This document shows positions 1-64,000 of a DNA stretch of 64,000 nucleotides, piece after piece; positions within the stretch are counted from its first letter, which is position 1, and every line of letters begins with the position of its first letter. Position numbers and translations under genes: made by a program. Location: positions 3,722,501 to 3,786,500 of the forward strand of contig NZ_CP030032.1 in NCBI RefSeq assembly GCF_003258315.1, in the 5' to 3' direction. Origin of the DNA: Bradymonas sediminis (lineage in GTDB: Bacteria; Myxococcota_A; Bradymonadia; Bradymonadales; Bradymonadaceae). The notes under the pieces are model-generated. The model was not told the origin of the DNA. It was given only the letters and a program-made list of their open reading frames with translations, and searched no databases.

Positions 1-299
1 GGCCGGGCGAGCGCGCGCAGATTGTCGGTGACCTGGGCGGCGAGCTCGCGGGTGGGGCACAAAACGAGGGCGCCGGGGCGCGCGCCGCCGGGCTTAATAT
101 TGCGCAAGAGCGCCAGCCCGAAGGCCGCCGTCTTGCCGGTTCCGGTGCTCGCGTGGCCGAGCACATCGGCCCCCTCGAGCATCATCGGCAGGGCCTCTGC
201 CTGGATCGCTGTCATCTTCTCGTAGCCAAGTTGGTCGAGGTTCTCGACCCATTCCGGGCCCAGATTAAGGGTTCGAAAGGTCTTATCGCTGAAAATCAT
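1..299 (-). CDS. dbpA: DEAD-box ATP-dependent RNA helicase, DbpA-like (5' part only)
   Basis: The frame is open from an ATG at 299 to the window edge, giving the first 99 residues. The protein is probably an RNA-dependent ATPase acting in 23S rRNA and large-subunit maturation. The piece shows a Q-motif (MTAIQAEALP), Walker A ASTGTGKT and motif Ia PTRELA, in the order and spacing of DEAD-box proteins. The N-terminal layout (FRTLNL, NLDQLGY, TGKTAAFGL, ALVLCPTRELA) resembles DbpA more than RhlE or SrmB. The C-terminal RNA-binding domain that would settle the subfamily is outside the window. The gene stands alone here, and the next minus-strand gene upstream ends in a terminator. Confident on family, moderate on subfamily. 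Confidence 0.85.
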   Translation of the reverse strand, partial: MIFSDKTFRTLNLGPEWVENLDQLGYEKMTAIQAEALPMMLEGADVLGHASTGTGKTAAFGLALLRNIKPGGARPGALVLCPTRELAAQVTDNLRALAR

Positions 300-366
300 A
301 GGTATGGGGTCTATCTGGTAAATTTGTCTCATCGCGATTCGGATTCGCGACGTGGAATTCTGCGCA

Positions 367-398
367 CAAAAAAGCTCCGGAGCAAATCGCTCCGGAGC
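367..398 (-). terminator. Rho-independent terminator of the LLM monooxygenase gene
   Basis: A 10-bp self-complementary arm (GCTCCGGAGC) occurs at 374-383 and 389-398 around a 5-nt loop. On the minus strand it is followed directly by a run of T. It lies about 70 bp past the stop codon at 467. Confidence 0.8.
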
Positions 399-466
399 GG
401 TTCCCTATCACGACTGGGGCGATTCGCGAAGCTAGGCCGCCAGTCGCCCCTTCACCTCGGATGTGC

Positions 467-1750
467 TCAGGTTGGTTTGGCCAGGCCCAGATGCCCGCGC
501 AGCGTGTCGCTCTCGTAGTCTTTGCGGAAAAGCCCGCGGCGCTGCAGTTCCGGCACGACCTGCTCCACAAAATCCTCGACGCTGTGCGGCAGCGACGGCG
601 GCATCAGGTTAAACCCGTCGGCGCCCTCATTCTTAAACCACAGCTCCATCTGGTCGACGATCTTTTTGGGCGTCCCCACGATGGTGCAATGCCCGCCGCC
701 GGCGGCCAGGCGCCCCAGCAATTGGCGCACCGTGGGCTGCTCCGCCTCGATAATGCGCAGGATCGTGCTGTAGCGCCCCTTGGGCCCCGTAAACTCCTCC
801 AGTGGCGGCAGCGGCGGCACCGGCGCGTCCAACTCCCAATCCATGCAATCTTTCTCGACGAACATCCCCAACTGCCGAAGCGACGCCTCGGTCGGCAATA
901 GCTCATCCAACTCACGCTGCTTGGCCTTCGCCTCGGCTTCGGTGGAGGCCACATAGGTCACCAAACCGGGCATGATCGGAACCCCCACCGTGCGCCCCGC
1001 CGCCTTCGCGCGCCGGTTGATATCCCGATAATATTCCTGGGCGGCGGGCAAATCATAGGCCACCGCGTAGATCGCCTCGGCCCGGCTCGACGCCAGGTCG
1101 CGCCCGGGCTCGGACGCCCCCGCCTGAAACAACACCGGATGCCCCTGCGGCGGGCGCGGCACGTTCAGCGGTCCGTCCACCGAGAAGAACTCCCCTTGAT
1201 GATTGATGGGCTGGACTTTTTCGGGGTCCGCGTAATGCCCCGCGCGGTCAAAGCTCAGCGCGTCCTCATGCCAGGAATCCCACAACCTGAGCACCACGTC
1301 GACGAACTCCCCGGCTCGCCGGTAGCGGTCGGCGTGCTTGGGCATGCTCTCGTAATTGTGGTTTCGCGCCTCGGCGTCGAACATCGAGGTCACGACGTTC
1401 CACCCGATACGCCCGCCCGAAATATGGTCGAGCGAGGCGAGCATGCGCGCGGCGTGAAACGGGGTATAGAAGGTGCTTGAGACGGTACTGATCAGACCGA
1501 TCTTCTCGGTCGCCCGGCTCATCGCCGACAGCGCGGTCAGCGGCTCCAAAAACCACCAACTTCCGTCGGAGACGTTGCCGGCGGAGTGCCCGTCCGCCAA
1601 AAAAACGGCGTCGAATTTACCGCGCTCAGCGAGCTGGGCCAATCGCTCATAATAGCGAATATCGCCCAATTGCTCGACCGAGGAATCCGGGTGGCGCCAG
1701 GCAGCGCTGTGGTGACCGCAACCAAAAATAAATAGATTAAGATGCATCAT
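467..1750 (-). CDS. LLM-class flavin-dependent monooxygenase, NtaA/SnaA/DszA type
   Basis: Probable FMNH2-dependent monooxygenase (427 aa) with the bacterial-luciferase TIM-barrel fold; such enzymes need a separate flavin reductase, and none is adjacent. Family marks include the N-terminal MHLNLFIFGCGHH strand, the GGRIGWNVVTS motif and an HPVLFQAGASEPGR segment typical of the nitrilotriacetate/pristinamycin/dibenzothiophene-sulfone group. I start at the ATG at 1750, with AAGAGG eight bases upstream; an upstream in-frame ATG at 1783 lies inside the leader hairpin and lacks a ribosome site. The leader carries a TPP riboswitch, so the enzyme is probably linked to thiamin supply, for example salvage or oxidation of a thiamin precursor. 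Substrate unknown. Confidence 0.85.
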   Translation of the reverse strand: MMHLNLFIFGCGHHSAAWRHPDSSVEQLGDIRYYERLAQLAERGKFDAVFLADGHSAGNVSDGSWWFLEPLTALSAMSRATEKIGLISTVSSTFYTPFHAARMLASLDHISGGRIGWNVVTSMFDAEARNHNYESMPKHADRYRRAGEFVDVVLRLWDSWHEDALSFDRAGHYADPEKVQPINHQGEFFSVDGPLNVPRPPQGHPVLFQAGASEPGRDLASSRAEAIYAVAYDLPAAQEYYRDINRRAKAAGRTVGVPIMPGLVTYVASTEAEAKAKQRELDELLPTEASLRQLGMFVEKDCMDWELDAPVPPLPPLEEFTGPKGRYSTILRIIEAEQPTVRQLLGRLAAGGGHCTIVGTPKKIVDQMELWFKNEGADGFNLMPPSLPHSVEDFVEQVVPELQRRGLFRKDYESDTLRGHLGLAKPT

Positions 1751-1758
1751 TGAAACGA

Positions 1759-1774
1759 CCTCTTGGATAAGAGG
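1759..1774 (-). promoter_or_regulatory. Hairpin sequestering the ribosome binding site of the LLM gene
   Basis: On the minus strand CCTCTT, a 4-nt loop and AAGAGG form a perfect 6-bp hairpin. The 3' arm is the Shine-Dalgarno sequence of the gene starting at 1750. With the TPP aptamer just upstream, this looks like the expression platform of a translational riboswitch. Inferred from complementarity only. Confidence 0.55.
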
Positions 1775-1810
1775 CGAAGGCATGGATGGGCAAGACGTTG
1801 CCGCAAGCCG

Positions 1811-1905
1811 CTAGGCTGACATCCCTTCGCCAGTATGAACTGGATCAGGTTCGACGGGTATTATCTCAGCCCACAGCGGCCCTGGCCGCCGGGACACCCC
1901 GTGTC
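1811..1905 (-). promoter_or_regulatory. TPP (THI-box) riboswitch
   Basis: The minus strand reads ACGGGGTGTCC, then GGCTGAGATAATACCCGT, then CGAACCTGATCCAGTTCAT, then ACTGGCGAAGGGAT. These are the conserved blocks of the thiamin pyrophosphate aptamer, including the CTGAGA and ACCTGATC pyrimidine- and phosphate-sensing loops. It sits about 60 nt before the start codon of the LLM monooxygenase. Confidence 0.95.
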
Positions 1906-1964
1906 GCAACTCGTCTATAACACACAAATTTTTCGATTCAAGATGGCCCGCCCCCCCGCGCGCC

Positions 1965-2001
1965 AAAAGGCCCCGAAGCGTCTCGCTTCGGGGCCTTTTT
2001 A
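1965..2001 (-). terminator. Terminator downstream of the VWA protein gene
   Basis: A GGCCCCGAAGCG arm and its exact complement flank a short TCTC loop, with A and T runs on the two sides. The hairpin can terminate in both directions. It follows the stop of the minus-strand gene ending at 2027. Confidence 0.85.
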
Positions 2002-2026
2002 GGCTTCGGGCTAATCTATCGGACGA

Positions 2027-3433
2027 TTAGAACGAATCCGCGCTCATCATCACGGCGTCAGCTTTGCTGCGACTCGCCTTGCGCATGCGCTTGGCCGGGG
2101 CAGCTGACGGGGCCGGGGCAGCCTCCATCTCGGCCTCCTGGGCCTCCAGCTCGGCGACCTTCTCGGCGACCTTTGAGTCCGCGAACCCGTAGGCAGCACC
2201 GGCCCGCTCCATGCGCTTCTTTTGCTCGCCCAGGATCTTCTTGGCCTCGTCCTTTTTGCCCTTCTCATAGGCGTCGTTGGCGCGCGCCACGTTCTGGGCG
2301 TAGGTGATCTGCTCGACGCGCTGCATCACGGATTTGTCGACGCTGGCCAGCTTCGTGCGATCTTTGGTCGCGGTGGCGACCAATTGCCCTGTGGAGTGCA
2401 CCGATTTGTCGCCCTGGACCACGTCCTTAAAGCTCAGGCGGATATCCGCGATATCGCGCTTCGCCTCGCCGCGGGCCGACACCGCCAGCTCGACCAGGAT
2501 ATCCTTGTGCTGGTGCGCATAGAACGCGCCCAGGTTGATGACCGCCTTGTCGCCCTTCATGGTGTGGGCGAAGCCGTGGACCTTCAAAAGCTCCACGCCC
2601 GGGCCGACTTTGAACTCGATCTTGGCGTTTCTCGCCACGACATTCGACAGGGATTTGAACTCCTTTTCGAAGATGGCCACGAGCTTCTTCTCATCTTCGA
2701 CGAAATAATAATTGCCGGCGCCCTGCGATGCCATCTTCGCCATCAACTTCTCGTTATAATCCAGCCCGATACCCATCGCGCTCACCGAGATACCCTTTTC
2801 AAGCTGCTTTCCGGCCAGCGCTCCGAGCTCCTCGGGGGTTTGCAGGCCGATATTGGCGTGGCCGTCCGAGAGCAAGACCACCCGGTTGACGGAGTCATCG
2901 GTGGGGTACTTCGCCACGATCTTTGCGCCCGTCAGATACCCGCCCTCCAGGTTGGTCGACCCGCCGAGGTTCACGGCGTTGATCGCGTTGTGCAGCAACT
3001 CTTTATTTGCCAGCGTCGCGAGCACCGAATCCTGGTTGACCGTCACCGACGTGCCGTAGCTCACCACGGCCAGGCGGTCCTGCTCGGAGAGACGGTCGAC
3101 CAGGGAGTGCGCGGCCGCCTTCGCCTGCTCCAGGCGCCCGCCGCCCATCGAGCCGGAGTGGTCGAGCACCACGGCCAGGTTCATCGGCGCGCGCTCCTGC
3201 AGCTCGGCCTCGCCGGCCCTCAGCTCAATGCGCGCGTGCATCGTGGTCGCCGCCTTCGCCGGCACATAGGCCTTGGAGAGCGACGCCTTGAGCGCGACCG
3301 TCCCGCCCGCCGACACCGTCGCCCCGTTGCTTCGGTCGATCTTCACGGTTCGCGCGCTCGCCGTGCTCGTCAACCCCACCAAAAGGCCCATCGCCACCAC
3401 GCAAACCATCAGGTTATTATTCAAGCTCTTCAT
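2027..3433 (-). CDS. Secreted von Willebrand factor type A domain protein
   Basis: A 468-residue exported protein. Residues 1-28 form a signal peptide ending near TASA. A VWA domain follows, with the metal-ion-dependent adhesion site DHSGS at 91-95 and a conserved GGSTNLEGG segment. The region after the VWA fold resembles the C-terminal part of bacterial Ca-activated chloride channel-like VWA proteins. The tail is rich in Ala, Glu and Pro and ends in a basic Lys/Arg stretch. The role is probably binding or display of a partner in the periplasm or at the surface; nothing in the sequence names a ligand. The ATG at 3433 has GGAG about 7 bases upstream. It is divergent from ppc, with a 231-bp shared promoter region. 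Confidence 0.85.
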   Translation of the reverse strand: MKSLNNNLMVCVVAMGLLVGLTSTASARTVKIDRSNGATVSAGGTVALKASLSKAYVPAKAATTMHARIELRAGEAELQERAPMNLAVVLDHSGSMGGGRLEQAKAAAHSLVDRLSEQDRLAVVSYGTSVTVNQDSVLATLANKELLHNAINAVNLGGSTNLEGGYLTGAKIVAKYPTDDSVNRVVLLSDGHANIGLQTPEELGALAGKQLEKGISVSAMGIGLDYNEKLMAKMASQGAGNYYFVEDEKKLVAIFEKEFKSLSNVVARNAKIEFKVGPGVELLKVHGFAHTMKGDKAVINLGAFYAHQHKDILVELAVSARGEAKRDIADIRLSFKDVVQGDKSVHSTGQLVATATKDRTKLASVDKSVMQRVEQITYAQNVARANDAYEKGKKDEAKKILGEQKKRMERAGAAYGFADSKVAEKVAELEAQEAEMEAAPAPSAAPAKRMRKASRSKADAVMMSADSF

Positions 3434-3664
3434 ATTCAGTCTCCAGTCGTCGGTTGGGAAATAACGTCGTATCTTCGAGAATTCCTGCTGTCAGAGGGTC
3501 AAACGCAGGGGTTCAAAAAACGATCTAATTTATTTTCAACCGAAGCCTCCAAGGCCGCGTGGGGCGAGTATTAGCGGGGGAGAGATTGCCTTCTGCGATC
3601 TCGCACTTATCTTGCGCTGGACTGATTTCAAGCTGATGAATTTTGATGACACGCAAGGAGTGAA

Positions 3665-6481
<2,817 letters not shown>

Positions 6482-6497
6482 TAATCTTCGCCGATAC

Positions 6498-6531
6498 AAA
6501 TGGGCGCGGCGGCCATGCGCCGCGCCCATTT
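6498..6531 (+). terminator. Possible terminator after ppc
   Basis: AAATGGGCGCGGC and its complement GCCGCGCCCATTT form a strong hairpin just past the ppc stop. Only three T residues follow in the arm, so termination efficiency is uncertain. Confidence 0.5.
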
Positions 6532-6669
6532 GCCCTGCGCCCATGGTGGCTCTATAGTGGAATCACGACACATATCAGGGTTGCTGTAGACCATCGCTCT
6601 CCGGGCCAGTCCGGCCGATGATCTGCCCGATATATTTCTCAAAACGAATTATATTCTCGGGAGCAGCCG

Positions 6670-7383
6670 ATGGCCTCTGTGATCTTCTATTTCTTCATTT
6701 TCGTTGTCTTCATCGTCTCCAATGCCTTCTTTGCGATAATTTGCATCTATATCGCGAAGGGCCTATTGCAAAAGCCCGCGCAGTGGGACCAGGTCGCAGC
6801 TCGCCTCGGACTCACCTACTCCGACCGGCGCCGTGGAAAATTAAAATTAATGACCGGGACCTATCAATCCGTCCCTTTGAAAGTAGCCACGATTCGAAAA
6901 TATGAGCCTCTTTCCGGCGCTTCGGGACCGCGAAAAACCAGGACCTACCTCACGATCCAGGCCTGGTTTCCCTCGCACCACACCCCCGCGATGTCCGTGC
7001 AGCGCCAAACCACACTCAAAAAACTGTTGGGACGCGACATCAAGCTTGACGACAAAGCTCTCGATAAGCTGCTGCTCATCGAATCGCCCGGCCCCAAGGC
7101 GGTGCGCCGATTGCTCCTGCACCCAGAAGTCAGAGCAACCCTGCTCGATTGCTTCCGACGCCCTAAATCCCTTGGCACCTATAAGATCGAGGGTAACTTC
7201 GTCTACTTTACAGCCATGCCCCCGAGCGACGACGAAGCATTGACTGATAAGATAAATCATATCGTCGCCTTCGCCCAAACCATCGCGCGGGCCTCGGATG
7301 AGCTATTCAGGCCGGCCGAGCAATCCCCTGCGCCCACCGAGCCTGTCATCGAAACTTTCACCGAAACCGGCGGCGCCTGGTAA
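6670..7383 (+). CDS. Membrane-anchored protein of unknown function, tandem family copy 1
   Basis: Family not recognised. The 237-residue product has one N-terminal hydrophobic segment (about residues 3-33) followed by a soluble region of about 200 residues, probably cytoplasmic given the Lys/Gln-rich stretch after the helix. The next gene (7508-8236) is a paralogue: both share a helix, then a 'xxWxxVxxxxGLxY' stretch, then a segment aligning IKLDDKALDKLLLIESPGPKA with IQVGDLQLDKRYIFQGQDP, then 'LLxHPxVRxxLL'. It ends in GGAW, while its neighbours end in GDWW and NDWW. GGGAG lies six bases before the ATG. The three copies probably arose by tandem duplication. Confidence 0.7.
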   Translation: MASVIFYFFIFVVFIVSNAFFAIICIYIAKGLLQKPAQWDQVAARLGLTYSDRRRGKLKLMTGTYQSVPLKVATIRKYEPLSGASGPRKTRTYLTIQAWFPSHHTPAMSVQRQTTLKKLLGRDIKLDDKALDKLLLIESPGPKAVRRLLLHPEVRATLLDCFRRPKSLGTYKIEGNFVYFTAMPPSDDEALTDKINHIVAFAQTIARASDELFRPAEQSPAPTEPVIETFTETGGAW

Positions 7384-7507
7384 ATCGGCCCGTTTAGTTA
7401 CGCGCGCGCGGCGGCCACGCCCATTGTCACCGATCCCCGCGTGCAGTATCCCCTCCTGCAGTATCCCCCATTGTCCGCAACGTTCCTGGATATAACTCGG
7501 ACCTTTC

Positions 7508-8236
7508 ATGATGCCTCACGACCTACTCGCCACCGTCACTCCTGCTTTTATCTCTAATATTTTTGAGTTCTTTTTTCTCACCGAAGCCGGGTATATTTCC
7601 CTTCTGGTAATTGTCTGCGCTGCGGTCTTCTATTTTATTTCCTGGATGGACCGACGCCGCGAAAAATGCTGGCGACGCGTCGGCGAGTCGCGCGGGCTGC
7701 GCTACGACGACAGTGGTAGCTATCCGAAACTAGGCGGGACTATCAATGGAGTCACGGTGGTCGCCGAGGTCATTCGGGTCCAAAAGAACTATGCGGTCCG
7801 CGTGACCGCTCGCCCAAGCACCACGCTTCCTGAGGGGTTATTTATTCGCCCGGAGGGGCTCTTTCAGAAGGTCGGAAAAGCGCTGGGCGGCGAAGATATC
7901 CAGGTCGGCGACCTACAACTCGACAAACGCTATATCTTTCAAGGCCAAGACCCCATCAAGACGCGTGAACTCATCAAGCACCCGGCGGTAAAAGACGCCC
8001 TACTCTCCCTGCAAAAACACACGGATTCGATGCGAGTTGAGCAGGGCGTGGTTTATCTTCGAGAACCAGAACAAGGGCGCAGTGAGGCAAGGCTCACCCG
8101 TTATATTGACCAGATCGTGGCCATCGCAGCCGCTTTCGACAAAGCAGCGAGCGACCTCGCCAAGCCTGACACGCCGCCGGCGCTGCCGCCCGAGGCGCTC
8201 GCCAGCAACTCTGGCGAGCCCGGAGATTGGTGGTAA
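7508..8236 (+). CDS. Membrane-anchored protein of unknown function, tandem family copy 2
   Basis: Family not recognised; 242 residues. A hydrophobic segment spans roughly residues 17-46 (FFFLTEAGYISLLVIVCAAV), then a basic DRRREKCWRR stretch, then a soluble domain ending in a Pro/Ala linker and the C-terminal GEPGDWW. It is the best-preserved member of the three-copy cluster and the reference for judging the others. The conserved extreme C-terminal Trp motif across copies could be a docking or membrane-contact element; this is inference. Start at the first of two adjacent ATG codons (7508 or 7511); neither has a strong ribosome site. Confidence 0.7.
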   Translation: MMPHDLLATVTPAFISNIFEFFFLTEAGYISLLVIVCAAVFYFISWMDRRREKCWRRVGESRGLRYDDSGSYPKLGGTINGVTVVAEVIRVQKNYAVRVTARPSTTLPEGLFIRPEGLFQKVGKALGGEDIQVGDLQLDKRYIFQGQDPIKTRELIKHPAVKDALLSLQKHTDSMRVEQGVVYLREPEQGRSEARLTRYIDQIVAIAAAFDKAASDLAKPDTPPALPPEALASNSGEPGDWW

Positions 8237-8349
8237 GCGCGAGCCCATAAATTAGGCACGCGTATCAAGCCGCGCAGTCAGGTCGGGCGCAATCTGCGAC
8301 TCTTCAGCCCCTGGCGGTGCCATATGATTTCCCACTATTTTTGATATAG

Positions 8350-8696
8350 ATGAGGGGGGCGCTCGCACCACTCTTCGGGCCGTTTATGAATCAGTATCTA
8401 TTTATTGCCGCTGTGATTTCGCCCCTTGTCGACGCCCTCCTTCTTCGCGCGGTGGGATATATTGGCGCGATGGCGCTTCTTGTCTGGGCCGCCTATGAAC
8501 TCCTTGAGTGGCGGGACAAGCGCTGTCAGAGTTACTGGGAGAGCGTGGGGAACGCCCTGGGGCTCAAATATCAAGGCCCCTTCTTACTCAAACTCAGCGG
8601 GACCCTCCCGCGCCGATCGAACCTCCGCCCCTGCCGCGCCGGCAAGCAGAGCATCTGCCGAACAGCGCGTCCAATGAGCCCAATGATTGGTGGTGA
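8350..8696 (+). pseudogene. Collapsed third copy of the tandem membrane protein family
   Basis: Frame 1 from 8350 (or ATG 8386) encodes the family's N-terminal helix and the 'WRDKRCQSYWESVGNALGLKYQGPF' region aligning with copy 2, up to about position 8607. The family's C-terminal end then appears in a different frame: PPAPIEPPPLPRRQ through SNEPNDWW and a TGA at 8694-8696, matching the Pro-linker and GEPGDWW tail of copy 2. About 150 codons of the middle domain are missing and the two ends are out of frame, so this looks like an internal deletion. The frame-1 reading continues to 8838 without resemblance to the family. The open N-terminal part could still yield a short membrane peptide. Confidence 0.7.
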
Positions 8697-8767
8697 TGCC
8701 CACCCAACGCATCCAAAGGCGGCGGGCACACCGCCGCCTCTGCCACGCCTGCAGGCCGGGCCAGATA

Positions 8768-9934
8768 TCAGGTCGCCGGCACCCGAATCATCGACGCTTT
8801 GCCCACGATCACGTCGATCATCTTGCGCGCGCGGGTGAAGACCGACTCCTGCACGTAGGGGATATTCATACGCTCGCAGAGCTCCTTCACCTTGGGCTGA
8901 ACCTTGCGATATTGCAGCATCGTCATATCCGGCCAGATATGGTGCTCAATCTGATAATTGAGCCACATCTGCAGCCAATCCCCCAGCTCATCACCGCATT
9001 TGTAATTGGCAGAGCCGACAATCTGGCGCAGGTAGAACTCATTGCGGCTCTTCACCGGCGCGTCGAAGCGGTACAGATCCTCGCCGGTATGATTGGGTCC
9101 AATCACCAGGAAAGCGTGGATATTGGTGAAGATCTCGGCCCAGATGCTATTCAAAAAGACGTTGGCCGCGGCCACCGGCCCGAGCGGAAGAAAAAGACTC
9201 GGGATGATGCCAAAGCGCCAGGTCGCGTGCGGGATCAGCGAGCGCATCCATAATTCGCGGCCGCGCTTATTAAAGGGGCTCAGCATCTCGGCGGGCTCTG
9301 GCGGCTCTTCCTTATTGCGCCGCGCGCGCGCCACCTGCATCACCGCCAACGTGCTGGGCGCGTAATAGACCCACTTCCAGGTGCCAGAGAGCGCCCCGAC
9401 AAAGAGATAGCGCAGCCAGCTGGGGACATCGTGCTCGCGCATCCACTCGGTATTGCGCTCCAAAAGATCCGGGTCCTCGTCCTCGCCCAGGTGGTAGTGG
9501 TGCAGGAAATCATGCTCCTCATGCCACGCCTCGGGATGAATCCAGTCCATCCAATCAAACAGCCGGCGCGCCCCTTTCCCAAAGACCTTGCTGGTGTATT
9601 TGGCCTCGATCCCCGGGACCTTATCATAGCCGCGGTGGCTGATATGGTGCATCAGCAGCCAGCGCGTGAGTAACCCCTGCGAGATCAGCATCCCTGAGAT
9701 CGGGTTCGGCACCATCCAGGCCGTGCCGTAGCCCAGGGCAGTGCACAACTTCCCCCAGCGCTCGATTTTCTTGAGATGGGCGATATCCGCGCTGGGATCG
9801 GCGTTGGTTTCAGCACGGATCTCGGTGGCCAATGCCTTGAGTTCGCGGGCAAGCTCCTCGAGATCAACCTGGTCAAGATCGAAGGCGGAGTCGGCTTCAA
9901 AGTCGTAGAGAGAGGGTGTGGGCGGCTTGGACAT
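8768..9934 (-). CDS. Membrane fatty acid desaturase
   Basis: Di-iron membrane desaturase introducing a double bond into acyl chains, likely for membrane fluidity. Three His boxes are present: HHISH near residue 95, HDFLHHYH near residue 140, and QIEHH near residue 320. The Gln in the third box is typical of front-end and related acyl-lipid desaturases. The 388-residue product has hydrophobic stretches between the boxes. I start at the ATG at 9934 (SKPPTPSLYDF) with TTGAGG upstream, rather than the in-frame ATG at 9988, which lacks a ribosome site. The next gene, divergently placed, is a cold-shock protein; a link to low-temperature adaptation is attractive but not shown. Regiospecificity cannot be told. 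Confidence 0.88.
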   Translation of the reverse strand: MSKPPTPSLYDFEADSAFDLDQVDLEELARELKALATEIRAETNADPSADIAHLKKIERWGKLCTALGYGTAWMVPNPISGMLISQGLLTRWLLMHHISHRGYDKVPGIEAKYTSKVFGKGARRLFDWMDWIHPEAWHEEHDFLHHYHLGEDEDPDLLERNTEWMREHDVPSWLRYLFVGALSGTWKWVYYAPSTLAVMQVARARRNKEEPPEPAEMLSPFNKRGRELWMRSLIPHATWRFGIIPSLFLPLGPVAAANVFLNSIWAEIFTNIHAFLVIGPNHTGEDLYRFDAPVKSRNEFYLRQIVGSANYKCGDELGDWLQMWLNYQIEHHIWPDMTMLQYRKVQPKVKELCERMNIPYVQESVFTRARKMIDVIVGKASMIRVPAT

Positions 9935-10318
9935 CGACGGCCTCAAATGACGGCTAGAGGGAATGAATAAGTTCGCGACCCCCGCCATATATCAGGTTCC
10001 CACGCGCTTTACGACAGGCGCAAAGCCGAGATACCCCTGAAAGATAACACCTATACTGAAACTTGATTGCTCGTAATACAAAAGGGCCGACGCCGAGATC
10101 CCTAGAATATTGGCGGTATAAATAATTTGACAGCCCCTCTTTTCCTTCCGATCCCACCTCTCTAGTCTCTACTTAGGTCGACTCCCTAACAAGTGGGGGC
10201 GATAATTCTCGCCAGAGCGTTATCCCCATTGCGCAGCCATTCAGACGCAAACTCACCACCAGGCGATCGGCCCGGCAGCATAAATTCATTCGTGCTCATT
10301 ACCAACGAGGGAAGGAAA
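9935..10318. other. Divergent intergenic region between desaturase and cold-shock gene
   Basis: No gene is supported here. The region is locally AT-richer than its surroundings and must hold the promoters of both flanking genes and the cold-shock leader. I see no convincing promoter pair or structured RNA. Confidence 0.6.
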
Positions 10319-10534
10319 ATGGCTCAGGGATTCGTGAAGTGGTTCAACAATGTCAAAGGCTACGGCTTCATCAACATCGACGGGGAGGACGAGGATATCT
10401 TCGTGCATTATAGCCAGATTCTTCAGGATGGCTTCAAAACGCTCAAACCCGAGGAGACCGTCGAATTCGAGCTCAAGCGCGGCCCCAAAGGGCTGCACGC
10501 GACCAACGTGCAACCGATTGAACCCTTAGAATAA
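10319..10534 (+). CDS. Cold-shock domain protein (CspA family)
   Basis: A 71-residue single-domain nucleic-acid chaperone that binds single-stranded RNA and DNA through the OB-fold of the cold-shock family. RNP1 appears as GYGFINI and RNP2 as DIFVHY, with the family start GFVKWFN. It is slightly longer than CspA, with an acidic insertion (DGEDEDIF) before RNP2. The ATG at 10319 is preceded by GGGAAGG; an in-frame start at 10193 would add 42 residues with no family match and is rejected. Whether this copy is cold-inducible or constitutive cannot be judged. Confidence 0.95.
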   Translation: MAQGFVKWFNNVKGYGFINIDGEDEDIFVHYSQILQDGFKTLKPEETVEFELKRGPKGLHATNVQPIEPLE

Positions 10535-10724
10535 CAGCAAAGGCCAGTCCACCCGGTGCGTTAAGCGGGTGTGTCGTAGCGACGTCAAGGGTGACTTCGC
10601 AGAATTTGAGTCGAGATTTGGTTATCCACCATCCGGAGCAAGACTCCCATCACTCGACTCATTCACTCACGGAGACGGGCAAAAACTCGTCGAAGAGACA
10701 CACGGGGATAGGAAAAGAACCATC

Positions 10725-10991
10725 ATGCCATACCTGACTTCATATCTGTGGAAACTTCCCAAATTCACCTCGGCTCAACCCGCTCAAAGCGACCCGAACA
10801 CCGAATCTGACGCGCCATGCCTCCTGGCAGCCGCGTGTCGAGACTGCGGCAACTATAATTTCCCGCCCAAATCCAATTGCCGCTATTGTGGCAGCCCGCG
10901 CATCCGGACCGTCTCGGTCGGCCCCGAGAGCCCGGTTAAAACGCGCAAATGGGCATTTTCGCCGCCCGACTGCCCCCAAAAACCCAACTAA
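10725..10991 (+). CDS. Small zinc-ribbon protein, DUF35-ribbon-like
   Basis: An 88-residue protein. Its centre, CRDCGNYNFPPKSNCRYCGS, has two CxxC knuckles spaced as in the rubredoxin-like zinc ribbon that precedes the OB-fold of DUF35 proteins, including the PP before the second knuckle. No OB-fold follows, so this is a free-standing ribbon. Partner and role are unknown. I use ATG 10725 because a purine-rich AGGAAAAG lies upstream; an in-frame ATG at 10569 would also work. A strong palindrome follows at 11042-11084. Confidence 0.5.
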   Translation: MPYLTSYLWKLPKFTSAQPAQSDPNTESDAPCLLAAACRDCGNYNFPPKSNCRYCGSPRIRTVSVGPESPVKTRKWAFSPPDCPQKPN

Positions 10992-11041
10992 GACCGGCGA
11001 CGAACCGCTCGCCTCGTTCCTCGACCCGGAATTTGTGCTAT

Positions 11042-11084
11042 GAGATTGAGGCGCGATCGCTATTGCCGATCGCGCCTCAATCTC
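11042..11084. repeat. Perfect 18-bp inverted repeat in front of the kinase gene
   Basis: GAGATTGAGGCGCGATCG (11042-11059) and its exact complement (11067-11084) flank a 7-nt loop. No T-run follows on plus, so it is not a classic terminator. It ends 14 bases before the kinase ATG and could be a terminator for the zinc-ribbon gene, a leader structure limiting kinase translation, or an operator. Confidence 0.75.
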
Positions 11085-11098
11085 GCACAATCGGGCCG

Positions 11099-12973
11099 AT
11101 GAATAACGACCAAACTACAATTGCGAATCGCGAAGATGTTGGGGATACGCCAGTTGAGTTAGACAAACTCACAGGCCAACTCATCTCCGGGCGCTACCAG
11201 GTCGAAGAGTGCCTGGGGTGTGGCGCCATGGGTGAGGTCTACCGAGCCACCCACACGCTGATGGCCAAAACGGTGGCGATCAAAGTCCTGCGCTCTCAGC
11301 TTGAGCAACGTGACGATCTGGTCGAGCGTTTCCGCCGCGAAGCCCAGGCCGCCGCCCATATCGACCACCCCAATATCTGCGCGGCCAGTGACTTCGGTCA
11401 GATGGACGACGGCACCTTCTTTCTGGTCATCGAATATCTTGAGGGACACACCCTCGAAGACGCCATCGAAGCTCGAGCTCCGATCTCCGCCGCCCAGACC
11501 ATCGACATCGCCGTCCAAGTCGCCTCCGGCCTCAGCCGCGCCCACGAACTCGACGTGATTCACCGGGACCTGAAGCCCGAAAATATCATGCTCGTCGCGC
11601 GCGAGGACGGCCAAGATTTCGTCAAGATCCTCGACTTCGGCGTCGCCCGCGTGCGCCTCACCGAACAACACGAAAATGCCCAACTCACCCAGGCCGGCAC
11701 CGTCTGGGGAACCCCTTTATATATGGCCCCCGAGCAAGCAGCCGGCGGCGAGGTCGACGGTCGGTCGGATCTGTATAGCCTCGGCGTCATCCTCTACGAG
11801 ATGCTCTGCGGACGCCCGCCCTTCAAGGACTCGAACCCCGCACGCGTCATGGCGATGCACCTCACTCACCAACCCCGGCCGCCCTCGGAATACGCGCCCG
11901 AGGCGAAGATTCCACTCGCGCTGGAAACACTGGTCCTGGAGTTGCTGGACAAAGATCCCAACAGCCGCCCGGCCTCGGCCAGCGCCCTCATCGAGCGACT
12001 CGAGGCCTGCCGCGACGCAAATAAGCTCCCCATCGCCCAGCGCGCCCAGGATATCGCCGACCAGAGCTCGGTCTTGCTTAAACGCGCGGTGAACTCCTCA
12101 GAAACCGGCGTGGCGCGCGCGCTCACATGGTTCCGCGCCCAAGAAACGCTCACTCAGGGCATCGTCCTGGGCGTGAGCGCAGCGCTGCTTTTAGCCGTCA
12201 TTTTGGTGCCGACCATCGCCGTCATCAGCACCATCGCCGGTTCCTCCGGGTCAACTACCGCGGCGGCCCAGGCAAAGAGCAAGAAAGTCAGGCGCAATCT
12301 TAAGGAAAAGCGCGCCGATTTCATCAAAGAAGCCGGGCTCGACGATGTGCCCGTCGCCCTGGCCGAGAACCGGACCTCCGACGCCCTCTCGGCGCTCGAC
12401 AACGCCGCAGCAACCTACGGAGATAACCCCCATTTTGCCTACCTAAGCGGGCGAACCAACGCCGTGCGTGGGCGCTGGCAGGCGAGCATCGACGCCTATA
12501 AAAAAGCACTCTCAGCCGAGCCTCTCTACGCCAATGACTCCCAATTGGTTGACGATATCTTTGTGCGCTTTTCGGACCCCAAAAAACACCGCGCCGCGCC
12601 CGCTCAAGAGCTCATCGAAGAGTATTTGGACACCGTCTACGCCACCCAAAAGCTCGCCGAAGTCGCCAGCGAGAGCGACTCAGGTTCGGCGCGAAAACGC
12701 GCCTATCAGGTGCTCGAGAGCACCAAGCGCATGGACGATCTCGAGGATTGGAGTCGCCTCAGCATCCAAATGGGCAACGCCAAGAACTGCAACGCGCGTA
12801 AAAAGATCATCCCCGACATCGTCAAGGCAGGCGACCCACGCGGCCTCAAGGTCCTCAGGGCCTATGCAGCCAAAAGCACGCGCGGTTGCGGTTTTCTCTC
12901 CCTCGAAGACTGTCATGCCTGCATGCGCGGCGACCTGCGCGACGCCATCCAAACCCTTGAAAAAGAAGAATAA
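11099..12973 (+). CDS. Hanks-type Ser/Thr protein kinase with transmembrane segment
   Basis: A 624-residue membrane kinase. The N-terminal kinase domain (about residues 32-300) has a Gly-rich loop (LGCGAMGEV), the ATP-anchoring Lys in VAIKVL near residue 62, HRDLKPENI near residue 155, DFG near 180, and the APE region as MAPEQA. All catalytic residues are present, so it should be active. A hydrophobic segment near residues 352-380 (VLGVSAALLLAVILVPTIAVI) crosses the membrane. The C-terminal part contains TPR-like helices (LSGRTNAVRGRWQASIDAYKKAL) and probably senses or binds partners outside the cytoplasm. The start chosen is the ATG at 11099, just after a strong palindrome; the ribosome site is weak. 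Confidence 0.92.
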   Translation: MNNDQTTIANREDVGDTPVELDKLTGQLISGRYQVEECLGCGAMGEVYRATHTLMAKTVAIKVLRSQLEQRDDLVERFRREAQAAAHIDHPNICAASDFGQMDDGTFFLVIEYLEGHTLEDAIEARAPISAAQTIDIAVQVASGLSRAHELDVIHRDLKPENIMLVAREDGQDFVKILDFGVARVRLTEQHENAQLTQAGTVWGTPLYMAPEQAAGGEVDGRSDLYSLGVILYEMLCGRPPFKDSNPARVMAMHLTHQPRPPSEYAPEAKIPLALETLVLELLDKDPNSRPASASALIERLEACRDANKLPIAQRAQDIADQSSVLLKRAVNSSETGVARALTWFRAQETLTQGIVLGVSAALLLAVILVPTIAVISTIAGSSGSTTAAAQAKSKKVRRNLKEKRADFIKEAGLDDVPVALAENRTSDALSALDNAAATYGDNPHFAYLSGRTNAVRGRWQASIDAYKKALSAEPLYANDSQLVDDIFVRFSDPKKHRAAPAQELIEEYLDTVYATQKLAEVASESDSGSARKRAYQVLESTKRMDDLEDWSRLSIQMGNAKNCNARKKIIPDIVKAGDPRGLKVLRAYAAKSTRGCGFLSLEDCHACMRGDLRDAIQTLEKEE

Positions 12974-13039
12974 ACACGCCAAGCACGACTTCGCTCCATT
13001 GCTTGCGCGCCCCGCTGTGAGCCCCCAAAAGAGAAGTTT

Positions 13040-13888
13040 ATGAGTGACCCCATCACCCTCCAGATCCTCGGAAGCGGCTCCAGCGGCAATTGCGCCTTTG
13101 TTCGCGTCGGCGACACACGCCTGCTCATCGACGCGGGCATCTCGTGTCGGCGCATCGAGCAGACGCTGGCGAGCCACGGCGAATCCATCGAGAACCTGAG
13201 CGCCATCCTGGTCACCCACGAGCACTCGGACCATATTCGCGGGCTCAAGACGCTGCTGTCGAAATACCCGGACACCGAGATATTCGCCACCCGCGGCACC
13301 CAGATCGGCAGCGAGCGACTCGTCGAGGCGGCCCAATCGTGGACGACGATCAAGGCCGAGTCGCCTTTTGAGATCGGCGAGGTCCGGGTTCACCCCTTCA
13401 AGCTAAGCCACGACGCCAATGAACCGACGGGGTTTCGCCTCGACGCCGACGGCTTCTCGATGGCATTTGCCACCGACCTCGGCGTCTGGAATAACACCAT
13501 CCTCGAGCACCTCAGCGGATGCCGAGTGATTATCTTGGAGGCCAATCACGACCTCGATATGCTGCGCGCGGGCCCCTACCCGGCTTATTTGCAAAAGCGC
13601 GTGGCCTCGAGTCGCGGCCACCTCTCCAACGACCAGGCCCGCTCTTTGCTCAGCCGGCTGCCGGCGCCTCGCCCCGAGTGGGTGATTTTAGCGCACCTTA
13701 GCGCCAAGAATAACGCGGCCGACGTGGCCCTGAACGAAGTAAAAAAGGCGCTCAAACCCGAGGATACGACGCGCCTCATCGCGGCCGGCCCTAAACCCGC
13801 CGCGCCCTTCGACGTTGCGCGCCTCGCCACGCCCAAACGCCCCGCGAAGACACCCTCCCAGGGCTCGCTTTTCTCGACCTCGAATTAA
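13040..13888 (+). CDS. MBL-fold metallo-hydrolase, YycJ/WalJ-like
   Basis: A 282-residue metallo-beta-lactamase-fold hydrolase. The metal motif HxHxDH is at residues 60-65 (HEHSDH), after the characteristic LGSGSSGNC start of the YycJ/WalJ group. Further ligands fit FKLSHDANEP and ILEANHD. The best-studied relative, WalJ, has been linked to coordinating cell division with replication and to 5'-3' exonuclease activity, so this protein is more likely a nucleic-acid enzyme than a beta-lactamase. The downstream lytic transglycosylase gene begins five bases after the stop, suggesting co-transcription. The C-terminal basic tail is not conserved in the family as I know it. Confidence 0.85.
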   Translation: MSDPITLQILGSGSSGNCAFVRVGDTRLLIDAGISCRRIEQTLASHGESIENLSAILVTHEHSDHIRGLKTLLSKYPDTEIFATRGTQIGSERLVEAAQSWTTIKAESPFEIGEVRVHPFKLSHDANEPTGFRLDADGFSMAFATDLGVWNNTILEHLSGCRVIILEANHDLDMLRAGPYPAYLQKRVASSRGHLSNDQARSLLSRLPAPRPEWVILAHLSAKNNAADVALNEVKKALKPEDTTRLIAAGPKPAAPFDVARLATPKRPAKTPSQGSLFSTSN

Positions 13889-13893
13889 CTTAG

Positions 13894-15819
13894 ATGATGA
13901 TGATCAATATGAAGTTTTCGCACGCGAACGCCCGTCGCCTGATGATCGGCCTGAGCGGCCTCGTTGCCCTGAGCCTCGCTGCGCCCGCCAGCGCGCAGGA
14001 ATCGCAAACGCGCCGCGACGCCAGCCCCAGCGTCGACGCCGCCGCGGAGTGGATCTCGGTGGCCGCCACCGCCGGTTTTGACGCCTCCGCCGAGGCCTTC
14101 GAGGCGCAGAACGAAAGCGGCAGCGACGACTATAAAGAGGTCCAGGAGCTCGAAAAGCTCGAGGAGGAGGCGATGCACACCGTCGTCATCGGCCATGGCA
14201 CCGACTTCGACCCCGAACTCCTCGCCCCCTTCCACGGCACGCTCAGTCTGATTCACGCCGATCTTGGCTACCTCTCGGCGCTGCATCGACTCTCGGAGAC
14301 CGCCCCGACCGGCTCCGCCCTCTTGGACCGCCCCGACGTCCAGAAGCGCCTCGCCGACACCAAGGTCCTGGGCTTAACCCAGCACGACCAGGCCGCGGTG
14401 CGCGCGTACCTGGACTTCTTCGACGGCCGCGGAAAACGCACCCTGGCCGGCTGGATCCGGCGCATGCACGTCTTCGCGCCGATCATCCTGGAGACGCTGC
14501 GCGACAAGGGCCTGCCCGAGGATCTGATCTATGTGGCGATGATCGAGAGTGGGTTTAGCCCCTGGGCGCGCTCCCCGGCTGCGGCGGTCGGCCTCTGGCA
14601 ATTTATCCGCTCCACCGGGCGCTATATGGGCCTGCGCATCGACGCCTACGTCGACGAGCGGCGCGACCCGGTGAAATCGACCATCGCCGCCGCCGAATAC
14701 CTGACCTATCTCTACGATAAATTCGGCTCCTGGCCGCTCGCCCTGGCCGCCTATAACGGCGGGCCGGGCTTGATGGCGAAGTCGATCCGCAAATATAACT
14801 CCAACGATTATTGGTATATTTGCCGCCAAAACGGCCTCTATGACGAGACGCGCCGCTACGTGCCCAAGGTCATCGGGGCGGCGCTGGTGGCCAAGAACGC
14901 TGATGTGTTTGGCCTCGACATGATCAAGGGCCACGCGCCCTTCGAATTCGACTTGGTCGAGGTGCCGCCGAGCACCCGCCTAAGCCTGGTCTCCAGCGCG
15001 GTCGGCGCCGAGTTGGACACCATCAAAAAGCTCAACCCGGCGCTGCTCACCGGCGCCACCCCGCCCGGCAAAGACACCTATTCCCTGCGCATCCCGGTCG
15101 GCACCACAAAAAAGTTCGTCCAGAACTTCGACAAGATCCGCCTCGATAACGGCGCCGAGCACATCACCCACCGGGTGCGCTTCGGCGAGTCGGTGGAGAT
15201 GATCGGTGAGACCCATCGGGTCGCCCCGCGGGTGCTGCGCGCGGCGAACGGGCTCAAAAAAGGCCAGATGCCGCCGATCGGCCAGGAGCTTATCGTCCCG
15301 AAAAAGGCGCTTGGCACTTGGAATCCGCGCGGTAAAAGCAGCAGCAAAAAGGTCATCCTGCTGCCCTCGGTCGAGTATAAAAACCCGAAGCTCAAGCGCT
15401 ATTTTTACCGAGTCCAGAGCGGCGACACCCTCAAGGCCATGGGGCGCGGCCTGGGCATCAACCCGGCCGACATCACCCTGTGGAACCACCTCGACCCGAA
15501 CGCCGCGCTCCAAAGCGGGCTCTATCTGCAGATCTTTTTGCCCGAAGACCGCGCCACCGATTCCCTGGCGCTGACCGCCGAATCCGAGGTCACCCCCATC
15601 GTCATCGGCAGCGCCGCGCACAAAAAGCTCAAGGCCAAGAAGACCTCGAGCAGCGGGCGCGGCCGCCGCTGGCACCGGGTGCGCTCCGGCGAGAGCCTCT
15701 GGCTGATCGCGCGGCGCTATAAGGTCACGGTCAAAAAACTCAAGCGATGGAACCGCTCGCTTCGGCGCAGCAACACCTTGCAGCCCGGCCAGAAGATTCT
15801 GGTATACCCGGGGCGTTGA
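13894..15819 (+). CDS. mltD: Membrane-bound lytic transglycosylase (MltD-like) with three LysM domains
   Basis: Cleaves peptidoglycan glycan strands to form 1,6-anhydro-muramyl ends during wall remodelling. Residues 1-38 form a signal peptide ending in ASAQ. The SLT domain follows, with the catalytic Glu near residue 218 in AMIESGFSPWARS, then AVGLWQFIRSTGRYMGL and AAYNGGPGLM. Three LysM peptidoglycan-binding modules begin near residues 425, 505 and 593; the last ends the protein. The start contains three consecutive ATG codons, with a further one at 13909. No lipobox is clear, so it may be periplasmic rather than lipid-anchored as in E. coli MltD. It is likely co-transcribed with the preceding metallo-hydrolase. 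Confidence 0.9.
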   Translation: MMMINMKFSHANARRLMIGLSGLVALSLAAPASAQESQTRRDASPSVDAAAEWISVAATAGFDASAEAFEAQNESGSDDYKEVQELEKLEEEAMHTVVIGHGTDFDPELLAPFHGTLSLIHADLGYLSALHRLSETAPTGSALLDRPDVQKRLADTKVLGLTQHDQAAVRAYLDFFDGRGKRTLAGWIRRMHVFAPIILETLRDKGLPEDLIYVAMIESGFSPWARSPAAAVGLWQFIRSTGRYMGLRIDAYVDERRDPVKSTIAAAEYLTYLYDKFGSWPLALAAYNGGPGLMAKSIRKYNSNDYWYICRQNGLYDETRRYVPKVIGAALVAKNADVFGLDMIKGHAPFEFDLVEVPPSTRLSLVSSAVGAELDTIKKLNPALLTGATPPGKDTYSLRIPVGTTKKFVQNFDKIRLDNGAEHITHRVRFGESVEMIGETHRVAPRVLRAANGLKKGQMPPIGQELIVPKKALGTWNPRGKSSSKKVILLPSVEYKNPKLKRYFYRVQSGDTLKAMGRGLGINPADITLWNHLDPNAALQSGLYLQIFLPEDRATDSLALTAESEVTPIVIGSAAHKKLKAKKTSSSGRGRRWHRVRSGESLWLIARRYKVTVKKLKRWNRSLRRSNTLQPGQKILVYPGR

Positions 15820-15841
15820 GCAGAAAGGTCGCGCCATACGC

Positions 15842-15892
15842 AAAAAACCGCCGCCCCCGCAATCTCAATGAGAATGCGGGGGCGGCGTTTTT
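15842..15892 (+). terminator. Rho-independent terminator after the lytic transglycosylase
   Basis: CGCCGCCCCCGCA and its complement flank a 13-nt loop and are followed by TTTTT. An A-run on the other side lets it act on minus as well, though the only gene there, the tRNA, is transcribed towards it. Confidence 0.9.
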
Positions 15893-15897
15893 CAAAG

Positions 15898-15970
15898 TGG
15901 AGCTAAGGGGGATCGAACCCCTGACCTCTAGAGTGCGATTCTAGCGCTCTCCCAGCTGAGCTATAGCCCC
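15898..15970 (-). tRNA. tRNA-Ala (anticodon CGC)
   Basis: The 73-nt minus-strand sequence starts GGGGCTATAGCTCAGCTGGG and ends TAGCTCCA, giving a full acceptor stem, D-arm, anticodon arm (CTAGA, loop ATCGCAC, TCTAG) and TTCGATC T-loop. The loop places CGC at positions 34-36, decoding GCG. The 3' CCA is not encoded. The terminator at 15842-15892 lies just downstream. Confidence 0.95.
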
Positions 15971-16059
15971 GTCCCCAAAATTCTTACTGCAAATTAATCA
16001 CATTGGTCAACTAAAATTTCGCATCGCGGCCGGACCACAATACTCGCCCTCGCCGCACA

Positions 16060-17688
16060 TCAATCCTGCATAAATCCCCACTTGGGCCGCTTCCAGCTCT
16101 GGCGAAACGCCGCGACATCGCGCACCCGCGCCGGCCCGCCGGTCTCCTGGCCGTCGAGGAAATACACGAAGTCCAGGCTTCGGTCCGGGTTATCGTACTC
16201 GCGGTCAAATTGCTCGACGATGATGTTGACCGGCAGCGTGGTGCGCCCCATGACGTCGACCAGGTCGAAGTCGACGCCCTCGCGGGTCTGGGTGGGCTGC
16301 CAGGCGTGGTAGACCAGCTCGGTGCAGACGAGCTCCTGGTCGGTCAAAAAGTCGAAGTTGAAATCGTAGGGTTTTCCCCAATGCGAAAACGCCACCTCGA
16401 TGGCGCGGGCGCGCGCCACCGTGCTCGCCCGCGGGCGCATCGCGGCGGCGTAGTCGGAGCCCAGCGCGTCCTGCAACGACGTAAAGATCACCCCCTCCGA
16501 GCGCGACTCGATCACCGCGCGCACCTCGCCCGCTGCGTCGGGCTCATTATACGCAGCCCAGGCGGCCGGGAAGCGCTCGCGCAGCGCGTCGATGAGGCCG
16601 TCATAGTCGGTGTTGTCGCGGTAATAGCGCGCGACCTGCTCGTCTTCGGCCAGGGCCTCAAGCTCCTCGGCGGTGCCCACGAAGAGCTCGGAGTGCGGCC
16701 AGAACCCCGGCAACCCGGCGTTGGATAGATACCAATTGCTCCGGGCCACCAGGATATCGCCGGGCTCCAGGTGCCGGCCCATCTCGCGGATTTGCTCCGG
16801 CGCGATAAGATGGCGGCTCTGGCGGGCCAGGCGCGTGTCGCCCATCCAGCGCGCCGCGCGGGTTTGGACCGGGAACCAGGCGTCAAAGCCCGTGTCGCGC
16901 ACGATATCCCAGGCGTTATACCCAAAGGACAGCACGCCCCGCCGGGTCAGCAGCACCCGGGCCGCCTGGTGATTCTCCTCGATCTGCCCCATCACCTCCA
17001 TGCACACCGCGTCCTCGAAACACCCCGCCTCTTCGAGCGGCCCGCGAAGCGTCTGAATATATTGATACCCCGCCCAATATTGCCCCACCGAGCGCATATG
17101 GATGATGTTGCGTTTGAGCCGCGCAAACGAGCCGCGCTCGATGCCCTGGGACGGCACCGCCTCATCGAGCATCGTCTCCAGCGCCTTATTGGGCACCGTC
17201 AACTCAACCCACTCCAGCCCGCGCCGATACTGCACCAGCCACGCCGCGTAGCTGAGCAGATAGGCGCGCGCATGCGTCGGCCCATGGATGCTGCGCGCGT
17301 CGAAGGCGACCTGCTGCCATTGGGATTTCAGGCCCTCGAGACCCTTGAGGTGGTCGAGCAGCGCCGCGTAGCTCTGGCGAAGGTGTTTTCGGTCCGCCGC
17401 GCGCACCTTCAGCGGCTCGCCGGGGGTGTGGCCGCTGGCGAGCATCTGGGGGTTCTGGCGGCCATACTCCAACAGATCGGCCAGCCCCGCGTCGGCGCGC
17501 GCGATCCGGCCGGCGTCCTCGTCAAAGGCGCTGAGGTCCTGGGTCGCGGCCTGGGCCAGGTGGCGATTATTGGGCCGCGGCGTACACGCCATGCGCAGGC
17601 CGAACGCAACCAGCAGGATCATCAACACCCCCAGGCGTTTGCGGTCCAGGAGCGAGCCGAATTTTAATTTATCCCTCAGAATGCCCAT
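16060..17688 (-). CDS. YiiX/YaeF-type permuted NlpC/P60 cysteine peptidase-like protein
   Basis: A 542-residue protein with an N-terminal membrane segment (LGVLMILLVAFGLRMAC; the Cys is not in a standard lipobox). The long middle part is unassigned. The C-terminal half matches the circularly permuted papain-like NlpC/P60 group: GDILVARSN, then WPHSELFVG with the probable catalytic His near residue 333, then GKPYDFNFDF and LVCTELVYHAW with the catalytic Cys near residue 452. Such proteins are thought to be amidases or thioesterases acting on lipids or peptides of the envelope. I start at ATG 17688; an upstream TTG at 17715 is less likely. It is divergent from the pseudokinase gene. Confidence 0.75.
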   Translation of the reverse strand: MGILRDKLKFGSLLDRKRLGVLMILLVAFGLRMACTPRPNNRHLAQAATQDLSAFDEDAGRIARADAGLADLLEYGRQNPQMLASGHTPGEPLKVRAADRKHLRQSYAALLDHLKGLEGLKSQWQQVAFDARSIHGPTHARAYLLSYAAWLVQYRRGLEWVELTVPNKALETMLDEAVPSQGIERGSFARLKRNIIHMRSVGQYWAGYQYIQTLRGPLEEAGCFEDAVCMEVMGQIEENHQAARVLLTRRGVLSFGYNAWDIVRDTGFDAWFPVQTRAARWMGDTRLARQSRHLIAPEQIREMGRHLEPGDILVARSNWYLSNAGLPGFWPHSELFVGTAEELEALAEDEQVARYYRDNTDYDGLIDALRERFPAAWAAYNEPDAAGEVRAVIESRSEGVIFTSLQDALGSDYAAAMRPRASTVARARAIEVAFSHWGKPYDFNFDFLTDQELVCTELVYHAWQPTQTREGVDFDLVDVMGRTTLPVNIIVEQFDREYDNPDRSLDFVYFLDGQETGGPARVRDVAAFRQSWKRPKWGFMQD

Positions 17689-17788
17689 CAACTTCTCGTC
17701 GTGATTTAAGACCAACTGCTTTTAGCGGAACGCCGGTTTGTGATACATCTAAACCTGCTCAAACACGATGTAATACCCGGACTGAAAT

Positions 17789-19510
17789 ATGGCGACGATT
17801 ATTTGTTCGAGTTGCGGCACACGCAACGTGCAGGGGAATCCTAATTGTCGGCGGTGCAGCGAGCCAATCGGCGCGCCGCCAAGCCCCGCGGCGCTGCGCC
17901 CACTGCCCGACCCAACCCTGGACGCCATGCCGACGATGGTCGCCGGGCGCTGGGCGGTCGGCGACCATCTGGCCGGCAGCGACAACCCCTATCTCTTTTT
18001 GGGGCGCGACGTCGGCAGCGACGAAACCGTGCTCATCAAAAAGCTCAGCCGCGAAGCCGCCATGGACCGCACCATGCGCGGGCGCTTCTCGCGCGAGGCC
18101 GAGATCCTCGGGTCGCTTGAGCACCCGGGCATCGCGAATCTTCTGGAAGTCGTCATCGACGACGATATGCCGGCCATGATTCTGGAGGCCCGCGGCCAGG
18201 CGACGCTTCGCCTTCTGCTCGACCGCCAGCGCCATTTACCCACGGGCATGGCCCTGGAATGCGTGCTGCAATTATTGGATATTTTCCAATACCTGCACTC
18301 CAAACGCATCACTCACCGCCAGCTAATGCCCAGTAAGATCCTCGTGGGGGTCTCGCCGACCACCGGATTCCCGGAGTTTAGCCTGGTCGACTTCGGCCTG
18401 GCCGACCGCGTCGCGGTGCTCACCCTGGACGAACTCGAGTTCGGCAGCGGCACCCTGATGGGCGTCAAGGCGACCGACTCGGTCAGCGCCACCGCGCCCC
18501 GCCTCTATCAGGCGCCCGAGCAATTGCGCGGCGAATCCAGCCAGCAAAGCGATATCTACTCCCTCGGGGTCATCTTTTTTGAGCTACTCACCGGCGAGCT
18601 TCCGCTGTCGGATAACCCCGACGACGACGCTGGCAGCGAGCGCAGCATCCTGCACGAAGACCCCACCGACGTGCGCCTGCTGCGCCCCGAGATCACCCCG
18701 GAGCTCGAGAGCATCATCCGCACCATGCTCTCCAAAGACCCGGTCTATCGCTTCAAGACGGTCCAGGAGCTGCGCGAGGTGCTGATGACCTCGCCGGAGG
18801 CCAAATCCCAAAATATGGTCCCCATCAAGAAGGGGTATTTCCTGCGCGGAAGCAGCGCCGATGACCTCAGCGCCCGCCCCGAGGAGACGCCGCAGACGCA
18901 GGTCTTTCTCGACGCCTACGCCATCGACCAGACCCCGGTCACGGCCGCCGACTATCAGCTCTACCTCAACGCCACCGGCACCAAAGCCGACCCGCAATGG
19001 CATAAATTCAATGACCCCAAAAACGCGCCCCTAAAGCCGGCCGTCTATATCACCTGGACCGAGGCCCAGGCCTACGCGACCTGGGCGGGCAAACGCCTGC
19101 CGACCGAGGCCGAGTGGGAGAAAGCCGCCCGCGGCGCCGACGGGCGAAAATACCCCTGGGGCGACGATGAACCCACCCGAAAGCGCGCCTGCTTCGACGG
19201 CCAATCCCCCTGCGAGGTCGGCGCGCACCCCTTCGGCAATAGCCCGCTGGGGGTGCACGAAATGGCGGGCAATGTCTTCGAATGGGTCCAAGATTGGTTC
19301 GACCCCGACTATTATAAAAACGCGCCAACCCATAACCCCAGCGGTCCCGCGCACGGCAGCAAAAAAGTGCTGCGCGGCGGGTCCTTCGCCCACGGCCTGG
19401 TCTCGCTGCGCTGCGCCGCCCGCGGGCGCTACGAGCCCGACGAGCGCCGCGCAAACCACGGCTTTCGCTGCGCCTGGTCCCTCGACCCCGATGGCCTTGA
19501 TCCCCGCTAA
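17789..19510 (+). CDS. Zinc ribbon-pseudokinase-FGE-sulfatase domain fusion
   Basis: A 573-residue three-part protein. Residues 6-23 form a zinc ribbon (CSSC...CRRC). A Hanks-type kinase fold follows (about 50-335), but it is degenerate: the Gly-rich loop is lost and the catalytic loop reads HRQLMPSKIL near residue 175, replacing the essential Asp with Gln, although DFG is kept. It is therefore probably a pseudokinase. From about residue 340 runs a formylglycine-generating-enzyme/SUMF1 domain (WAGKRLPTEAEWEKAARG, NVFEWVQDW, KVLRGGSF, LRCAARGRYEP, HGFRCAW). In such fusions this domain often serves as a binding or hydroxylase-like module rather than a true sulfatase activator. The downstream gene starts 38 bp later and may be co-transcribed. 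Confidence 0.85.
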   Translation: MATIICSSCGTRNVQGNPNCRRCSEPIGAPPSPAALRPLPDPTLDAMPTMVAGRWAVGDHLAGSDNPYLFLGRDVGSDETVLIKKLSREAAMDRTMRGRFSREAEILGSLEHPGIANLLEVVIDDDMPAMILEARGQATLRLLLDRQRHLPTGMALECVLQLLDIFQYLHSKRITHRQLMPSKILVGVSPTTGFPEFSLVDFGLADRVAVLTLDELEFGSGTLMGVKATDSVSATAPRLYQAPEQLRGESSQQSDIYSLGVIFFELLTGELPLSDNPDDDAGSERSILHEDPTDVRLLRPEITPELESIIRTMLSKDPVYRFKTVQELREVLMTSPEAKSQNMVPIKKGYFLRGSSADDLSARPEETPQTQVFLDAYAIDQTPVTAADYQLYLNATGTKADPQWHKFNDPKNAPLKPAVYITWTEAQAYATWAGKRLPTEAEWEKAARGADGRKYPWGDDEPTRKRACFDGQSPCEVGAHPFGNSPLGVHEMAGNVFEWVQDWFDPDYYKNAPTHNPSGPAHGSKKVLRGGSFAHGLVSLRCAARGRYEPDERRANHGFRCAWSLDPDGLDPR

Positions 19511-19547
19511 AAATCTTCGGCCCCTAACTTTTTCATCGAGCAACTCA

Positions 19548-22169
19548 ATGTCTCCGAACCGCACCTCGGGCGCCGATAACTCGGCGCCCTCCGCAGATAC
19601 CTTCGTCGTCTTAAAATTCGGCGGCACCAGCGTCTCCACCCTCGAGCGCTGGCAGACCGTCGCCGAGATTCTGGAGGCCACGCTCGCCGAAAACAAACGC
19701 CCCTTCGTGGTTTGCTCGGCGCTCAGCGGCGTCTCGAACCAGCTCGAAGCGTTGGCCGCCCTGGCCCCAACCGGCGACTACGCCGAGCTTATCGACCAGA
19801 TTAAAGCCCGCCACCGCGCCCTGGCCGACGCCATGGCCGTCGACGCCGACGCAGCGCTCGGCGAGTATTTCGAAGAGATGGATCGCATGGCGCTGGGCGC
19901 TTCGCTGACCCGCGAGGTCAGCCCCAAACTCCACGCCCGCATCATGGCGCTCGGCGAGCTGATGTCGACGCGCCTGGGCGTGGCATATTTGCAGAGTCGT
20001 GGGGCGTCGATCACCTGGCGCGACGCCCGCACGATGCTCGTGGCCAGCGACGAGCCGCATATCAATATGCACCGCCACTATTTATCGGCCGCCTGCACAT
20101 GCACGCCCGACCCCGCGCTGCGCCAAGACCTCGCCAATGAACCCGCAAAAATCGTTTTAACTCAAGGGTTTATCGCACGCGACGCACAGGACGACACCGT
20201 CCTTTTGGGGCGCGGAGGCTCCGACACCTCGGCCGCGTATTTCGCCGCAAAGCTCGGCGCCGAGCGCCTCGAGATCTGGACCGACGTCCCGGGCATGTTC
20301 ACCTCAAACCCGCGCGATATCGCCTCGGCCCGCCTGCTCTACGAGCTCGACTATGACGAGGCCCAGGAGCTCGCCACCATGGGCGGAAAGGTCCTGCACC
20401 CGCGCTGCATCGCGCCGGTGCGCGAGCAGCAAATCCCGCTGCATATCCGCTGCACGCTGCGCCCCGAGCTCGAGGGCACGCGCATCTCGTCGGACACCCA
20501 GGACTTCGGCGCCCAGGTTAAATCGATCTCGCAGAAGCGCGGCGTCACGCTTATCTCGATGGACACGCTGGGAATGTGGCAGCAGGTCGGCTTTATGGCC
20601 GACGCCTTCGCCGTCTTTAAAAGTCACGGGTTCTCCATCGACCTGGTCGCGACCTCCCAGACCAACGTCACCGTCTCGCTCGACCCGATGGCCAACGCCC
20701 TGGAGGCGCAGAGCATCGAGCGGCTCCTGGCCGATCTCAACCAGGTCTGCGTGGCCCGCCAGATCGGCCCCTGCGCGGTGGTCAGCCTGGTCGGGCGAAA
20801 TATCCGCTCGATCCTCGACGAGCTCGGGCCGGCCTTTGAGGTCTTCGACGAGCAGTCGATTTATCTGCTCTCACAGGCGGCGAGCGACCTTAACCTCACG
20901 GTGGTGGTCGACGAAGACCAGGCCGAGCGCCTGGTGCGAAATCTGCACGCGCATCTTTTCAACCGCCGCCTCTCCGACGCGCTCTTCGGCCCGACCTGGA
21001 ACGAACTTTTTGCCGAAGAGCCCGAAGAAGCCAGCGCCTTCCCCATCTGGTGGCGCACCCGCCGCGCCGAACTCCTCGCCCTGGCCGACGACGCCCCGGC
21101 CTACGTGTATAGCGCCGAAAGCCTGGAGCAATCGGTGGCGGCGATTCAATCGCTCGACGCGGTCGACCGGATCTTCTACGCGATGAAGGCAAACCCCCAC
21201 CCCGATATTTTGCGGCTCTTCGAAAAAGCCGGCCTGGGCTTTGAGTGTGTGTCTCCCGGCGAGGTCGAGCGGGTGCGCGAACTCTTCCCGAAGATCGACG
21301 CGGCGCGCATCCTCTATACGCCCAACTTCGCCCCGCGCGCAGACTACGACTTCGGCTTTGCCCAGGCGGGCTATCTCACCCTCGACAATCTCTATCCGCT
21401 CGAGGCCTGGCCCGAGCTTTTTCGCGGGCGCGAGATCATCGTGCGCATCGATCCGGGCCGCGGCCGCGGGCACCACAAACATGTGCGCACGGCCGGGCCG
21501 CAGTCGAAATTCGGCGTGAGCCCCGACGAGATCGACCGCCTCATCGCGGCCGCCGACGCCGTCGACTGCACGGTCGTCGGGCTTCATACCCATGTCGGCA
21601 GCGGCATTCGAACGCCGGATACCTGGGCCGAAAACGCCCTCTTTTTGGCCTCCCTACGCGCCCATTTCCCCAAATTGCGCCTCCTCAATCTTGGCGGCGG
21701 CCTCGGCGTCCCCGAGCAAGCCGGCCAGGCGCCGCTGGACGTCGCGGCGGTCGGCGCCCTGCTCGGCCAGGTCAAAGCGGTGCATCCGGATCTGGAGCTC
21801 TGGCTGGAGCCCGGCCGCTTTATGGTCGCCCAGGCCGGCGTCCTTTTGGCGCGCGTCACCCAGACCAAACAAAAGGGCGACATCCAATATATCGGCATCG
21901 AGACCGGCATGAACTCGCTGATTCGCCCGGCCCTCTATGGCGCGCATCACGAGATTCTTAACCTCACGCGCCTCAACGAGCCGGCGGTGCAGACCGCCGA
22001 GGTGGTCGGGCCGATCTGCGAAACCGGCGATGTGCTCGGCCACGCCCGTCGCCTGCCGAAGACCGTGGAGGGCGACCTCATCCTCATCAACACGGTCGGC
22101 GCTTATGGCCACGCGATGAGCTCAAATTATAATTTACGGGCGCCCGCGCGCGAAATTTTCATGCAATAA
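19548..22169 (+). CDS. Bifunctional aspartate kinase / diaminopimelate decarboxylase
   Basis: An 873-residue fusion of the first and last enzymes of the lysine branch. The N-terminal aspartate kinase (about residues 20-300) has KFGGTSV and LGRGGSDTSA, and is followed by ACT domains (about 310-460) that would bind a feedback effector. The C-terminal half (about 490-873) is a PLP-dependent diaminopimelate decarboxylase: the PLP Lys lies in FYAMKANPHP near residue 545, with HTHVGSG, LEPGRF and the active-site GPICETGD near residue 822. The arrangement is known from Xanthomonas-type bifunctional enzymes. I start at ATG 19548; the frame is open further upstream but overlaps the pseudokinase gene. 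A single ACT-controlled polypeptide could couple entry to and exit from lysine synthesis. Confidence 0.95.
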   Translation: MSPNRTSGADNSAPSADTFVVLKFGGTSVSTLERWQTVAEILEATLAENKRPFVVCSALSGVSNQLEALAALAPTGDYAELIDQIKARHRALADAMAVDADAALGEYFEEMDRMALGASLTREVSPKLHARIMALGELMSTRLGVAYLQSRGASITWRDARTMLVASDEPHINMHRHYLSAACTCTPDPALRQDLANEPAKIVLTQGFIARDAQDDTVLLGRGGSDTSAAYFAAKLGAERLEIWTDVPGMFTSNPRDIASARLLYELDYDEAQELATMGGKVLHPRCIAPVREQQIPLHIRCTLRPELEGTRISSDTQDFGAQVKSISQKRGVTLISMDTLGMWQQVGFMADAFAVFKSHGFSIDLVATSQTNVTVSLDPMANALEAQSIERLLADLNQVCVARQIGPCAVVSLVGRNIRSILDELGPAFEVFDEQSIYLLSQAASDLNLTVVVDEDQAERLVRNLHAHLFNRRLSDALFGPTWNELFAEEPEEASAFPIWWRTRRAELLALADDAPAYVYSAESLEQSVAAIQSLDAVDRIFYAMKANPHPDILRLFEKAGLGFECVSPGEVERVRELFPKIDAARILYTPNFAPRADYDFGFAQAGYLTLDNLYPLEAWPELFRGREIIVRIDPGRGRGHHKHVRTAGPQSKFGVSPDEIDRLIAAADAVDCTVVGLHTHVGSGIRTPDTWAENALFLASLRAHFPKLRLLNLGGGLGVPEQAGQAPLDVAAVGALLGQVKAVHPDLELWLEPGRFMVAQAGVLLARVTQTKQKGDIQYIGIETGMNSLIRPALYGAHHEILNLTRLNEPAVQTAEVVGPICETGDVLGHARRLPKTVEGDLILINTVGAYGHAMSSNYNLRAPAREIFMQ

Positions 22170-22366
22170 TTCCCGGCGTATCCATACCCGTGCTTGACCG
22201 TCAGAATCCCGGTGCCTTAATGTGCGCCGACAGTGAGCATTGACCAAAACATCCTTGTGATTAGGGGCGGCACCGACCAGCGAGAAGCCCGGGAAAGCCG
22301 GCCCTCTCAGGCGCGCGCCCCAGACATAGACTTCACCCTCCTCCACCAGTGATCGAAGCCGCCGTT

Positions 22367-23608
22367 ATGAATATCAAACATCGTCTTACTATCCTGCATT
22401 TTCTCCAATTCTTTATCTGGGGTGCCTGGCTGATCTCGGCGGGCGGTTATATGTTCGTCACCCTCGGATTTGAGGGCGTTCAGATCGGCGCGGTCTACGC
22501 GGCGATGGGCATCACCTCGCTCTTTATGCCCGGGCTCACCGGCATCATCGCCGACCGCTGGGTCAACGCGGAGCGAGTCCTGGGCGCCTGCCATCTTATC
22601 GGCGCGGCCGCGCTGGTCGGGGCCTCGATGGTCACCGAATACTCGATCTTCTACACGCTGATGTTCATCCACCTGATGGCGTTTATGCCCACCATCGCGC
22701 TGAGCAACGCGGTCTCCTATAGCTTGCTCGAAAAGGCAGGCCTCGACGTGACCGAGGCGTTCCCGCCGATTCGCGTGTGGGGCACCGTCGGCTTTATCCT
22801 GGCGATGTGGTCGGTGGACTTCATGGGCTGGACCAAGAGCCCGAACCAATTCCTGATCGCGGCGGGCGCGGCGGCTCTATTGGGCCTGTACTCCTTCCTC
22901 TTGCCCCAGACCAAACCGGTTGGCGTCGACGCCAGCAAGGGCTGGGTCACGGCGATGGGCCTGGACGCCTTCGTGCTCTTTAAAGAGAAGCGCATGGCGG
23001 TCTTCTTCATCTTCTCGATGCTCTTGGGCGCCGCCCTGCAGATCACCAACGCCTTCGGCGGCCCGTTCCTCGACAGCTTCAGCACGGTCTACCCGGACTC
23101 CTTCGGCGTCCAGCACCCGAACCTCTTGCTGTCCATCTCGCAGATCTCGGAGACCCTCTTCATCCTGACCATCCCCTTCTTCCTAAAACGCTTCGGCATC
23201 AAGAAGATCATGGTCATGAGCATGCTCGCCTGGGTCGCGCGCTTCGCCCTGTTCGGCATCGGCGACCCCGCCGGCGGCCTGGTCTTCCTCATCCTGTCGA
23301 TGGTCGTCTACGGCATGGCGTTCGACTTCTTCAATATCTCCGGCTCCATCTTCATCGAGCAGGAAGCCGACCCCAAGATGCGCGCCAGCGCCCAGGGTCT
23401 GTTCATGATCATGACCAACGGCTTCGGCGCGCTCATCGGCGGCGTCGCCAGTGGTTGGGTCGTCGACCTCTACACCACCGACGGCGTCAGCGACTGGTCA
23501 ACCATCTGGTTCGTCTTCGCCGGCTACGCCCTGCTCCTGGCCATCGTCTTCCCGTTTGTGTTCCATTATAAGCATAAGCCTGAGGAGTTGGCCGACGTCG
23601 CCCACTGA
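22367..23608 (+). CDS. MFS transporter of the nucleoside:H+ symporter family (NupG-like)
   Basis: A 413-residue inner-membrane carrier with about 12 hydrophobic segments. The start (HRLTILHFLQFFIWGAWLISAGGYM), the PGLTGIIADRW loop and the FPPIRVWGTVGFILAMW segment match the NupG/XapB family, which imports nucleosides with protons. Substrate range cannot be read. I use ATG 22367; a GTG six codons upstream (22349) is possible, and neither has a strong ribosome site. It is a single gene followed by a hairpin terminator; the upstream gap of about 200 bp shows no clear signal. Confidence 0.85.
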   Translation: MNIKHRLTILHFLQFFIWGAWLISAGGYMFVTLGFEGVQIGAVYAAMGITSLFMPGLTGIIADRWVNAERVLGACHLIGAAALVGASMVTEYSIFYTLMFIHLMAFMPTIALSNAVSYSLLEKAGLDVTEAFPPIRVWGTVGFILAMWSVDFMGWTKSPNQFLIAAGAAALLGLYSFLLPQTKPVGVDASKGWVTAMGLDAFVLFKEKRMAVFFIFSMLLGAALQITNAFGGPFLDSFSTVYPDSFGVQHPNLLLSISQISETLFILTIPFFLKRFGIKKIMVMSMLAWVARFALFGIGDPAGGLVFLILSMVVYGMAFDFFNISGSIFIEQEADPKMRASAQGLFMIMTNGFGALIGGVASGWVVDLYTTDGVSDWSTIWFVFAGYALLLAIVFPFVFHYKHKPEELADVAH

Positions 23609-23621
23609 TGATGTTTCATGG

Positions 23622-23648
23622 AAACCCCGGCGCATGTCGGGGTTTTTC
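23622..23648 (+). terminator. Terminator after the MFS transporter
   Basis: AACCCCG and CGGGGTT arms flank a short loop and are followed by TTTTT, about 15 bp past the stop at 23608. Confidence 0.85.
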
Positions 23649-23685
23649 GTGTGCATAATTATCGGGTGATGAACGCTACCCGGGG

Positions 23686-23887
23686 GCTATCCGCGGGCTA
23701 CTAGCTTGATGGCGGTTTGTGCGGTTCGGGGCGTGCGCCGATGGATGTTTGTGATGATCCGCGACGCTATCCGCGGGCTACTAGCTTGATGGCGGTTTGT
23801 GCGGTTCGGGGCGTGCGCCGATGGATGTTTGTGATGATCCGCGACGCTATCCGCGGGCTACTAGCTTGATGGCGGTTTGTGCGGTTC
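23686..23887. repeat. 80-bp direct tandem repeat, 2.5 copies
   Basis: The unit beginning GCTATCCGCGGGCTACTAGC starts at 23686, 23766 and 23846. The first two copies are 80 bp long and appear identical; the third breaks off after about 42 bp. There is no open frame with coding character across it. Confidence 0.95.
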
Positions 23888-23933
23888 TCGACGAGTTTTG
23901 ATTTGCGTAGGTTTTCGCGCTTTCGTGGATTCA

Positions 23934-24073
23934 CCCCCGGCTACAAAGGTGTGGCTACGCTTCGCTTCGCCACACGTCGCTTCGCTCATTAACGGCATCG
24001 AAATGGAAGCCGTTATTGGGCGGAGGCGTAGCCGGAGCGTCGTCCCGCGTAGCGGGACCTCTGCAGCCGGGGG
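23934..24073. mobile_element. Cloverleaf-like structured element with terminal inverted repeats (MITE/REP-like)
   Basis: The 17-bp ends CCCCCGGCTACAAAGGT (23934-23950) and, on the opposite strand, CCCCCGGCTGCAGAGGT (24057-24073) are inverted copies with two differences. Inside are three hairpins: GTGTGGC/GCCACAC (23949-23975), TAACGGC/GCCGTTA (23990-24015) and GTCCCGC/GCGGGAC (24042-24058). There is no coding capacity. The plan recurs at 61369-61461. Mobility is inferred from structure only. Confidence 0.6.
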
Positions 24074-24151
24074 GGGAGTCTCCCAAAAAGCAATCGCTAC
24101 TAATAAATCATAGACACATCGAAAATCCCGCACCCATCGCAAACCGAGGCC

Positions 24152-24256
24152 CCCCGGATGGCGCCACGAATCATCCAAAACACATGCCCCGGATGGCGCC
24201 ACGAAGCACCCAAAACACACGCCCCGGATGACGCCACCAAACACCCAAAACACACC
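24152..24256. repeat. 35-bp tandem repeat, three copies, directly before hutF
   Basis: Units starting CCCCGGATG at 24152, 24187 and 24222 share about 30 of 35 positions and end in CCAAAACACA. The last unit finishes 12 bp before the hutF ATG, so the array occupies the leader and probably the promoter region. Confidence 0.9.
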
Positions 24257-24268
24257 CACCATTCACCC

Positions 24269-25651
24269 ATGAAAACCCTCTACGCCGCCCGCTATCTCCT
24301 CGACGACTCCCAACCGACCGCCGCCTGGATCGAAAACGGCCACCTCGCCGTCGATGACGCGAAAATCCTCGGCGTTTTTGGCCCCGAAGCGCCTCAACAA
24401 CCCGAGTTCAATGATTTTACGCGTGTCGACCTGGGCAATGTAGCGGTGGTGCCGGGGCTTGTGAACGCGCATAGCCATGCGTTTCAGCGCGGGATTCGCG
24501 GGAAGACCGAGTATCTGGTGCCCGGGCGCGAGGCCGAGGATTTTTGGACCTGGCGCCAGGCGATGTACGCGGCGGCGCTGGGGTACGAGGCTGACAAGGT
24601 GCAGCAGGTATCAAAGCTCGCGTTTATGGAGATGGCCTTGAGCGGCATCTCCACCGTGGGCGAGTTTCATTATCTGCATCACCAACCCGATGGGCAGCCT
24701 TACGCCGACCCCAACGAGCTCGCCAATCGCGTGATCGCCGCGGCCAAAGAAGTCGGCATTCGCATCGCGCTGCTGCGCGTGGGCTACAATCGCGCGGGCT
24801 TTGGCCGCGCGGCCGAAGACGAGCAGCGCCGCTTCGTCGAAGACGACGTCGACACCTACCTGGCGCGGCTCGGCGACCTGCGAACCCGCTGGCAGGACGA
24901 CCCGCTGGTGACCGTGGGGCTCGCGCCGCATAGCATCCGCGCGGTGCCCGAAAATTGGCTGCGCGCCATGGGCGAATATGCCGCCGCCGAGGACCTCGCG
25001 CTCCACATCCATGCCTGCGAGCAGCGCCGTGAGATCGACGAAAGCCTCGCCGAATACGGCCGCGCGCCCATCGCCGCACTGGCCGAAATGGGCCTGCTCA
25101 GCGAGCGCCTGAGCATCGTGCATGGCACCCACCTGGCCGACGCCGAATACGATCTTCTGGCCGACGCGCGCCCCAGCATCGTGGCGTGTCCGACGACCGA
25201 GCGAAACCTCGGAGACGGATTCTTACCCGCTAAAAAGCTCGTCGAGCGCGGCGTGCCGATCTGCCTGGGCAGCGATAGCCACACCAATATCGACCTGTGG
25301 GAAGAGATGCGCCTGGTCGAATATCACGAGCGGCTGCGCTACGAAAAACGCAACGTCCTCGCCTCGGCCAAGACGCCCCGCACGGCGGACGTCCTATGGC
25401 CGATGGGCGCCCAAAACGGCGCGCGCGCCCTGCGCATCCCGGCGGGAACATTCGCCCCCGGCAACCACGCGGACTTCGTCGCGGTCGACCTCGAGCATAT
25501 CACCCTGCTCGGGTCGGACGCCGACAGCCTGCTCCCCAATATGATTTTGTCGATGACGCCCGGCGCGGTGCGCGACGTCTTTGTGGGCGGCGAGAAGATC
25601 GTGGAAGGCGGACGCCTTACTCGCCTTCCTTCTCGCGGAAAAACAATTTAA
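24269..25651 (+). CDS. hutF: Formimidoylglutamate deiminase (HutF-type amidohydrolase)
   Basis: Probably deiminates N-formimidoyl-L-glutamate to N-formylglutamate and ammonia in the five-step histidine degradation route. The 460-residue amidohydrolase has the metal site NAHSHAF, HIHACEQ, IVHGTH and GSDSH, and HutF-specific context: FWTWRQAMY, GEFHYLHHQPDG and TTERNLGDG. No other hut gene is in the window, so the pathway assignment rests on sequence. The ATG at 24269 follows the 35-bp repeat array and has no clear ribosome site. The frame continues upstream through the repeats, but that part has no family match. Its 3' end overlaps the convergent PEGA gene by 35 bp. Confidence 0.85.
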   Translation: MKTLYAARYLLDDSQPTAAWIENGHLAVDDAKILGVFGPEAPQQPEFNDFTRVDLGNVAVVPGLVNAHSHAFQRGIRGKTEYLVPGREAEDFWTWRQAMYAAALGYEADKVQQVSKLAFMEMALSGISTVGEFHYLHHQPDGQPYADPNELANRVIAAAKEVGIRIALLRVGYNRAGFGRAAEDEQRRFVEDDVDTYLARLGDLRTRWQDDPLVTVGLAPHSIRAVPENWLRAMGEYAAAEDLALHIHACEQRREIDESLAEYGRAPIAALAEMGLLSERLSIVHGTHLADAEYDLLADARPSIVACPTTERNLGDGFLPAKKLVERGVPICLGSDSHTNIDLWEEMRLVEYHERLRYEKRNVLASAKTPRTADVLWPMGAQNGARALRIPAGTFAPGNHADFVAVDLEHITLLGSDADSLLPNMILSMTPGAVRDVFVGGEKIVEGGRLTRLPSRGKTI

Positions 25652-26264
25652 TTCGCGAGCCCTTGCGCACACGCACGACCTTGCGCTCCGAGTCATTGCC
25701 GCTGTCAAAGCGCACCGCCACCTCGTGGCGTCCCGGCTCGACCTCGACCGTGCCCGGCGAGGCTTCGCCGCTGTCTTTGCCGTCCACCAAGATTTTCCCG
25801 CCGGGCTTTGAATATACCGTCACGCGGCCCATCTCGTTGTTGCCCTCGTCGGCCTTCGGGGGCGGCGTGGGCGCGGCCGTCGGGCGCGGCGCGGCGGCCA
25901 CCGCTTTGGTGCCGTTAAAGCCGGTCAGATCCACCATCAAATAGCGGGTCTCATAGGCCTTCAAATAGATGCTATAGGTCTTGAGATTCCCGTCGAAGGA
26001 AACCTCCACGCGGTAGGGGCCGCCGGCCGGCAGCACCATGCCCGGCTCCTCCGACTCCCCGGCGTACTCGGGGTACGCCAGGCCGTTGACCGTGACCTTG
26101 GCCTTGCCGAAATTCGCCACGACCACCAGCACGGCCGGGTCGTATTTCTTCACGCGCTGCTGGTTCGTCCCGCGTCGGCCCTGCGACTGCGCGGCGACCG
26201 GCGTCCCCATCAGGAGTACGCTGGCGCTCAATAAAAATAATCCAATTATCCGCGTCATTTTCAT
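25617..26264 (-). CDS. Exported protein with C-terminal PEGA-like domain
   Basis: A 215-residue secreted protein. The signal peptide (residues 1-25) ends at VAAQ. A beta-rich domain with VTVNGLAYPEY follows, then an Ala/Pro linker (about 125-140), then a PEGA-like surface-layer domain (GRVTVYSKPGGKILVDGKDSGEASPGTVEVEPGRHEV, in part). PEGA domains are small beta-sandwiches often found in extracellular or kinase-associated proteins; the ligand is unknown. I start at ATG 26264 with AAGGA seven bases upstream, rather than ATG 26372. It converges on hutF with overlapping 3' ends. Confidence 0.75.
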   Translation of the reverse strand: MKMTRIIGLFLLSASVLLMGTPVAAQSQGRRGTNQQRVKKYDPAVLVVVANFGKAKVTVNGLAYPEYAGESEEPGMVLPAGGPYRVEVSFDGNLKTYSIYLKAYETRYLMVDLTGFNGTKAVAAAPRPTAAPTPPPKADEGNNEMGRVTVYSKPGGKILVDGKDSGEASPGTVEVEPGRHEVAVRFDSGNDSERKVVRVRKGSRIKLFFREKEGE

Positions 26265-26424
26265 AATCTCGTCCTTAGCATCCCCGACACGCCCAAACAA
26301 CATCCGCGGCGCGCGGCGTTCAATCATAGCATCATAGGACGCCCGGATTATTCCTTGCAACATATGGCGCATCCAGCCACTTCGATACCGCCTCCGCTCT
26401 GTGATTTCAACATGACGCGCCCTC

Positions 26425-29400
26425 CTAAACCAACGCGGGCACCACGACCTTCGAGCGATTTGGCAGCTCGCGCGTCACGACGATCTGGTGGGCAATCTTA
26501 TCTTTGAGCGCCTCGACGTGGCTGATGACCACCACCGTTCGCCCAATACTCGCGTGCAGATGTTGCAAGGTCTCCATCGCCTGCTGCAGGGATTCGCGGT
26601 CCAGCGTGCCGAAACCCTCGTCCAAAAAGAGCGTCTCCATCGGCACCCGAATCCGCTGCTGGTCGGCCAGCGCCAGCGCGAGCGCCAGCGAGACCAAAAA
26701 CGTCTCGCCGCCCGACAGGCTGCTCAACGAACGACGCTGGTCGGCGTTCTCCTTATCAATAATCTCGAAATCAAGCGTCGGCAGATTCCCCTTTCCAAGC
26801 TGCGTGTCGAGCACATAGCGCGGTCGCAACCGCTGCAAATGCAGATTGGCGCGCGCGACAATCCGGCCCAGGTGCAAGGCCTGGGCAAATTCCTTAAATT
26901 TGTCGCCAGTCGACGTACCGATCAGCTCATTGAGCTCCTTCCAACCGTCATAGCGCAACTTCTGAGCATCGCGCTGCTCTCGATATTTGCCCAACTCAGC
27001 CAATTGCTTCGCGATGCCCTCCACGATCACATCCAAGCGGCCGACGGCGGTATTTTTGTCGCGCACCGCCTCCTTTAGCTGCTGGTGGACCTGCTCCAAA
27101 ACCTCGACCGAATAGAGCGATGCCTCAAAATCCTCGGGGCATTTGGCCTGGTGCGCCTCTTGCTCGCTGGCGACGCGTTCGACGTCCCTCTGGGCGTCAC
27201 GCAGCCGACGCCGAATCCCGTCATATAGCTCCTTGAGCGCCCGGTACTCCTCATCGGCGAGCAGCGCGTCCTGGACCGCGTCGATCGTGGAGAGGGCCGG
27301 ATTATTCGCCGCAATTTCCTCAATAATTTCATCGAGTTCGGACTGCGTCTCGCCCAACTTCTCGGCGATCGCCTTGAGCGCATCTTGGGTATTTGCGTGC
27401 GCGCTCTGCGCATTCTCGACCGCGATCGCGACCTGCTGGCGAGCCTCAGCCCGCCGGGCGTGAAGCGCCCGCGCGGCTTTGATCATGTCTTCATGAAACG
27501 CCTCAACCTCGGCGGGCTTTTTGCCATCAAAGGGCGCGAGGTGTTCGGCGAGGGCCTTGTCGGCGGCCTCGAGCTTGAGGCGATATGCCTGCAGTTCGGC
27601 CTGCCTTTCCTTAAGCTGCTCCTGGGCGTTTTTAAGGTCGCCCTGATATTGATGCAGGCTCTTTTCAGCCTCGCGGGTCTCTTCTTTGACGCGCTCAAGC
27701 GCCGCCTGATTTTTATCCCAGGCGTCGCGCCGGGCGGTGGCCGTCTCAAAACCGGCGTCGAAAAGATAGCGCCCCTCGGCATCCTGCCCGATATCGACGC
27801 CAATCTGCGCGAATAACTCGCAGCAATTTTGGCGAAGCGTTTCGGTCTGAGCTTCGGTGCTTTGGATCGCGTCGACGACCGACGCGAGGCGCTCGCGCGC
27901 CAACTCCAGCTCCTTCTGCGCGTCGCGTTGCTCCTGCTCAAAGCCCTTCAGCGTCTTGTCGAGCGCGTCGAAGGATAGCTTCGCGGCCGCGAGGTCATTC
28001 TCCGCGTCGTCGAGCTTGTCTTTCTTCGCCTCTAATTGCTCGCGCTTTAGCCGCAGCGCGCTCATGAGGGCCTCATATTCGCTCTCGAATTGCGCGAATT
28101 CCAGGTGCGAGATCCGCGGCTCCAGCCCCGCGTCAGCCTCGATTTGCGCGATCACCGCGTCGAGCTTTGTGATCTCCTCGACCGTCATATTCAGGCGGGT
28201 CTGCGCCTCGGTGACGCTCGGCACAAGCGTGTCTTTTCTCTCTTTCAGCGATTTTTCTTGTTTGGCGAGCGCTTCGCCGCGCTCGACGAGGCTCGCGCGC
28301 GCCGCGTTGAGGCGCGCCTGTTCGGCCAGATCGGCCGACTCCTGCTCGCTCGCCCAATCTTCGCCATGGCCCGATTTTTTGGGGTGTTCAAGGCTCCCGC
28401 AGACCGGGCAATCCTGGCCATGCTCAAGATTTTGGCGCAGCTCGTTGGCCAATAGGCTGCGGCCAATCGCGGTCAGCGCGGCGGCGTTCTCGGCGAGCTC
28501 TTCGTCATTCTCGGCGCGCTGGGCGCCGAGCGTTGCAAGTTCAGCATCTATCCCAGAAATGCCTTTCATTTCGGACTGATAGAAGTCCTCGAAGGAATCA
28601 CGCATCGTCCTTTTCTTGCGCCGCTCATCCACCTTATCGAGCAGCGCCTCGAGCGCGACTTGGCGTTTCTCCAGGCGGCGGTCTTCGGCCAGAATCTCAT
28701 CGCGGCGCATGCGCGCGTCATCGGCGTCGCCGAGCAGATTCTCGAGCACTTGATGCGCGTCGTCTACCGCCTTCCGAAGAGGCTCCGCCTTCGATTTTTG
28801 GGCGGCAACCTTGGCATCGAGCGACTCCAACGCCGCGGACTTCGTCTCGACCAATCCGCGAAACTCATCCTGCTTTTGGCGCTCGCTGGCGGCCTGCGCG
28901 CGCTTGTCATTCAGCCGGTCATAACCGGCCTGAAGGTGCGGCAATTTCTCGGCGATAATCGCGTGCTCGGCGGTCTTCTCGATCTCGTCGGCGAGCTGCT
29001 TTTGCTTTTGCTGAGCGCCCTCAAAGGCTTGTGTGGCCTGGTCGAAGAGCGCTTTAACCTCGACGCGTTTGGCCTCACATGCCTGCACTTTCTCGGCCGC
29101 CCGCTCGACATCGGCCTTCGCGGTTTCCTGGGCCGTCTGCGCATTTTTGGCCGCCGCCAGCTTCGGCTTTTGTGCCTCAAACGCGGCCTCGGCGGCCTGA
29201 AGATTCTGCTGGGCCGTGGCCTCGGCCGCCTGGGCCGCCTCAAGCTCAACTTTGCTGTTCTGAACCGCCTCTAAAAGCGTCGGCAGCTTGGCTTGATTGA
29301 GCGATTGCTCCTTATTGAGGCGCGCCAACTCAAGAATCGCGTCGCGCGCCGGGCTGGCCTGGTCGTGCAATTCAACCCGCGCCATCTCGTCGGCGCGCGC

Positions 29401-30279
29401 CTCACGCTCCGCCTCGGCGACCTTCAGCGCCTCGCCAGCGCGCTCAGCAGCGGCGTTAAGCGCCGCGTCGGCCTTCAACCAATCGAGGCGCTCAAGCGCC
29501 GTATTCTGACAGCGCTCCAGCCGGCGCGCGTCGTCTTGAGCTTGCGACAGCCTGGCGCGTTCAGTCGCCAGCACGTCCTCGGAGACGTCTTCGACGCCCT
29601 CAATTTTACTCTCCAACTCCTTAAATAACGCGTGCTCTTCTTTCATGCGCTCGTAGGCCAACACGCCGACCTTTTGGTAGGCGGAGGTGTCGGTGATGCG
29701 GTCCAGGATCGCGATCTTCTCTTTTTTGTCGGCGCTCAGCAGCGCGGCGAAGTCCCCCTGAGCGAGCATCACGCTGCGCAGAAAATGGTCGAGGGCCATG
29801 CCGTCGAGGACATCGTCAAACGCGGGCTGAAACTCCTTTTCCTTATCGGAGGAGGTCAGCGGCTTGTCGGTCCAACGGCCATCGGCCCGGCGTTTTTCCA
29901 GGACCCGCTTAGGCGTCTTCGGGGTGCCGTCCGGCTCCTGATTCGCCCGCTCGAATAGCCAACTGGCCCGATAATACGTGCGCACGCCCTGATGGGCGTC
30001 GAAGAGGCTAAATTCGACCACTGACTTTGATTGCCAGGTTCCCACCGAATTGACCCGACTTGCGATGCCAGACGACCCGCCAATCCCACGCCCCGTCGGT
30101 TGGCGCGGCGTTGCCCCGAAAAGCGCCAGGCAAATCGCGTCCAGGATGGTGGTCTTGCCCGAGCCGGTCGGGCCCATGATTAAGAAGAGGGGCACCCCGT
30201 CGAAATCCCGGTCGATATCGATCTCATTGGGGCCATAAAGCGAGTTGATATTTTCAATTTGAATGCGATGAAATTTCAT
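26425..30279 (-). CDS. sbcC: Exonuclease subunit SbcC (Rad50-like)
   Basis: Large ATPase subunit of the SbcCD nuclease, which opens hairpins and trims double-strand ends during repair; cytoplasmic, DNA-bound. The 1284 residues show Walker A GPTGSGKT at 36-43, long coiled coils rich in Ala, Glu and Lys (about 200-1100), a zinc hook CPVCG near residue 623, the ABC signature LSGGE near 1187, and Walker B FLDEGFGTLD. It is longer than E. coli SbcC (about 1048), the excess lying in the coiled coil. Its ATG overlaps the sbcD stop (ATGA), so the two are translationally coupled. Confidence 0.97.
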   Translation of the reverse strand: MKFHRIQIENINSLYGPNEIDIDRDFDGVPLFLIMGPTGSGKTTILDAICLALFGATPRQPTGRGIGGSSGIASRVNSVGTWQSKSVVEFSLFDAHQGVRTYYRASWLFERANQEPDGTPKTPKRVLEKRRADGRWTDKPLTSSDKEKEFQPAFDDVLDGMALDHFLRSVMLAQGDFAALLSADKKEKIAILDRITDTSAYQKVGVLAYERMKEEHALFKELESKIEGVEDVSEDVLATERARLSQAQDDARRLERCQNTALERLDWLKADAALNAAAERAGEALKVAEAEREARADEMARVELHDQASPARDAILELARLNKEQSLNQAKLPTLLEAVQNSKVELEAAQAAEATAQQNLQAAEAAFEAQKPKLAAAKNAQTAQETAKADVERAAEKVQACEAKRVEVKALFDQATQAFEGAQQKQKQLADEIEKTAEHAIIAEKLPHLQAGYDRLNDKRAQAASERQKQDEFRGLVETKSAALESLDAKVAAQKSKAEPLRKAVDDAHQVLENLLGDADDARMRRDEILAEDRRLEKRQVALEALLDKVDERRKKRTMRDSFEDFYQSEMKGISGIDAELATLGAQRAENDEELAENAAALTAIGRSLLANELRQNLEHGQDCPVCGSLEHPKKSGHGEDWASEQESADLAEQARLNAARASLVERGEALAKQEKSLKERKDTLVPSVTEAQTRLNMTVEEITKLDAVIAQIEADAGLEPRISHLEFAQFESEYEALMSALRLKREQLEAKKDKLDDAENDLAAAKLSFDALDKTLKGFEQEQRDAQKELELARERLASVVDAIQSTEAQTETLRQNCCELFAQIGVDIGQDAEGRYLFDAGFETATARRDAWDKNQAALERVKEETREAEKSLHQYQGDLKNAQEQLKERQAELQAYRLKLEAADKALAEHLAPFDGKKPAEVEAFHEDMIKAARALHARRAEARQQVAIAVENAQSAHANTQDALKAIAEKLGETQSELDEIIEEIAANNPALSTIDAVQDALLADEEYRALKELYDGIRRRLRDAQRDVERVASEQEAHQAKCPEDFEASLYSVEVLEQVHQQLKEAVRDKNTAVGRLDVIVEGIAKQLAELGKYREQRDAQKLRYDGWKELNELIGTSTGDKFKEFAQALHLGRIVARANLHLQRLRPRYVLDTQLGKGNLPTLDFEIIDKENADQRRSLSSLSGGETFLVSLALALALADQQRIRVPMETLFLDEGFGTLDRESLQQAMETLQHLHASIGRTVVVISHVEALKDKIAHQIVVTRELPNRSKVVVPALV

Positions 30280-31655
30280 TGTTCCCCCTGCGTGGATTCG
30301 TCGGAGTCCAGGAATAGCTGATGGACCTCGCTAAACTTCTCGAGCAGCCTGGGCGGTGGGGGTTGATCCGTGCCGTTTTTTTGCTGATAGAGCGCCGCGA
30401 ATACATCCGACATCGTCAATTCTTCGATGGGCGCAAGCGTCGGCATCGGCTCACCGCCGTCGGCCTGAAGCTCTGCGCGCGTCGCGAAGCGCTGCGTAAT
30501 CTCCGCGATAATCGGCACCCTTCCAGATGGATGATTCTCTTTGAGGATCTTCTGGAAATGGTCGAGATGACTCACGCCCACGATATCGCTTTGCTCAAGC
30601 AAGACCGTCAAAAAGACCGCCGCGGGCGCGTCCGCCTCGGCCTTTAGCCCCCTGAGCGCTTCGCTGAGTTCGCTGCGATTTCCCTCCAATTTAAAGACCT
30701 CGCGCCAGCAGGGCACGCTGATGGGCTGAATATCGAGCGGGTTCGCCGGGTCTTCGGCGTCGAACTCCACCAGGATCACCTGGCGGCTCGGCGCGCGCTC
30801 GTCGACGCTGGTGGCGATCGGCGTGCCGCTATAGCGGATGTGGCGCGCCCCGACGGGAAAGGGTCGGTGGATATGGCCGAGCGCGATATAGCGAAAGCGC
30901 GGGTCAAAGATCTTCGGCCCCATCGCCTCGATGGTCCCAACGGTGCGCAGATACTCGGGCGCCTGGGCGTCGGCGACCTCCTGAGCAAGCTGCGCGGCAT
31001 CGCGCACCTGCGTGCGGTGAATCGCGCTGTGAAAGTCACCCTTTTGCGCGTCTTTTTTCGCGTTCTCGTAGACCGTCATATGCCCGGTCGCGATAAGCTG
31101 CGCCCCCGGCCAGCGGGCCTCGGCCTCGCCGGCCAGGTCGCTATAGAGCTTTTGGAAGGCCGCGGTATATTGCGCGCGCAACTCCGTCTGCCCACCGTCC
31201 CCCATTCGCACGCCCAGGTGCTTCTCCTGCACATAGGGCACCGCCGCGACCACCAACTCCACCTCGCCGCTGGCACCGGTAATCGGCACCAGACATTGGT
31301 CGGCCCATTGGGTCTCGTCGTACGCAAGCGCGCCGACAACGTGCATATCAAAGAGTTGGAGCAATTCGCGCGGCGCCTCCAGCCCGGAAGCGGAGTCGTG
31401 GTTTCCGCCCACGACCACCACCGAGCGCAGCGTCTCGATCGCGGTGCAATCGCGCAGGAACTCGAAATACAGCTTGCGCGCGGCGTTGGAGGGGTTCGAA
31501 TAGTGGAAGATATCGCCGGCGATCACGAGCACGTCGATCTCGCGCTCGGTGAGCGTGTCGACCAACCATTTCAGAAAACGCTCTTGCTCGGGTTGGCAAT
31601 CAATTTGATTGAGCGAGACGCCAAGATGCCAGTCGGAGGTATGTAAAAAACGCAC
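30276..31655 (-). CDS. sbcD: Exonuclease subunit SbcD (Mre11-like)
   Basis: Nuclease subunit of SbcCD, with manganese-dependent exo- and endonuclease activity. Phosphoesterase motifs are present: FLHTSDWHLG at the start, VIAGDIFHYSNP, VGGNHDSASG, TGHM and ALGHIHRPFP. I use the GTG start at 31655, with GGAG about seven bases upstream; it puts the first metal motif at residues 6-8 as in the family, and upstream codons lack a match. The 459-residue product is longer than the E. coli protein by a C-terminal extension. It heads a two-gene operon with sbcC. Confidence 0.95.
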   Translation of the reverse strand: MRFLHTSDWHLGVSLNQIDCQPEQERFLKWLVDTLTEREIDVLVIAGDIFHYSNPSNAARKLYFEFLRDCTAIETLRSVVVVGGNHDSASGLEAPRELLQLFDMHVVGALAYDETQWADQCLVPITGASGEVELVVAAVPYVQEKHLGVRMGDGGQTELRAQYTAAFQKLYSDLAGEAEARWPGAQLIATGHMTVYENAKKDAQKGDFHSAIHRTQVRDAAQLAQEVADAQAPEYLRTVGTIEAMGPKIFDPRFRYIALGHIHRPFPVGARHIRYSGTPIATSVDERAPSRQVILVEFDAEDPANPLDIQPISVPCWREVFKLEGNRSELSEALRGLKAEADAPAAVFLTVLLEQSDIVGVSHLDHFQKILKENHPSGRVPIIAEITQRFATRAELQADGGEPMPTLAPIEELTMSDVFAALYQQKNGTDQPPPPRLLEKFSEVHQLFLDSDESTQGEQ

Positions 31656-31743
31656 TCGTTCTCTCCAGATTTCCCACAAAATATTATTAAAAATTCGCGA
31701 TGAGATATCGCTCAGCGGAGAGAAGCATAGGGGCAAGCGTGGG

Positions 31744-32082
31744 TTAATCGCAACGCGCTTTCTGGTAAATCGCGTACATCAGCTCGTAAATGATCGTATC
31801 GTCGGGGATGAGGCCAAACGCGGCCTCCGCCTGCTGGCGGTACGTGTCGATCAATTCGCGCAGGGGTTTTTGATAGTCTTCGTCGATGGTCCAGAACACC
31901 GCGGTCAGCCGGGAGACTTCGCCGCGGGGTTGCTGGGTATAGGCGGCGACGCGGTCGAGGTCCTGGCCGCGGCCGCGGCGGTCCAGCTCGGCGATCATCT
32001 CGGCGACCTGCGCTTGAAAGGCGAGGGTCAAGGGATGCGCGTGGTGCGCCCACTCAATGGCTTCGTTTGCTGAATCTGTCAC
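31744..32082 (-). CDS. Small conserved-looking protein of unknown function
   Basis: A 112-residue soluble protein with no motif I recognise. It is predicted largely helical, acidic, with RRGRGQDLDRVAAY in the middle and a C-terminal YELMYAIYQKARCD. The start is taken as GTG 32082, because GGGAG lies six bases upstream and the frame further upstream (to ATG 32118) runs through the hairpin of the terc terminator. Coding character is reasonable but function is unknown. It sits about 90 bp upstream of sbcD on the same strand and may share its transcript. Confidence 0.55.
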   Translation of the reverse strand: MTDSANEAIEWAHHAHPLTLAFQAQVAEMIAELDRRGRGQDLDRVAAYTQQPRGEVSRLTAVFWTIDEDYQKPLRELIDTYRQQAEAAFGLIPDDTIIYELMYAIYQKARCD

Positions 32083-32103
32083 CGTCGCTCCCTCGCAAAA
32101 CCC

Positions 32104-32138
32104 CAAAAAAAGGGCCATATTCGCATGAATATGGCCCT
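32104..32138 (-). terminator. Terminator after the terC-like gene
   Basis: AGGGCCATATTC and GAATATGGCCCT form a perfect 12-bp stem with a 4-nt loop. On the minus strand a run of seven T follows at once. Confidence 0.92.
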
Positions 32139-32154
32139 GAGTGCATCTTATATC

Positions 32155-33129
32155 TTATTCTGCGTCTTCTTCGGCCCGGGCCGCTCGATTCGCCAAGGCG
32201 GCCTTGCTCGGCCACATCAAACTCGCCAGCACCGACCCGCCGATCATCAAGATGATCACGCCGATCGACACCGCCGGAGAAATCGGCAATTGCTCGTGAA
32301 AACCGATCTTGATCGCCGCAAAGAAGAGCACCAACGCCAGACCGTAGTGCAGGTACTCAAGGTCGTCGAGCACGTGGCTCATCGCGATATAGAGCGAGCG
32401 CAGACCAAGGATAGCGAAGGCGTTAGACGCATAGACCAGGTAGGGGTCATCACTGACCGACAGCGCCGCGGGCACCGAGTCGATGGCGAAGAGAACGTCG
32501 GTCAGCTCAATCGCGATCAGCGCCACAAATAGCGGCGTGGCGACCCATTTCCCGGCCACCTTGGCGAAGAAGTCGTGGCCGTGGAGCTTATCCGTAATCG
32601 GGATATGGTTCGACAACCAGGCGACGAGCTTGCTGTCCTCGTGCTCGGCGTTCGGGTCCTCGAAGAACGCCTTAATCGCGCCCAGGGCGAGGATACCGGC
32701 GAGCACATAGGTCATCCAGGACCACTGCTGCAAGGCGGCGACGCCCAGCCAGATAAAGAGTCCACGGAAGATAAGCGCCCCGAAAATCCCCCAGGACAAC
32801 ACCCGTCGCTGGTTTTCTTTGGGGATCTTCAGGCTTCCGAAGATCAATAGGAATACGAAGAGGTTATCGACGCTCAACGCCTTCTCGATAAGATACGCGG
32901 CGATATATTCCTGCGCCTTAATGCCACCGTGTTCCCACCAGACATAGCCGGAGAACGCCAGGCCGACGCCGATCCAGACAATACTCCAGGCGATCGCGTT
33001 TTTTCGCGTCTCGTGCTTGTCGTCGCGATGGGAGAATAGGTCGATAAAAAGCAAAATCGACAGCACCACCACAAACACAACCCAGTGGCGGATATCGGGA
33101 TTCGTCACGTATTCTAAAAAGTTGTCCAT
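32155..33129 (-). CDS. TerC/Alx family membrane protein
   Basis: A 324-residue inner-membrane protein with about eight or nine transmembrane segments. TerC-family hallmarks are ALSVDNLFVFLLIF and IELTDVLFAIDSVPA, each carrying acidic residues inside helices that are likely metal ligands, and NAFAILGLRSLY. Members such as Alx and MeeF export manganese or other metals, partly to load exoenzymes. It is probably a manganese exporter here, but the substrate is inferred. The start ATG is at 33129. I looked for the yybP-ykoY riboswitch often found before such genes and do not see a convincing one. The neighbouring sbcD needs manganese; that may be coincidence. Confidence 0.85.
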   Translation of the reverse strand: MDNFLEYVTNPDIRHWVVFVVVLSILLFIDLFSHRDDKHETRKNAIAWSIVWIGVGLAFSGYVWWEHGGIKAQEYIAAYLIEKALSVDNLFVFLLIFGSLKIPKENQRRVLSWGIFGALIFRGLFIWLGVAALQQWSWMTYVLAGILALGAIKAFFEDPNAEHEDSKLVAWLSNHIPITDKLHGHDFFAKVAGKWVATPLFVALIAIELTDVLFAIDSVPAALSVSDDPYLVYASNAFAILGLRSLYIAMSHVLDDLEYLHYGLALVLFFAAIKIGFHEQLPISPAVSIGVIILMIGGSVLASLMWPSKAALANRAARAEEDAE

Positions 33130-33489
33130 CTACTCTCGTCCCTTCTTACTCGAAATAATTGAGTGCGGCTTCGAGCCCCGGTCGGGCTCAATCTCTACAG
33201 GCTTTCGTCAACAGAGCGCTCGAATCACACCTAAAATTCAATATCATCCTGCGCAGCTACTCCAACTACTAGCGCCGCCCTAAAATTGCAAAGAAATGCG
33301 TTTTATTTCCTCAAATAATTCGCCAGTTTCTGCTGGCGAACCTTCGCGCGCACCCATGAAATTAGTTGCAATCCACTTATATCTCGGTAAGGTACGCGTA
33401 TTGGCATGGCATTGTTTATACCCGTCAATCCCAAATAATCTAATTAAATCTTGCCGCTAGGTTTGAGAATCTCGATGGAGCGCAATCCG
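33130..33489. other. Divergent intergenic region with hairpins
   Basis: No gene is supported. Two perfect short hairpins are visible: GAGCCC/GGGCTC near 33173-33190 and TTCGCCAG/CTGGCGAA at 33319-33340. Either could be leader structure of the divergent terC-like or lipoprotein gene; I cannot assign them. Confidence 0.5.
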
Positions 33490-34113
33490 ATGAGTCAGGC
33501 AAAAAATATACGTTTCATGGCAGTTGGGCTGGTCCTTATGGCGCTGTGCGCGCTGACGCTGATGGCCTGCTCGGCCGCCACGCAGACCAAACAGGGCGCG
33601 CCCGGTGAGCGATGCATGGGCCAGGACGGCGATTGCCGCCCCGGCCTGCTATGCGAGGACTCGGTCTGCGTGCTCCCCGACTCGAGCACCCTGGAAGCGT
33701 GCACCAATAGCTGCGAGAAAATCGGCGCCTGTGGCGTCAACAACCTCAACTGCTTCAACGAGTGCTCGACCACGGTCAAAAATTGGAGTGACTCGGTCAT
33801 CGAGGAGTTCGGCGATTGCCTGGTCAACGACTTAAGCTGTGAAGAACTTGGCGGCTCGGCCAACGCCGCCGCCCAGGCCTGCTACGACCGCCTCCCAACC
33901 CCCGCGGAGCGCCTGGACACCTGCCGCGACTTCAAGGCATCGCTCAAAGAGTGCGCCCCGGATGGCTCCACCGCCGCCTTCGAGCGCGCATGCATCCGCA
34001 CCGCCCGCACCACCGACGCGAGCGACTGGAGCGCCAAAACAAGCTATTGCTTGGATCTGACCACCTGCGAAGAGGCCACCACCTGCATCAACGCCGCGTT
34101 CGGGCTCAACTAA
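33490..34113 (+). CDS. Cysteine-rich lipoprotein
   Basis: A 207-residue predicted lipoprotein. The signal peptide ends with LMAC, a plausible lipobox, near residue 27. The mature part begins with a small Cys cluster (GERCMGQDGDCRPGLLCEDSVC) of the kind repeated in myxobacterial-type surface proteins, followed by a helical domain with paired Cys residues (CTNSCEKIGACG, CFNECS, CLDLTTCEEATTC). Likely disulfide-rich and outer-membrane anchored, role unknown. ATG 33490 has GGAG nine bases upstream; ATG 33475 is in frame but less well placed. Confidence 0.7.
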   Translation: MSQAKNIRFMAVGLVLMALCALTLMACSAATQTKQGAPGERCMGQDGDCRPGLLCEDSVCVLPDSSTLEACTNSCEKIGACGVNNLNCFNECSTTVKNWSDSVIEEFGDCLVNDLSCEELGGSANAAAQACYDRLPTPAERLDTCRDFKASLKECAPDGSTAAFERACIRTARTTDASDWSAKTSYCLDLTTCEEATTCINAAFGLN

Positions 34114-34138
34114 TCTTTGAGCCCCCATCTCGACCGCC

Positions 34139-34645
34139 TTAAAGCGCCGCCTCGATCTCATCGATGGCGGCGTGTGTTTTTGGCGCGTCGGTCATGGTGC
34201 GAATCGTGGACAGCCGGCTCTTAAGCGCCACGGTGCGCTCAAAGCCCTCGCGCGCGCAGAGGTCCGCGATATGCACCAGGACCTCCTCGACCACGCGCGG
34301 GTCGGGGTGGTCGAGCATCCGAATCAGCACCCCTTCCTCGTCCGGCCAGGCCCAATCGTTGGCCGCGCGCTCCTTTCGAAACGCCATCACAGCCTGGGCA
34401 AAATCCCGGAACCCCTCGACCTTACGAAGCGCGGCGATCGCCGCCTTGCGCTCGGCGTCGGGCGTGCCCTCCTCGGGCTCCAACCCCTTCATGACCTTCT
34501 TGAAGCGCTCCGGCACGTCCGCGCCGCTTTTGAATAGCTTCTCCAGATCGCTCTTATACGCCTTGGTCGAGCGCGCGTCGCCGCCGGGGCGAAATTTTCG
34601 CTCCAGGGCCCCGCGGCTTTTTTTTCGTTTACTGTCGTCACTCAT
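34139..34645 (-). CDS. Charged cytoplasmic protein of unknown function
   Basis: A 168-residue soluble protein without a recognised domain. The first 35 residues are very basic (MSDDSKRKKSRGALERKFRP), then Lys/Glu-rich helices, then a conserved-looking stretch DHPDPRVVEEVLVHIADL that resembles a HEAT-like helix pair. A basic N-terminus could bind nucleic acid or be a flexible tail; this is inference. GGGAGG lies eight bases before the ATG, a strong ribosome site. It converges with the lipoprotein gene upstream of it and is divergent from the antiporter operon. Confidence 0.65.
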   Translation of the reverse strand: MSDDSKRKKSRGALERKFRPGGDARSTKAYKSDLEKLFKSGADVPERFKKVMKGLEPEEGTPDAERKAAIAALRKVEGFRDFAQAVMAFRKERAANDWAWPDEEGVLIRMLDHPDPRVVEEVLVHIADLCAREGFERTVALKSRLSTIRTMTDAPKTHAAIDEIEAAL

Positions 34646-34769
34646 TGCAATGGCCTCCCGATTCTGAGCTCTTCTAAAGTCGATTTGAACACTCTAAACA
34701 AAGTTTGTCGCCGCGCCCGGATATGCTATACCTCGGCGTTGAACGTGCTCCTTATGACGTGACATAATA

Positions 34770-36137
34770 ATGCATCAAGATGGATCGACCAACCGATGTT
34801 GGATGTTTTTGGCTGGACTGATGATTTTTGTCTTGCCGGCGATGAGCTGGGCGGCTGAAGAAGGCGCCCAACACCAGGTAGACTCGGACCTTTATCGAGT
34901 CCTGATCCTGCTGGCAATCGTCGGCGCGGCCTATATCATCACCCACCTTCTCCTGGAGCGACTCGCCGAGCGTTTCGGCTTCGTCACCGGCACCGAATAT
35001 ATCGTCCTGGGCGCGCTCCTGGGACCCGTATTTGGTGTGCTGGACACCGAGACCATCGGCGCGCTGACGCCAGTCAATGTCCTGGGGACCGGCTCGCTGG
35101 GTCTTTTGGCCGGCCTAAACCTGCGCTTTCGCGGGTTTACTCCCTTCCGCATGCGCGCGTTTCAAAGCGGCATCACCATCGCCCTCGGCACCCTGTTGAC
35201 GGTCGTGGGCGTTCCGCTTTTAGCGCTGATCTATTTTGACTTCCCCGGCGGCGTCGACCCATTTATGCCGATCTTGCTCTGCTCGGGCGCGGTCGCGGTG
35301 GTCGTTAATACCGGACCGCTGCGGGCCATGGCGGCCTTCTGGGGCGCCGAGGGCAGCACCACCGACTTTAGCGTGCAGGTCGCGCGCTTTTGCTCCTCGG
35401 TGGGCATCATCGCCTTCGGCCTCATCTTCTGTTTTTATAACGAGACCACCGTCCCCTTCGACGTCGACCCGCCCTTTGTGTGGATGACCTGGCTGGGCAT
35501 CCACCTGCTGCTGGGCAGCGTGCTAGGCCTGATCTTTGCGGGCTTCCTCATCCGGGAGCTCTCCGACGATATGCTCATCACCATCTTTATGGGGATGGTC
35601 ATCTTCACCAGTGGCTTCGCTTACTATCTGCACCTGTCGCCCATCTTTGTGAACTTCGTGCTCGGCGTGGTGCTCATCAACGTCAGCCAGCATGTCGAGC
35701 ATGTGCACAAGCGCCTGCTCGAGATTCGCCGCCCGCTTTATATCATCCTCTTTTTCTTCGCCGGCGCCGGCTGGGCGCTGAGCGCCGAGCCCATCTGGGG
35801 TTACCTGCTCGTGTTTGCCTATCTCGTGCTGCGCTTTGTCGGCCGGATGATCGGCAGCATCGGCGCCTCGCGCATCACCAAGGACCGCTCTTATGGCTCC
35901 GGGCTGTACCGCGCCTTGCAGGGCTCGGGCGCGCTCAGCGTCGCGATGCTGCTCGACTTCACCCAGGTCTTCGGAAACCTCGAATACGCGGGCTTAATGT
36001 ATAACGGATTATTGATCGCCATCGTCCTCAGCGAGATCGCCTCCTACCCGCTTACGCGCAACTGGCTCATCGATGTGGCCGACGTCGCCTCCCCGGAGAA
36101 ACGCGGCTCATCGACTCAGACTCAGGAGGCTAGCTAA
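34770..36137 (+). CDS. CPA2/Kef-type cation:proton antiporter-like membrane protein
   Basis: A 455-residue inner-membrane protein. Residues 12-28 may act as a signal or first helix (MFLAGLMIFVLPAMSWA). About 11-12 further hydrophobic segments include EYIVLGALLGPVFGVL and an SIGASRITKDRSYGSG loop, in the layout of monovalent cation:proton antiporters of the CPA2 group. The usual antiporter Asp pair is not obvious, so it may be a transport-impaired or regulatory relative. It is the first gene of a three-gene operon: its stop TAA shares a base with the ATG of the giant fusion gene, and CAGGAGG sits just before, indicating translational coupling. Confidence 0.75.
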   Translation: MHQDGSTNRCWMFLAGLMIFVLPAMSWAAEEGAQHQVDSDLYRVLILLAIVGAAYIITHLLLERLAERFGFVTGTEYIVLGALLGPVFGVLDTETIGALTPVNVLGTGSLGLLAGLNLRFRGFTPFRMRAFQSGITIALGTLLTVVGVPLLALIYFDFPGGVDPFMPILLCSGAVAVVVNTGPLRAMAAFWGAEGSTTDFSVQVARFCSSVGIIAFGLIFCFYNETTVPFDVDPPFVWMTWLGIHLLLGSVLGLIFAGFLIRELSDDMLITIFMGMVIFTSGFAYYLHLSPIFVNFVLGVVLINVSQHVEHVHKRLLEIRRPLYIILFFFAGAGWALSAEPIWGYLLVFAYLVLRFVGRMIGSIGASRITKDRSYGSGLYRALQGSGALSVAMLLDFTQVFGNLEYAGLMYNGLLIAIVLSEIASYPLTRNWLIDVADVASPEKRGSSTQTQEAS

Positions 36138-39100
36138 TGTCGCAAGTTATTACGATTGTGATCCTGCTGGCCTTGATGTACGCGCGCCAGTTCTTCGACT
36201 TCAGCGACGGCAGCTTCGGCTCGATGCACCCCGACAGCCTGGTCGCCACCGGATTTATTATCCTGGCCGCGTTCACCATGGGCGAGCTGTTCAAGCGCCT
36301 CAAGGTCCCGGCGCTGCTGGGCTATATCGCCGCCGGTATCGTCTTCGGCCCGGACCTCAGCCAGATCGTCTTTGGCTCAACCGAGCAGACGATCTTCACC
36401 AAAGACGTCATCAATGACCTGGCGCTCATCAATATCCTGACCGTCGGCGTCATCGGCACCCTGGGTGGCGGTGAGCTCAAGATCTCGGACCTCAAAGAAC
36501 ACGCCTCCACCATCGTGACCGTGATCGGGGTTGTCTTCGCGGTCGTGGTGCCCTCCTCTGCCCTGATTTTGCTGGGCATGGCGACATTCTTCCCGTCCAC
36601 CGCGCCCTTCTTGATGGACGTGCCGACCTCCACAAAGCTCGCCGCGGCCATGCTCTTTGGCGTCTTCGCCTTCGCGATGAGCCCCACGGTCAGCCTGGCG
36701 ATCCTGCAGGAAACCCGCTCCAAGGGCCCCTTTACCTCCTTGATGCTCGGCACCGTCATTCTCGGTGACCTGGTCCTGGTCATCGGCGTGCTGCTCGCCG
36801 CTGACTTCGCGGTCCTGGTGATGGGCCCCACCGGCATCACGATGGCAGCGGCCCAGGAGATGTTCATCAAGATCGGCCTGGAATTCGGCTGGGCGATGGT
36901 GCTCGGGCTGATCACCGGGCTGCTCTATATCGGCTATTTGCGCTTCGTCGCGCGCGAAAAACTCCTCTTTACCGTCGGCATTATCTTCGCCACCTCGGCG
37001 GTCGCCGAGATGGTGCACGCCGAGACCCTGGTGACCTTTTTGGTCGCCGGCTTTATCGTGCAAAACTTCTCCAAGCATGGTCATGATATGATCCATTCGC
37101 TGGAGAAGATCAGCCTGCCGGTCTTCGTCATTTACTTTATGACCCAGGCCGCCTCGCTCGACCTGATGCAGGCGGTGCACTTTTTGCCCCTCACCCTGGT
37201 CATGGCGACCGCGCGCGTGGTCTCCCAGGTCGGCGGCGCAAAGATCGCCCTTAAGCTGCTCAAAGCGCCCGAGGTCGTGCGCCGAAACCTCCCCTTCGCC
37301 ATGCTCTCGCTGGGCAGCGTCGACATCGTGCTGGCCGCCCTGGTCGCCTCGAAGATCCCCTCCTGGGGTGGCGACCTTCAGGCCGTCGTGATGGGCAACG
37401 TCATCATCTATATCATCGTCGGCCCGGCGGTACTCAAATGGGTGCTGGGGCGCGCCGGTGAGACCGAAGAGGCCCGCCAAACCGGCAGCGAGGAGGTCGC
37501 CGAATTGGACCGAATCGTCGGCGACGAAATGGGCGACGAGGAGCTCTTGGAGCACCCCGAGTTCACCGATCCTCGCCTGAAATTGCGCCTGGAGCAGGTG
37601 CGCGACGAGCTCACCACCTGCTATAAGAGCACCCTGGTTGAGCGCATCGAGACCCACGGCGAGAGCCTGCAGGAGTTGCTCGACCGCATTCACGAAGTCC
37701 GCCATAAGGCGATCTCCGAGCTCTTTGAATTGCTCGAAAACGCAGGCGATACGCCCACCCAAAAGCTGGGGCCGCGCGTCAAACGCCTGCACGTCCAATT
37801 CCGCCAGACGCTGCAACCCCAGATCGACCTGCTCGAGCATATCGAGGCGATGCCCGTCACCCCTCAGAGCACCGAAAAGCTGCTGGTCGACGTCCACCAA
37901 CTCGTGCACTTCGAGGAGAGCTACCGCGTCCAACTTGAGCCCTGGCTGCTCGAGGCGAGCCCCGAAGACTCGCTGTGGATGCGCGCGGTGAAGGTGGGTC
38001 GGCGCACGCGCAATTTTGTGCGCCGCGGCTGCCACCGAACCATTCCGCTGGGCCGTTTGTGGCGCTTCTATCTCGAATTATCGCTGCCCGGCTACCTGGC
38101 CAGCGCCGTGGCCGCGACCGCCGAGCAAAACGAGCAGCTCTGGCAACATCTTGGCCTGCATTTGCGCCGCGTGGACGACCTCTTTGAGCGCGTCGTGCGC
38201 ATTCTCTCGAGCGAAGACATCACCGTCGGCTCCGCCCAGAGCGATAGCGATGGCGAGGGCGATGAGCAGACCCCGGCGGTCAAGGTCGTCGCGCGGGGTC
38301 GCTTGCTGGCGCCGTCGGTCGACGCGCTCCCGATGAGCATGTCGGGCGAGCCCGGTGAAGATGAGGATGACGACGAGGCTGACGAGCACGACGACGCCCA
38401 CGCGCACGAAGATGACGAGGACGCCAGCGGCGAAACCGCGCTCCCCGAGGAACCCGAAGAGGTGAGTGCCCCGCAGCCGGCGCTCAGCGCCGTCGAGGCC
38501 GCGCTCGCCCAGGCGCGCGCCAGCCACGAATCGCTCTGCAAAGACGCCAAAGCCCTCGACGCCCAGCTCGAGGTCTACGTCCAATCGCGCCGCAAGCGCT
38601 TCGGCTTCAGCGTCGAGCACGCCTACGCCGACTTTATCGAAGCCGTCGGCCAGGCCGGCACGCTCAGCCTGCCCGGGTACCGCTACCGCGCGTCGCTGCG
38701 CTACGACGAAGCCCACCGCGCCCAGGTCCGCCTGCAGAGCCGCCTTGGGCGCGCCGGCGACCTGGTCGAGGGCTACCAGGGCTGGATCGTGCTCGACCAC
38801 CAATTGATCCTCTTCTTGCACTGGTTCCGCACCTACCAGCAGCGCGTCTTGATCACCTTCCAGACCCGCTTCGAGGACGGCTGTGTGCGCCAGATCAAGC
38901 AGCTGAAATTGCGCTGTGAGGACCGCCCTACCGACGCCGCGCTCGACGATGACGCCTCGGCCCAGCCGACCTTCGACTGGCCGCATTGGTACGGCAATAA
39001 GATCAACCCGGCGCTAGAGAACGCGCGGATCTCGCTGGACCAGGCGCTCACCGACTTCGACCAGGGCATCATCATTCGCCGGCTGATGGACGTGCTCGAA

Positions 39101-40933
39101 GCGCGCATCGCGCGCTTCTCGGAGCGGGTGAATCTGCTCGCCCAGAACCCGACCGAATCGCTCGCCGAACAGAGCGATGTCGAGACGGTCAGCGTGCCGC
39201 TGCGGGCCTGGTATTTCTCCAAATTATTGCGCGAAATCGCCCTTCGCCTGCTCGAGTCCAACGAGCGCGCCGAGCGCACCCTTCGCCGCTCGATGGTCGC
39301 CCTGGGCGAGATGCGCCTGGGCCTTGAAACGAGCCTGGTCTCCCACCAAAAAGAGCTGCGCGAAGGCGAACTCCAGTCCGCGCCCGATGCCCCGGACCTC
39401 GAAGAGGCCCAGCGCGCCAACGAGGTCGCCCAGCAGGGACTCGAGCGCGCGATCACCCAGGCCGAGGAGCTTATCCGACTCATCCAACACGATGAGCACG
39501 ATATGCGCATGTGGATCATCGAGGAGACCACCAAGGTCGCCCGCGACTCCACGATTCCCTTTTTGGAGCATCGCCTCAAAGAGGTGATGGCCGAGCTGGA
39601 GAAGAACCGCGGTCCGAGCCTTGCGCGCCGGCGAGTGCGCCCGATCGTCAACCGCGCGCGCAACGCCTATCACCGCGTCGCACCGGTCATCGAGGAGATC
39701 CGCCACGACATCTATAGGCACCTCAACGGCAAGCCAGCCGCCGACCCGAAGATCGCGCCGGGGCGCTCCCACGCGCGCGCTCGCCTGCTGCGCAGCAGCC
39801 TTGAGACCCCCGAGAGCGGCCTTAAACTCGCCACCCCGGCGATCTACCGCCGCCTATTCTCGCCGGTGCCCGTCGATATCCCCGACTTCTATGTCGAGCG
39901 CCCCCAGCTTGAGCAGGATTGCCTGGACGCGGTGGACCGCTGGTTCAACGGCAACCCCACCGCGATCCTCATCGGCGGCGACGCCGGCATGGGCAAGCGC
40001 ACGCTCATCCACCACGTGCTGCCGATTCGCCTCTTCAGCAAATATAATGAGATCGCCGAAGAGCAGCTTCAGATGGTACGCCTGGACGAGGCCGACGAGA
40101 CCGAGCGCGAGCTGTGCGAGGCGTTTTTCCCGCTGCTCGAGGGCAGCTATCCGCGCACCTTCTTGGAGCTCGGCCAGCACCTCAGCGCCCGCAACGACCG
40201 GCGCATCGTGTTCGTGGAGAACGGCGACAAGATCTACTCGCGCACCCGCGAGGGCCTGTCTTTGAGCGAGCGCTTTTTGACCATGATGGAGCGCTCCTCG
40301 GATAATATCCTGTGGATCCTGCTGATGAATAAGCCGGCGGCGACCCTGCTCGATACCGCGGTGCAAATCGGAGATTATTTCACCGACAGCATCGAGCTAG
40401 ACGCGCTGAGCCCGGCCAATATCGAGCGCATGATCATGTCGCGCCACAAGGTCAGCGGCTTCGAGATCACCTTCTTGCCGCCCGAGGTTCGCTATCTGCA
40501 GCGCGTCAAACACCCGCTGGACACCCGCGACGCGCTCAAGAACCCGCGCCAGGAATTTTTCCGGCGCCTCGGAAAGCTGTCGGGCGGAAACCCGCTGCTC
40601 GCCCTGCTCTATTGGAGCGAGTGCGCGCACCTGGACGCGTCGGATAAGTCGCGCATCCTGGTCGACCCGCTACCGGACGAAGAGGTCACGCTGACCGAGC
40701 ATCTGTCGCTGCAAAAGAAGTTGCTGCTGGCCACGCTCGTCCAGCACAGCGCGCTGAGCGCCCCGCGGCTTAGCCGCATCCTGCGACTCGACCTCGATGA
40801 GGTGCGCACCGAGCTCAGCCACCTGCGCCGCCAGGGGTTCGTGGACCTGGTGCCGGGCACCAACACCTATCATATGCCGGCGCTTGCCGGCGCGCTGGTG
40901 ACCCGAGAATTGCGCGCCGAGAACCTTATTTAA
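36137..40933 (+). CDS. Giant fusion: CPA2 antiporter + long cytoplasmic region + C-terminal P-loop ATPase
   Basis: A 1598-residue protein. Residues 1 to about 440 form a Kef/NhaP-like antiporter with many membrane helices (TMGELFKRLKVPALLGYIAAGIVFGP, KHGHDMIHSLEKISLPVF). A long, mainly helical cytoplasmic part follows, split by a highly acidic, His-containing linker near residues 734-775. From about residue 1245 comes a P-loop ATPase module: Walker A GGDAGMGKRT near 1279, a Walker B-like RRIVFVENGDK, LWILLMNKP as sensor-like strand, a KLSGGNPLLALL segment typical of AAA/STAND lids, and a C-terminal winged-helix-like region (HSALSAPRLSRILRL) to the end. No TrkA-N or USP domain is seen. ATP-dependent gating or assembly of the antiporter is my inference. 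Confidence 0.8.
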   Translation: MSQVITIVILLALMYARQFFDFSDGSFGSMHPDSLVATGFIILAAFTMGELFKRLKVPALLGYIAAGIVFGPDLSQIVFGSTEQTIFTKDVINDLALINILTVGVIGTLGGGELKISDLKEHASTIVTVIGVVFAVVVPSSALILLGMATFFPSTAPFLMDVPTSTKLAAAMLFGVFAFAMSPTVSLAILQETRSKGPFTSLMLGTVILGDLVLVIGVLLAADFAVLVMGPTGITMAAAQEMFIKIGLEFGWAMVLGLITGLLYIGYLRFVAREKLLFTVGIIFATSAVAEMVHAETLVTFLVAGFIVQNFSKHGHDMIHSLEKISLPVFVIYFMTQAASLDLMQAVHFLPLTLVMATARVVSQVGGAKIALKLLKAPEVVRRNLPFAMLSLGSVDIVLAALVASKIPSWGGDLQAVVMGNVIIYIIVGPAVLKWVLGRAGETEEARQTGSEEVAELDRIVGDEMGDEELLEHPEFTDPRLKLRLEQVRDELTTCYKSTLVERIETHGESLQELLDRIHEVRHKAISELFELLENAGDTPTQKLGPRVKRLHVQFRQTLQPQIDLLEHIEAMPVTPQSTEKLLVDVHQLVHFEESYRVQLEPWLLEASPEDSLWMRAVKVGRRTRNFVRRGCHRTIPLGRLWRFYLELSLPGYLASAVAATAEQNEQLWQHLGLHLRRVDDLFERVVRILSSEDITVGSAQSDSDGEGDEQTPAVKVVARGRLLAPSVDALPMSMSGEPGEDEDDDEADEHDDAHAHEDDEDASGETALPEEPEEVSAPQPALSAVEAALAQARASHESLCKDAKALDAQLEVYVQSRRKRFGFSVEHAYADFIEAVGQAGTLSLPGYRYRASLRYDEAHRAQVRLQSRLGRAGDLVEGYQGWIVLDHQLILFLHWFRTYQQRVLITFQTRFEDGCVRQIKQLKLRCEDRPTDAALDDDASAQPTFDWPHWYGNKINPALENARISLDQALTDFDQGIIIRRLMDVLEARIARFSERVNLLAQNPTESLAEQSDVETVSVPLRAWYFSKLLREIALRLLESNERAERTLRRSMVALGEMRLGLETSLVSHQKELREGELQSAPDAPDLEEAQRANEVAQQGLERAITQAEELIRLIQHDEHDMRMWIIEETTKVARDSTIPFLEHRLKEVMAELEKNRGPSLARRRVRPIVNRARNAYHRVAPVIEEIRHDIYRHLNGKPAADPKIAPGRSHARARLLRSSLETPESGLKLATPAIYRRLFSPVPVDIPDFYVERPQLEQDCLDAVDRWFNGNPTAILIGGDAGMGKRTLIHHVLPIRLFSKYNEIAEEQLQMVRLDEADETERELCEAFFPLLEGSYPRTFLELGQHLSARNDRRIVFVENGDKIYSRTREGLSLSERFLTMMERSSDNILWILLMNKPAATLLDTAVQIGDYFTDSIELDALSPANIERMIMSRHKVSGFEITFLPPEVRYLQRVKHPLDTRDALKNPRQEFFRRLGKLSGGNPLLALLYWSECAHLDASDKSRILVDPLPDEEVTLTEHLSLQKKLLLATLVQHSALSAPRLSRILRLDLDEVRTELSHLRRQGFVDLVPGTNTYHMPALAGALVTRELRAENLI

Positions 40934-40975
40934 TTCGCATTTTGGACGCGCTTCGATCGCGCCAACGAGACCGCT

Positions 40976-41854
40976 ATGCCCGAACCCATCACAACCCCCG
41001 AGCCGGCTCAGTCCCTGATGGGACCGACCACCGAGACGCCCGTGGACCCGGTCACCGAGCCCACGCTGGACCAATCCCTGCTGCAATTTCAGGAGGCGAT
41101 CACCTACGTCGAGCCGCAGTGGTTTACGCTGACCTGGGCGCTGATCATGCTCGCGGTGACGCTGCTGCTAAGCTGGGCGATGGGCCAGCTGATGCAACTG
41201 GCCGGGCTGCAGCGGGCGCGCAAATGGTTGGCGCTGATCCGCGTGCTACTGTGGAGCTTTATCGTGGTGAACCTGGCCTTCGCGCTGAGTTCGATGGTCA
41301 GCGAGATGCATTGGCTGCCGGTGGGCATCGTCGCCCTGTCGATGTCCGGGCTGGCCGCGCTCCCGTGGCTGCGCAATATCACCGCTGGGCTGGCTATCGC
41401 CTTCGACAGCCGCTTCGAGATCGGCGACCCGGTGCGCCACGGCCAAGCCACCGGCGAGATTACGCATTTTGGCGCCCGCGCCGTGACGCTTCGCGCCGAC
41501 GACGGCACCCTTCACCAGGTCCCCAACCAAATCTTCGCCCAAACCTCGGTCACCCTCATCGAGTCCGAGGGCGACGCCGCCTGTGAAATCCTGGTGGTGA
41601 TCCCCCAAGGCGTCTCCCCCGAGCGCGCCATGCACCTGGCCAAACAGGCCGCATTCCTCACTCCGCTGGCCTCTCCCCGCCACAGCCCTGAAGTCTATTT
41701 GGAGATGGGCGACCACAGCCCCGAGAGCATCGAGATGCGCATCCGCGGCTGGGCCTTTGACCCATCGTGCCGCGAAGCCTTCCAGAGCGACGTCGTCGCC
41801 CGCATCCACGACCTGCTGCGCAGCGAGAAGTCTTCGCGAAACAGCACGACCTAA
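40976..41854 (+). CDS. MscS-family mechanosensitive channel
   Basis: A 292-residue inner-membrane protein. A polar N-terminus rich in Pro and Thr precedes three or so helices, then the channel-lining region and beta domain (GLAIAFDSRFEIGDPVRHG, GEITHFGARAVTLRADDGTLHQVPNQ), the conserved MscS pattern with PN at its end, then a C-terminal alpha/beta domain. It should open on membrane tension to release solutes. It starts 42 bp after the giant fusion gene on the same strand, so it probably shares the transcript, adding an efflux valve to the antiporter pair. The helix-3 Gly/Ala packing pattern is less regular than in E. coli MscS. Confidence 0.88.
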   Translation: MPEPITTPEPAQSLMGPTTETPVDPVTEPTLDQSLLQFQEAITYVEPQWFTLTWALIMLAVTLLLSWAMGQLMQLAGLQRARKWLALIRVLLWSFIVVNLAFALSSMVSEMHWLPVGIVALSMSGLAALPWLRNITAGLAIAFDSRFEIGDPVRHGQATGEITHFGARAVTLRADDGTLHQVPNQIFAQTSVTLIESEGDAACEILVVIPQGVSPERAMHLAKQAAFLTPLASPRHSPEVYLEMGDHSPESIEMRIRGWAFDPSCREAFQSDVVARIHDLLRSEKSSRNSTT

Positions 41855-41910
41855 ACACCGCGCACCTGCAGCTGCAACGCGAAAGAAACGTCAACAGACG
41901 CCCCGCTGGC

Positions 41911-41964
41911 CCGCAACAGCCCCCTCCGCCTGCTGCGCAGGCACCTCCCCCTTTTAGGGGGAGG
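41911..41964. repeat. Partial copy of the cloverleaf-like repeat family
   Basis: The stretch CGCAACAGCCCCCTCCGCC through TGCTGCGCAGGC matches 61365-61395 with few differences, including the GCCTGC/GCAGGC hairpin. It is followed by its own hairpin CCTCCCCC/GGGGGAGG (41944-41964). The right-hand arms of the 61369 element are absent. Confidence 0.65.
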
Positions 41965-42101
41965 ATTACTGTTTGCCCCATTGAACCGCTTCGAATGCGC
42001 GTTGCGACGCCGATCCGAAGCGCATCGAAAAAACCATGCTTCACGATTCCGTCTCTGCTAAGATACGCTCAATACGAACCCCTAACCAATTGGAGCCCAA
42101 A

Positions 42102-42869
42102 ATGCGCATCACACGACCCTGGAAGACCCTGACCCTCGCCGCGATCGCCTCGCTTTGTTTATTGATGAGCGGCTGCTCTGATGACTCCCCAAGCGACAGC
42201 AATAATGGCGGCTGGGATATCGGAACCGATGTCAAAGAGGACTCCGGCGCGGACGCCGGCACCTGCACGCCCGGCGAAACCGGCTGGGACGACTGCAACT
42301 CCTGCGAGTGCGACGACGAGGGTCGCTGGATATGCACCATGATGGGATGCATTGACGACATCCAGGAAGACGACGGTGGCTCACCAGACGCCGGCACCTG
42401 CACCCCGGGCGAGACCAAGCAAGAGGATTGTAATAGCTGTCATTGCACCGATGAGGGCGAGTGGGGCTGCACCCTCGTTGAATGCGAACCCGATCCCTGC
42501 GCCGGCAAGACCTGCGGCGAGGTGTGCACCACCTGTGTCCCCGACGAGGATGGCAACTGCCCGCCGGTGATGGAATATTGCAACGCCGACGGCCAGTGCG
42601 AGATGGGCGGCGGCCAAGAATGCCCCGCCGACGCCTGCGAGCCAGGCGACACCCGCCAGGAAGACTGCAACACCTGCTTCTGCGACACCAACGGCACTTG
42701 GGGCTGCACCGAGATGGCCTGCCCCGACAATAAGCCCTGCTCTGGAAAGGTCTGCGGCGAGACCTGCACCACCTGTGACGAGTCGCTCGGAGAGGATTGT
42801 CCGGCGGTCGTGGAATATTGCGACCAGGACGGGCAATGCCGCGCGGACGTTCCCTCCTGTGGCATCTAA
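42102..42869 (+). CDS. Lipoprotein with three pacifastin-like Cys repeats
   Basis: A 255-residue predicted lipoprotein: lipobox MSGC with Cys25, then an Asp/Ser/Asn-rich linker, then Cys modules. Residues 55-83, 100-128 and 179-207 each follow C-x9-C-N-x-C-x-C-x3-G-x3-C-T-x3-C, which is the spacing of the pacifastin (LCMII) protease-inhibitor fold. They alternate with a second module at 133-166 and 213-246 (CAGKTCGEVCTTC...EYCNADGQC). A related gene lies at 54669. Inhibition of proteases or a structural surface role are both possible; only the spacing is seen. TTGGAG precedes the ATG at 42102. Confidence 0.8.
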   Translation: MRITRPWKTLTLAAIASLCLLMSGCSDDSPSDSNNGGWDIGTDVKEDSGADAGTCTPGETGWDDCNSCECDDEGRWICTMMGCIDDIQEDDGGSPDAGTCTPGETKQEDCNSCHCTDEGEWGCTLVECEPDPCAGKTCGEVCTTCVPDEDGNCPPVMEYCNADGQCEMGGGQECPADACEPGDTRQEDCNTCFCDTNGTWGCTEMACPDNKPCSGKVCGETCTTCDESLGEDCPAVVEYCDQDGQCRADVPSCGI

Positions 42870-42901
42870 TGATCAGCGATTGCACCCGTAGATGACCCCA
42901 A

Positions 42902-42935
42902 AGCCCCGCCCCTGCATCACGCAGGGAGCGGGGCT
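42902..42935. terminator. Hairpin between convergent genes
   Basis: AGCCCCGC-CCCTGC pairs with GCAGGG-A-GCGGGGCT around ATCAC. No T-run follows on either strand, so it may be a weak terminator shared by the lipoprotein and the P-type ATPase genes. Confidence 0.5.
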
Positions 42936-42970
42936 ATTGGATGTGCGCGACGAACCCCGATCGCTCGCGC

Positions 42971-45169
42971 CTATTTCGACGCTCGCAACATCCGCATCCC
43001 GTTAAAGATCACCAGCAGGCTCGTGCCCGTGTCGGCGAGCACGGCCATCCAGAGGGTCGCGACCCCGGCGGCGGCCAACCCGAACACCAGCGCCTTAATC
43101 CCCAGCGCGAGCACCACATTCTGGCGAATAATACGCCCAGTGCGCGCGCCCAGATCGATGGCGTGCGGGAGTTTTTTGAGGTCGTCGCCCATCAGCGCGA
43201 CGTGGGCGGACTCCAGCGCGATGTCGGTGCCGGCGGCGCCCATCGCGATGCCCACCGACGCGGCGGCCAGCGCGGGGGCGTCGTTGATGCCGTCGCCGAC
43301 CATGGCGACGTGCTCGTGGCGCTCGGTCAACTCTTTAATGGCGCTGACTTTGTCGGCGGGGAGCAAGTCGGCCAGGACACTGTCCCGCTCAAGACCAACC
43401 GCCTGGGCGATGCCCTGAGCGCTCACCGCGTTGTCGCCGGTGAGCATATACACGGCGCGCGCGCCCTGCTCGCCAAGCCACTCGACCGTGGCGCGCGCGT
43501 CGGCGCGCGGCGTGTCTTCGATGGCCACCAACCCTGCCAATTCGCCCGCGCGCGCCACGCCGACCACAGTCTGCCCGCGCTGCTCAAGCGCGCGCCATCC
43601 GTCGCTCAGCGCGCTATAATCAACCCCGTGCTCGGCCAATAGCGCGCGGGTCCCCACCAGCAATTGCACCGACGCGTCTTCGCCCTGCCCCCGCATTTGC
43701 GCCACCACGCCGCGCCCGATACGCGCCTCGAAACCCCAGAGTTGGCCGCGCTCAACCGCGATCTCCCGGGCCCGGGCGGCCTCGGTGATGGCGCTCGCCA
43801 GATAATGCTCGCTTCGGCTCTCGGCGATGGCCGCCAACTCCAACACCGCCCGGGCGTCGAAGCCCTCGGCGGCCATTACATCCGTGACCTGGGGCTCGCC
43901 GCGAGTCAGCGTGCCGGTCTTGTCGAAGGCGACGGCCCGAGTGCACCCAAGCTGCTCCAGAAAACGACCGCCCTTGATCAAAATACCGTCGCGCGCCGCG
44001 CGGGCGAGGGCCGAGGCGGTGGTGATTGGGGTCGCCAACACCAAAGCGCAGGGGCAGGCGATGACAAGCAATACCAGCGAGCGGTAAAACCAGACTTCCC
44101 AGGACGCCCCCAATAATAGAGGCGGCAGCAACGCGGCCAGGATCGCCAGGAGTATCACCGCGGGCGTATAATAGCGCGCGAATTTTTCGACGAAGCGCTC
44201 CGACTCCGAGCGATTCTGCTGGGCGCTCTCGATCGCCTCGACTACCTTGGCCAGGGTTGTGTCATCCGGGGCGTGCTCGACCCGAATATCGAGGCTCCCG
44301 CGTTGATTTAGGGTACCGGCAAAGACCGGGTCGCCGACCTGTTTATGGACGGGCTTCGACTCACCGGTGATCGGGGCCTGGTCGACCTCGCTTTCGCCCG
44401 CCTCGACCACGCCGTCGACCGGGATCTTCTCGCCCGGGCGCACGATGACATGCTCGCCGATGCCGACCAACTCGACGGGCACCATCTCCTCGCGCCCGCC
44501 GCGCAGCACCCGCGCCTCGTCGGGCGCAAGCTCCATAAGCTGACCGATGGCGTTTCGCGCCCGCGCCATGCTCGCGCCCTCGAGCCAATCGGCGAAGCCG
44601 AAGAGCCCGACCACCATCGCCGCCTCGAGCCACTCCCCCAGGATAAGCGCGCCGATCACGGCCACGGTCATGAGCACATTGATGTCGAGGTCGAGCCGCT
44701 TCGCCGAGCGAATCGCGTTGCGAAACACCGGCAGGCCGCCGATGACAGTGGCGAGTATAAATGAGGCGATCGCCGCGGACGTCCACGCAAAGACATGCGT
44801 AAACACCAGCGCCAAAATAATGAGCAGGCCCGCCGCGATCACCGATAATAAGGCCCGATCATGCCACCAACCCGAGCGCCCCGCCCCATCATCATCACCG
44901 CGCCCGGCGCGCCCGCGCGCCCGCGCGCTCAGCCCAACGTTGGCCAACGCCTCTTCGACCGCGCTCGCCTCCAGCCCCGGCGCGTGGCCCACACGCGCCA
45001 CCCCGGCCGCCAGGTTCACCTGCACCTGCGCAACGCCCGCCAGCGGCGCGAGCGTTTCCTCGACCAGCCGCACCTCATTCGAGCAACACATCCCCTCGAT
45101 CTCGAAGGTCGTGGTCGTGGGCGTGCTCGTAGGCTTGCCGACTCCGATGGCGTCTGCGACTGGTTTCAT
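42971..45169 (-). CDS. zntA: Zinc/cadmium/lead-type P1B ATPase (ZntA-like)
   Basis: Heavy-metal exporting P-type ATPase of 732 residues. An N-terminal HMA domain carries GMCCSNE near residue 26. The membrane metal site shows CPC in ACPCALVLATP near residue 370, the phosphorylation site DKTGTLTRG near 416, and GDGINDAPAL near the hinge. The last helix contains DTGTS, the Asp typical of the P1B-2 (Zn, Cd, Pb) group. I start at ATG 45169, with GAGG eight bases upstream, over ATG 45205. It is divergent from the DUF4856-imelysin operon across a region with three FUR-like palindromes. Confidence 0.9.
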   Translation of the reverse strand: MKPVADAIGVGKPTSTPTTTTFEIEGMCCSNEVRLVEETLAPLAGVAQVQVNLAAGVARVGHAPGLEASAVEEALANVGLSARARGRAGRGDDDGAGRSGWWHDRALLSVIAAGLLIILALVFTHVFAWTSAAIASFILATVIGGLPVFRNAIRSAKRLDLDINVLMTVAVIGALILGEWLEAAMVVGLFGFADWLEGASMARARNAIGQLMELAPDEARVLRGGREEMVPVELVGIGEHVIVRPGEKIPVDGVVEAGESEVDQAPITGESKPVHKQVGDPVFAGTLNQRGSLDIRVEHAPDDTTLAKVVEAIESAQQNRSESERFVEKFARYYTPAVILLAILAALLPPLLLGASWEVWFYRSLVLLVIACPCALVLATPITTASALARAARDGILIKGGRFLEQLGCTRAVAFDKTGTLTRGEPQVTDVMAAEGFDARAVLELAAIAESRSEHYLASAITEAARAREIAVERGQLWGFEARIGRGVVAQMRGQGEDASVQLLVGTRALLAEHGVDYSALSDGWRALEQRGQTVVGVARAGELAGLVAIEDTPRADARATVEWLGEQGARAVYMLTGDNAVSAQGIAQAVGLERDSVLADLLPADKVSAIKELTERHEHVAMVGDGINDAPALAAASVGIAMGAAGTDIALESAHVALMGDDLKKLPHAIDLGARTGRIIRQNVVLALGIKALVFGLAAAGVATLWMAVLADTGTSLLVIFNGMRMLRASK

Positions 45170-45296
45170 CTCTACTGCCTCAAAAAAGCGAATCGATATC
45201 CACAATAGCTGTGGCCCTCATCCTTAAGGGCGCCTGTCTCAAGCCTCAACGAATCGCGGCGCCCGCTTCTTCCCCGCGGGCCGAAAATCTCAATAT

Positions 45297-45311
45297 TGAA
45301 AACGGTTTTCA
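45297..45311. promoter_or_regulatory. FUR-family-like operator, box 1
   Basis: TGAAAAC-G-GTTTTCA is a perfect 7-1-7 palindrome, the layout of Fur, Zur and PerR boxes. It lies between the divergent P-type ATPase and DUF4856 genes. Confidence 0.65.
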
Positions 45312-45319
45312 CTTGCAAT

Positions 45320-45334
45320 TGAAAACCGTTTTCA
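45320..45334. promoter_or_regulatory. FUR-family-like operator, box 2
   Basis: TGAAAAC-C-GTTTTCA is a second perfect 7-1-7 palindrome, 23 bp centre to centre from box 1, about two helical turns. Confidence 0.65.
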
Positions 45335-45368
45335 TTACAGAAGCCACGCAATGTTTCCTCGACCGTAT

Positions 45369-45383
45369 TGATAACGGTTTTCA
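45369..45383. promoter_or_regulatory. FUR-family-like operator, box 3
   Basis: TGATAAC-G-GTTTTCA has one mismatch and its left half TGATAA is the classical Fur half-site start. It ends 23 bp before the DUF4856 gene ATG, so occupancy would block its transcription or early elongation. Confidence 0.6.
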
Positions 45384-45406
45384 ATATCACACCAAAGAGT
45401 TTTCAA

Positions 45407-46882
45407 ATGTTCATGACACCGCGCGCCAACAACCTTAAGTACCTCGTCGCTGCCGCTGCCCTCGTCTTCACCGCCGCTTGCGCAGACGACAATGACAGCA
45501 GCAATAACGATACAAATAATAACAACGGCGAGCTTCAAGTTCCGGATACCTATAACTTTGACAGCCGCTTTGTCGAAGGCGAGAGCAGCGTGTCCTACTC
45601 GGGACAGATCTTCCGCCAGGTGCTCATCGCCGACCTCAAGGGCTTCATCAGCGGCATGAGCGACGCCATCGACTCGGGTGACTTCGCCCCGGCCGCCGAG
45701 GGCGACGTGGTCGGCTCGCTGGACTTCTACTTCCGCTTCGACTCGGCCGCCAACGGCGACCTCCCCCTGGGCCTGTCGGCCGATCCTGCGCTTAAGCAGG
45801 CGACCTATAACGATATCTCCAGCGGCAAAGACCTGGTCGGCAAACTCGCCGGCAACGACTCGGCCACCGACCATAAAGACTGGTCCACCGAATTCGTCGG
45901 CTGGAGTGACACCACCATCGCCGCCAACGGCGGCTCGGTCACCTCGCCCGAGGGCCTGGTCACCGCGTTCTTCGCGACCATCGAGGCCAACGCCCTCGCC
46001 CGCGTCAACGGCACCATGCGCACCGGCACCGACGGCCAGACCCTGCCGGTCTATGTGACCGAGCAGGGCCAGGACCTCAACCAACTCGTCCAAAAATTCT
46101 TGCTCATGGGCGTCACCTACTCGCAGGCTGCCGACGATTACCTCGACAGCGGCACCGACGGAAAAGGCCTCGAAGCCTCCAACACCCAGCATAACGACTC
46201 CCCCTATAGCACCCTTGAGCACCAGTGGGACGAGGGCTTCGGCTATTTCGGCGCCGCGCGCGACTACCTCGCCTATAGCGACGAAGAGATCGCAAACCCG
46301 GGCTTCAAAGACACCAATAATGACGGTGCAATCGACCTGAAAAGCGAGTATAACTTCGCCAACGCAGTTTACGCCGCCAAGCGCGACCTGAGCGCGGTCG
46401 CCGCGACCGATTATACCGCCCAGGCGATGGAGGCTTTCCTGACCGGACGCGCCATCATCAGCTCGGCTGACGGTGAGCTGAGCGCCGAGCAAAAGACCGC
46501 CCTGGAAGAGCAGCGCGACATCGCCCTGATGGCATGGGAGAACACGATGGCCGCCAACGTCGTTCACTATATCAACGACACCCTGCAGGCGATGGGCACC
46601 TTCGGCACCGAGGATTACGACTTCGTCAAGCACGCCAAGGTTTGGTCCGAGATGAAGGGCTTCGCGCTGGGTCTGCAATTCAACCCGAACGCCTCGCTGA
46701 GCGACGCCGACTTCGCGCAATTCCACGTCCTCGTGGGCGACGCGCCGGTGCTCGCCACCGCAGACCAGGCCGACATCGACCAATATAAAGCCGACCTCGT
46801 CGCAGCTCGCCAAATTATCGGCGACGCCCACGGATTCGCCGCCGAAAACCTCGGCGACGCCGACGGAGAAGGTGGCTGGTAA
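45407..46882 (+). CDS. DUF4856 lipoprotein
   Basis: A 491-residue predicted lipoprotein. The signal peptide ends in FTAAC, then a short Asp/Asn-rich linker. The rest follows the DUF4856 pattern as I know it from imelysin gene clusters: VPDTYNF, VSYSGQIFRQVLIADLKGF, LEHQWDEGFGYFGAARDYL, AEQKTALEEQRDIALMAWE and EMKGFALGLQFNP. It is mainly helical, resembling the imelysin fold. It probably binds or handles a metal or metal complex in the periplasm or at the outer membrane. ATG 45407 has GAG seven bases upstream. It is the first gene of a likely five-gene metal-uptake operon preceded by FUR-like boxes. Confidence 0.8.
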   Translation: MFMTPRANNLKYLVAAAALVFTAACADDNDSSNNDTNNNNGELQVPDTYNFDSRFVEGESSVSYSGQIFRQVLIADLKGFISGMSDAIDSGDFAPAAEGDVVGSLDFYFRFDSAANGDLPLGLSADPALKQATYNDISSGKDLVGKLAGNDSATDHKDWSTEFVGWSDTTIAANGGSVTSPEGLVTAFFATIEANALARVNGTMRTGTDGQTLPVYVTEQGQDLNQLVQKFLLMGVTYSQAADDYLDSGTDGKGLEASNTQHNDSPYSTLEHQWDEGFGYFGAARDYLAYSDEEIANPGFKDTNNDGAIDLKSEYNFANAVYAAKRDLSAVAATDYTAQAMEAFLTGRAIISSADGELSAEQKTALEEQRDIALMAWENTMAANVVHYINDTLQAMGTFGTEDYDFVKHAKVWSEMKGFALGLQFNPNASLSDADFAQFHVLVGDAPVLATADQADIDQYKADLVAARQIIGDAHGFAAENLGDADGEGGW

Positions 46883-46985
46883 GCCGCACCACATATCTAC
46901 CTCGCGCGCCACGCCCAATGCGCGGCGCGCGAGTTGTCCCGCAGGCCACACGCCTGCGGGGCATTCTAGGATTTAGTATTTTCAA

Positions 46986-48239
46986 ATGATTCAGACCCCA
47001 CGACAAATACACGCCATGCGAAACACACGCTCGCTCATCCTCAGCCTCATCACCGGCCTCGTGCTGGCGGTGGGGTTTAGCGCCGCCTGCTCCGACGATA
47101 ATTCAGGCAACGCCGTGACCCAGGAAGACCCCAAGGCCGCCGAGGCGCGCCGCGACGTCCTGGCCAACCTCGGCGAGAACGTCATCTTTGCGACCTATGT
47201 CGAGTTTGAGCAGAAGGTGCAGGTGCTTCAGACCAAGACGGACGCCTACGCCGCCTCGCTGGACAGCGCCGATCATGAGGCCGCCAAAGTCGCCTGGAGC
47301 GACGCGATGCAGGTCTGGCAGCGCGCGGAGATGTTCCAGGTCGGCCCGGCCGGCGCGATGGGCGCGGCCGTCGCCGGCGAAGACCTTCGCGACCAGATCT
47401 ACTCCTGGCCGCTGACCAACGGCTGCCGCGTCGACCAGGAAGTCGTCGAAAAAGACTACGCCGACCCGACCGCCTTCGCCTCCGAGGCGATCAACGTGCG
47501 CGGCCTCGACGCCCTTGAGTATTTGCTCTTCAACGCGGGCACCGAGAACGCCTGCACGCCCCAGAGCACCATCAACACCGACGGAAGTTGGAGCGCGCTC
47601 GATGAGAGCGAGCTGACAAAGCGCCGCGCCGAATACGCCCACACGCTGGCCATCGACCTAAACCGAAGCGCCACCACCCTGCGCGAGATGTGGGACCCGC
47701 AGGAAGGCAATTTCCTGGCCGAATTCAGCACCGCCGGCGCCGGAAGCAAGACCTTCATGACCTCGCAGGAAGCGCTAAACGCCGTGAGCGACGCCATGTT
47801 CTACCTCGACAAAGAGGTCAAGGATATGAAGCTCGCTCGCCCCGCCGGGCTCTCCGAGTGCGTCGACGACGTCTGCCCCGACAAGCGCGAGTCGCCCTGG
47901 GCTGACCAATCACTCGACCACGTGCGCCAGAACCTGGTCGCCTTCCAACTGCTCTTCTCGGGCGGCGACGCCAATGACCCCGACGCCCCCGGCTTCGATG
48001 ACCTGATCCGCGGCATGGGCGTCGAGCAGCTCGCCGACGATATGAACACCCGCATCGCCGCGGCGCTGGCCGCCATCGACGCCGTCGAGGGCACCATGGT
48101 CGAGGCCCTGGCCGATGACCCGCAGAGCGTCGTCGACGTCTTCGACGCAACCAAGGCGATCACCGACCTGTATAAATCGCAATTCTTTGACGTGCTCGAC
48201 CTCGAAGTCCCCAACCGAGGCGAAGGCGACAACGACTGA
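46986..48239 (+). CDS. Imelysin-family lipoprotein
   Basis: A 417-residue imelysin-type protein (peptidase family M75, IrpA/ICMP fold) linked to metal uptake. The signal peptide ends in SAAC. The domain shows the NVIFATYVEFEQKV helix, WSDAMQVWQRAEMFQVGP, and LRDQIYSWPLTNGCRVD. The family motif GxHxxE reads GLDALEYLLF here, so the His is replaced by Asp. ATG 46986 is listed; ATG 47016 would give a cleaner signal peptide. It follows the DUF4856 gene by about 100 bp and precedes the HTTM protein by 31 bp. Confidence 0.85.
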   Translation: MIQTPRQIHAMRNTRSLILSLITGLVLAVGFSAACSDDNSGNAVTQEDPKAAEARRDVLANLGENVIFATYVEFEQKVQVLQTKTDAYAASLDSADHEAAKVAWSDAMQVWQRAEMFQVGPAGAMGAAVAGEDLRDQIYSWPLTNGCRVDQEVVEKDYADPTAFASEAINVRGLDALEYLLFNAGTENACTPQSTINTDGSWSALDESELTKRRAEYAHTLAIDLNRSATTLREMWDPQEGNFLAEFSTAGAGSKTFMTSQEALNAVSDAMFYLDKEVKDMKLARPAGLSECVDDVCPDKRESPWADQSLDHVRQNLVAFQLLFSGGDANDPDAPGFDDLIRGMGVEQLADDMNTRIAAALAAIDAVEGTMVEALADDPQSVVDVFDATKAITDLYKSQFFDVLDLEVPNRGEGDND

Positions 48240-48270
48240 TTTTGGCTGACAAAACGCGAGAGACGACCCC

Positions 48271-49677
48271 GTGATTACGACCACCCCAAAAGCCTGGCTT
48301 GGCCAGATGCGCGAGCGCGCGACCGAATCGGTCGACATCAGCTCGCTCGCGGTCTTCCGCATGCTCTTTGGGGTGATGACGGGCATCGGCGCCGCGCGCT
48401 TTTTGGCCAACGGGTGGGTCGAGCAATTCTTCGTCAAACCCGACTTCTTCTTTACCTATTGGGGCTTTGGCTGGGTCGAACCGCTCTCGCCGGCCGGCAT
48501 GCACGCGGCGTTCGTGGCGCTGGTGGTGCTCTCGCTGATGATCATCATCGGCCTCTTCTACCGCGCCGCGATCATCAGCTTCTTTGTGCTCTTCACCTAC
48601 GTCGAGCTCATCGACGTCTCGAATTACCTCAACCATTATTATCTGGTCAGCCTGCTCGCCCTGCTGCTGAGCTTCTTGCCGGCGAACGCCGCCTGGTCGG
48701 TCGACGCGCTTATCCGCCCGAGCATCCGCCGGGCAAAGACCGCGGCCTATCATATCTGGCTGCTGCGCTTTCAGATCGGCGTTGTCTACTTTTATGCGGG
48801 CATCGCCAAGACCGGCAGCGACTGGCTGGTGCACGGGCAGCCGCTCAATATCTGGCTGTCCTCGCGGGTCGACACCCCGGTGATCGGGCCGTTTCTGGAC
48901 CTGTGGTGGATCGCGTTGGCGATGGGATGGGCGGGGCTCCTAAACGACCTGTTGATGCCGTTTTTGCTCTCCTGGAAAAGAAGCCGCCCCTTCGCCTACG
49001 CGATCATCGTCGTCTTCCACGTGGTGACCGGCTATTTCTTCCGCATCGGCATGTTCCCGCTTATCATGATGGTCAGCGCGACGATCTTCTTCGGGCCCGG
49101 CTGGCCCAAGCGCTTCGTGCCCGAGCGCTTCTGGCCCACCGACGCCGCGTCCTCCCGGCGCGCCCACGCAGGCCTGCGCAAGGTCGCGATGACCCTCGCG
49201 CTCGGCTATTGCCTGCTGCACGTCATGATGCCGCTTCGCGCCTTCGCCTACCCCGGCAATGTCCTATGGAATGAGCAGGGCATGCGTTGGTCCTGGCGCG
49301 TGCTGGTGCGCGAGAAAAACGGCGCCGTGACCTTTCGGGTAAAAGTGGCAAATCGCCAAAAAGAATATTATGTCTCCCCCTCGCGATACCTCACCTCCCA
49401 CCAGGAGCGCGAGATGTCGAGCCAACCGGATCTGATCCTGCAACTGGCGCATCATATCGGCGACGAATACGAGCAGAAGGGCTTTGAGGATGTGCAGGTG
49501 CGCGTGGACGCGCAGGTCTCCCTTAACGGGCGTGCGCCCCGGCCCATGATTAACCCAAATTTCGACTTATTTCAGGTCCGCGACGGCCTCGCGCCCGCCG
49601 CATGGATCCTGCCGGGCCCCGACCAGGCGCCACCACGCCTCGGGTCTCGTTCACGATTTAATACAATTTCTAAGTAA
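48271..49677 (+). CDS. HTTM-domain membrane protein (vitamin K carboxylase-like)
   Basis: A 468-residue multi-pass membrane protein. The first about 300 residues match the HTTM domain shared with vitamin K-dependent gamma-carboxylases: LAVFRMLFGVMTGIGAARF, KPDFFFTYWGFGWVEPLSP, LNHYYLVSLLALLLSFLPAN and FQIGVVYFYAGIAKTGSDWL. A soluble C-terminal part follows. Bacterial members occur beside imelysin and TonB-receptor genes, but their reaction is unknown. The start is GTG at 48271, with GAGAG upstream. The position suggests a part in processing a metal-binding peptide or receptor, which is inference. Confidence 0.85.
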   Translation: MITTTPKAWLGQMRERATESVDISSLAVFRMLFGVMTGIGAARFLANGWVEQFFVKPDFFFTYWGFGWVEPLSPAGMHAAFVALVVLSLMIIIGLFYRAAIISFFVLFTYVELIDVSNYLNHYYLVSLLALLLSFLPANAAWSVDALIRPSIRRAKTAAYHIWLLRFQIGVVYFYAGIAKTGSDWLVHGQPLNIWLSSRVDTPVIGPFLDLWWIALAMGWAGLLNDLLMPFLLSWKRSRPFAYAIIVVFHVVTGYFFRIGMFPLIMMVSATIFFGPGWPKRFVPERFWPTDAASSRRAHAGLRKVAMTLALGYCLLHVMMPLRAFAYPGNVLWNEQGMRWSWRVLVREKNGAVTFRVKVANRQKEYYVSPSRYLTSHQEREMSSQPDLILQLAHHIGDEYEQKGFEDVQVRVDAQVSLNGRAPRPMINPNFDLFQVRDGLAPAAWILPGPDQAPPRLGSRSRFNTISK

Positions 49678-49699
49678 ATAGTTTCACCTAGGAAGTATT

Positions 49700-52030
49700 A
49701 TGTTCACACCAACTTCTCGCCGCATTTCCCTGGCCGTCGCCACGTTGACGGCCTGCGCCCTCTTGCCCGCGGGCGTCTACGCACAGGAAGAAGACGAAGA
49801 CGAGGTCTTCATCGTCGTGCCCGAAGAAATGGCAGAAGACGCGCTCGAGGACGCGGATGCGGACGCGGAAGAAGACGACGAGGTCATCACCATTGACGGC
49901 GAGGAATACAGCCTTGGAGACCTCCAGGGTGAGCTGCTCGACGAAGTCGCCGTCGAAGCCGAGCGCCTGACCACCGTCGGCGGCGCGGCCCAGCGCCTGG
50001 GCGAAGAAGAGCTCGAGCGCCAGGAATACGACGACCCCCACGCGGTTCTATTGCAAGTGCCGGGCGTCTACGTGCGCCCCGAAGAGGGCTTCGGCCTTCG
50101 CCCCAATATCGGCATGCGCGGCGCGAACGCCGAGCGCAGCAAAAAAGTCACCCTCATGGAGGACGGCATCCTCTTCGGCCCGGCGCCCTACGCCGCGCCG
50201 GCGGCTTACTACTTCCCCATCGTCAACCGCATGGTCGGCGTCGAGGTCTTCAAGGGCCCGGCGGCGGTCAAATACGGCCCGAATACGCTGGGCGGCGCGA
50301 TCAATTGGATCACGCGCGACGCGCCCGACGAGGGCATGGAAGGCGGCATCGACGTCAACGCCGGCAGCTACCTGACCGGCAAAGCCCACGCCCACTTCGG
50401 CATGGGCAACGATTGGGGCGGTTTTTTGGTCGAGGGCATCCACTGGCAATCCGACGGCTTTAAAGAGCTCGACGGCGGCGGCGACACCGGCTTTAACCGC
50501 CAGGAATTCATGGCGAAGGGTCGCCTCAACACCGACCGCGACGCCGAGGTCGTACACGAGGTTCAAATGAAGCTCGGCTACTCGCGCGAGCACTCCAACG
50601 AGACCTACCTGGGGCTCACCGACGCGGACTTCGACGCCGCCCCGCTCAGACGCTACGCAGCGAGCCAGCTCGACCAGATGGACTGGGATCGCACCGAGAT
50701 CGAGCTGCGCTATTTGCTCGATATTGGCGAGGACTTCGACCTGAGCGTGACCGGCTATCGCCACGACTTCCAGCGCACCTGGTTGAAGCTCAACGGCTTC
50801 GTCGACCCCACCCCGGTCGAAGAGATCCTCGCATCGCCAAATAGCGGGCGCCGCGCGATCTTCTACGACGTGCTCACCGGCAAGCAGGACTCCTCGGCCC
50901 CCGGCGAGACGTTGGTCCTGGGCGGAAACGCCCGCGAGTTCGTCTCCCAGGGCGTCCAGGCGATCGGCCATCACCGCACCAACGGCGACACCTGGTATAA
51001 CCAGCTCGAGCTCGGCCTTCGCCTGCATAACGACTCGATCGAGCGCAATCACACCCACGAAGAATACCTGATGCGCTCCATGGATATGGTGCGAAACGAG
51101 GTCCCGACCTCGCTGAGCACCGAGAACCGCGGCGAGGCCCTGGCCCTAGCCGCCCACGTCATCGACGAGTTTTTCATCGCCAATTTGACCATCACCCCGG
51201 GACTTCGCGCCGAATTTATCCGCACCGACTTCACCGATTATAAGACCGACGAGACCAGCGATAATTTCATGACCGTGCTCATCCCCGGGCTCGGCGCGCA
51301 CTACGCCATCACCCCCGAATTCGGCGTTCTGGCCGGCGCGCACCGCGGCTTTAGCCCGGTGTCTCCGGGCCAGCCCGAGCAGGTCAAACCCGAGACCAGC
51401 GTCAACTACGAGGCCGGCGTTCGCTACGCCAAAGAGCAGACCGGCACCCTGGTCGAGGCCATCGGATTCTTCAATGATTACGGAAACTTGATCGGGGAGT
51501 GCTCCTTCTCGACGGGCTGCGAAGAAGACCTGGTCGACCGGCAATTCAACGCCGGCGATGTGTGGATCTACGGCGCCGAAGTCGCCGCCGCGCACACCTT
51601 CGCCCTGGGCGGAAAATGGTTTTTGCCCGGACGCGCGGCCTATACCTTTACCCAGACCGAATTCCAGTCGAGCTTTAGCTCCCAGAACCCGCAATTTGGC
51701 GAAGTCGAAGAGGGCGACGCCCTGCCCTACGTCCCGCAGCACCAGGCATCCCTGCAGCTCGGGGTGACCAATCAGACCTTCGCGCTCAACGGACGCTTGA
51801 CCTATGTCGGCCAAATGCGCGAGGAAGCTGGCCAGGGAGACGAGGGTCAAAAGACCAGCGATTACGCCACCATAGACCTGCTGTCGAGCTATGAGTTTTT
51901 GGCCGGATTCTCGGCCTACGCCAAGGTGAGCAACCTCATCGGCACCCAGACGATCGCATCCCGGCGCCCCTATGGCGCGCGACCCATCGCCCCCTTCATG
52001 GCGCGGCTGGGTTTGAAATACGCCTTTTGA
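49700..52030 (+). CDS. TonB-dependent outer-membrane receptor (FecA-like)
   Basis: A 776-residue receptor. Signal peptide residues 1-28 end at VYAQ. An unusually acidic N-terminal stretch (EEDEDEVF...DADADAEEDDEV) comes before the plug domain, which begins near residue 85 (LGEEELERQEYDDPHAVLLQVPGVYVR, and NIGMRGANAERSKKVTLMEDGI). The 22-strand barrel ends in the classic aromatic C-terminal Phe (GLKYAF). Probably imports an iron or other metal complex. AGGAAG sits before the ATG. Fourth gene of the operon; no own promoter is obvious. Confidence 0.92.
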   Translation: MFTPTSRRISLAVATLTACALLPAGVYAQEEDEDEVFIVVPEEMAEDALEDADADAEEDDEVITIDGEEYSLGDLQGELLDEVAVEAERLTTVGGAAQRLGEEELERQEYDDPHAVLLQVPGVYVRPEEGFGLRPNIGMRGANAERSKKVTLMEDGILFGPAPYAAPAAYYFPIVNRMVGVEVFKGPAAVKYGPNTLGGAINWITRDAPDEGMEGGIDVNAGSYLTGKAHAHFGMGNDWGGFLVEGIHWQSDGFKELDGGGDTGFNRQEFMAKGRLNTDRDAEVVHEVQMKLGYSREHSNETYLGLTDADFDAAPLRRYAASQLDQMDWDRTEIELRYLLDIGEDFDLSVTGYRHDFQRTWLKLNGFVDPTPVEEILASPNSGRRAIFYDVLTGKQDSSAPGETLVLGGNAREFVSQGVQAIGHHRTNGDTWYNQLELGLRLHNDSIERNHTHEEYLMRSMDMVRNEVPTSLSTENRGEALALAAHVIDEFFIANLTITPGLRAEFIRTDFTDYKTDETSDNFMTVLIPGLGAHYAITPEFGVLAGAHRGFSPVSPGQPEQVKPETSVNYEAGVRYAKEQTGTLVEAIGFFNDYGNLIGECSFSTGCEEDLVDRQFNAGDVWIYGAEVAAAHTFALGGKWFLPGRAAYTFTQTEFQSSFSSQNPQFGEVEEGDALPYVPQHQASLQLGVTNQTFALNGRLTYVGQMREEAGQGDEGQKTSDYATIDLLSSYEFLAGFSAYAKVSNLIGTQTIASRRPYGARPIAPFMARLGLKYAF

Positions 52031-52120
52031 GGACCATTGAGTTGAAGGCCAACTTGCAATACGAAGAGCCCCGGAGAATCGCTCTCTGAGCCGACCCCCT
52101 TTACGACGACCGCTGACCCA

Positions 52121-52975
52121 ATGAACCTGAAAGCCGCCATCGTCTTATCTGCAGCGCTGCACGTAGCCACATTGGGCTACCTGCACACTGTAGAGGTGCC
52201 GGAGGAGATCCACGCGATGGAGTCTTCCCTGCGGGACTACGCGATCGTGCAGATGCGCACGGTTCAGGCGGACGAGTTGTCGGAAGATGGCGGCGATGAT
52301 CCGGCCCGGGGCGTGCCGAACCCGGTGCCCGAAAAAGAAGCCGATCCGGAACCCGAACCCGAGCAAAAGCCCGCGCCCAAACCGGAACCTAAGCCCGAGC
52401 CTAAACCGGAGCCGGAACCCGAGCCCGAGCCCAAGCTCGAGGCCGAAAACGAGATCAAATCCGTCGTCACCGACAAAACCAAGGACTCAACCAGCCCGGT
52501 AGAGACTCAATCGGAGGCGACTGCGACCGCTGAGGCCAGCGCCTCGACCGCGCCGGTCGACTCCGGCAAGGGCAACGGCCAGGGCAGCGAGCCCCCCAAA
52601 GAGGGCGCAAAATACGGCGTTCAGCACGCCTCCAAAGAGTCCGGCCCGCGCGGCATCCGCAGCGGTACGGGCAAAGAGAATAAAAAGCTCAACCAGAAAT
52701 ACGGCCTCATCCTCTTCAAACATATTGATCGGACGAAGTCCTACCCCCGCTTCGCCCGCAAGGCGAATATCGAGGGGCGCGTCATGGTCTCCATCACCAT
52801 CGACCGCCACGGCAATATCTTAGAAGTGAAGATGCATAAGTCCTCGGGCCACAAAATCCTGGACGAAAATACCATCGAGAATATCCGCAAGCTCAAGCAA
52901 TTCCCCCCGCCGCCCGACGCGCTCACCTGGCAGACCAAGACCTTTGTTTTGCCCGTGAATTATAAGCTGAGCTAA
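52121..52975 (+). CDS. tonB: TonB-family energy transducer
   Basis: A 284-residue protein coupling inner-membrane proton-motive force to the outer-membrane receptor. A single N-terminal helix (IVLSAALHVATLGYLHTV) anchors it, followed by a Pro/Glu/Lys-rich spacer (EPEPEQKPAPKPEPKP and similar) and the C-terminal TonB domain (YPRFARKANIEGRVMVSITI, LKQFPPPPDAL). No exbB or exbD is in the window, so those must be elsewhere. It ends the metal-uptake operon and is followed by a strong terminator. Confidence 0.9.
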   Translation: MNLKAAIVLSAALHVATLGYLHTVEVPEEIHAMESSLRDYAIVQMRTVQADELSEDGGDDPARGVPNPVPEKEADPEPEPEQKPAPKPEPKPEPKPEPEPEPEPKLEAENEIKSVVTDKTKDSTSPVETQSEATATAEASASTAPVDSGKGNGQGSEPPKEGAKYGVQHASKESGPRGIRSGTGKENKKLNQKYGLILFKHIDRTKSYPRFARKANIEGRVMVSITIDRHGNILEVKMHKSSGHKILDENTIENIRKLKQFPPPPDALTWQTKTFVLPVNYKLS

Positions 52976-53002
52976 GGGCCCAAGAACCCGAGGGCCGAGT
53001 CT

Positions 53003-53046
53003 AAAACGGCGAAAGCCCCCGAATATCCGGGGGCTTTCGCCGTTTT
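53003..53046. terminator. Strong bidirectional terminator after tonB
   Basis: AAAACGGCGAAAGCCCCCG pairs with CGGGGGCTTTCGCCGTTTT around a 5-nt loop; A and T runs on the two sides allow termination from both converging genes. Confidence 0.95.
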
Positions 53047-53067
53047 CATAGACCCTATCTTTTGGCC

Positions 53068-53811
53068 TTATTTTGCCGGCTTTCCGAGCAGGCGGTCGAG
53101 CAAGACCGACATATCTCGATAGCGCGCCGAGCAAGGCGCGCCCCGGGCATGCAAAAAGCATCGCCGCTTGCCCAGCCGCAGAATCGTCGAGGAGCGCGTG
53201 CCATAGTTCATCTCCGGCAGGTTCACGCAGGTCGAGTCGATCGAGCCCACCTCGCAACGGCTCAGCACCGTCTTAAGCGATTTTTCATTGAGCTTCCCGT
53301 CGGCTAATAGCTGCTGACATTGCGCAAGAACCCGCTCTTTTCGGGCGTTCTCAGCCGCCCCGAAGCTGCGCTCCGTCAGCACCAGCAAGCCCGGCTCGAG
53401 GGTCTCACGGTGCATCGACTCGCCGTCACTCCAGACAATATACGCCGCGTCGCGGTCGGCGCACAGCAGATGAAACCCGTTATAATCTGAGGCCGAAAGC
53501 GCCGCGATAACCTCCGCCGCCTCAGCCGCCGAAGCCTCCTCAAGCGCCCGGTCCACCAGCTCTCCGCGCGAGCGGCGGCTCTCTTCTGGCGGCTTCCCAA
53601 ACCGATTGGTGATCGCCACCAGCACCTCCGCCTCGTTGAGCCCAAGCCAGGTCCCGCCCGCCTTCAAATCACGCGGGGCGAGCACCCGAAGATCGCCGCT
53701 CTCATGCAGACGCGGCCCCTCCGAGGGCCGGCCAAACCGCTCGTCGCGGTTCGCGCCAAAGAGCAGCGGTGCGTCGTCGATAACCTGGTTTGCCAGAATT
53801 AATGTGCACAT
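53068..53811 (-). CDS. NRDE-family protein (T10/TANGO2-like)
   Basis: A 247-residue protein of the NRDE family, named after the Asn-Arg-Asp-Glu motif, here GANRDERFGRP. Family starts are Met-Cys; I therefore start at ATG 53811 (MCTLILAN), with GGAGAG eight bases upstream, rather than ATG 53826. The exposed Cys2 suggests an N-terminal nucleophile hydrolase fold. TANGO2 relatives have been tied to heme and lipid handling, but bacterial function is not established. The gene converges on tonB with the shared terminator. Confidence 0.85.
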   Translation of the reverse strand: MCTLILANQVIDDAPLLFGANRDERFGRPSEGPRLHESGDLRVLAPRDLKAGGTWLGLNEAEVLVAITNRFGKPPEESRRSRGELVDRALEEASAAEAAEVIAALSASDYNGFHLLCADRDAAYIVWSDGESMHRETLEPGLLVLTERSFGAAENARKERVLAQCQQLLADGKLNEKSLKTVLSRCEVGSIDSTCVNLPEMNYGTRSSTILRLGKRRCFLHARGAPCSARYRDMSVLLDRLLGKPAK

Positions 53812-53858
53812 AAATTCACTCTCCAAAGATGTCGATATTCACAACGAATACCCAGCGC

Positions 53859-54278
53859 CTACTCCCCGCTGCACCACACCAGGCGCGCCGCCTCGCCCAC
53901 TCGCCCGCACACAATCGCCTCCTGCTCAAACCGGCGCCCGAACTCCACCCCGCGCGCCTGCGAAATCCCCAGCACCAGCACGCTCTCCTCGGGCTGCCAA
54001 TTATCCGCATCCGGCACCCCGCTGCCGCGGAAAAACACAAACCCCGCCGCCTGCAGCGCGCGCTCAAGCTCACGCTGGCGCTCGTGATTCTCGTACACGC
54101 TAAAGAGCTGCGAACCCGGGTTCCACGCCGTGATAAACGCCCACTCCTCGGCCTCATATTCCCCCAGGAGCTCGTCCAATAGCGGCTCGGTTTGCTCGGG
54201 CCGAATGAGCACTTCCCCCACCGGCGTGCGGGCCAGGTAGGTGGTGTGTTTGTAGGCGTCGTAGAGTTCTTGGTTCAT
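53859..54278 (-). CDS. DUF3293 family protein
   Basis: A 139-residue cytoplasmic protein. The features TAWNPGSQLFSVYENHERQRELERALQ, an EESVLVLGI stretch and GRRFEQEAIVCG fit the DUF3293 pattern. The function of that family is unknown. The start ATG is at 54278; the ribosome site is modest. It lies 47 bp upstream of the NRDE gene on the same strand, so the pair may be co-transcribed. Confidence 0.75.
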   Translation of the reverse strand: MNQELYDAYKHTTYLARTPVGEVLIRPEQTEPLLDELLGEYEAEEWAFITAWNPGSQLFSVYENHERQRELERALQAAGFVFFRGSGVPDADNWQPEESVLVLGISQARGVEFGRRFEQEAIVCGRVGEAARLVWCSGE

Positions 54279-54668
54279 GGCACTTTATGTGGAAGGGGCC
54301 TGGCGTCTATATCTGGGCCGCGGGGTCGCTGAGGCTGCTTATACCGAATCGACCCGGCGTTCAAAAGCGTCATCAGGCCCGTTTCTGAGGCCCGAGGCCT
54401 CAATTCTGGCACGCCACCTACGTTTTTGACGGCCCGATGCCTCAATTTCCTGATGCAATTCGCTGAGGGGTTTATCGACATGCACCTGGCAGGCGCTCGA
54501 TGTATATTTACCGAGAGACAGCCTTCTATCAAGGGCTGTGGGGGCTAAAGAGACAGCGTAGCGCGCCCGTTTTTTCAACGACCTTGAGGCCTTAAACGTG
54601 CGTCGTACTTTTCACTCTGTTAAGGTGAAGCGTCACTTAAAAATGCCTCCCAAAAAATCGGATATTCA
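54279..54668. other. Divergent intergenic region without a supported gene
   Basis: About 390 bp between the DUF3293 gene and the second pacifastin-like lipoprotein. Two minus-strand frames of about 80 codons exist but lack ribosome sites and coding character. The words CTGAGGCCCGAGGCCTCAAT and GATGCCTCAATTTCCTGATG give a short imperfect repeat. I see no further structure. Confidence 0.5.
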
Positions 54669-55565
54669 ATGAACCCAACACAGGCCCCAAAACTCTTGCT
54701 CGCCGCGCTCGCCGCGCTACTTTTTCTCGTGGGAGGCTGCCTGGATATTAGTGATCCAGCCGCCAAGCAAAAGGGTAACCAGGATATCTGCAATGCTGGC
54801 GAAACCCGGCAAGAGGACTGCAATGCCTGCACCTGCGACGCCCAGGGGATTTGGTCCTGCACCGAGATGGCCTGCCAGGATGCGGTCAGCGCAGATGCGA
54901 CCGGCGAAGATGCGACCGGCGAAGACTCCCCTGACGCAACGAGCGACACGACCGGCGAAGACACCCCTGACGCAACGAGCGACACGACCGGCGAAGACAC
55001 CCCTGACGCAACGAGCGACACGACCGGTGAAGACTCCTGCACCGAAGGCGACACCCGCAAGCTCGATTGCAATGATTGCACCTGCAACGCCGAGGGCGAA
55101 TGGGCGTGCACGAAATTGTCTTGCGGGCTGCTCACCGCCCCGTGTGAGGGCCTGAGCTGCGGCGAGCCCTGCACCATCTGCGCCGACGACGACCCCGACT
55201 GCGTCGAGAGCGACCAAAACAAATTTTGCGACACCAACGGCTATTGCGCCTATCTCGACTCGCCCCCTGAATGCGTGGAATACGTCCCCTGCGCCGGGCT
55301 GACCTGCGGCGAGACCTGCTTTATCTGCGACCCGAGCGACCCCGCCTGCCCGCGCACGGTCGAGCATTATTGCGACGAAGACGGCGCCTGCACGCCCGAT
55401 TTACCCCGCTGCCCCGTCGAACTCTATCAACCCTGCGAGGGGCGCTCTTGCGGCAGCTCATGCTCACCCTGCGACCCCAACGACCTCGAGTGTGTCTATA
55501 GCACCCCGCACTATTGCCGTGAGAACGGCGACTGCGCGCCCGAGACGCCCATATGCCTCGGTTAA
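54669..55565 (+). CDS. Second lipoprotein with pacifastin-like Cys repeats
   Basis: A 298-residue predicted lipoprotein, lipobox VGGC with Cys24. Pacifastin-like modules at residues 41-69 and 124-152 follow the C-x9-C-N-x-C-x-C spacing, and three modules of the second type occur at 159-193, 208-241 and 256-289 (CEGLSCGEPCTIC and similar). Between the two pacifastin-like modules lies a Thr/Ser/Asp-rich linker encoded by a 36-bp minisatellite. The same module set in a different order occurs in the gene at 42102, so the two share origin. No adjacent genes suggest a pathway. Confidence 0.8.
   Translation: MNPTQAPKLLLAALAALLFLVGGCLDISDPAAKQKGNQDICNAGETRQEDCNACTCDAQGIWSCTEMACQDAVSADATGEDATGEDSPDATSDTTGEDTPDATSDTTGEDTPDATSDTTGEDSCTEGDTRKLDCNDCTCNAEGEWACTKLSCGLLTAPCEGLSCGEPCTICADDDPDCVESDQNKFCDTNGYCAYLDSPPECVEYVPCAGLTCGETCFICDPSDPACPRTVEHYCDEDGACTPDLPRCPVELYQPCEGRSCGSSCSPCDPNDLECVYSTPHYCRENGDCAPETPICLG
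54921..55028 (+). repeat. 36-bp in-frame minisatellite in the lipoprotein gene
   Basis: Three units starting at 54921, 54957 and 54993 begin GAAGAC and encode EDxPDATSDTTG. The second and third are near identical to the first, and the unit length keeps the frame, so copy number can vary without disrupting the protein. Two 15-bp GCGACCGGCGAAGAT-type units precede it. Confidence 0.95.
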
Positions 55566-55630
55566 GCGCGTCGAGGAAGCGTAACGCCCAGGATATGGCT
55601 TTGCTGGCCTCTCGACCCGCGCTGCGCGAC

Positions 55631-55906
55631 TCAATGCGCCCCTTCAACCCAATCCAAATCAAAGCTCATCTCCAGGGGAAACTCAGCCGCGCAGGGGTCG
55701 CAATATCCGATGCAGAGCATCGTAAAGCTTGCCTGGCCGGCGATCTTCTTGGCCGCATAGTCATAGCCTGTGATCGTCGCCATCGCGGTTCCGTTAAACT
55801 GACACGTATTGCCGCCGACGTTCTCCAGAAGACCGGCCTCTATCTGGAGCTTGTGTGGCGCAGAGTCGCCGGCCTGGGGCATCCCCATCCCATAGGTAAA
55901 CCCATT
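55631..55906 (-). pseudogene. Truncated duplicate of the 56669 lipoprotein gene (C-terminal part)
   Basis: The DNA at 55629-55906 closely matches 56667-56944, covering the last about 90 residues: GFTYGMGMPQAG, LLENVGGNTCQFNGTAMATIT, YDYAAKKIAGQASFTM, YCDPCAAEFPLEMSFDLDWVEG. Upstream of 55906 the similarity stops, so the signal peptide and Cys-rich N-terminal two-thirds are gone. The remaining frame is intact and the stop codon is kept, so the loss was probably recent. A separate lipoprotein gene (56026-56514) now lies between the two copies. Confidence 0.85.
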
Positions 55907-56025
55907 GCGCGCGGCGGATGAGGATCGGATCATCCACGGCCTTGTTTTTGGCCGGGACGAACACGAGCGTCCGGGGATCACACTTCAATTGGTGTCTGCC
56001 GCGGCAGGACGCCCTAGAAGGGCGT

Positions 56026-56514
56026 CTATTCTCTGGTTGTGCTGACGACACCCATTGTGATGGCAGCGACACCCAGCGTAAGCATGAGCACGGCCAAACC
56101 CGTGCGAGTCCCCTGTAACTTCTCCACCTCGACCTTTTCGATATCTTGCAGCAGAAACTCCTGCTCGGCGATATTGCCACCTTTCACAAATAGTGAGACC
56201 GCGTTGGTTCGCGCAACAATAGGGTGTTCGATAACGATGGCCTCGCCGCTTTTACGCGTCACCCGTGCGTCCATGGGCCCGGAAATTTCGACCATCCTGC
56301 CGTCAACGCGCTCCAAATGAACCACGCTGCGTTCAACGATCGGCGTCGACGTGTTGTTTGGATTGTAGGTGCTTCCCACCGTTTTTTCGTAGGAGCCGTT
56401 GAGCTTCGGTAATTCCGTTGGCTTGACGGCTTCGTACGTATAGCAACCCGTCGCACTCAACCCGACGGCACAGATAAGGAGTATGATGAGCTGTTTGCAA
56501 TATATCATCTTCAT
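56026..56514 (-). CDS. Lipoprotein of unknown function
   Basis: A 162-residue predicted lipoprotein. The signal peptide ends SATGC, a good lipobox, near residue 24. The mature part is beta-rich (VVHLERVDGRMVEISGPMDARVTRKSG) and a C-terminal hydrophobic helix (GLAVLMLTLGVAAITMGVV) may insert in the membrane. No family recognised. It is locally less GC-rich than its neighbours and sits between the two copies of a duplicated segment, so it may have been brought in with the rearrangement. Confidence 0.65.
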   Translation of the reverse strand: MKMIYCKQLIILLICAVGLSATGCYTYEAVKPTELPKLNGSYEKTVGSTYNPNNTSTPIVERSVVHLERVDGRMVEISGPMDARVTRKSGEAIVIEHPIVARTNAVSLFVKGGNIAEQEFLLQDIEKVEVEKLQGTRTGLAVLMLTLGVAAITMGVVSTTRE

Positions 56515-56668
56515 CTTTCAATTATCCGTTTTATGGGAAAATAATTTATTCTTGTGCCTAATTTACAGGATGTAATCGTACTCGGCCAATGCGGGTCGGG
56601 AGACCCACGGTCCTTAGAGTCGCGGCGCGCGCGCGAAAATGCGGGCGCACGCTGTTTTACTCCTTCAC

Positions 56669-57556
56669 TCAATGCTCCCCTTCAACCCAATCCAAGTCGA
56701 AGCTCATCTCCAGTGGAAACTCAGCCGCGCAGGGGTCGCAATATCCCATGCAGGTCATCGTAAAACTCGCCTGGCCGGCGATCTTCTTGGCCGCATAGTC
56801 ATAGCTGGTGATCGTCGCCATCGCGGTTCCGTTAAATTGGCACGTATTGCCCCCGACGTTCTCCAGAAGACCCGCCTCTACCAGAAGCTTCTGCGGCGCA
56901 GGGTCGCCGGCCTGGGGCATCCCCATCCCATAGGTAAATCCATAATTTTGGGCCGAGAAAAACAGCCAATTCTCGATATTGTGCGCCTTCACCGTCGGCT
57001 CAAGCCCCTCGGTCGTCTGCGCCTCGCCGTCGTGAATGGCCTCGGTGATACTCCCTCCCGAAAGTGTCGCCTCGTCCACAGGTTCGGTATAGGTCAAACA
57101 ATCCTGCGAGCACCCCTCTTCGCCATCACACGCCTCGCCAAACTCCACGGCGCCGTTGCCGCACTCGGGCTCATCACTCAGGCAGACCGAAAGCCCCTCA
57201 TCCTCAATCTCCACGCACGAATACCCCGGCGCACAACTCGTTACGCACGGCTGACTGCAATACGAAGCATTCAACTCCCCGTGGCGCACACAGATCCCTC
57301 CATCGCAATCACTATCCTGCACCGCGCACGGCGAGTAATTACACGCCAAATTACAGGCTTTGCCCAGGTCCTGCGACGGCGTCTCGTCGATCACCTCCGC
57401 GTCCTCCTCCTCGCCATCCACACCCGTATCTTCGGTGTTCTGATGGCCCCCGCTATCTTTCTCCCCTTTTGCGCCCGTGTCACCATCGCCCCCACAAGCG
57501 CCCATCAAGCCCACCAACAATAGCGCGACCGCGTATTTAATTTTCATTGCCATCAT
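56669..57556 (-). CDS. Cysteine-rich lipoprotein with a C-terminal domain also found as a truncated copy
   Basis: A 295-residue predicted lipoprotein. The signal peptide ends LMGAC (lipobox, Cys near residue 21), then an acidic linker (DTGVDGEEEDAEVIDE), then a Cys cluster (CNLACNYSPC, CDGGICVRHGE, SYCSQPCVTSCAPGYSC, CGNGAVEFGEACDGEEGCSQDC), the last like the myxococcus-type Cys repeat. The C-terminal 100 residues form a beta-domain, which survives alone at 55631-55906. ATG 57556 has GGAG eight bases upstream; ATG 57547 is also in frame. Confidence 0.8.
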   Translation of the reverse strand: MMAMKIKYAVALLLVGLMGACGGDGDTGAKGEKDSGGHQNTEDTGVDGEEEDAEVIDETPSQDLGKACNLACNYSPCAVQDSDCDGGICVRHGELNASYCSQPCVTSCAPGYSCVEIEDEGLSVCLSDEPECGNGAVEFGEACDGEEGCSQDCLTYTEPVDEATLSGGSITEAIHDGEAQTTEGLEPTVKAHNIENWLFFSAQNYGFTYGMGMPQAGDPAPQKLLVEAGLLENVGGNTCQFNGTAMATITSYDYAAKKIAGQASFTMTCMGYCDPCAAEFPLEMSFDLDWVEGEH

Positions 57557-58067
57557 TCTCACCGCTCCCATTTGCGTAAACGCCATTTCTAAAAAGCTGA
57601 CGACCGGGTTATACGAAATCCCCGTCTACTCCAAAAGAACTTTCTGGCTCGGCCCGCAAACGCCCGCCACTTTTAATTCGCCAAACCTCGGCGTAGCCTC
57701 CTGATAGACGCATATATGCGACCTTGACCCCAGACGCTATGAGCTCCAAGACCCCGCATTCGACGCAACCCAGCCCGACGATGACGCATTCGGGCGCACT
57801 ACGCCGCTCGACGAGGCGCATATTCATCGGTTTAGCCGCGAGGACGCGGATGGATTGATCGGGCGGCGGCTCCACGCGACGACTTGGGCCAACCTACGTT
57901 GACCCTACCCGTCGCAGACCTTAGGATGGCGGCGTTTAGGGCTTCTATTTTCCAGGTCGCGGACTTCGGAGACGCCTTCATCACGCCTGAGCTTCTCGAC
58001 CAAAGACCACCGCGTCGCCCACCCAACATCTACGCCATACGGTACCACCTCCACCCAAGTTATTTTC
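57557..58067. other. Long intergenic region before panB
   Basis: About 510 bp without a confident gene. It contains one possible decayed frame (listed separately) and presumably the panB promoter. No hairpin or riboswitch signature stands out. Confidence 0.5.
57708..57902 (+). pseudogene. Possible decayed coding fragment
   Basis: A 64-codon plus-strand frame bounded by TAG and TGA has amino-acid composition typical of a real protein here (ELQDPAFDATQPDDDAFGR, then AHIHRFSREDADGLIGRRL), with G/C-rich third positions, but no start codon. It may be the 3' remnant of a lost gene. Family not recognised. Confidence 0.25.
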
Positions 58068-58871
58068 ATGGCCAAACGAAAAACGAACCGCCATCTCCAG
58101 AAGATGTACGAGAAAGGCACCCCCATCACGATGGTGACCTGCTACGACTTTACCTTCGCGCGCCTGGTCGAGAAGTCAGATATCGACACGATCCTCATCG
58201 GCGATAGCCTCGGAAACGTCATCCAGGGCCAGGACACCACCCTGCCGGTGACGGTCGACGATATTATCTACCACACCCGCGCGGTCGCCCGGGGCAACCA
58301 GTCGGCGCATCTGCTCGCCGATATGCCCTTTGGCAGCTACCAGGCCAATGACGACGAAGGCATGCGAAACGCCGCGCGCCTGCTCAAAGAGGGCGGCGCC
58401 CAGGCGGTCAAGCTTGAGGGGGGCGCGGCCATCGCGCCGCTGGTCAAGCGCATGGTGACCGCCGGTATTCCGGTGTGCGGACACCTCGGCCTGACGCCTC
58501 AATCGGTGAATCAATTCGGCGGTTTTCGCGTGCAGGGGCGCGGCGAGGACGCCGGCGAGCAATTGATCGCGGACGCCCTGGCGCTCGAAGAAGCCGGGGC
58601 GTATATGATCGTGTTCGAGATGGTCCCCAAAGACCTGGCCAAGCGCGTCACCGAGGCGCTGTCGATCCCGACCATCGGCATCGGCGCGGGCAACGCCACC
58701 AGCGGGCAGGTGCTCGTGCTCCAGGACCTCCTGGGCATGAATCAGGACTTCTGCCCGAAATTCGTCAAACGCTTCGCCAACCTCGAAGACAGCGTGGTCA
58801 AGGCGCTCGACGCCTTCGGCGAAGAAGTCCGCGACCGCAGCTTCCCGACCGACGCGCATTCCTTCGACTGA
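58068..58871 (+). CDS. panB: 3-methyl-2-oxobutanoate hydroxymethyltransferase
   Basis: First step of pantothenate synthesis: transfers a hydroxymethyl group from methylene-tetrahydrofolate to alpha-ketoisovalerate, giving ketopantoate. The 267-residue TIM-barrel enzyme shows MVTCYDFTFARLVEKSDID, GDSLGNVIQGQ with metal-binding Asp residues, KLEGG, CGHLGLTPQSVNQFGGF and IGIGAG. Full length. The panC gene begins 39 bp after its stop on the same strand, so they form an operon. panD and panE are not here. The ATG at 58068 has a weak ribosome site. Confidence 0.97.
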   Translation: MAKRKTNRHLQKMYEKGTPITMVTCYDFTFARLVEKSDIDTILIGDSLGNVIQGQDTTLPVTVDDIIYHTRAVARGNQSAHLLADMPFGSYQANDDEGMRNAARLLKEGGAQAVKLEGGAAIAPLVKRMVTAGIPVCGHLGLTPQSVNQFGGFRVQGRGEDAGEQLIADALALEEAGAYMIVFEMVPKDLAKRVTEALSIPTIGIGAGNATSGQVLVLQDLLGMNQDFCPKFVKRFANLEDSVVKALDAFGEEVRDRSFPTDAHSFD

Positions 58872-58910
58872 TCGCTTCATCCGAGTCGACACCCGCCCCG
58901 GGGCAACCTC

Positions 58911-59789
58911 ATGAAAGTCATTGATTCCATTGCGGAATTTCGCAAAGCTCGCCGCGCCCTGCCCGGCACCGTCGCCTTCGTCCCCACGATGGGCTACCTA
59001 CACCCGGGGCACCTGGCCCTGATGGAGCGCGCGCGCCGCGAGGCCGACCACCTGGCCGTGAGCATCTTCGTCAACCCGACCCAATTCGCCCCGGGCAGCG
59101 ACCTGGACGCGTATCCGCGCGACCCCGAAGGCGACCGCAAAAAATGCGAAGACGCCGGCTGCGACCTGCTCTTTATGCCCACGCCCGAGATGATGTACGC
59201 GCCCGACCACGCCACCGTGGTCGAGACCGAGGGCCTCGACCAGGTCTTGTGCGGCCCCAGTCGCCCCGGGCATTTTCGCGGCGTCACCACCATCGTGAGC
59301 AAGCTCTTTAATATCGTGGCGCCCGATGTCGCGGTCTTCGGCCAAAAGGATTTCCAGCAACTCGCCATCATCCGCCGGATGGTGCGCGACTTGAATTTCC
59401 CCATTGAAATCATCGACTTACCGACGGTGCGAGAGGCCGACGGGCTCGCCCTTTCGAGCCGCAACAAATATCTCGACGCCCAGGAGCGCGCCAGCGCGAC
59501 CTGCCTGTCACGCGCCTTGGCCGCCGCCTGGCACGCCTATCAGGGCGGCGAGCGCGACGCTGAGAAGGTTTTGGAGGTGGCGCGAAATACGCTGCTTGAG
59601 AGCGTCTCTGCGCAGGCCATCGACTACCTCGAATGCGTCGACCCGCTGCGGCTCACACGCTACGAAGGCGACGCGCGCCAGATACCCGACGCCCAGGGCG
59701 CCGTCGTGGCGATGGCGGTGCAGGTGGGCAAGGCGCGGCTTATCGACAACCTTCGCCTGGATGGTGAACTGCCCGAGGCGCTGGGCTAG
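58911..59789 (+). CDS. panC: Pantoate-beta-alanine ligase
   Basis: Last step of pantothenate synthesis: joins pantoate and beta-alanine using ATP through a pantoyl-adenylate. The 292-residue enzyme contains VPTMGYLHPGHLALM with the HxGH nucleotide motif, SIFVNPTQFAP, FGQKDFQQLAIIRRMVRDL and LSSRNKYL. Full length. Second gene of the panBC operon. The downstream minus-strand gene converges 26 bp after the stop. Confidence 0.97.
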   Translation: MKVIDSIAEFRKARRALPGTVAFVPTMGYLHPGHLALMERARREADHLAVSIFVNPTQFAPGSDLDAYPRDPEGDRKKCEDAGCDLLFMPTPEMMYAPDHATVVETEGLDQVLCGPSRPGHFRGVTTIVSKLFNIVAPDVAVFGQKDFQQLAIIRRMVRDLNFPIEIIDLPTVREADGLALSSRNKYLDAQERASATCLSRALAAAWHAYQGGERDAEKVLEVARNTLLESVSAQAIDYLECVDPLRLTRYEGDARQIPDAQGAVVAMAVQVGKARLIDNLRLDGELPEALG

Positions 59790-59815
59790 ACGCCAGACGC
59801 TCAGCCATCGCGGAC

Positions 59816-60706
59816 TTAGTCGTCCAATAATTCGTCCTCGGGGAAATAATCGTATGCCACGGTGATATGCATGCCGAAATCCGAGCGGAAGTCCCCCTCG
59901 GCCATGCGACACTCGACGCACTCGAATTTTGTGGAGTCCGACCAGAGGCTGGCGTAGGGCACAACCCCGAACGTCAGCCGGTGCCCCCTGATCCGGCGCG
60001 GCTCCCAGGTGCCCGCGTGGCCATCGGCGAAACGCACCGACATCCCCATCGTGCTCTGGAGCCGAAACTCGCGGCGGGTATAGAGAAAATGACTCTGCGG
60101 CCCGAACTCGCCGCACCCCGGCGAGCCAAACCCGTCGCACTCTTCTTTTATATCACTGGGGAGCGCCACCGCGTGGGTTTCGGGGCCGAAGGTCGCGTAG
60201 AGCCCCCAGATCGGGATGACCCGCTTGAACCGGCTACTCAAGTCCACGCCCGCGCGAAAATGCGGCGTCTTCATGTCCATAAACGGCCGCCAGGTCGCCC
60301 CGGCCGACGCCGCCATCGACAGCCCATCGCCCCGGTCTTCGTCGAGCACCGCCGCGCGCACCTCGGCCCCAAGCTCTTGATAGCCAAACAAAACGCCGGC
60401 CTCCGCCCCGTCGGCAAACCCCACCCGCACATACCCCTGTGAGTCGAGCGCCGCCGCGTAGATCGCGACCAACGGATGCATCATACTGCGCATGCCGCTA
60501 AACCCGCTAAACTCCTCGCCGTCGGCGGTCTTTACCTGCGCGCCCTCCAGCGTGGCCAGGGTGAGGTTGACCCCGGCGGAGACCTGCCCGGCGTCGAGCA
60601 CGTCCGCGCTTCTTGGGCGAACCCCGGCGTGAAAACACCCCGACAAGAGGAGCGACCCAAACACCAAAAGACTCACCGCCACCCGATTTACGCCCGCGCT
60701 GTCCAT
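59816..60706 (-). CDS. Predicted beta-rich lipoprotein
   Basis: A 296-residue predicted lipoprotein: lipobox LLSGC with Cys near residue 24. Alternating hydrophobic strands and aromatic residues (VGFADGAEAGVLFGYQELGAEVRAAVL, FGMHITVAYDYFPEDE) suggest an outer-membrane or periplasmic beta-barrel-like fold. Two Cys pairs occur near residues 185-195 and in FECVECRMAEG. Family not recognised. GAGAG lies six bases before the ATG. Confidence 0.65.
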   Translation of the reverse strand: MDSAGVNRVAVSLLVFGSLLLSGCFHAGVRPRSADVLDAGQVSAGVNLTLATLEGAQVKTADGEEFSGFSGMRSMMHPLVAIYAAALDSQGYVRVGFADGAEAGVLFGYQELGAEVRAAVLDEDRGDGLSMAASAGATWRPFMDMKTPHFRAGVDLSSRFKRVIPIWGLYATFGPETHAVALPSDIKEECDGFGSPGCGEFGPQSHFLYTRREFRLQSTMGMSVRFADGHAGTWEPRRIRGHRLTFGVVPYASLWSDSTKFECVECRMAEGDFRSDFGMHITVAYDYFPEDELLDD

Positions 60707-60835
60707 ATCTATCTCTCAGCTTTCTCACACCATCCCAAAATGGCGATTCACCCTCACAATCTCTCCACTCAACCACAGCCTAGGGAGTACTCAGGTGCGT
60801 CGCAAGCGATTCGCGCCGGAGCCGCGCGTCAATAG

Positions 60836-60871
60836 AAAACAGCCCGCCCCCCAAAGGGAGCGGGCCGTTTT
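60836..60871 (-). terminator. Terminator after the HPF-like gene
   Basis: CAGCCCGCCCCCC and GGGAGCGGGCCG arms around AAA, with A and T runs on both sides, form a hairpin about 25 bp past the stop of the minus-strand HPF-like gene. It could act on both strands. Confidence 0.75.
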
Positions 60872-60894
60872 CGTGCGCGCAAACGCCCATCGAC

Positions 60895-61212
60895 TCAGCG
60901 CTGTTCGCTGCGCTTTCCGAGCTTGGTATCGAGCGCGCTGCGCAGACGCTCGGCCGCGCCCATAGCCGCATCATCGAGCTTGGCCGCGTGGTGGGTCACC
61001 GCGGTCGGCTGCATACCCTTGACCCGCGCCTCCATCGTGCAGCGCTTGTCGTCGGCGCCCTGCTTCGGGCCGTTCTCGTCCTGCAGGTGCACCTCAACCC
61101 GGGTAATCTCCTCGCTAAAATGGCGCAGGGCGTCTTCGACGATGCCCTGCATAACCTCCACGAGACGCTCGTCGCCCTTCACGCTGCTGTCGGTATTCAC
61201 CAGAATCTTCAT
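60895..61212 (-). CDS. HPF/RaiA-family ribosome-associated protein
   Basis: A 105-residue protein of the hibernation-promoting factor/RaiA family, which binds the 30S decoding centre to silence ribosomes in starvation or stationary phase. It begins MKILVNTDSSVKGDE, contains TRVEVHLQDENG and KRCTMEARVKGMQP with the family strand pattern, and ends in a basic helix (ERLRSALDTKLGKRSEQR). It is the short form without a C-terminal dimerization domain. GAGGAAG precedes the ATG at 61212. Confidence 0.85.
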   Translation of the reverse strand: MKILVNTDSSVKGDERLVEVMQGIVEDALRHFSEEITRVEVHLQDENGPKQGADDKRCTMEARVKGMQPTAVTHHAAKLDDAAMGAAERLRSALDTKLGKRSEQR

Positions 61213-61368
61213 TTAGCACTTCCTCGCGCAACAGTGGGATGAATTGCTTCTTGGACCCGCATTCGTCGGGGGAGAGTCTAAGCGCGGGAGGGTGATAGGC
61301 AAGGTGGGGGGCGCAGCTTTTCGCGGTGTCTGGGTTCGCGTTTTTCGCGGCGCCTCGCCGGTCCGCAA

Positions 61369-61461
61369 CGGCCCCCCTCCGCCTGCTGCGCAGGCCCCGG
61401 TAGCGCAACAGTAGATCTTCCCCTCTGGGGAAGATGTCGCGAAGCGACAGAAGGGGGGCCG
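61369..61461. mobile_element. Second cloverleaf-like structured repeat
   Basis: Outer arms CGGCCCCCCT (61369-61378) and AGGGGGGCCG (61452-61461) enclose three perfect hairpins: GCCTGC/GCAGGC (61381-61395), ATCTTCCCC/GGGGAAGAT (61415-61435) and TGTCGC/GCGACA (61435-61449). The plan matches the element at 23934; the left half also occurs at 41911. No coding capacity. Confidence 0.65.
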
Positions 61462-61518
61462 CGTGCCCGCGAAGCGCAGCGAAAACAACCACCCCGCCCC
61501 GCCAAACGCCCAAACCAC

Positions 61519-61546
61519 TTGACTCTGATACAACCCGTGCTAATAA
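61519..61546 (+). promoter_or_regulatory. Sigma-70-type promoter of the FadR-like gene
   Basis: TTGACT at 61519-61524 and TAATAA at 61541-61546 are separated by 16 bp. The FadR-type operator begins two bases downstream of the -10. Confidence 0.6.
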
Positions 61547-61547
61547 A

Positions 61548-61565
61548 TGAATGGGGATTCATTCA
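61548..61565 (+). promoter_or_regulatory. FadR-type operator
   Basis: TGAATGGGGATTCATTCA has inverted half-sites TGAATG and CATTCA six bases apart, matching the 18-bp operator known for Bacillus FadR (TGAATGA...TCATTCA). It covers the expected transcription start, so bound FadR would block its own gene. Confidence 0.75.
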
Positions 61566-61606
61566 GCCTTCAAAAAAGGCCTTGAGTCTCCCTAAGAAGC
61601 CGCTGA

Positions 61607-62257
61607 ATGCGAACGAATAATGCTGAGCAGGCGATTATGACTCACGCGCAAAAAAAACGCAGTGACAAGCGAAAGCGCATCCTGGACGGGGCGCTCAAAG
61701 CCTTTGCGCTCAAGGGATTCTATAATACCAAGGTCTCTGAGATCGCCCAGGAGGCGGGGGTCGCCGATGGCACCATTTACCTGTATTTCAAGAATAAGGA
61801 TGATCTGCTGATCTCCCTATTCGAGGACCGCATGGAGTGGATCATCGAGCGGCTGACCGCGGACCTCAAGAAGTTCGGCGACGACGTGCTGGCGAAGTTT
61901 CGCCATATGGTCATGATTCATTGTCGGTTGGCGGTCGAAGAGCCGAAGCTGGCAGAGTTTATCACCATCGAGCTGCGTCAGAGCTCGAAATTCGTCAAAG
62001 AATATAAGAATCCCAAATTTGGTGATTACCTAAAGATCTTCCAAACGCTGATCGAAGATGGTCAGGCGAGCGGAATCTTTCGCCGGGATGTTGACCCGCG
62101 ACTGATCAGCCGAGCGTGCTTCGGCGCGCTTGATGAGGTCCTATTGCAGCTCACCCTATCAAAGGCCGACGCCGCCGAGGTCGAGGACAAAGCCTCGCAG
62201 GTGGCCTCGGTCCTGGTGGCGGGGCTCTTAGAGCGCCCGGCGAGCAGCGCTGACTGA
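61607..62257 (+). CDS. fadR: TetR/AcrR-family regulator of fatty acid degradation (FadR-like)
   Basis: A 216-residue TetR repressor (206 if started at ATG 61637, which has AGG five bases upstream). The N-terminal helix-turn-helix reads VSEIAQEAGVADGTIYLYFKNKDDLLISLF, closely matching Bacillus FadR, which releases its operators when long-chain acyl-CoA binds. The C-terminal half is a helical ligand domain. Its gene lies directly before etfBA, as in the Bacillus fatty-acid regulon, and its promoter carries a matching operator. Predicted role: repression of itself and of etfBA, which carry electrons from acyl-CoA dehydrogenases. The start codon is the main doubt. Confidence 0.85.
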   Translation: MRTNNAEQAIMTHAQKKRSDKRKRILDGALKAFALKGFYNTKVSEIAQEAGVADGTIYLYFKNKDDLLISLFEDRMEWIIERLTADLKKFGDDVLAKFRHMVMIHCRLAVEEPKLAEFITIELRQSSKFVKEYKNPKFGDYLKIFQTLIEDGQASGIFRRDVDPRLISRACFGALDEVLLQLTLSKADAAEVEDKASQVASVLVAGLLERPASSAD

Positions 62258-62332
62258 CAAACCCTTTTTCACTCTGCATCTATCAAATAGATGAACTCAC
62301 TCATTGTTTGAACCTACCACAGGAGGATAATC

Positions 62333-63082
62333 GTGAAGATTCTCGCGACGATCAAGCGGGTTGCAGACCCGGATATGAAGATCAAAATCTCGGAAGACGG
62401 AACGTCCTTGGAGACCGCCGGCGCCGAATATACCTATAACCAGATGGACGAGTGGGGCGTCGAAGAAGCTCTGCTGCAAAAAGAGAAGCATGGCGGCGAA
62501 GTCGTCGTGGTTTCGGTGGGCTCGCCGGACTCGGTCAACGAGCTTCGCAAAGCCGGCCTGGCCGTGGGCGCCGACCGCGCCATCATCGTCGAGACCGACG
62601 CGGACCTCGACAGCGACGCCGTGGCGCGCCTGCTGGCCGAAGTCGTCAAGCGCGAAGAGCCCGACGTCATCATGATGGGCAAGCTGTCGCTGGACACCGA
62701 CCGCAACCAGACCGCTCAGCTCTTGGCGACCTACCTCGACTACCCACAGGCCACCGACGCGTTCAACGTCGAGATCGCCGACGGTTGGGCGACGGTTGGC
62801 CGCGAGATCGACGGCGGAACCAACACCAAACGCGTGCAGCTTCCGGCCGTCATCACCGCCACCGAGCGCCTCAACGAGCCGCGCTACGCAAGCCTTCCGG
62901 GCATCATGAAGGCCAAGCGCAAGCCGGTCGAGACCATCACGCCCGACGAGCTCGGCGTGGACATCGCGGTCAAAGTCAAGACGGTCAAATACGAGCTGCC
63001 GCCCGAGCGCGCCGCCGGTATGATCGTCGCCGACCTCGACGAGCTTCTCGACAAGCTTAAGAACGAAGCGAAGGCATTTTAA
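62333..63082 (+). CDS. etfB: Electron transfer flavoprotein beta subunit
   Basis: Beta subunit of ETF, which takes electrons from acyl-CoA dehydrogenases during beta-oxidation. The 249-residue protein has KILATIKRVADPD at its start, YTYNQMDEWGVEEAL, DTDRNQTAQLLATYL with the nucleotide-binding region, and DLDELLDKL near the end. The start is GTG at 62333, preceded by AGGAGG. It is followed by etfA after 94 bp, the usual pair. Confidence 0.97.
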   Translation: MKILATIKRVADPDMKIKISEDGTSLETAGAEYTYNQMDEWGVEEALLQKEKHGGEVVVVSVGSPDSVNELRKAGLAVGADRAIIVETDADLDSDAVARLLAEVVKREEPDVIMMGKLSLDTDRNQTAQLLATYLDYPQATDAFNVEIADGWATVGREIDGGTNTKRVQLPAVITATERLNEPRYASLPGIMKAKRKPVETITPDELGVDIAVKVKTVKYELPPERAAGMIVADLDELLDKLKNEAKAF

Positions 63083-63176
63083 TTTTCTGACTTCGAATTA
63101 ATTTCGGACGATTTTATTTCAACGACTTTTTTCGCTCGAATCGAATTCGGGCGAATCCACACATAAGGAGTGTTCC

Positions 63177-64000
63177 ATGGCCAACGTACTCGTTGTCGCC
63201 GAACATCAAGCTGGGGAGCTTCGCAAGGTCACCCTTCCAACGATCACCTTTGGCGCCGAAACCGCCGGACTTCTCGGCGGCGAGCTCTATGTGCTCGTGC
63301 TGGGTGACTCGGCAGACGCTGTCGCCAACGAAGTCGCGCAATACGCCGGCATCGCCAAGGTCATCTACGCCAAATCTGGCGCCCTCGCAGCTTATACGGC
63401 GGAGGGTTTTGCCCCGGTGATCGCCAAGGTCGCCGAGCAGGTCGACGCCGAAGTCATCGCCGGCCCGTCGAGCGCCCAGGGCGCCGACTACCTGCCGCGC
63501 GTCGCCGCTACGCTGGAGGCCGGCATGGTCACCAACGCGATCAAAGTGAGCAACGACGGCGGGCTCAAATTCCAGCGCCCCATGCTCTCGGGTAGCGTCC
63601 TGGAGACCGTCGAGGTCACCACGCCCAAGAAAGTCGTGGGCGTGCGCACCACCGACTTCGACGACGCTCAGACCGGCGCAAGCGCCCCGGTTGAGACCGT
63701 CGAGCTGGGCGAAGCCCGCGCCGACGTCGAGTCGGTCTCCCTTGACCTGGTCAAGAGCGAGCGCCCCGAGCTGACCGACGCCGACGTCGTCATCGCCGGT
63801 GGACGTGGACTCAAATCCGCCGACGCCTTCGAGATGCTCGAAGTTATGGCCGACCTCTTCGGCGGTGCTGTCGGCGCAAGCCGCGCGGCCGTCGACAGCG
63901 GTTACTCGCCCACCGAGACCCAGATCGGTCAGACCGGTAAGGTCGTCGCGCCGAACCTGTACGTCGCCGTGGCCATCAGCGGTGCGATTCAGCATCTCTC
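63177..64000 (+). CDS. etfA: Electron transfer flavoprotein alpha subunit (5' part, runs off the window)
   Basis: Alpha subunit of ETF, holding the FAD; pairs with EtfB. The open frame runs from ATG 63177 (MANVLVVAEHQAGEL, with AAGGAG upstream) to the edge, about 274 residues. The FAD-domain pattern appears in VVIAGGRGLKSADAFEMLE, VGASRAAVDSGY, QIGQTGKVVAPNLYVAVAI and SGAIQHL. Probably co-transcribed with etfB. Confidence 0.95.
   Translation, partial: MANVLVVAEHQAGELRKVTLPTITFGAETAGLLGGELYVLVLGDSADAVANEVAQYAGIAKVIYAKSGALAAYTAEGFAPVIAKVAEQVDAEVIAGPSSAQGADYLPRVAATLEAGMVTNAIKVSNDGGLKFQRPMLSGSVLETVEVTTPKKVVGVRTTDFDDAQTGASAPVETVELGEARADVESVSLDLVKSERPELTDADVVIAGGRGLKSADAFEMLEVMADLFGGAVGASRAAVDSGYSPTETQIGQTGKVVAPNLYVAVAISGAIQHL

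Follow-up and report, generated by a model that had tools for sequence, protein, structure and literature searches.

How does a cation antiporter come to end in a P-loop ATPase-like module, and why should a mechanosensitive channel be encoded directly behind it? Well-studied bacteria mostly devote separate genes, with RCK-type control, to K+ uptake, K+/H+ exchange and mechanosensitive release, and STAND-type modules are familiar chiefly from cell death and immunity. At the locus described here, one conserved operon appears to pack K+/H+ exchange, mechanosensitive release and, in many relatives, K+ uptake together with a STAND-type module. The locus lies in the window, by which we mean the whole 64,000-nucleotide stretch of Bradymonas sediminis DNA that was analysed. 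The original prediction described three coupled genes, and we confirmed all three open reading frames. Their positions in the window, with the parts of gene B, are as follows.

34770..36137, plus strand: gene A, antiporter-fold partner protein, 455 aa (fold model and profile comparison)
36137-40933, plus strand: gene B as a whole, 1598 aa (single open frame, no internal stop)
36137..37486, plus strand: gene B residues 1-450, predicted cation/proton antiporter transmembrane part (PF00999, E 1.8e-20)
37487..39811, plus strand: gene B residues 451-1225, long helical middle (predicted structure, hhalign)
39812..40933, plus strand: gene B residues 1226-1598 and stop, predicted STAND/ORC-type P-loop module with winged helix (motifs, predicted structure)
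40976..41854, plus strand: gene C, MscS-type mechanosensitive channel, 292 aa (PF00924, E 3.9e-12, over cut-off)

The stop codon of A overlaps the start codon of B in the sequence TAATG, exactly as predicted; an AGGAGG ribosome site lies 6 nt upstream, and B is separated from C by 42 bp. As consensus matches only, a promoter-like element ends at 34768, upstream of A, and a terminator-like stem follows C at 41944-41964. Further upstream of the operon, the minus strand encodes a TerC family membrane protein (PF03741, window 32155-33129), which is outside the conserved set.

Is the fusion in B genuine? A scan of species-representative genomes with a motif of B returned 80 loci, and the removal of places fetched twice left 72 fused loci, a few of which are cut by contig ends. 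As the loci were selected by the B motif, the presence of B in them is by construction, while the neighbouring genes are independent of the selection. The fusion occupies a single reading frame in all 72 non-redundant loci, including those of single-contig genomes. Most of these loci belong to Myxococcota and some to Bdellovibrionota (e.g. L095, L130, L131 and L142); the carriers include many predatory and related bacteria, and cultured examples are Lujinxingia, Enhygromyxa and Paraliomyxa. In relatives from the same family, order and class, B is one frame of about 1350-1700 residues with 21-60% identity. Because the same frame recurs across many assemblies, single-contig genomes among them, the fusion is genuine and an assembly or annotation artefact is out; the 1598-residue fusion of the original prediction is real. 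A second PF00999 protein in the window's genome (L049) was considered as another fusion and rejected, since half of its frame is masked sequence. By eye, it resembles a normal antiporter with a tail similar to TrkA_C.

The gene order around B is also conserved. Two arrangements prevail: A-trkA-trkH-B-mscS accounts for 34 listings and A-B-mscS, the window included, for 30; about 13 places are counted twice in these figures. Among the 58 non-redundant loci with more than 5 kb of upstream sequence, A lies upstream of B in 57, TrkA is present in 39 and TrkH in 37. MscS lies directly downstream of B in 61 of the 64 non-redundant loci in which the contig continues (59 were detected by script, and in two more, L094 and L141, the match to MscS is inside a longer frame). 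In L021, MscS is about 2 kb off B, and no MscS was found in the sequence downstream of B in L081 and L097. In some relatives, long antisense ORFs overlie A or C in the high-GC DNA, and A and C were located by translated search. The conserved three-gene order that the original prediction had anticipated is thus borne out by the counts.

In most loci outside the window's family, trkA-trkH sit between A and B. The TrkA of these relatives contains TrkA_N and TrkA_C by Pfam and exceeds the NCBIfam TrkA cut-offs, and their TrkH is identified by Pfam. The operon of the window's family is without trkA-trkH, and the window's genome encodes a single TrkH family protein (694 residues), well away from the operon. 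Judged by its gene content, the A-B-C set of the window's lineage is a reduced version of a larger K+ operon that also includes trkA and trkH.

Unfused A-B antiporter pairs occur in five loci from Acidobacteria, Aminicenantes and Thermoanaerobaculales (L090, L091, L139, L143 and L149), where MscS and Trk are absent nearby. These pairs are possible relatives of the pre-fusion state. In L146, a second A-B pair (12093-15277), the B of which has only 439 residues, stands in the opposite orientation beside a full operon.

We compared the two antiporter-fold proteins. Residues 43-437 of B match PF00999 (Na_H_Exchanger) over the cut-off. A itself matches no Pfam family, and its profile finds no credible relative among PDB sequences. 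Nevertheless, A aligns with the antiporter part of B over 372 columns at 99.4% in the profile comparison. Moreover, the model of A (mean pLDDT 88.8) has the NapA/NhaP type of fold, with NapA 5bz2 matched at Z 32.1 and rmsd 4.1 over 371 aligned residues. By this model, A is a predicted antiporter-fold paralogue. The original assignment of A as a CPA2-like antiporter stands for the fold, although no Pfam match accompanies it; the CPA2 label falls short of the NCBIfam threshold, the CPA2 family model TIGR00932 scoring 35 bits on B, below its cut-off of 238.3.

The ion-binding site distinguishes the two proteins. The TM5 carboxylate is present in B as Asp211 (codon 36767-36769), and the residue aligned with it in the window's A is Ser209 (codon 35394-35396). 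In the residue comparison across loci, the TM5 position of B is D or E in every copy; in the alignment of relatives, the acid is found in 17 of 18 rows, the exception being L035 from the window's family. The N-terminus of B is expected to be a cation/proton antiporter, and exchange is predicted for it. Within the window's family, the TM5 site of A is occupied by Ser, Cys, Ala or some other uncharged amino acid, and many Polyangia copies have Asp or Glu there. Because the acid is replaced by an uncharged residue, A of the window's family looks inactive as an exchanger. Without the ion-binding carboxylate, it would serve as a structural or regulatory half. Antiporters of the NhaA/NapA/NHE fold are dimeric, and for this reason A may be expected to pair with B as a paralogous antiporter-fold subunit.

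Two observations concern the TM5 site of B. In the Polyangia copies (loci within L092-L145), a Lys precedes the TM5 Asp to form KD, and the window's family has Ala or Gly at this position. In L035 (G005, 3449-12061), which has lost the TM5 acid from the B antiporter, an overlapping frame after MscS encodes an 826-residue protein that appears by eye to be a further cation/proton antiporter, as if transport had shifted to it.

What follows the antiporter in B? A Pfam search finds no TrkA_N (KTN/RCK) match at E up to 1. The AlphaFold2 model of the cytoplasmic part (residues 441-1598; mean pLDDT 84.9, pTM 0.63) consists of long helices with a few short strands up to about residue 1160, a loop-rich link and, last, a P-loop domain of alpha/beta type that bears a winged helix. 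The helical middle, about 775 residues long, is predicted to contain short beta-hairpins and an acidic, low-confidence linker at about 695-777. Its two halves form a weak internal repeat (hhalign 79%, E 1.6e-5).

The C-terminal module is weakly matched by AAA_16 in the window's B (residues 1262-1364), and the orthologous C-terminus in L035 exceeds the Pfam cut-offs for AAA_35, NACHT, AAA and MarR_2. In the structure comparison, the module model matches Orc/Cdc6 with Z 15.8 and rmsd 3.7 over 249 aligned residues, and further matches are Apaf-1, NLR proteins and TnsC. According to the model, the C-terminal module of B is a STAND/ORC-type fold with a winged helix. These structural matches show that the original guess of a P-loop ATPase of AAA/STAND type with a winged-helix-like end was right in fold.

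The nucleotide motifs vary among the copies. In the window's B, Walker A reads GDAGMGKRT (G1281-T1289), with Arg at the Mg-binding Ser/Thr position, and Walker B reads VFVEN (1358-1362), so that both depart from the STAND consensus (GxxxxGK[ST] and hhhhD[DE], respectively). The window and its close relatives share GxxGxGKR[ST] and hhhEN. Several relatives have changed or lost Walker A (GRTS, GKAA and GHPPAS). GKT/S and hhhDD, the forms found in STAND proteins, are preserved in many copies from Polyangia and Bdellovibrionota. The P-loop glycines are almost invariant across the copies, the window copy has the Walker A lysine (Lys1287), and a GxP-type lid motif is present in it as GNP (1484-1486). 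The coupling of ATP to ion exchange that had been suggested, in the sense of active ATP use, is therefore not supported. Since these motifs are degenerate, nucleotide sensing or scaffolding seems likelier than ATP-driven work in the window's lineage, and the module is more probably a nucleotide-binding sensor or scaffold.

In its strictest form, scaffolding would mean that the module is a pseudo-ATPase that binds no nucleotide in most members and simply holds the antiporter, its partner subunit and MscS together. The Walker A variants and the EN of Walker B in the window's group agree with this explanation, as does the conservation of Arg1436, which is retained more widely than the Walker motifs, and of the C-terminal part despite Walker loss. 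However, the intact motifs of the many Polyangia and Bdellovibrionota copies, the lysine in the window copy and the near-invariant glycines count against it, and we consider a pure scaffold unlikely.

A different view of the module comes from its neighbour. C contains the MS_channel beta domain (PF00924, 46.5 bits versus a cut-off of 20.2), consistent with its original designation as an MscS channel. We also found a second giant membrane protein, hereafter called type II (B being type I), which ends in the same STAND module. Type II has a hydrophobic N-terminus, followed by a long coiled coil, several transmembrane segments and then the module. The module is the only part it shares with B (hhalign 100%, E 1e-46, 351 columns). 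The type II copy of the window's genome (G000:C1:4498797-4503272, locus L039 2802-7273) is followed by an MscS gene, as in all 21 type II loci in which the contig continues; a 22nd locus, L170, ends near the contig edge and is outside this count. In both the MscS tree and the module tree, a single change divides type I from type II; support is 99 for the MscS of type II and 94 for the module, and both are quick trees with some long branches. The other MscS proteins of the window's genome stand apart in the MscS tree. The congruent splits in the two trees fit a single old partnership between module and MscS, which would have taken two carriers. The module is present in 115 of the 331 sampled Myxococcota genomes.

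What, then, could the operon do? TrkAH takes up K+, antiporters of the NhaA/NapA/NHE fold swap K+ or Na+ for protons, and MscS releases solutes upon downshock. The lasting arrangement of TrkAH, antiporter and MscS in one operon suggests a role in K+ and turgor homeostasis, of which the window would carry a reduced form, regulated by the antiporter-STAND protein and equipped with an MscS of its own; we judge the chances of this reading to be about even. The fusion, the folds, the gene order, the residue patterns and the congruent trees on which it draws are direct results. We propose that the B antiporter would exchange a monovalent cation, most likely K+ and possibly Na+, for protons. The STAND/ORC-type module, carried on the helical arm of B, may act as a nucleotide- or conformation-dependent switch. 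Because the module is the constant partner of the adjacent MscS, it would probably set antiporter and channel together, and it may contact the channel. Under normal conditions, cation/proton exchange would proceed slowly, and an osmotic downshock would lead to solute release. In the relatives, TrkA-TrkH in the same operon would provide the uptake arm; because trkA-trkH are missing from the operon of the window's family, we infer K+ specificity for the window from these relatives. The window's relatives L074, L075 and L085 are Bradymonadales, and the order inhabits chiefly saline environments (PMC7460792), which fits the turgor-homeostasis reading.

Several findings count against it. With its GKR[ST] sequence, the Walker A of the window's group is degenerate, and some copies have lost the motif, which disfavours a nucleotide switch there. 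In addition, two loci are without MscS, a third (L021) has it only about 2 kb away, and the B of L035 is without the TM5 acid.

In a more specific version, the STAND/ORC-type switch would be a dedicated gate-keeper of MscS. It would dock on the channel and link its opening to the nucleotide state or to the state of the fused antiporter, so that one protein, next to the K+ uptake pump, sets both K+/H+ exchange and emergency release. We put this forward tentatively, as possible but rather doubtful. If it is true, a STAND protein controlling a mechanosensitive channel would represent a novel mode of regulation, one found in two architectures. If the module gates either the channel or the antiporter, it would offer a testable link from nucleotide or conformational state to turgor.

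The winged helix allows another interpretation, in which B sits in the membrane and regulates transcription of its own operon, its winged helix binding DNA in the manner of CadC or ToxR. The C-terminus does match MarR/ArsR-type helices, and the fold resembles the DNA binders ORC and TnsC. However, STAND and ORC proteins ordinarily have a winged helix behind the P-loop, the transport residue is retained in the fused antiporter, and transcriptional control would leave the pairing with MscS in two architectures unexplained. We consider this interpretation improbable.

STAND proteins are common in antiviral defence, and the operon could on that ground serve in defence, opening the channel and the antiporter on infection so as to kill or arrest the cell. 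This is very improbable: A, B and C have no PADLOC match at E 0.01 (the library comprising the systems known by 2023), and two relatives yield weak P-loop or HTH matches only. Moreover, K+ genes are conserved within the operon, and its presence throughout the window's family is steady, whereas defence genes are scattered.

That the genes simply lie side by side and share no function, as the two loci lacking MscS and the unfused pairs without nearby MscS or Trk in Acidobacteria and others might suggest, is hardly credible given the order preserved across two phyla, the overlapping reading frames and the congruent trees.

How does the operon, read as a K+/turgor system, compare with the known ones? 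The original prediction recognised no described family with an AAA/STAND module on a CPA2 antiporter, and we likewise found no account of an antiporter-STAND fusion or of the operon in the open-licence papers searched. Among the nearest known systems is KefB/KefC, the glutathione-gated K+/H+ system of the CPA2 family, which like B consists of an antiporter transmembrane part and a cytoplasmic nucleotide-binding regulatory region. In Kef, the well-known K+/H+ antiporter, this region is a KTN/RCK domain, and E. coli releases K+ both by Kef and by mechanosensitive channels (PMC10224563). In contrast, B has in place of KTN/RCK a STAND/ORC module borne by a helical arm of 775 residues, a paralogous subunit A in place of KefF/KefG, and a dedicated MscS gene in its operon.

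Besides NapA/NhaP, the closest folds to A are the Na+/H+ exchangers SLC9C1 and SOS1, which resemble B in having very large cytoplasmic regulatory regions. Unlike B, they are eukaryotic and their regulatory parts are not of the STAND type; that of SLC9C1 comprises a voltage sensor and a cyclic-nucleotide-binding domain. The module of B shares the P-loop domain, the helical lid with its GxP-type motif and the winged helix with STAND and ORC-Cdc6 proteins (Apaf-1, Orc1 and TnsC), but it terminates an ion antiporter, has no repeat sensor behind it, and is degenerate at the catalytic residues in the window's group. C is an MscS-type channel, distinguished from other MscS and MscK proteins as the dedicated partner of a STAND protein. 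Type II resembles a split MscK in outline only (signal peptide, coiled coil and several transmembrane segments), and no Pfam match to MscK domains was found in it. The trkA and trkH genes of the relatives are ordinary members of TrkAH; unlike the usual TrkAH genes, they lie between two antiporter-fold genes, the second of which is fused to the STAND module, and they are absent from the window's operon.

Finally, two STAND modules occur together in L031 / L079 (1-10153): the tail of one module protein is followed by MscS, A, B and another MscS. The second module in this locus has a Walker A that has decayed to GEPGHPPASL.
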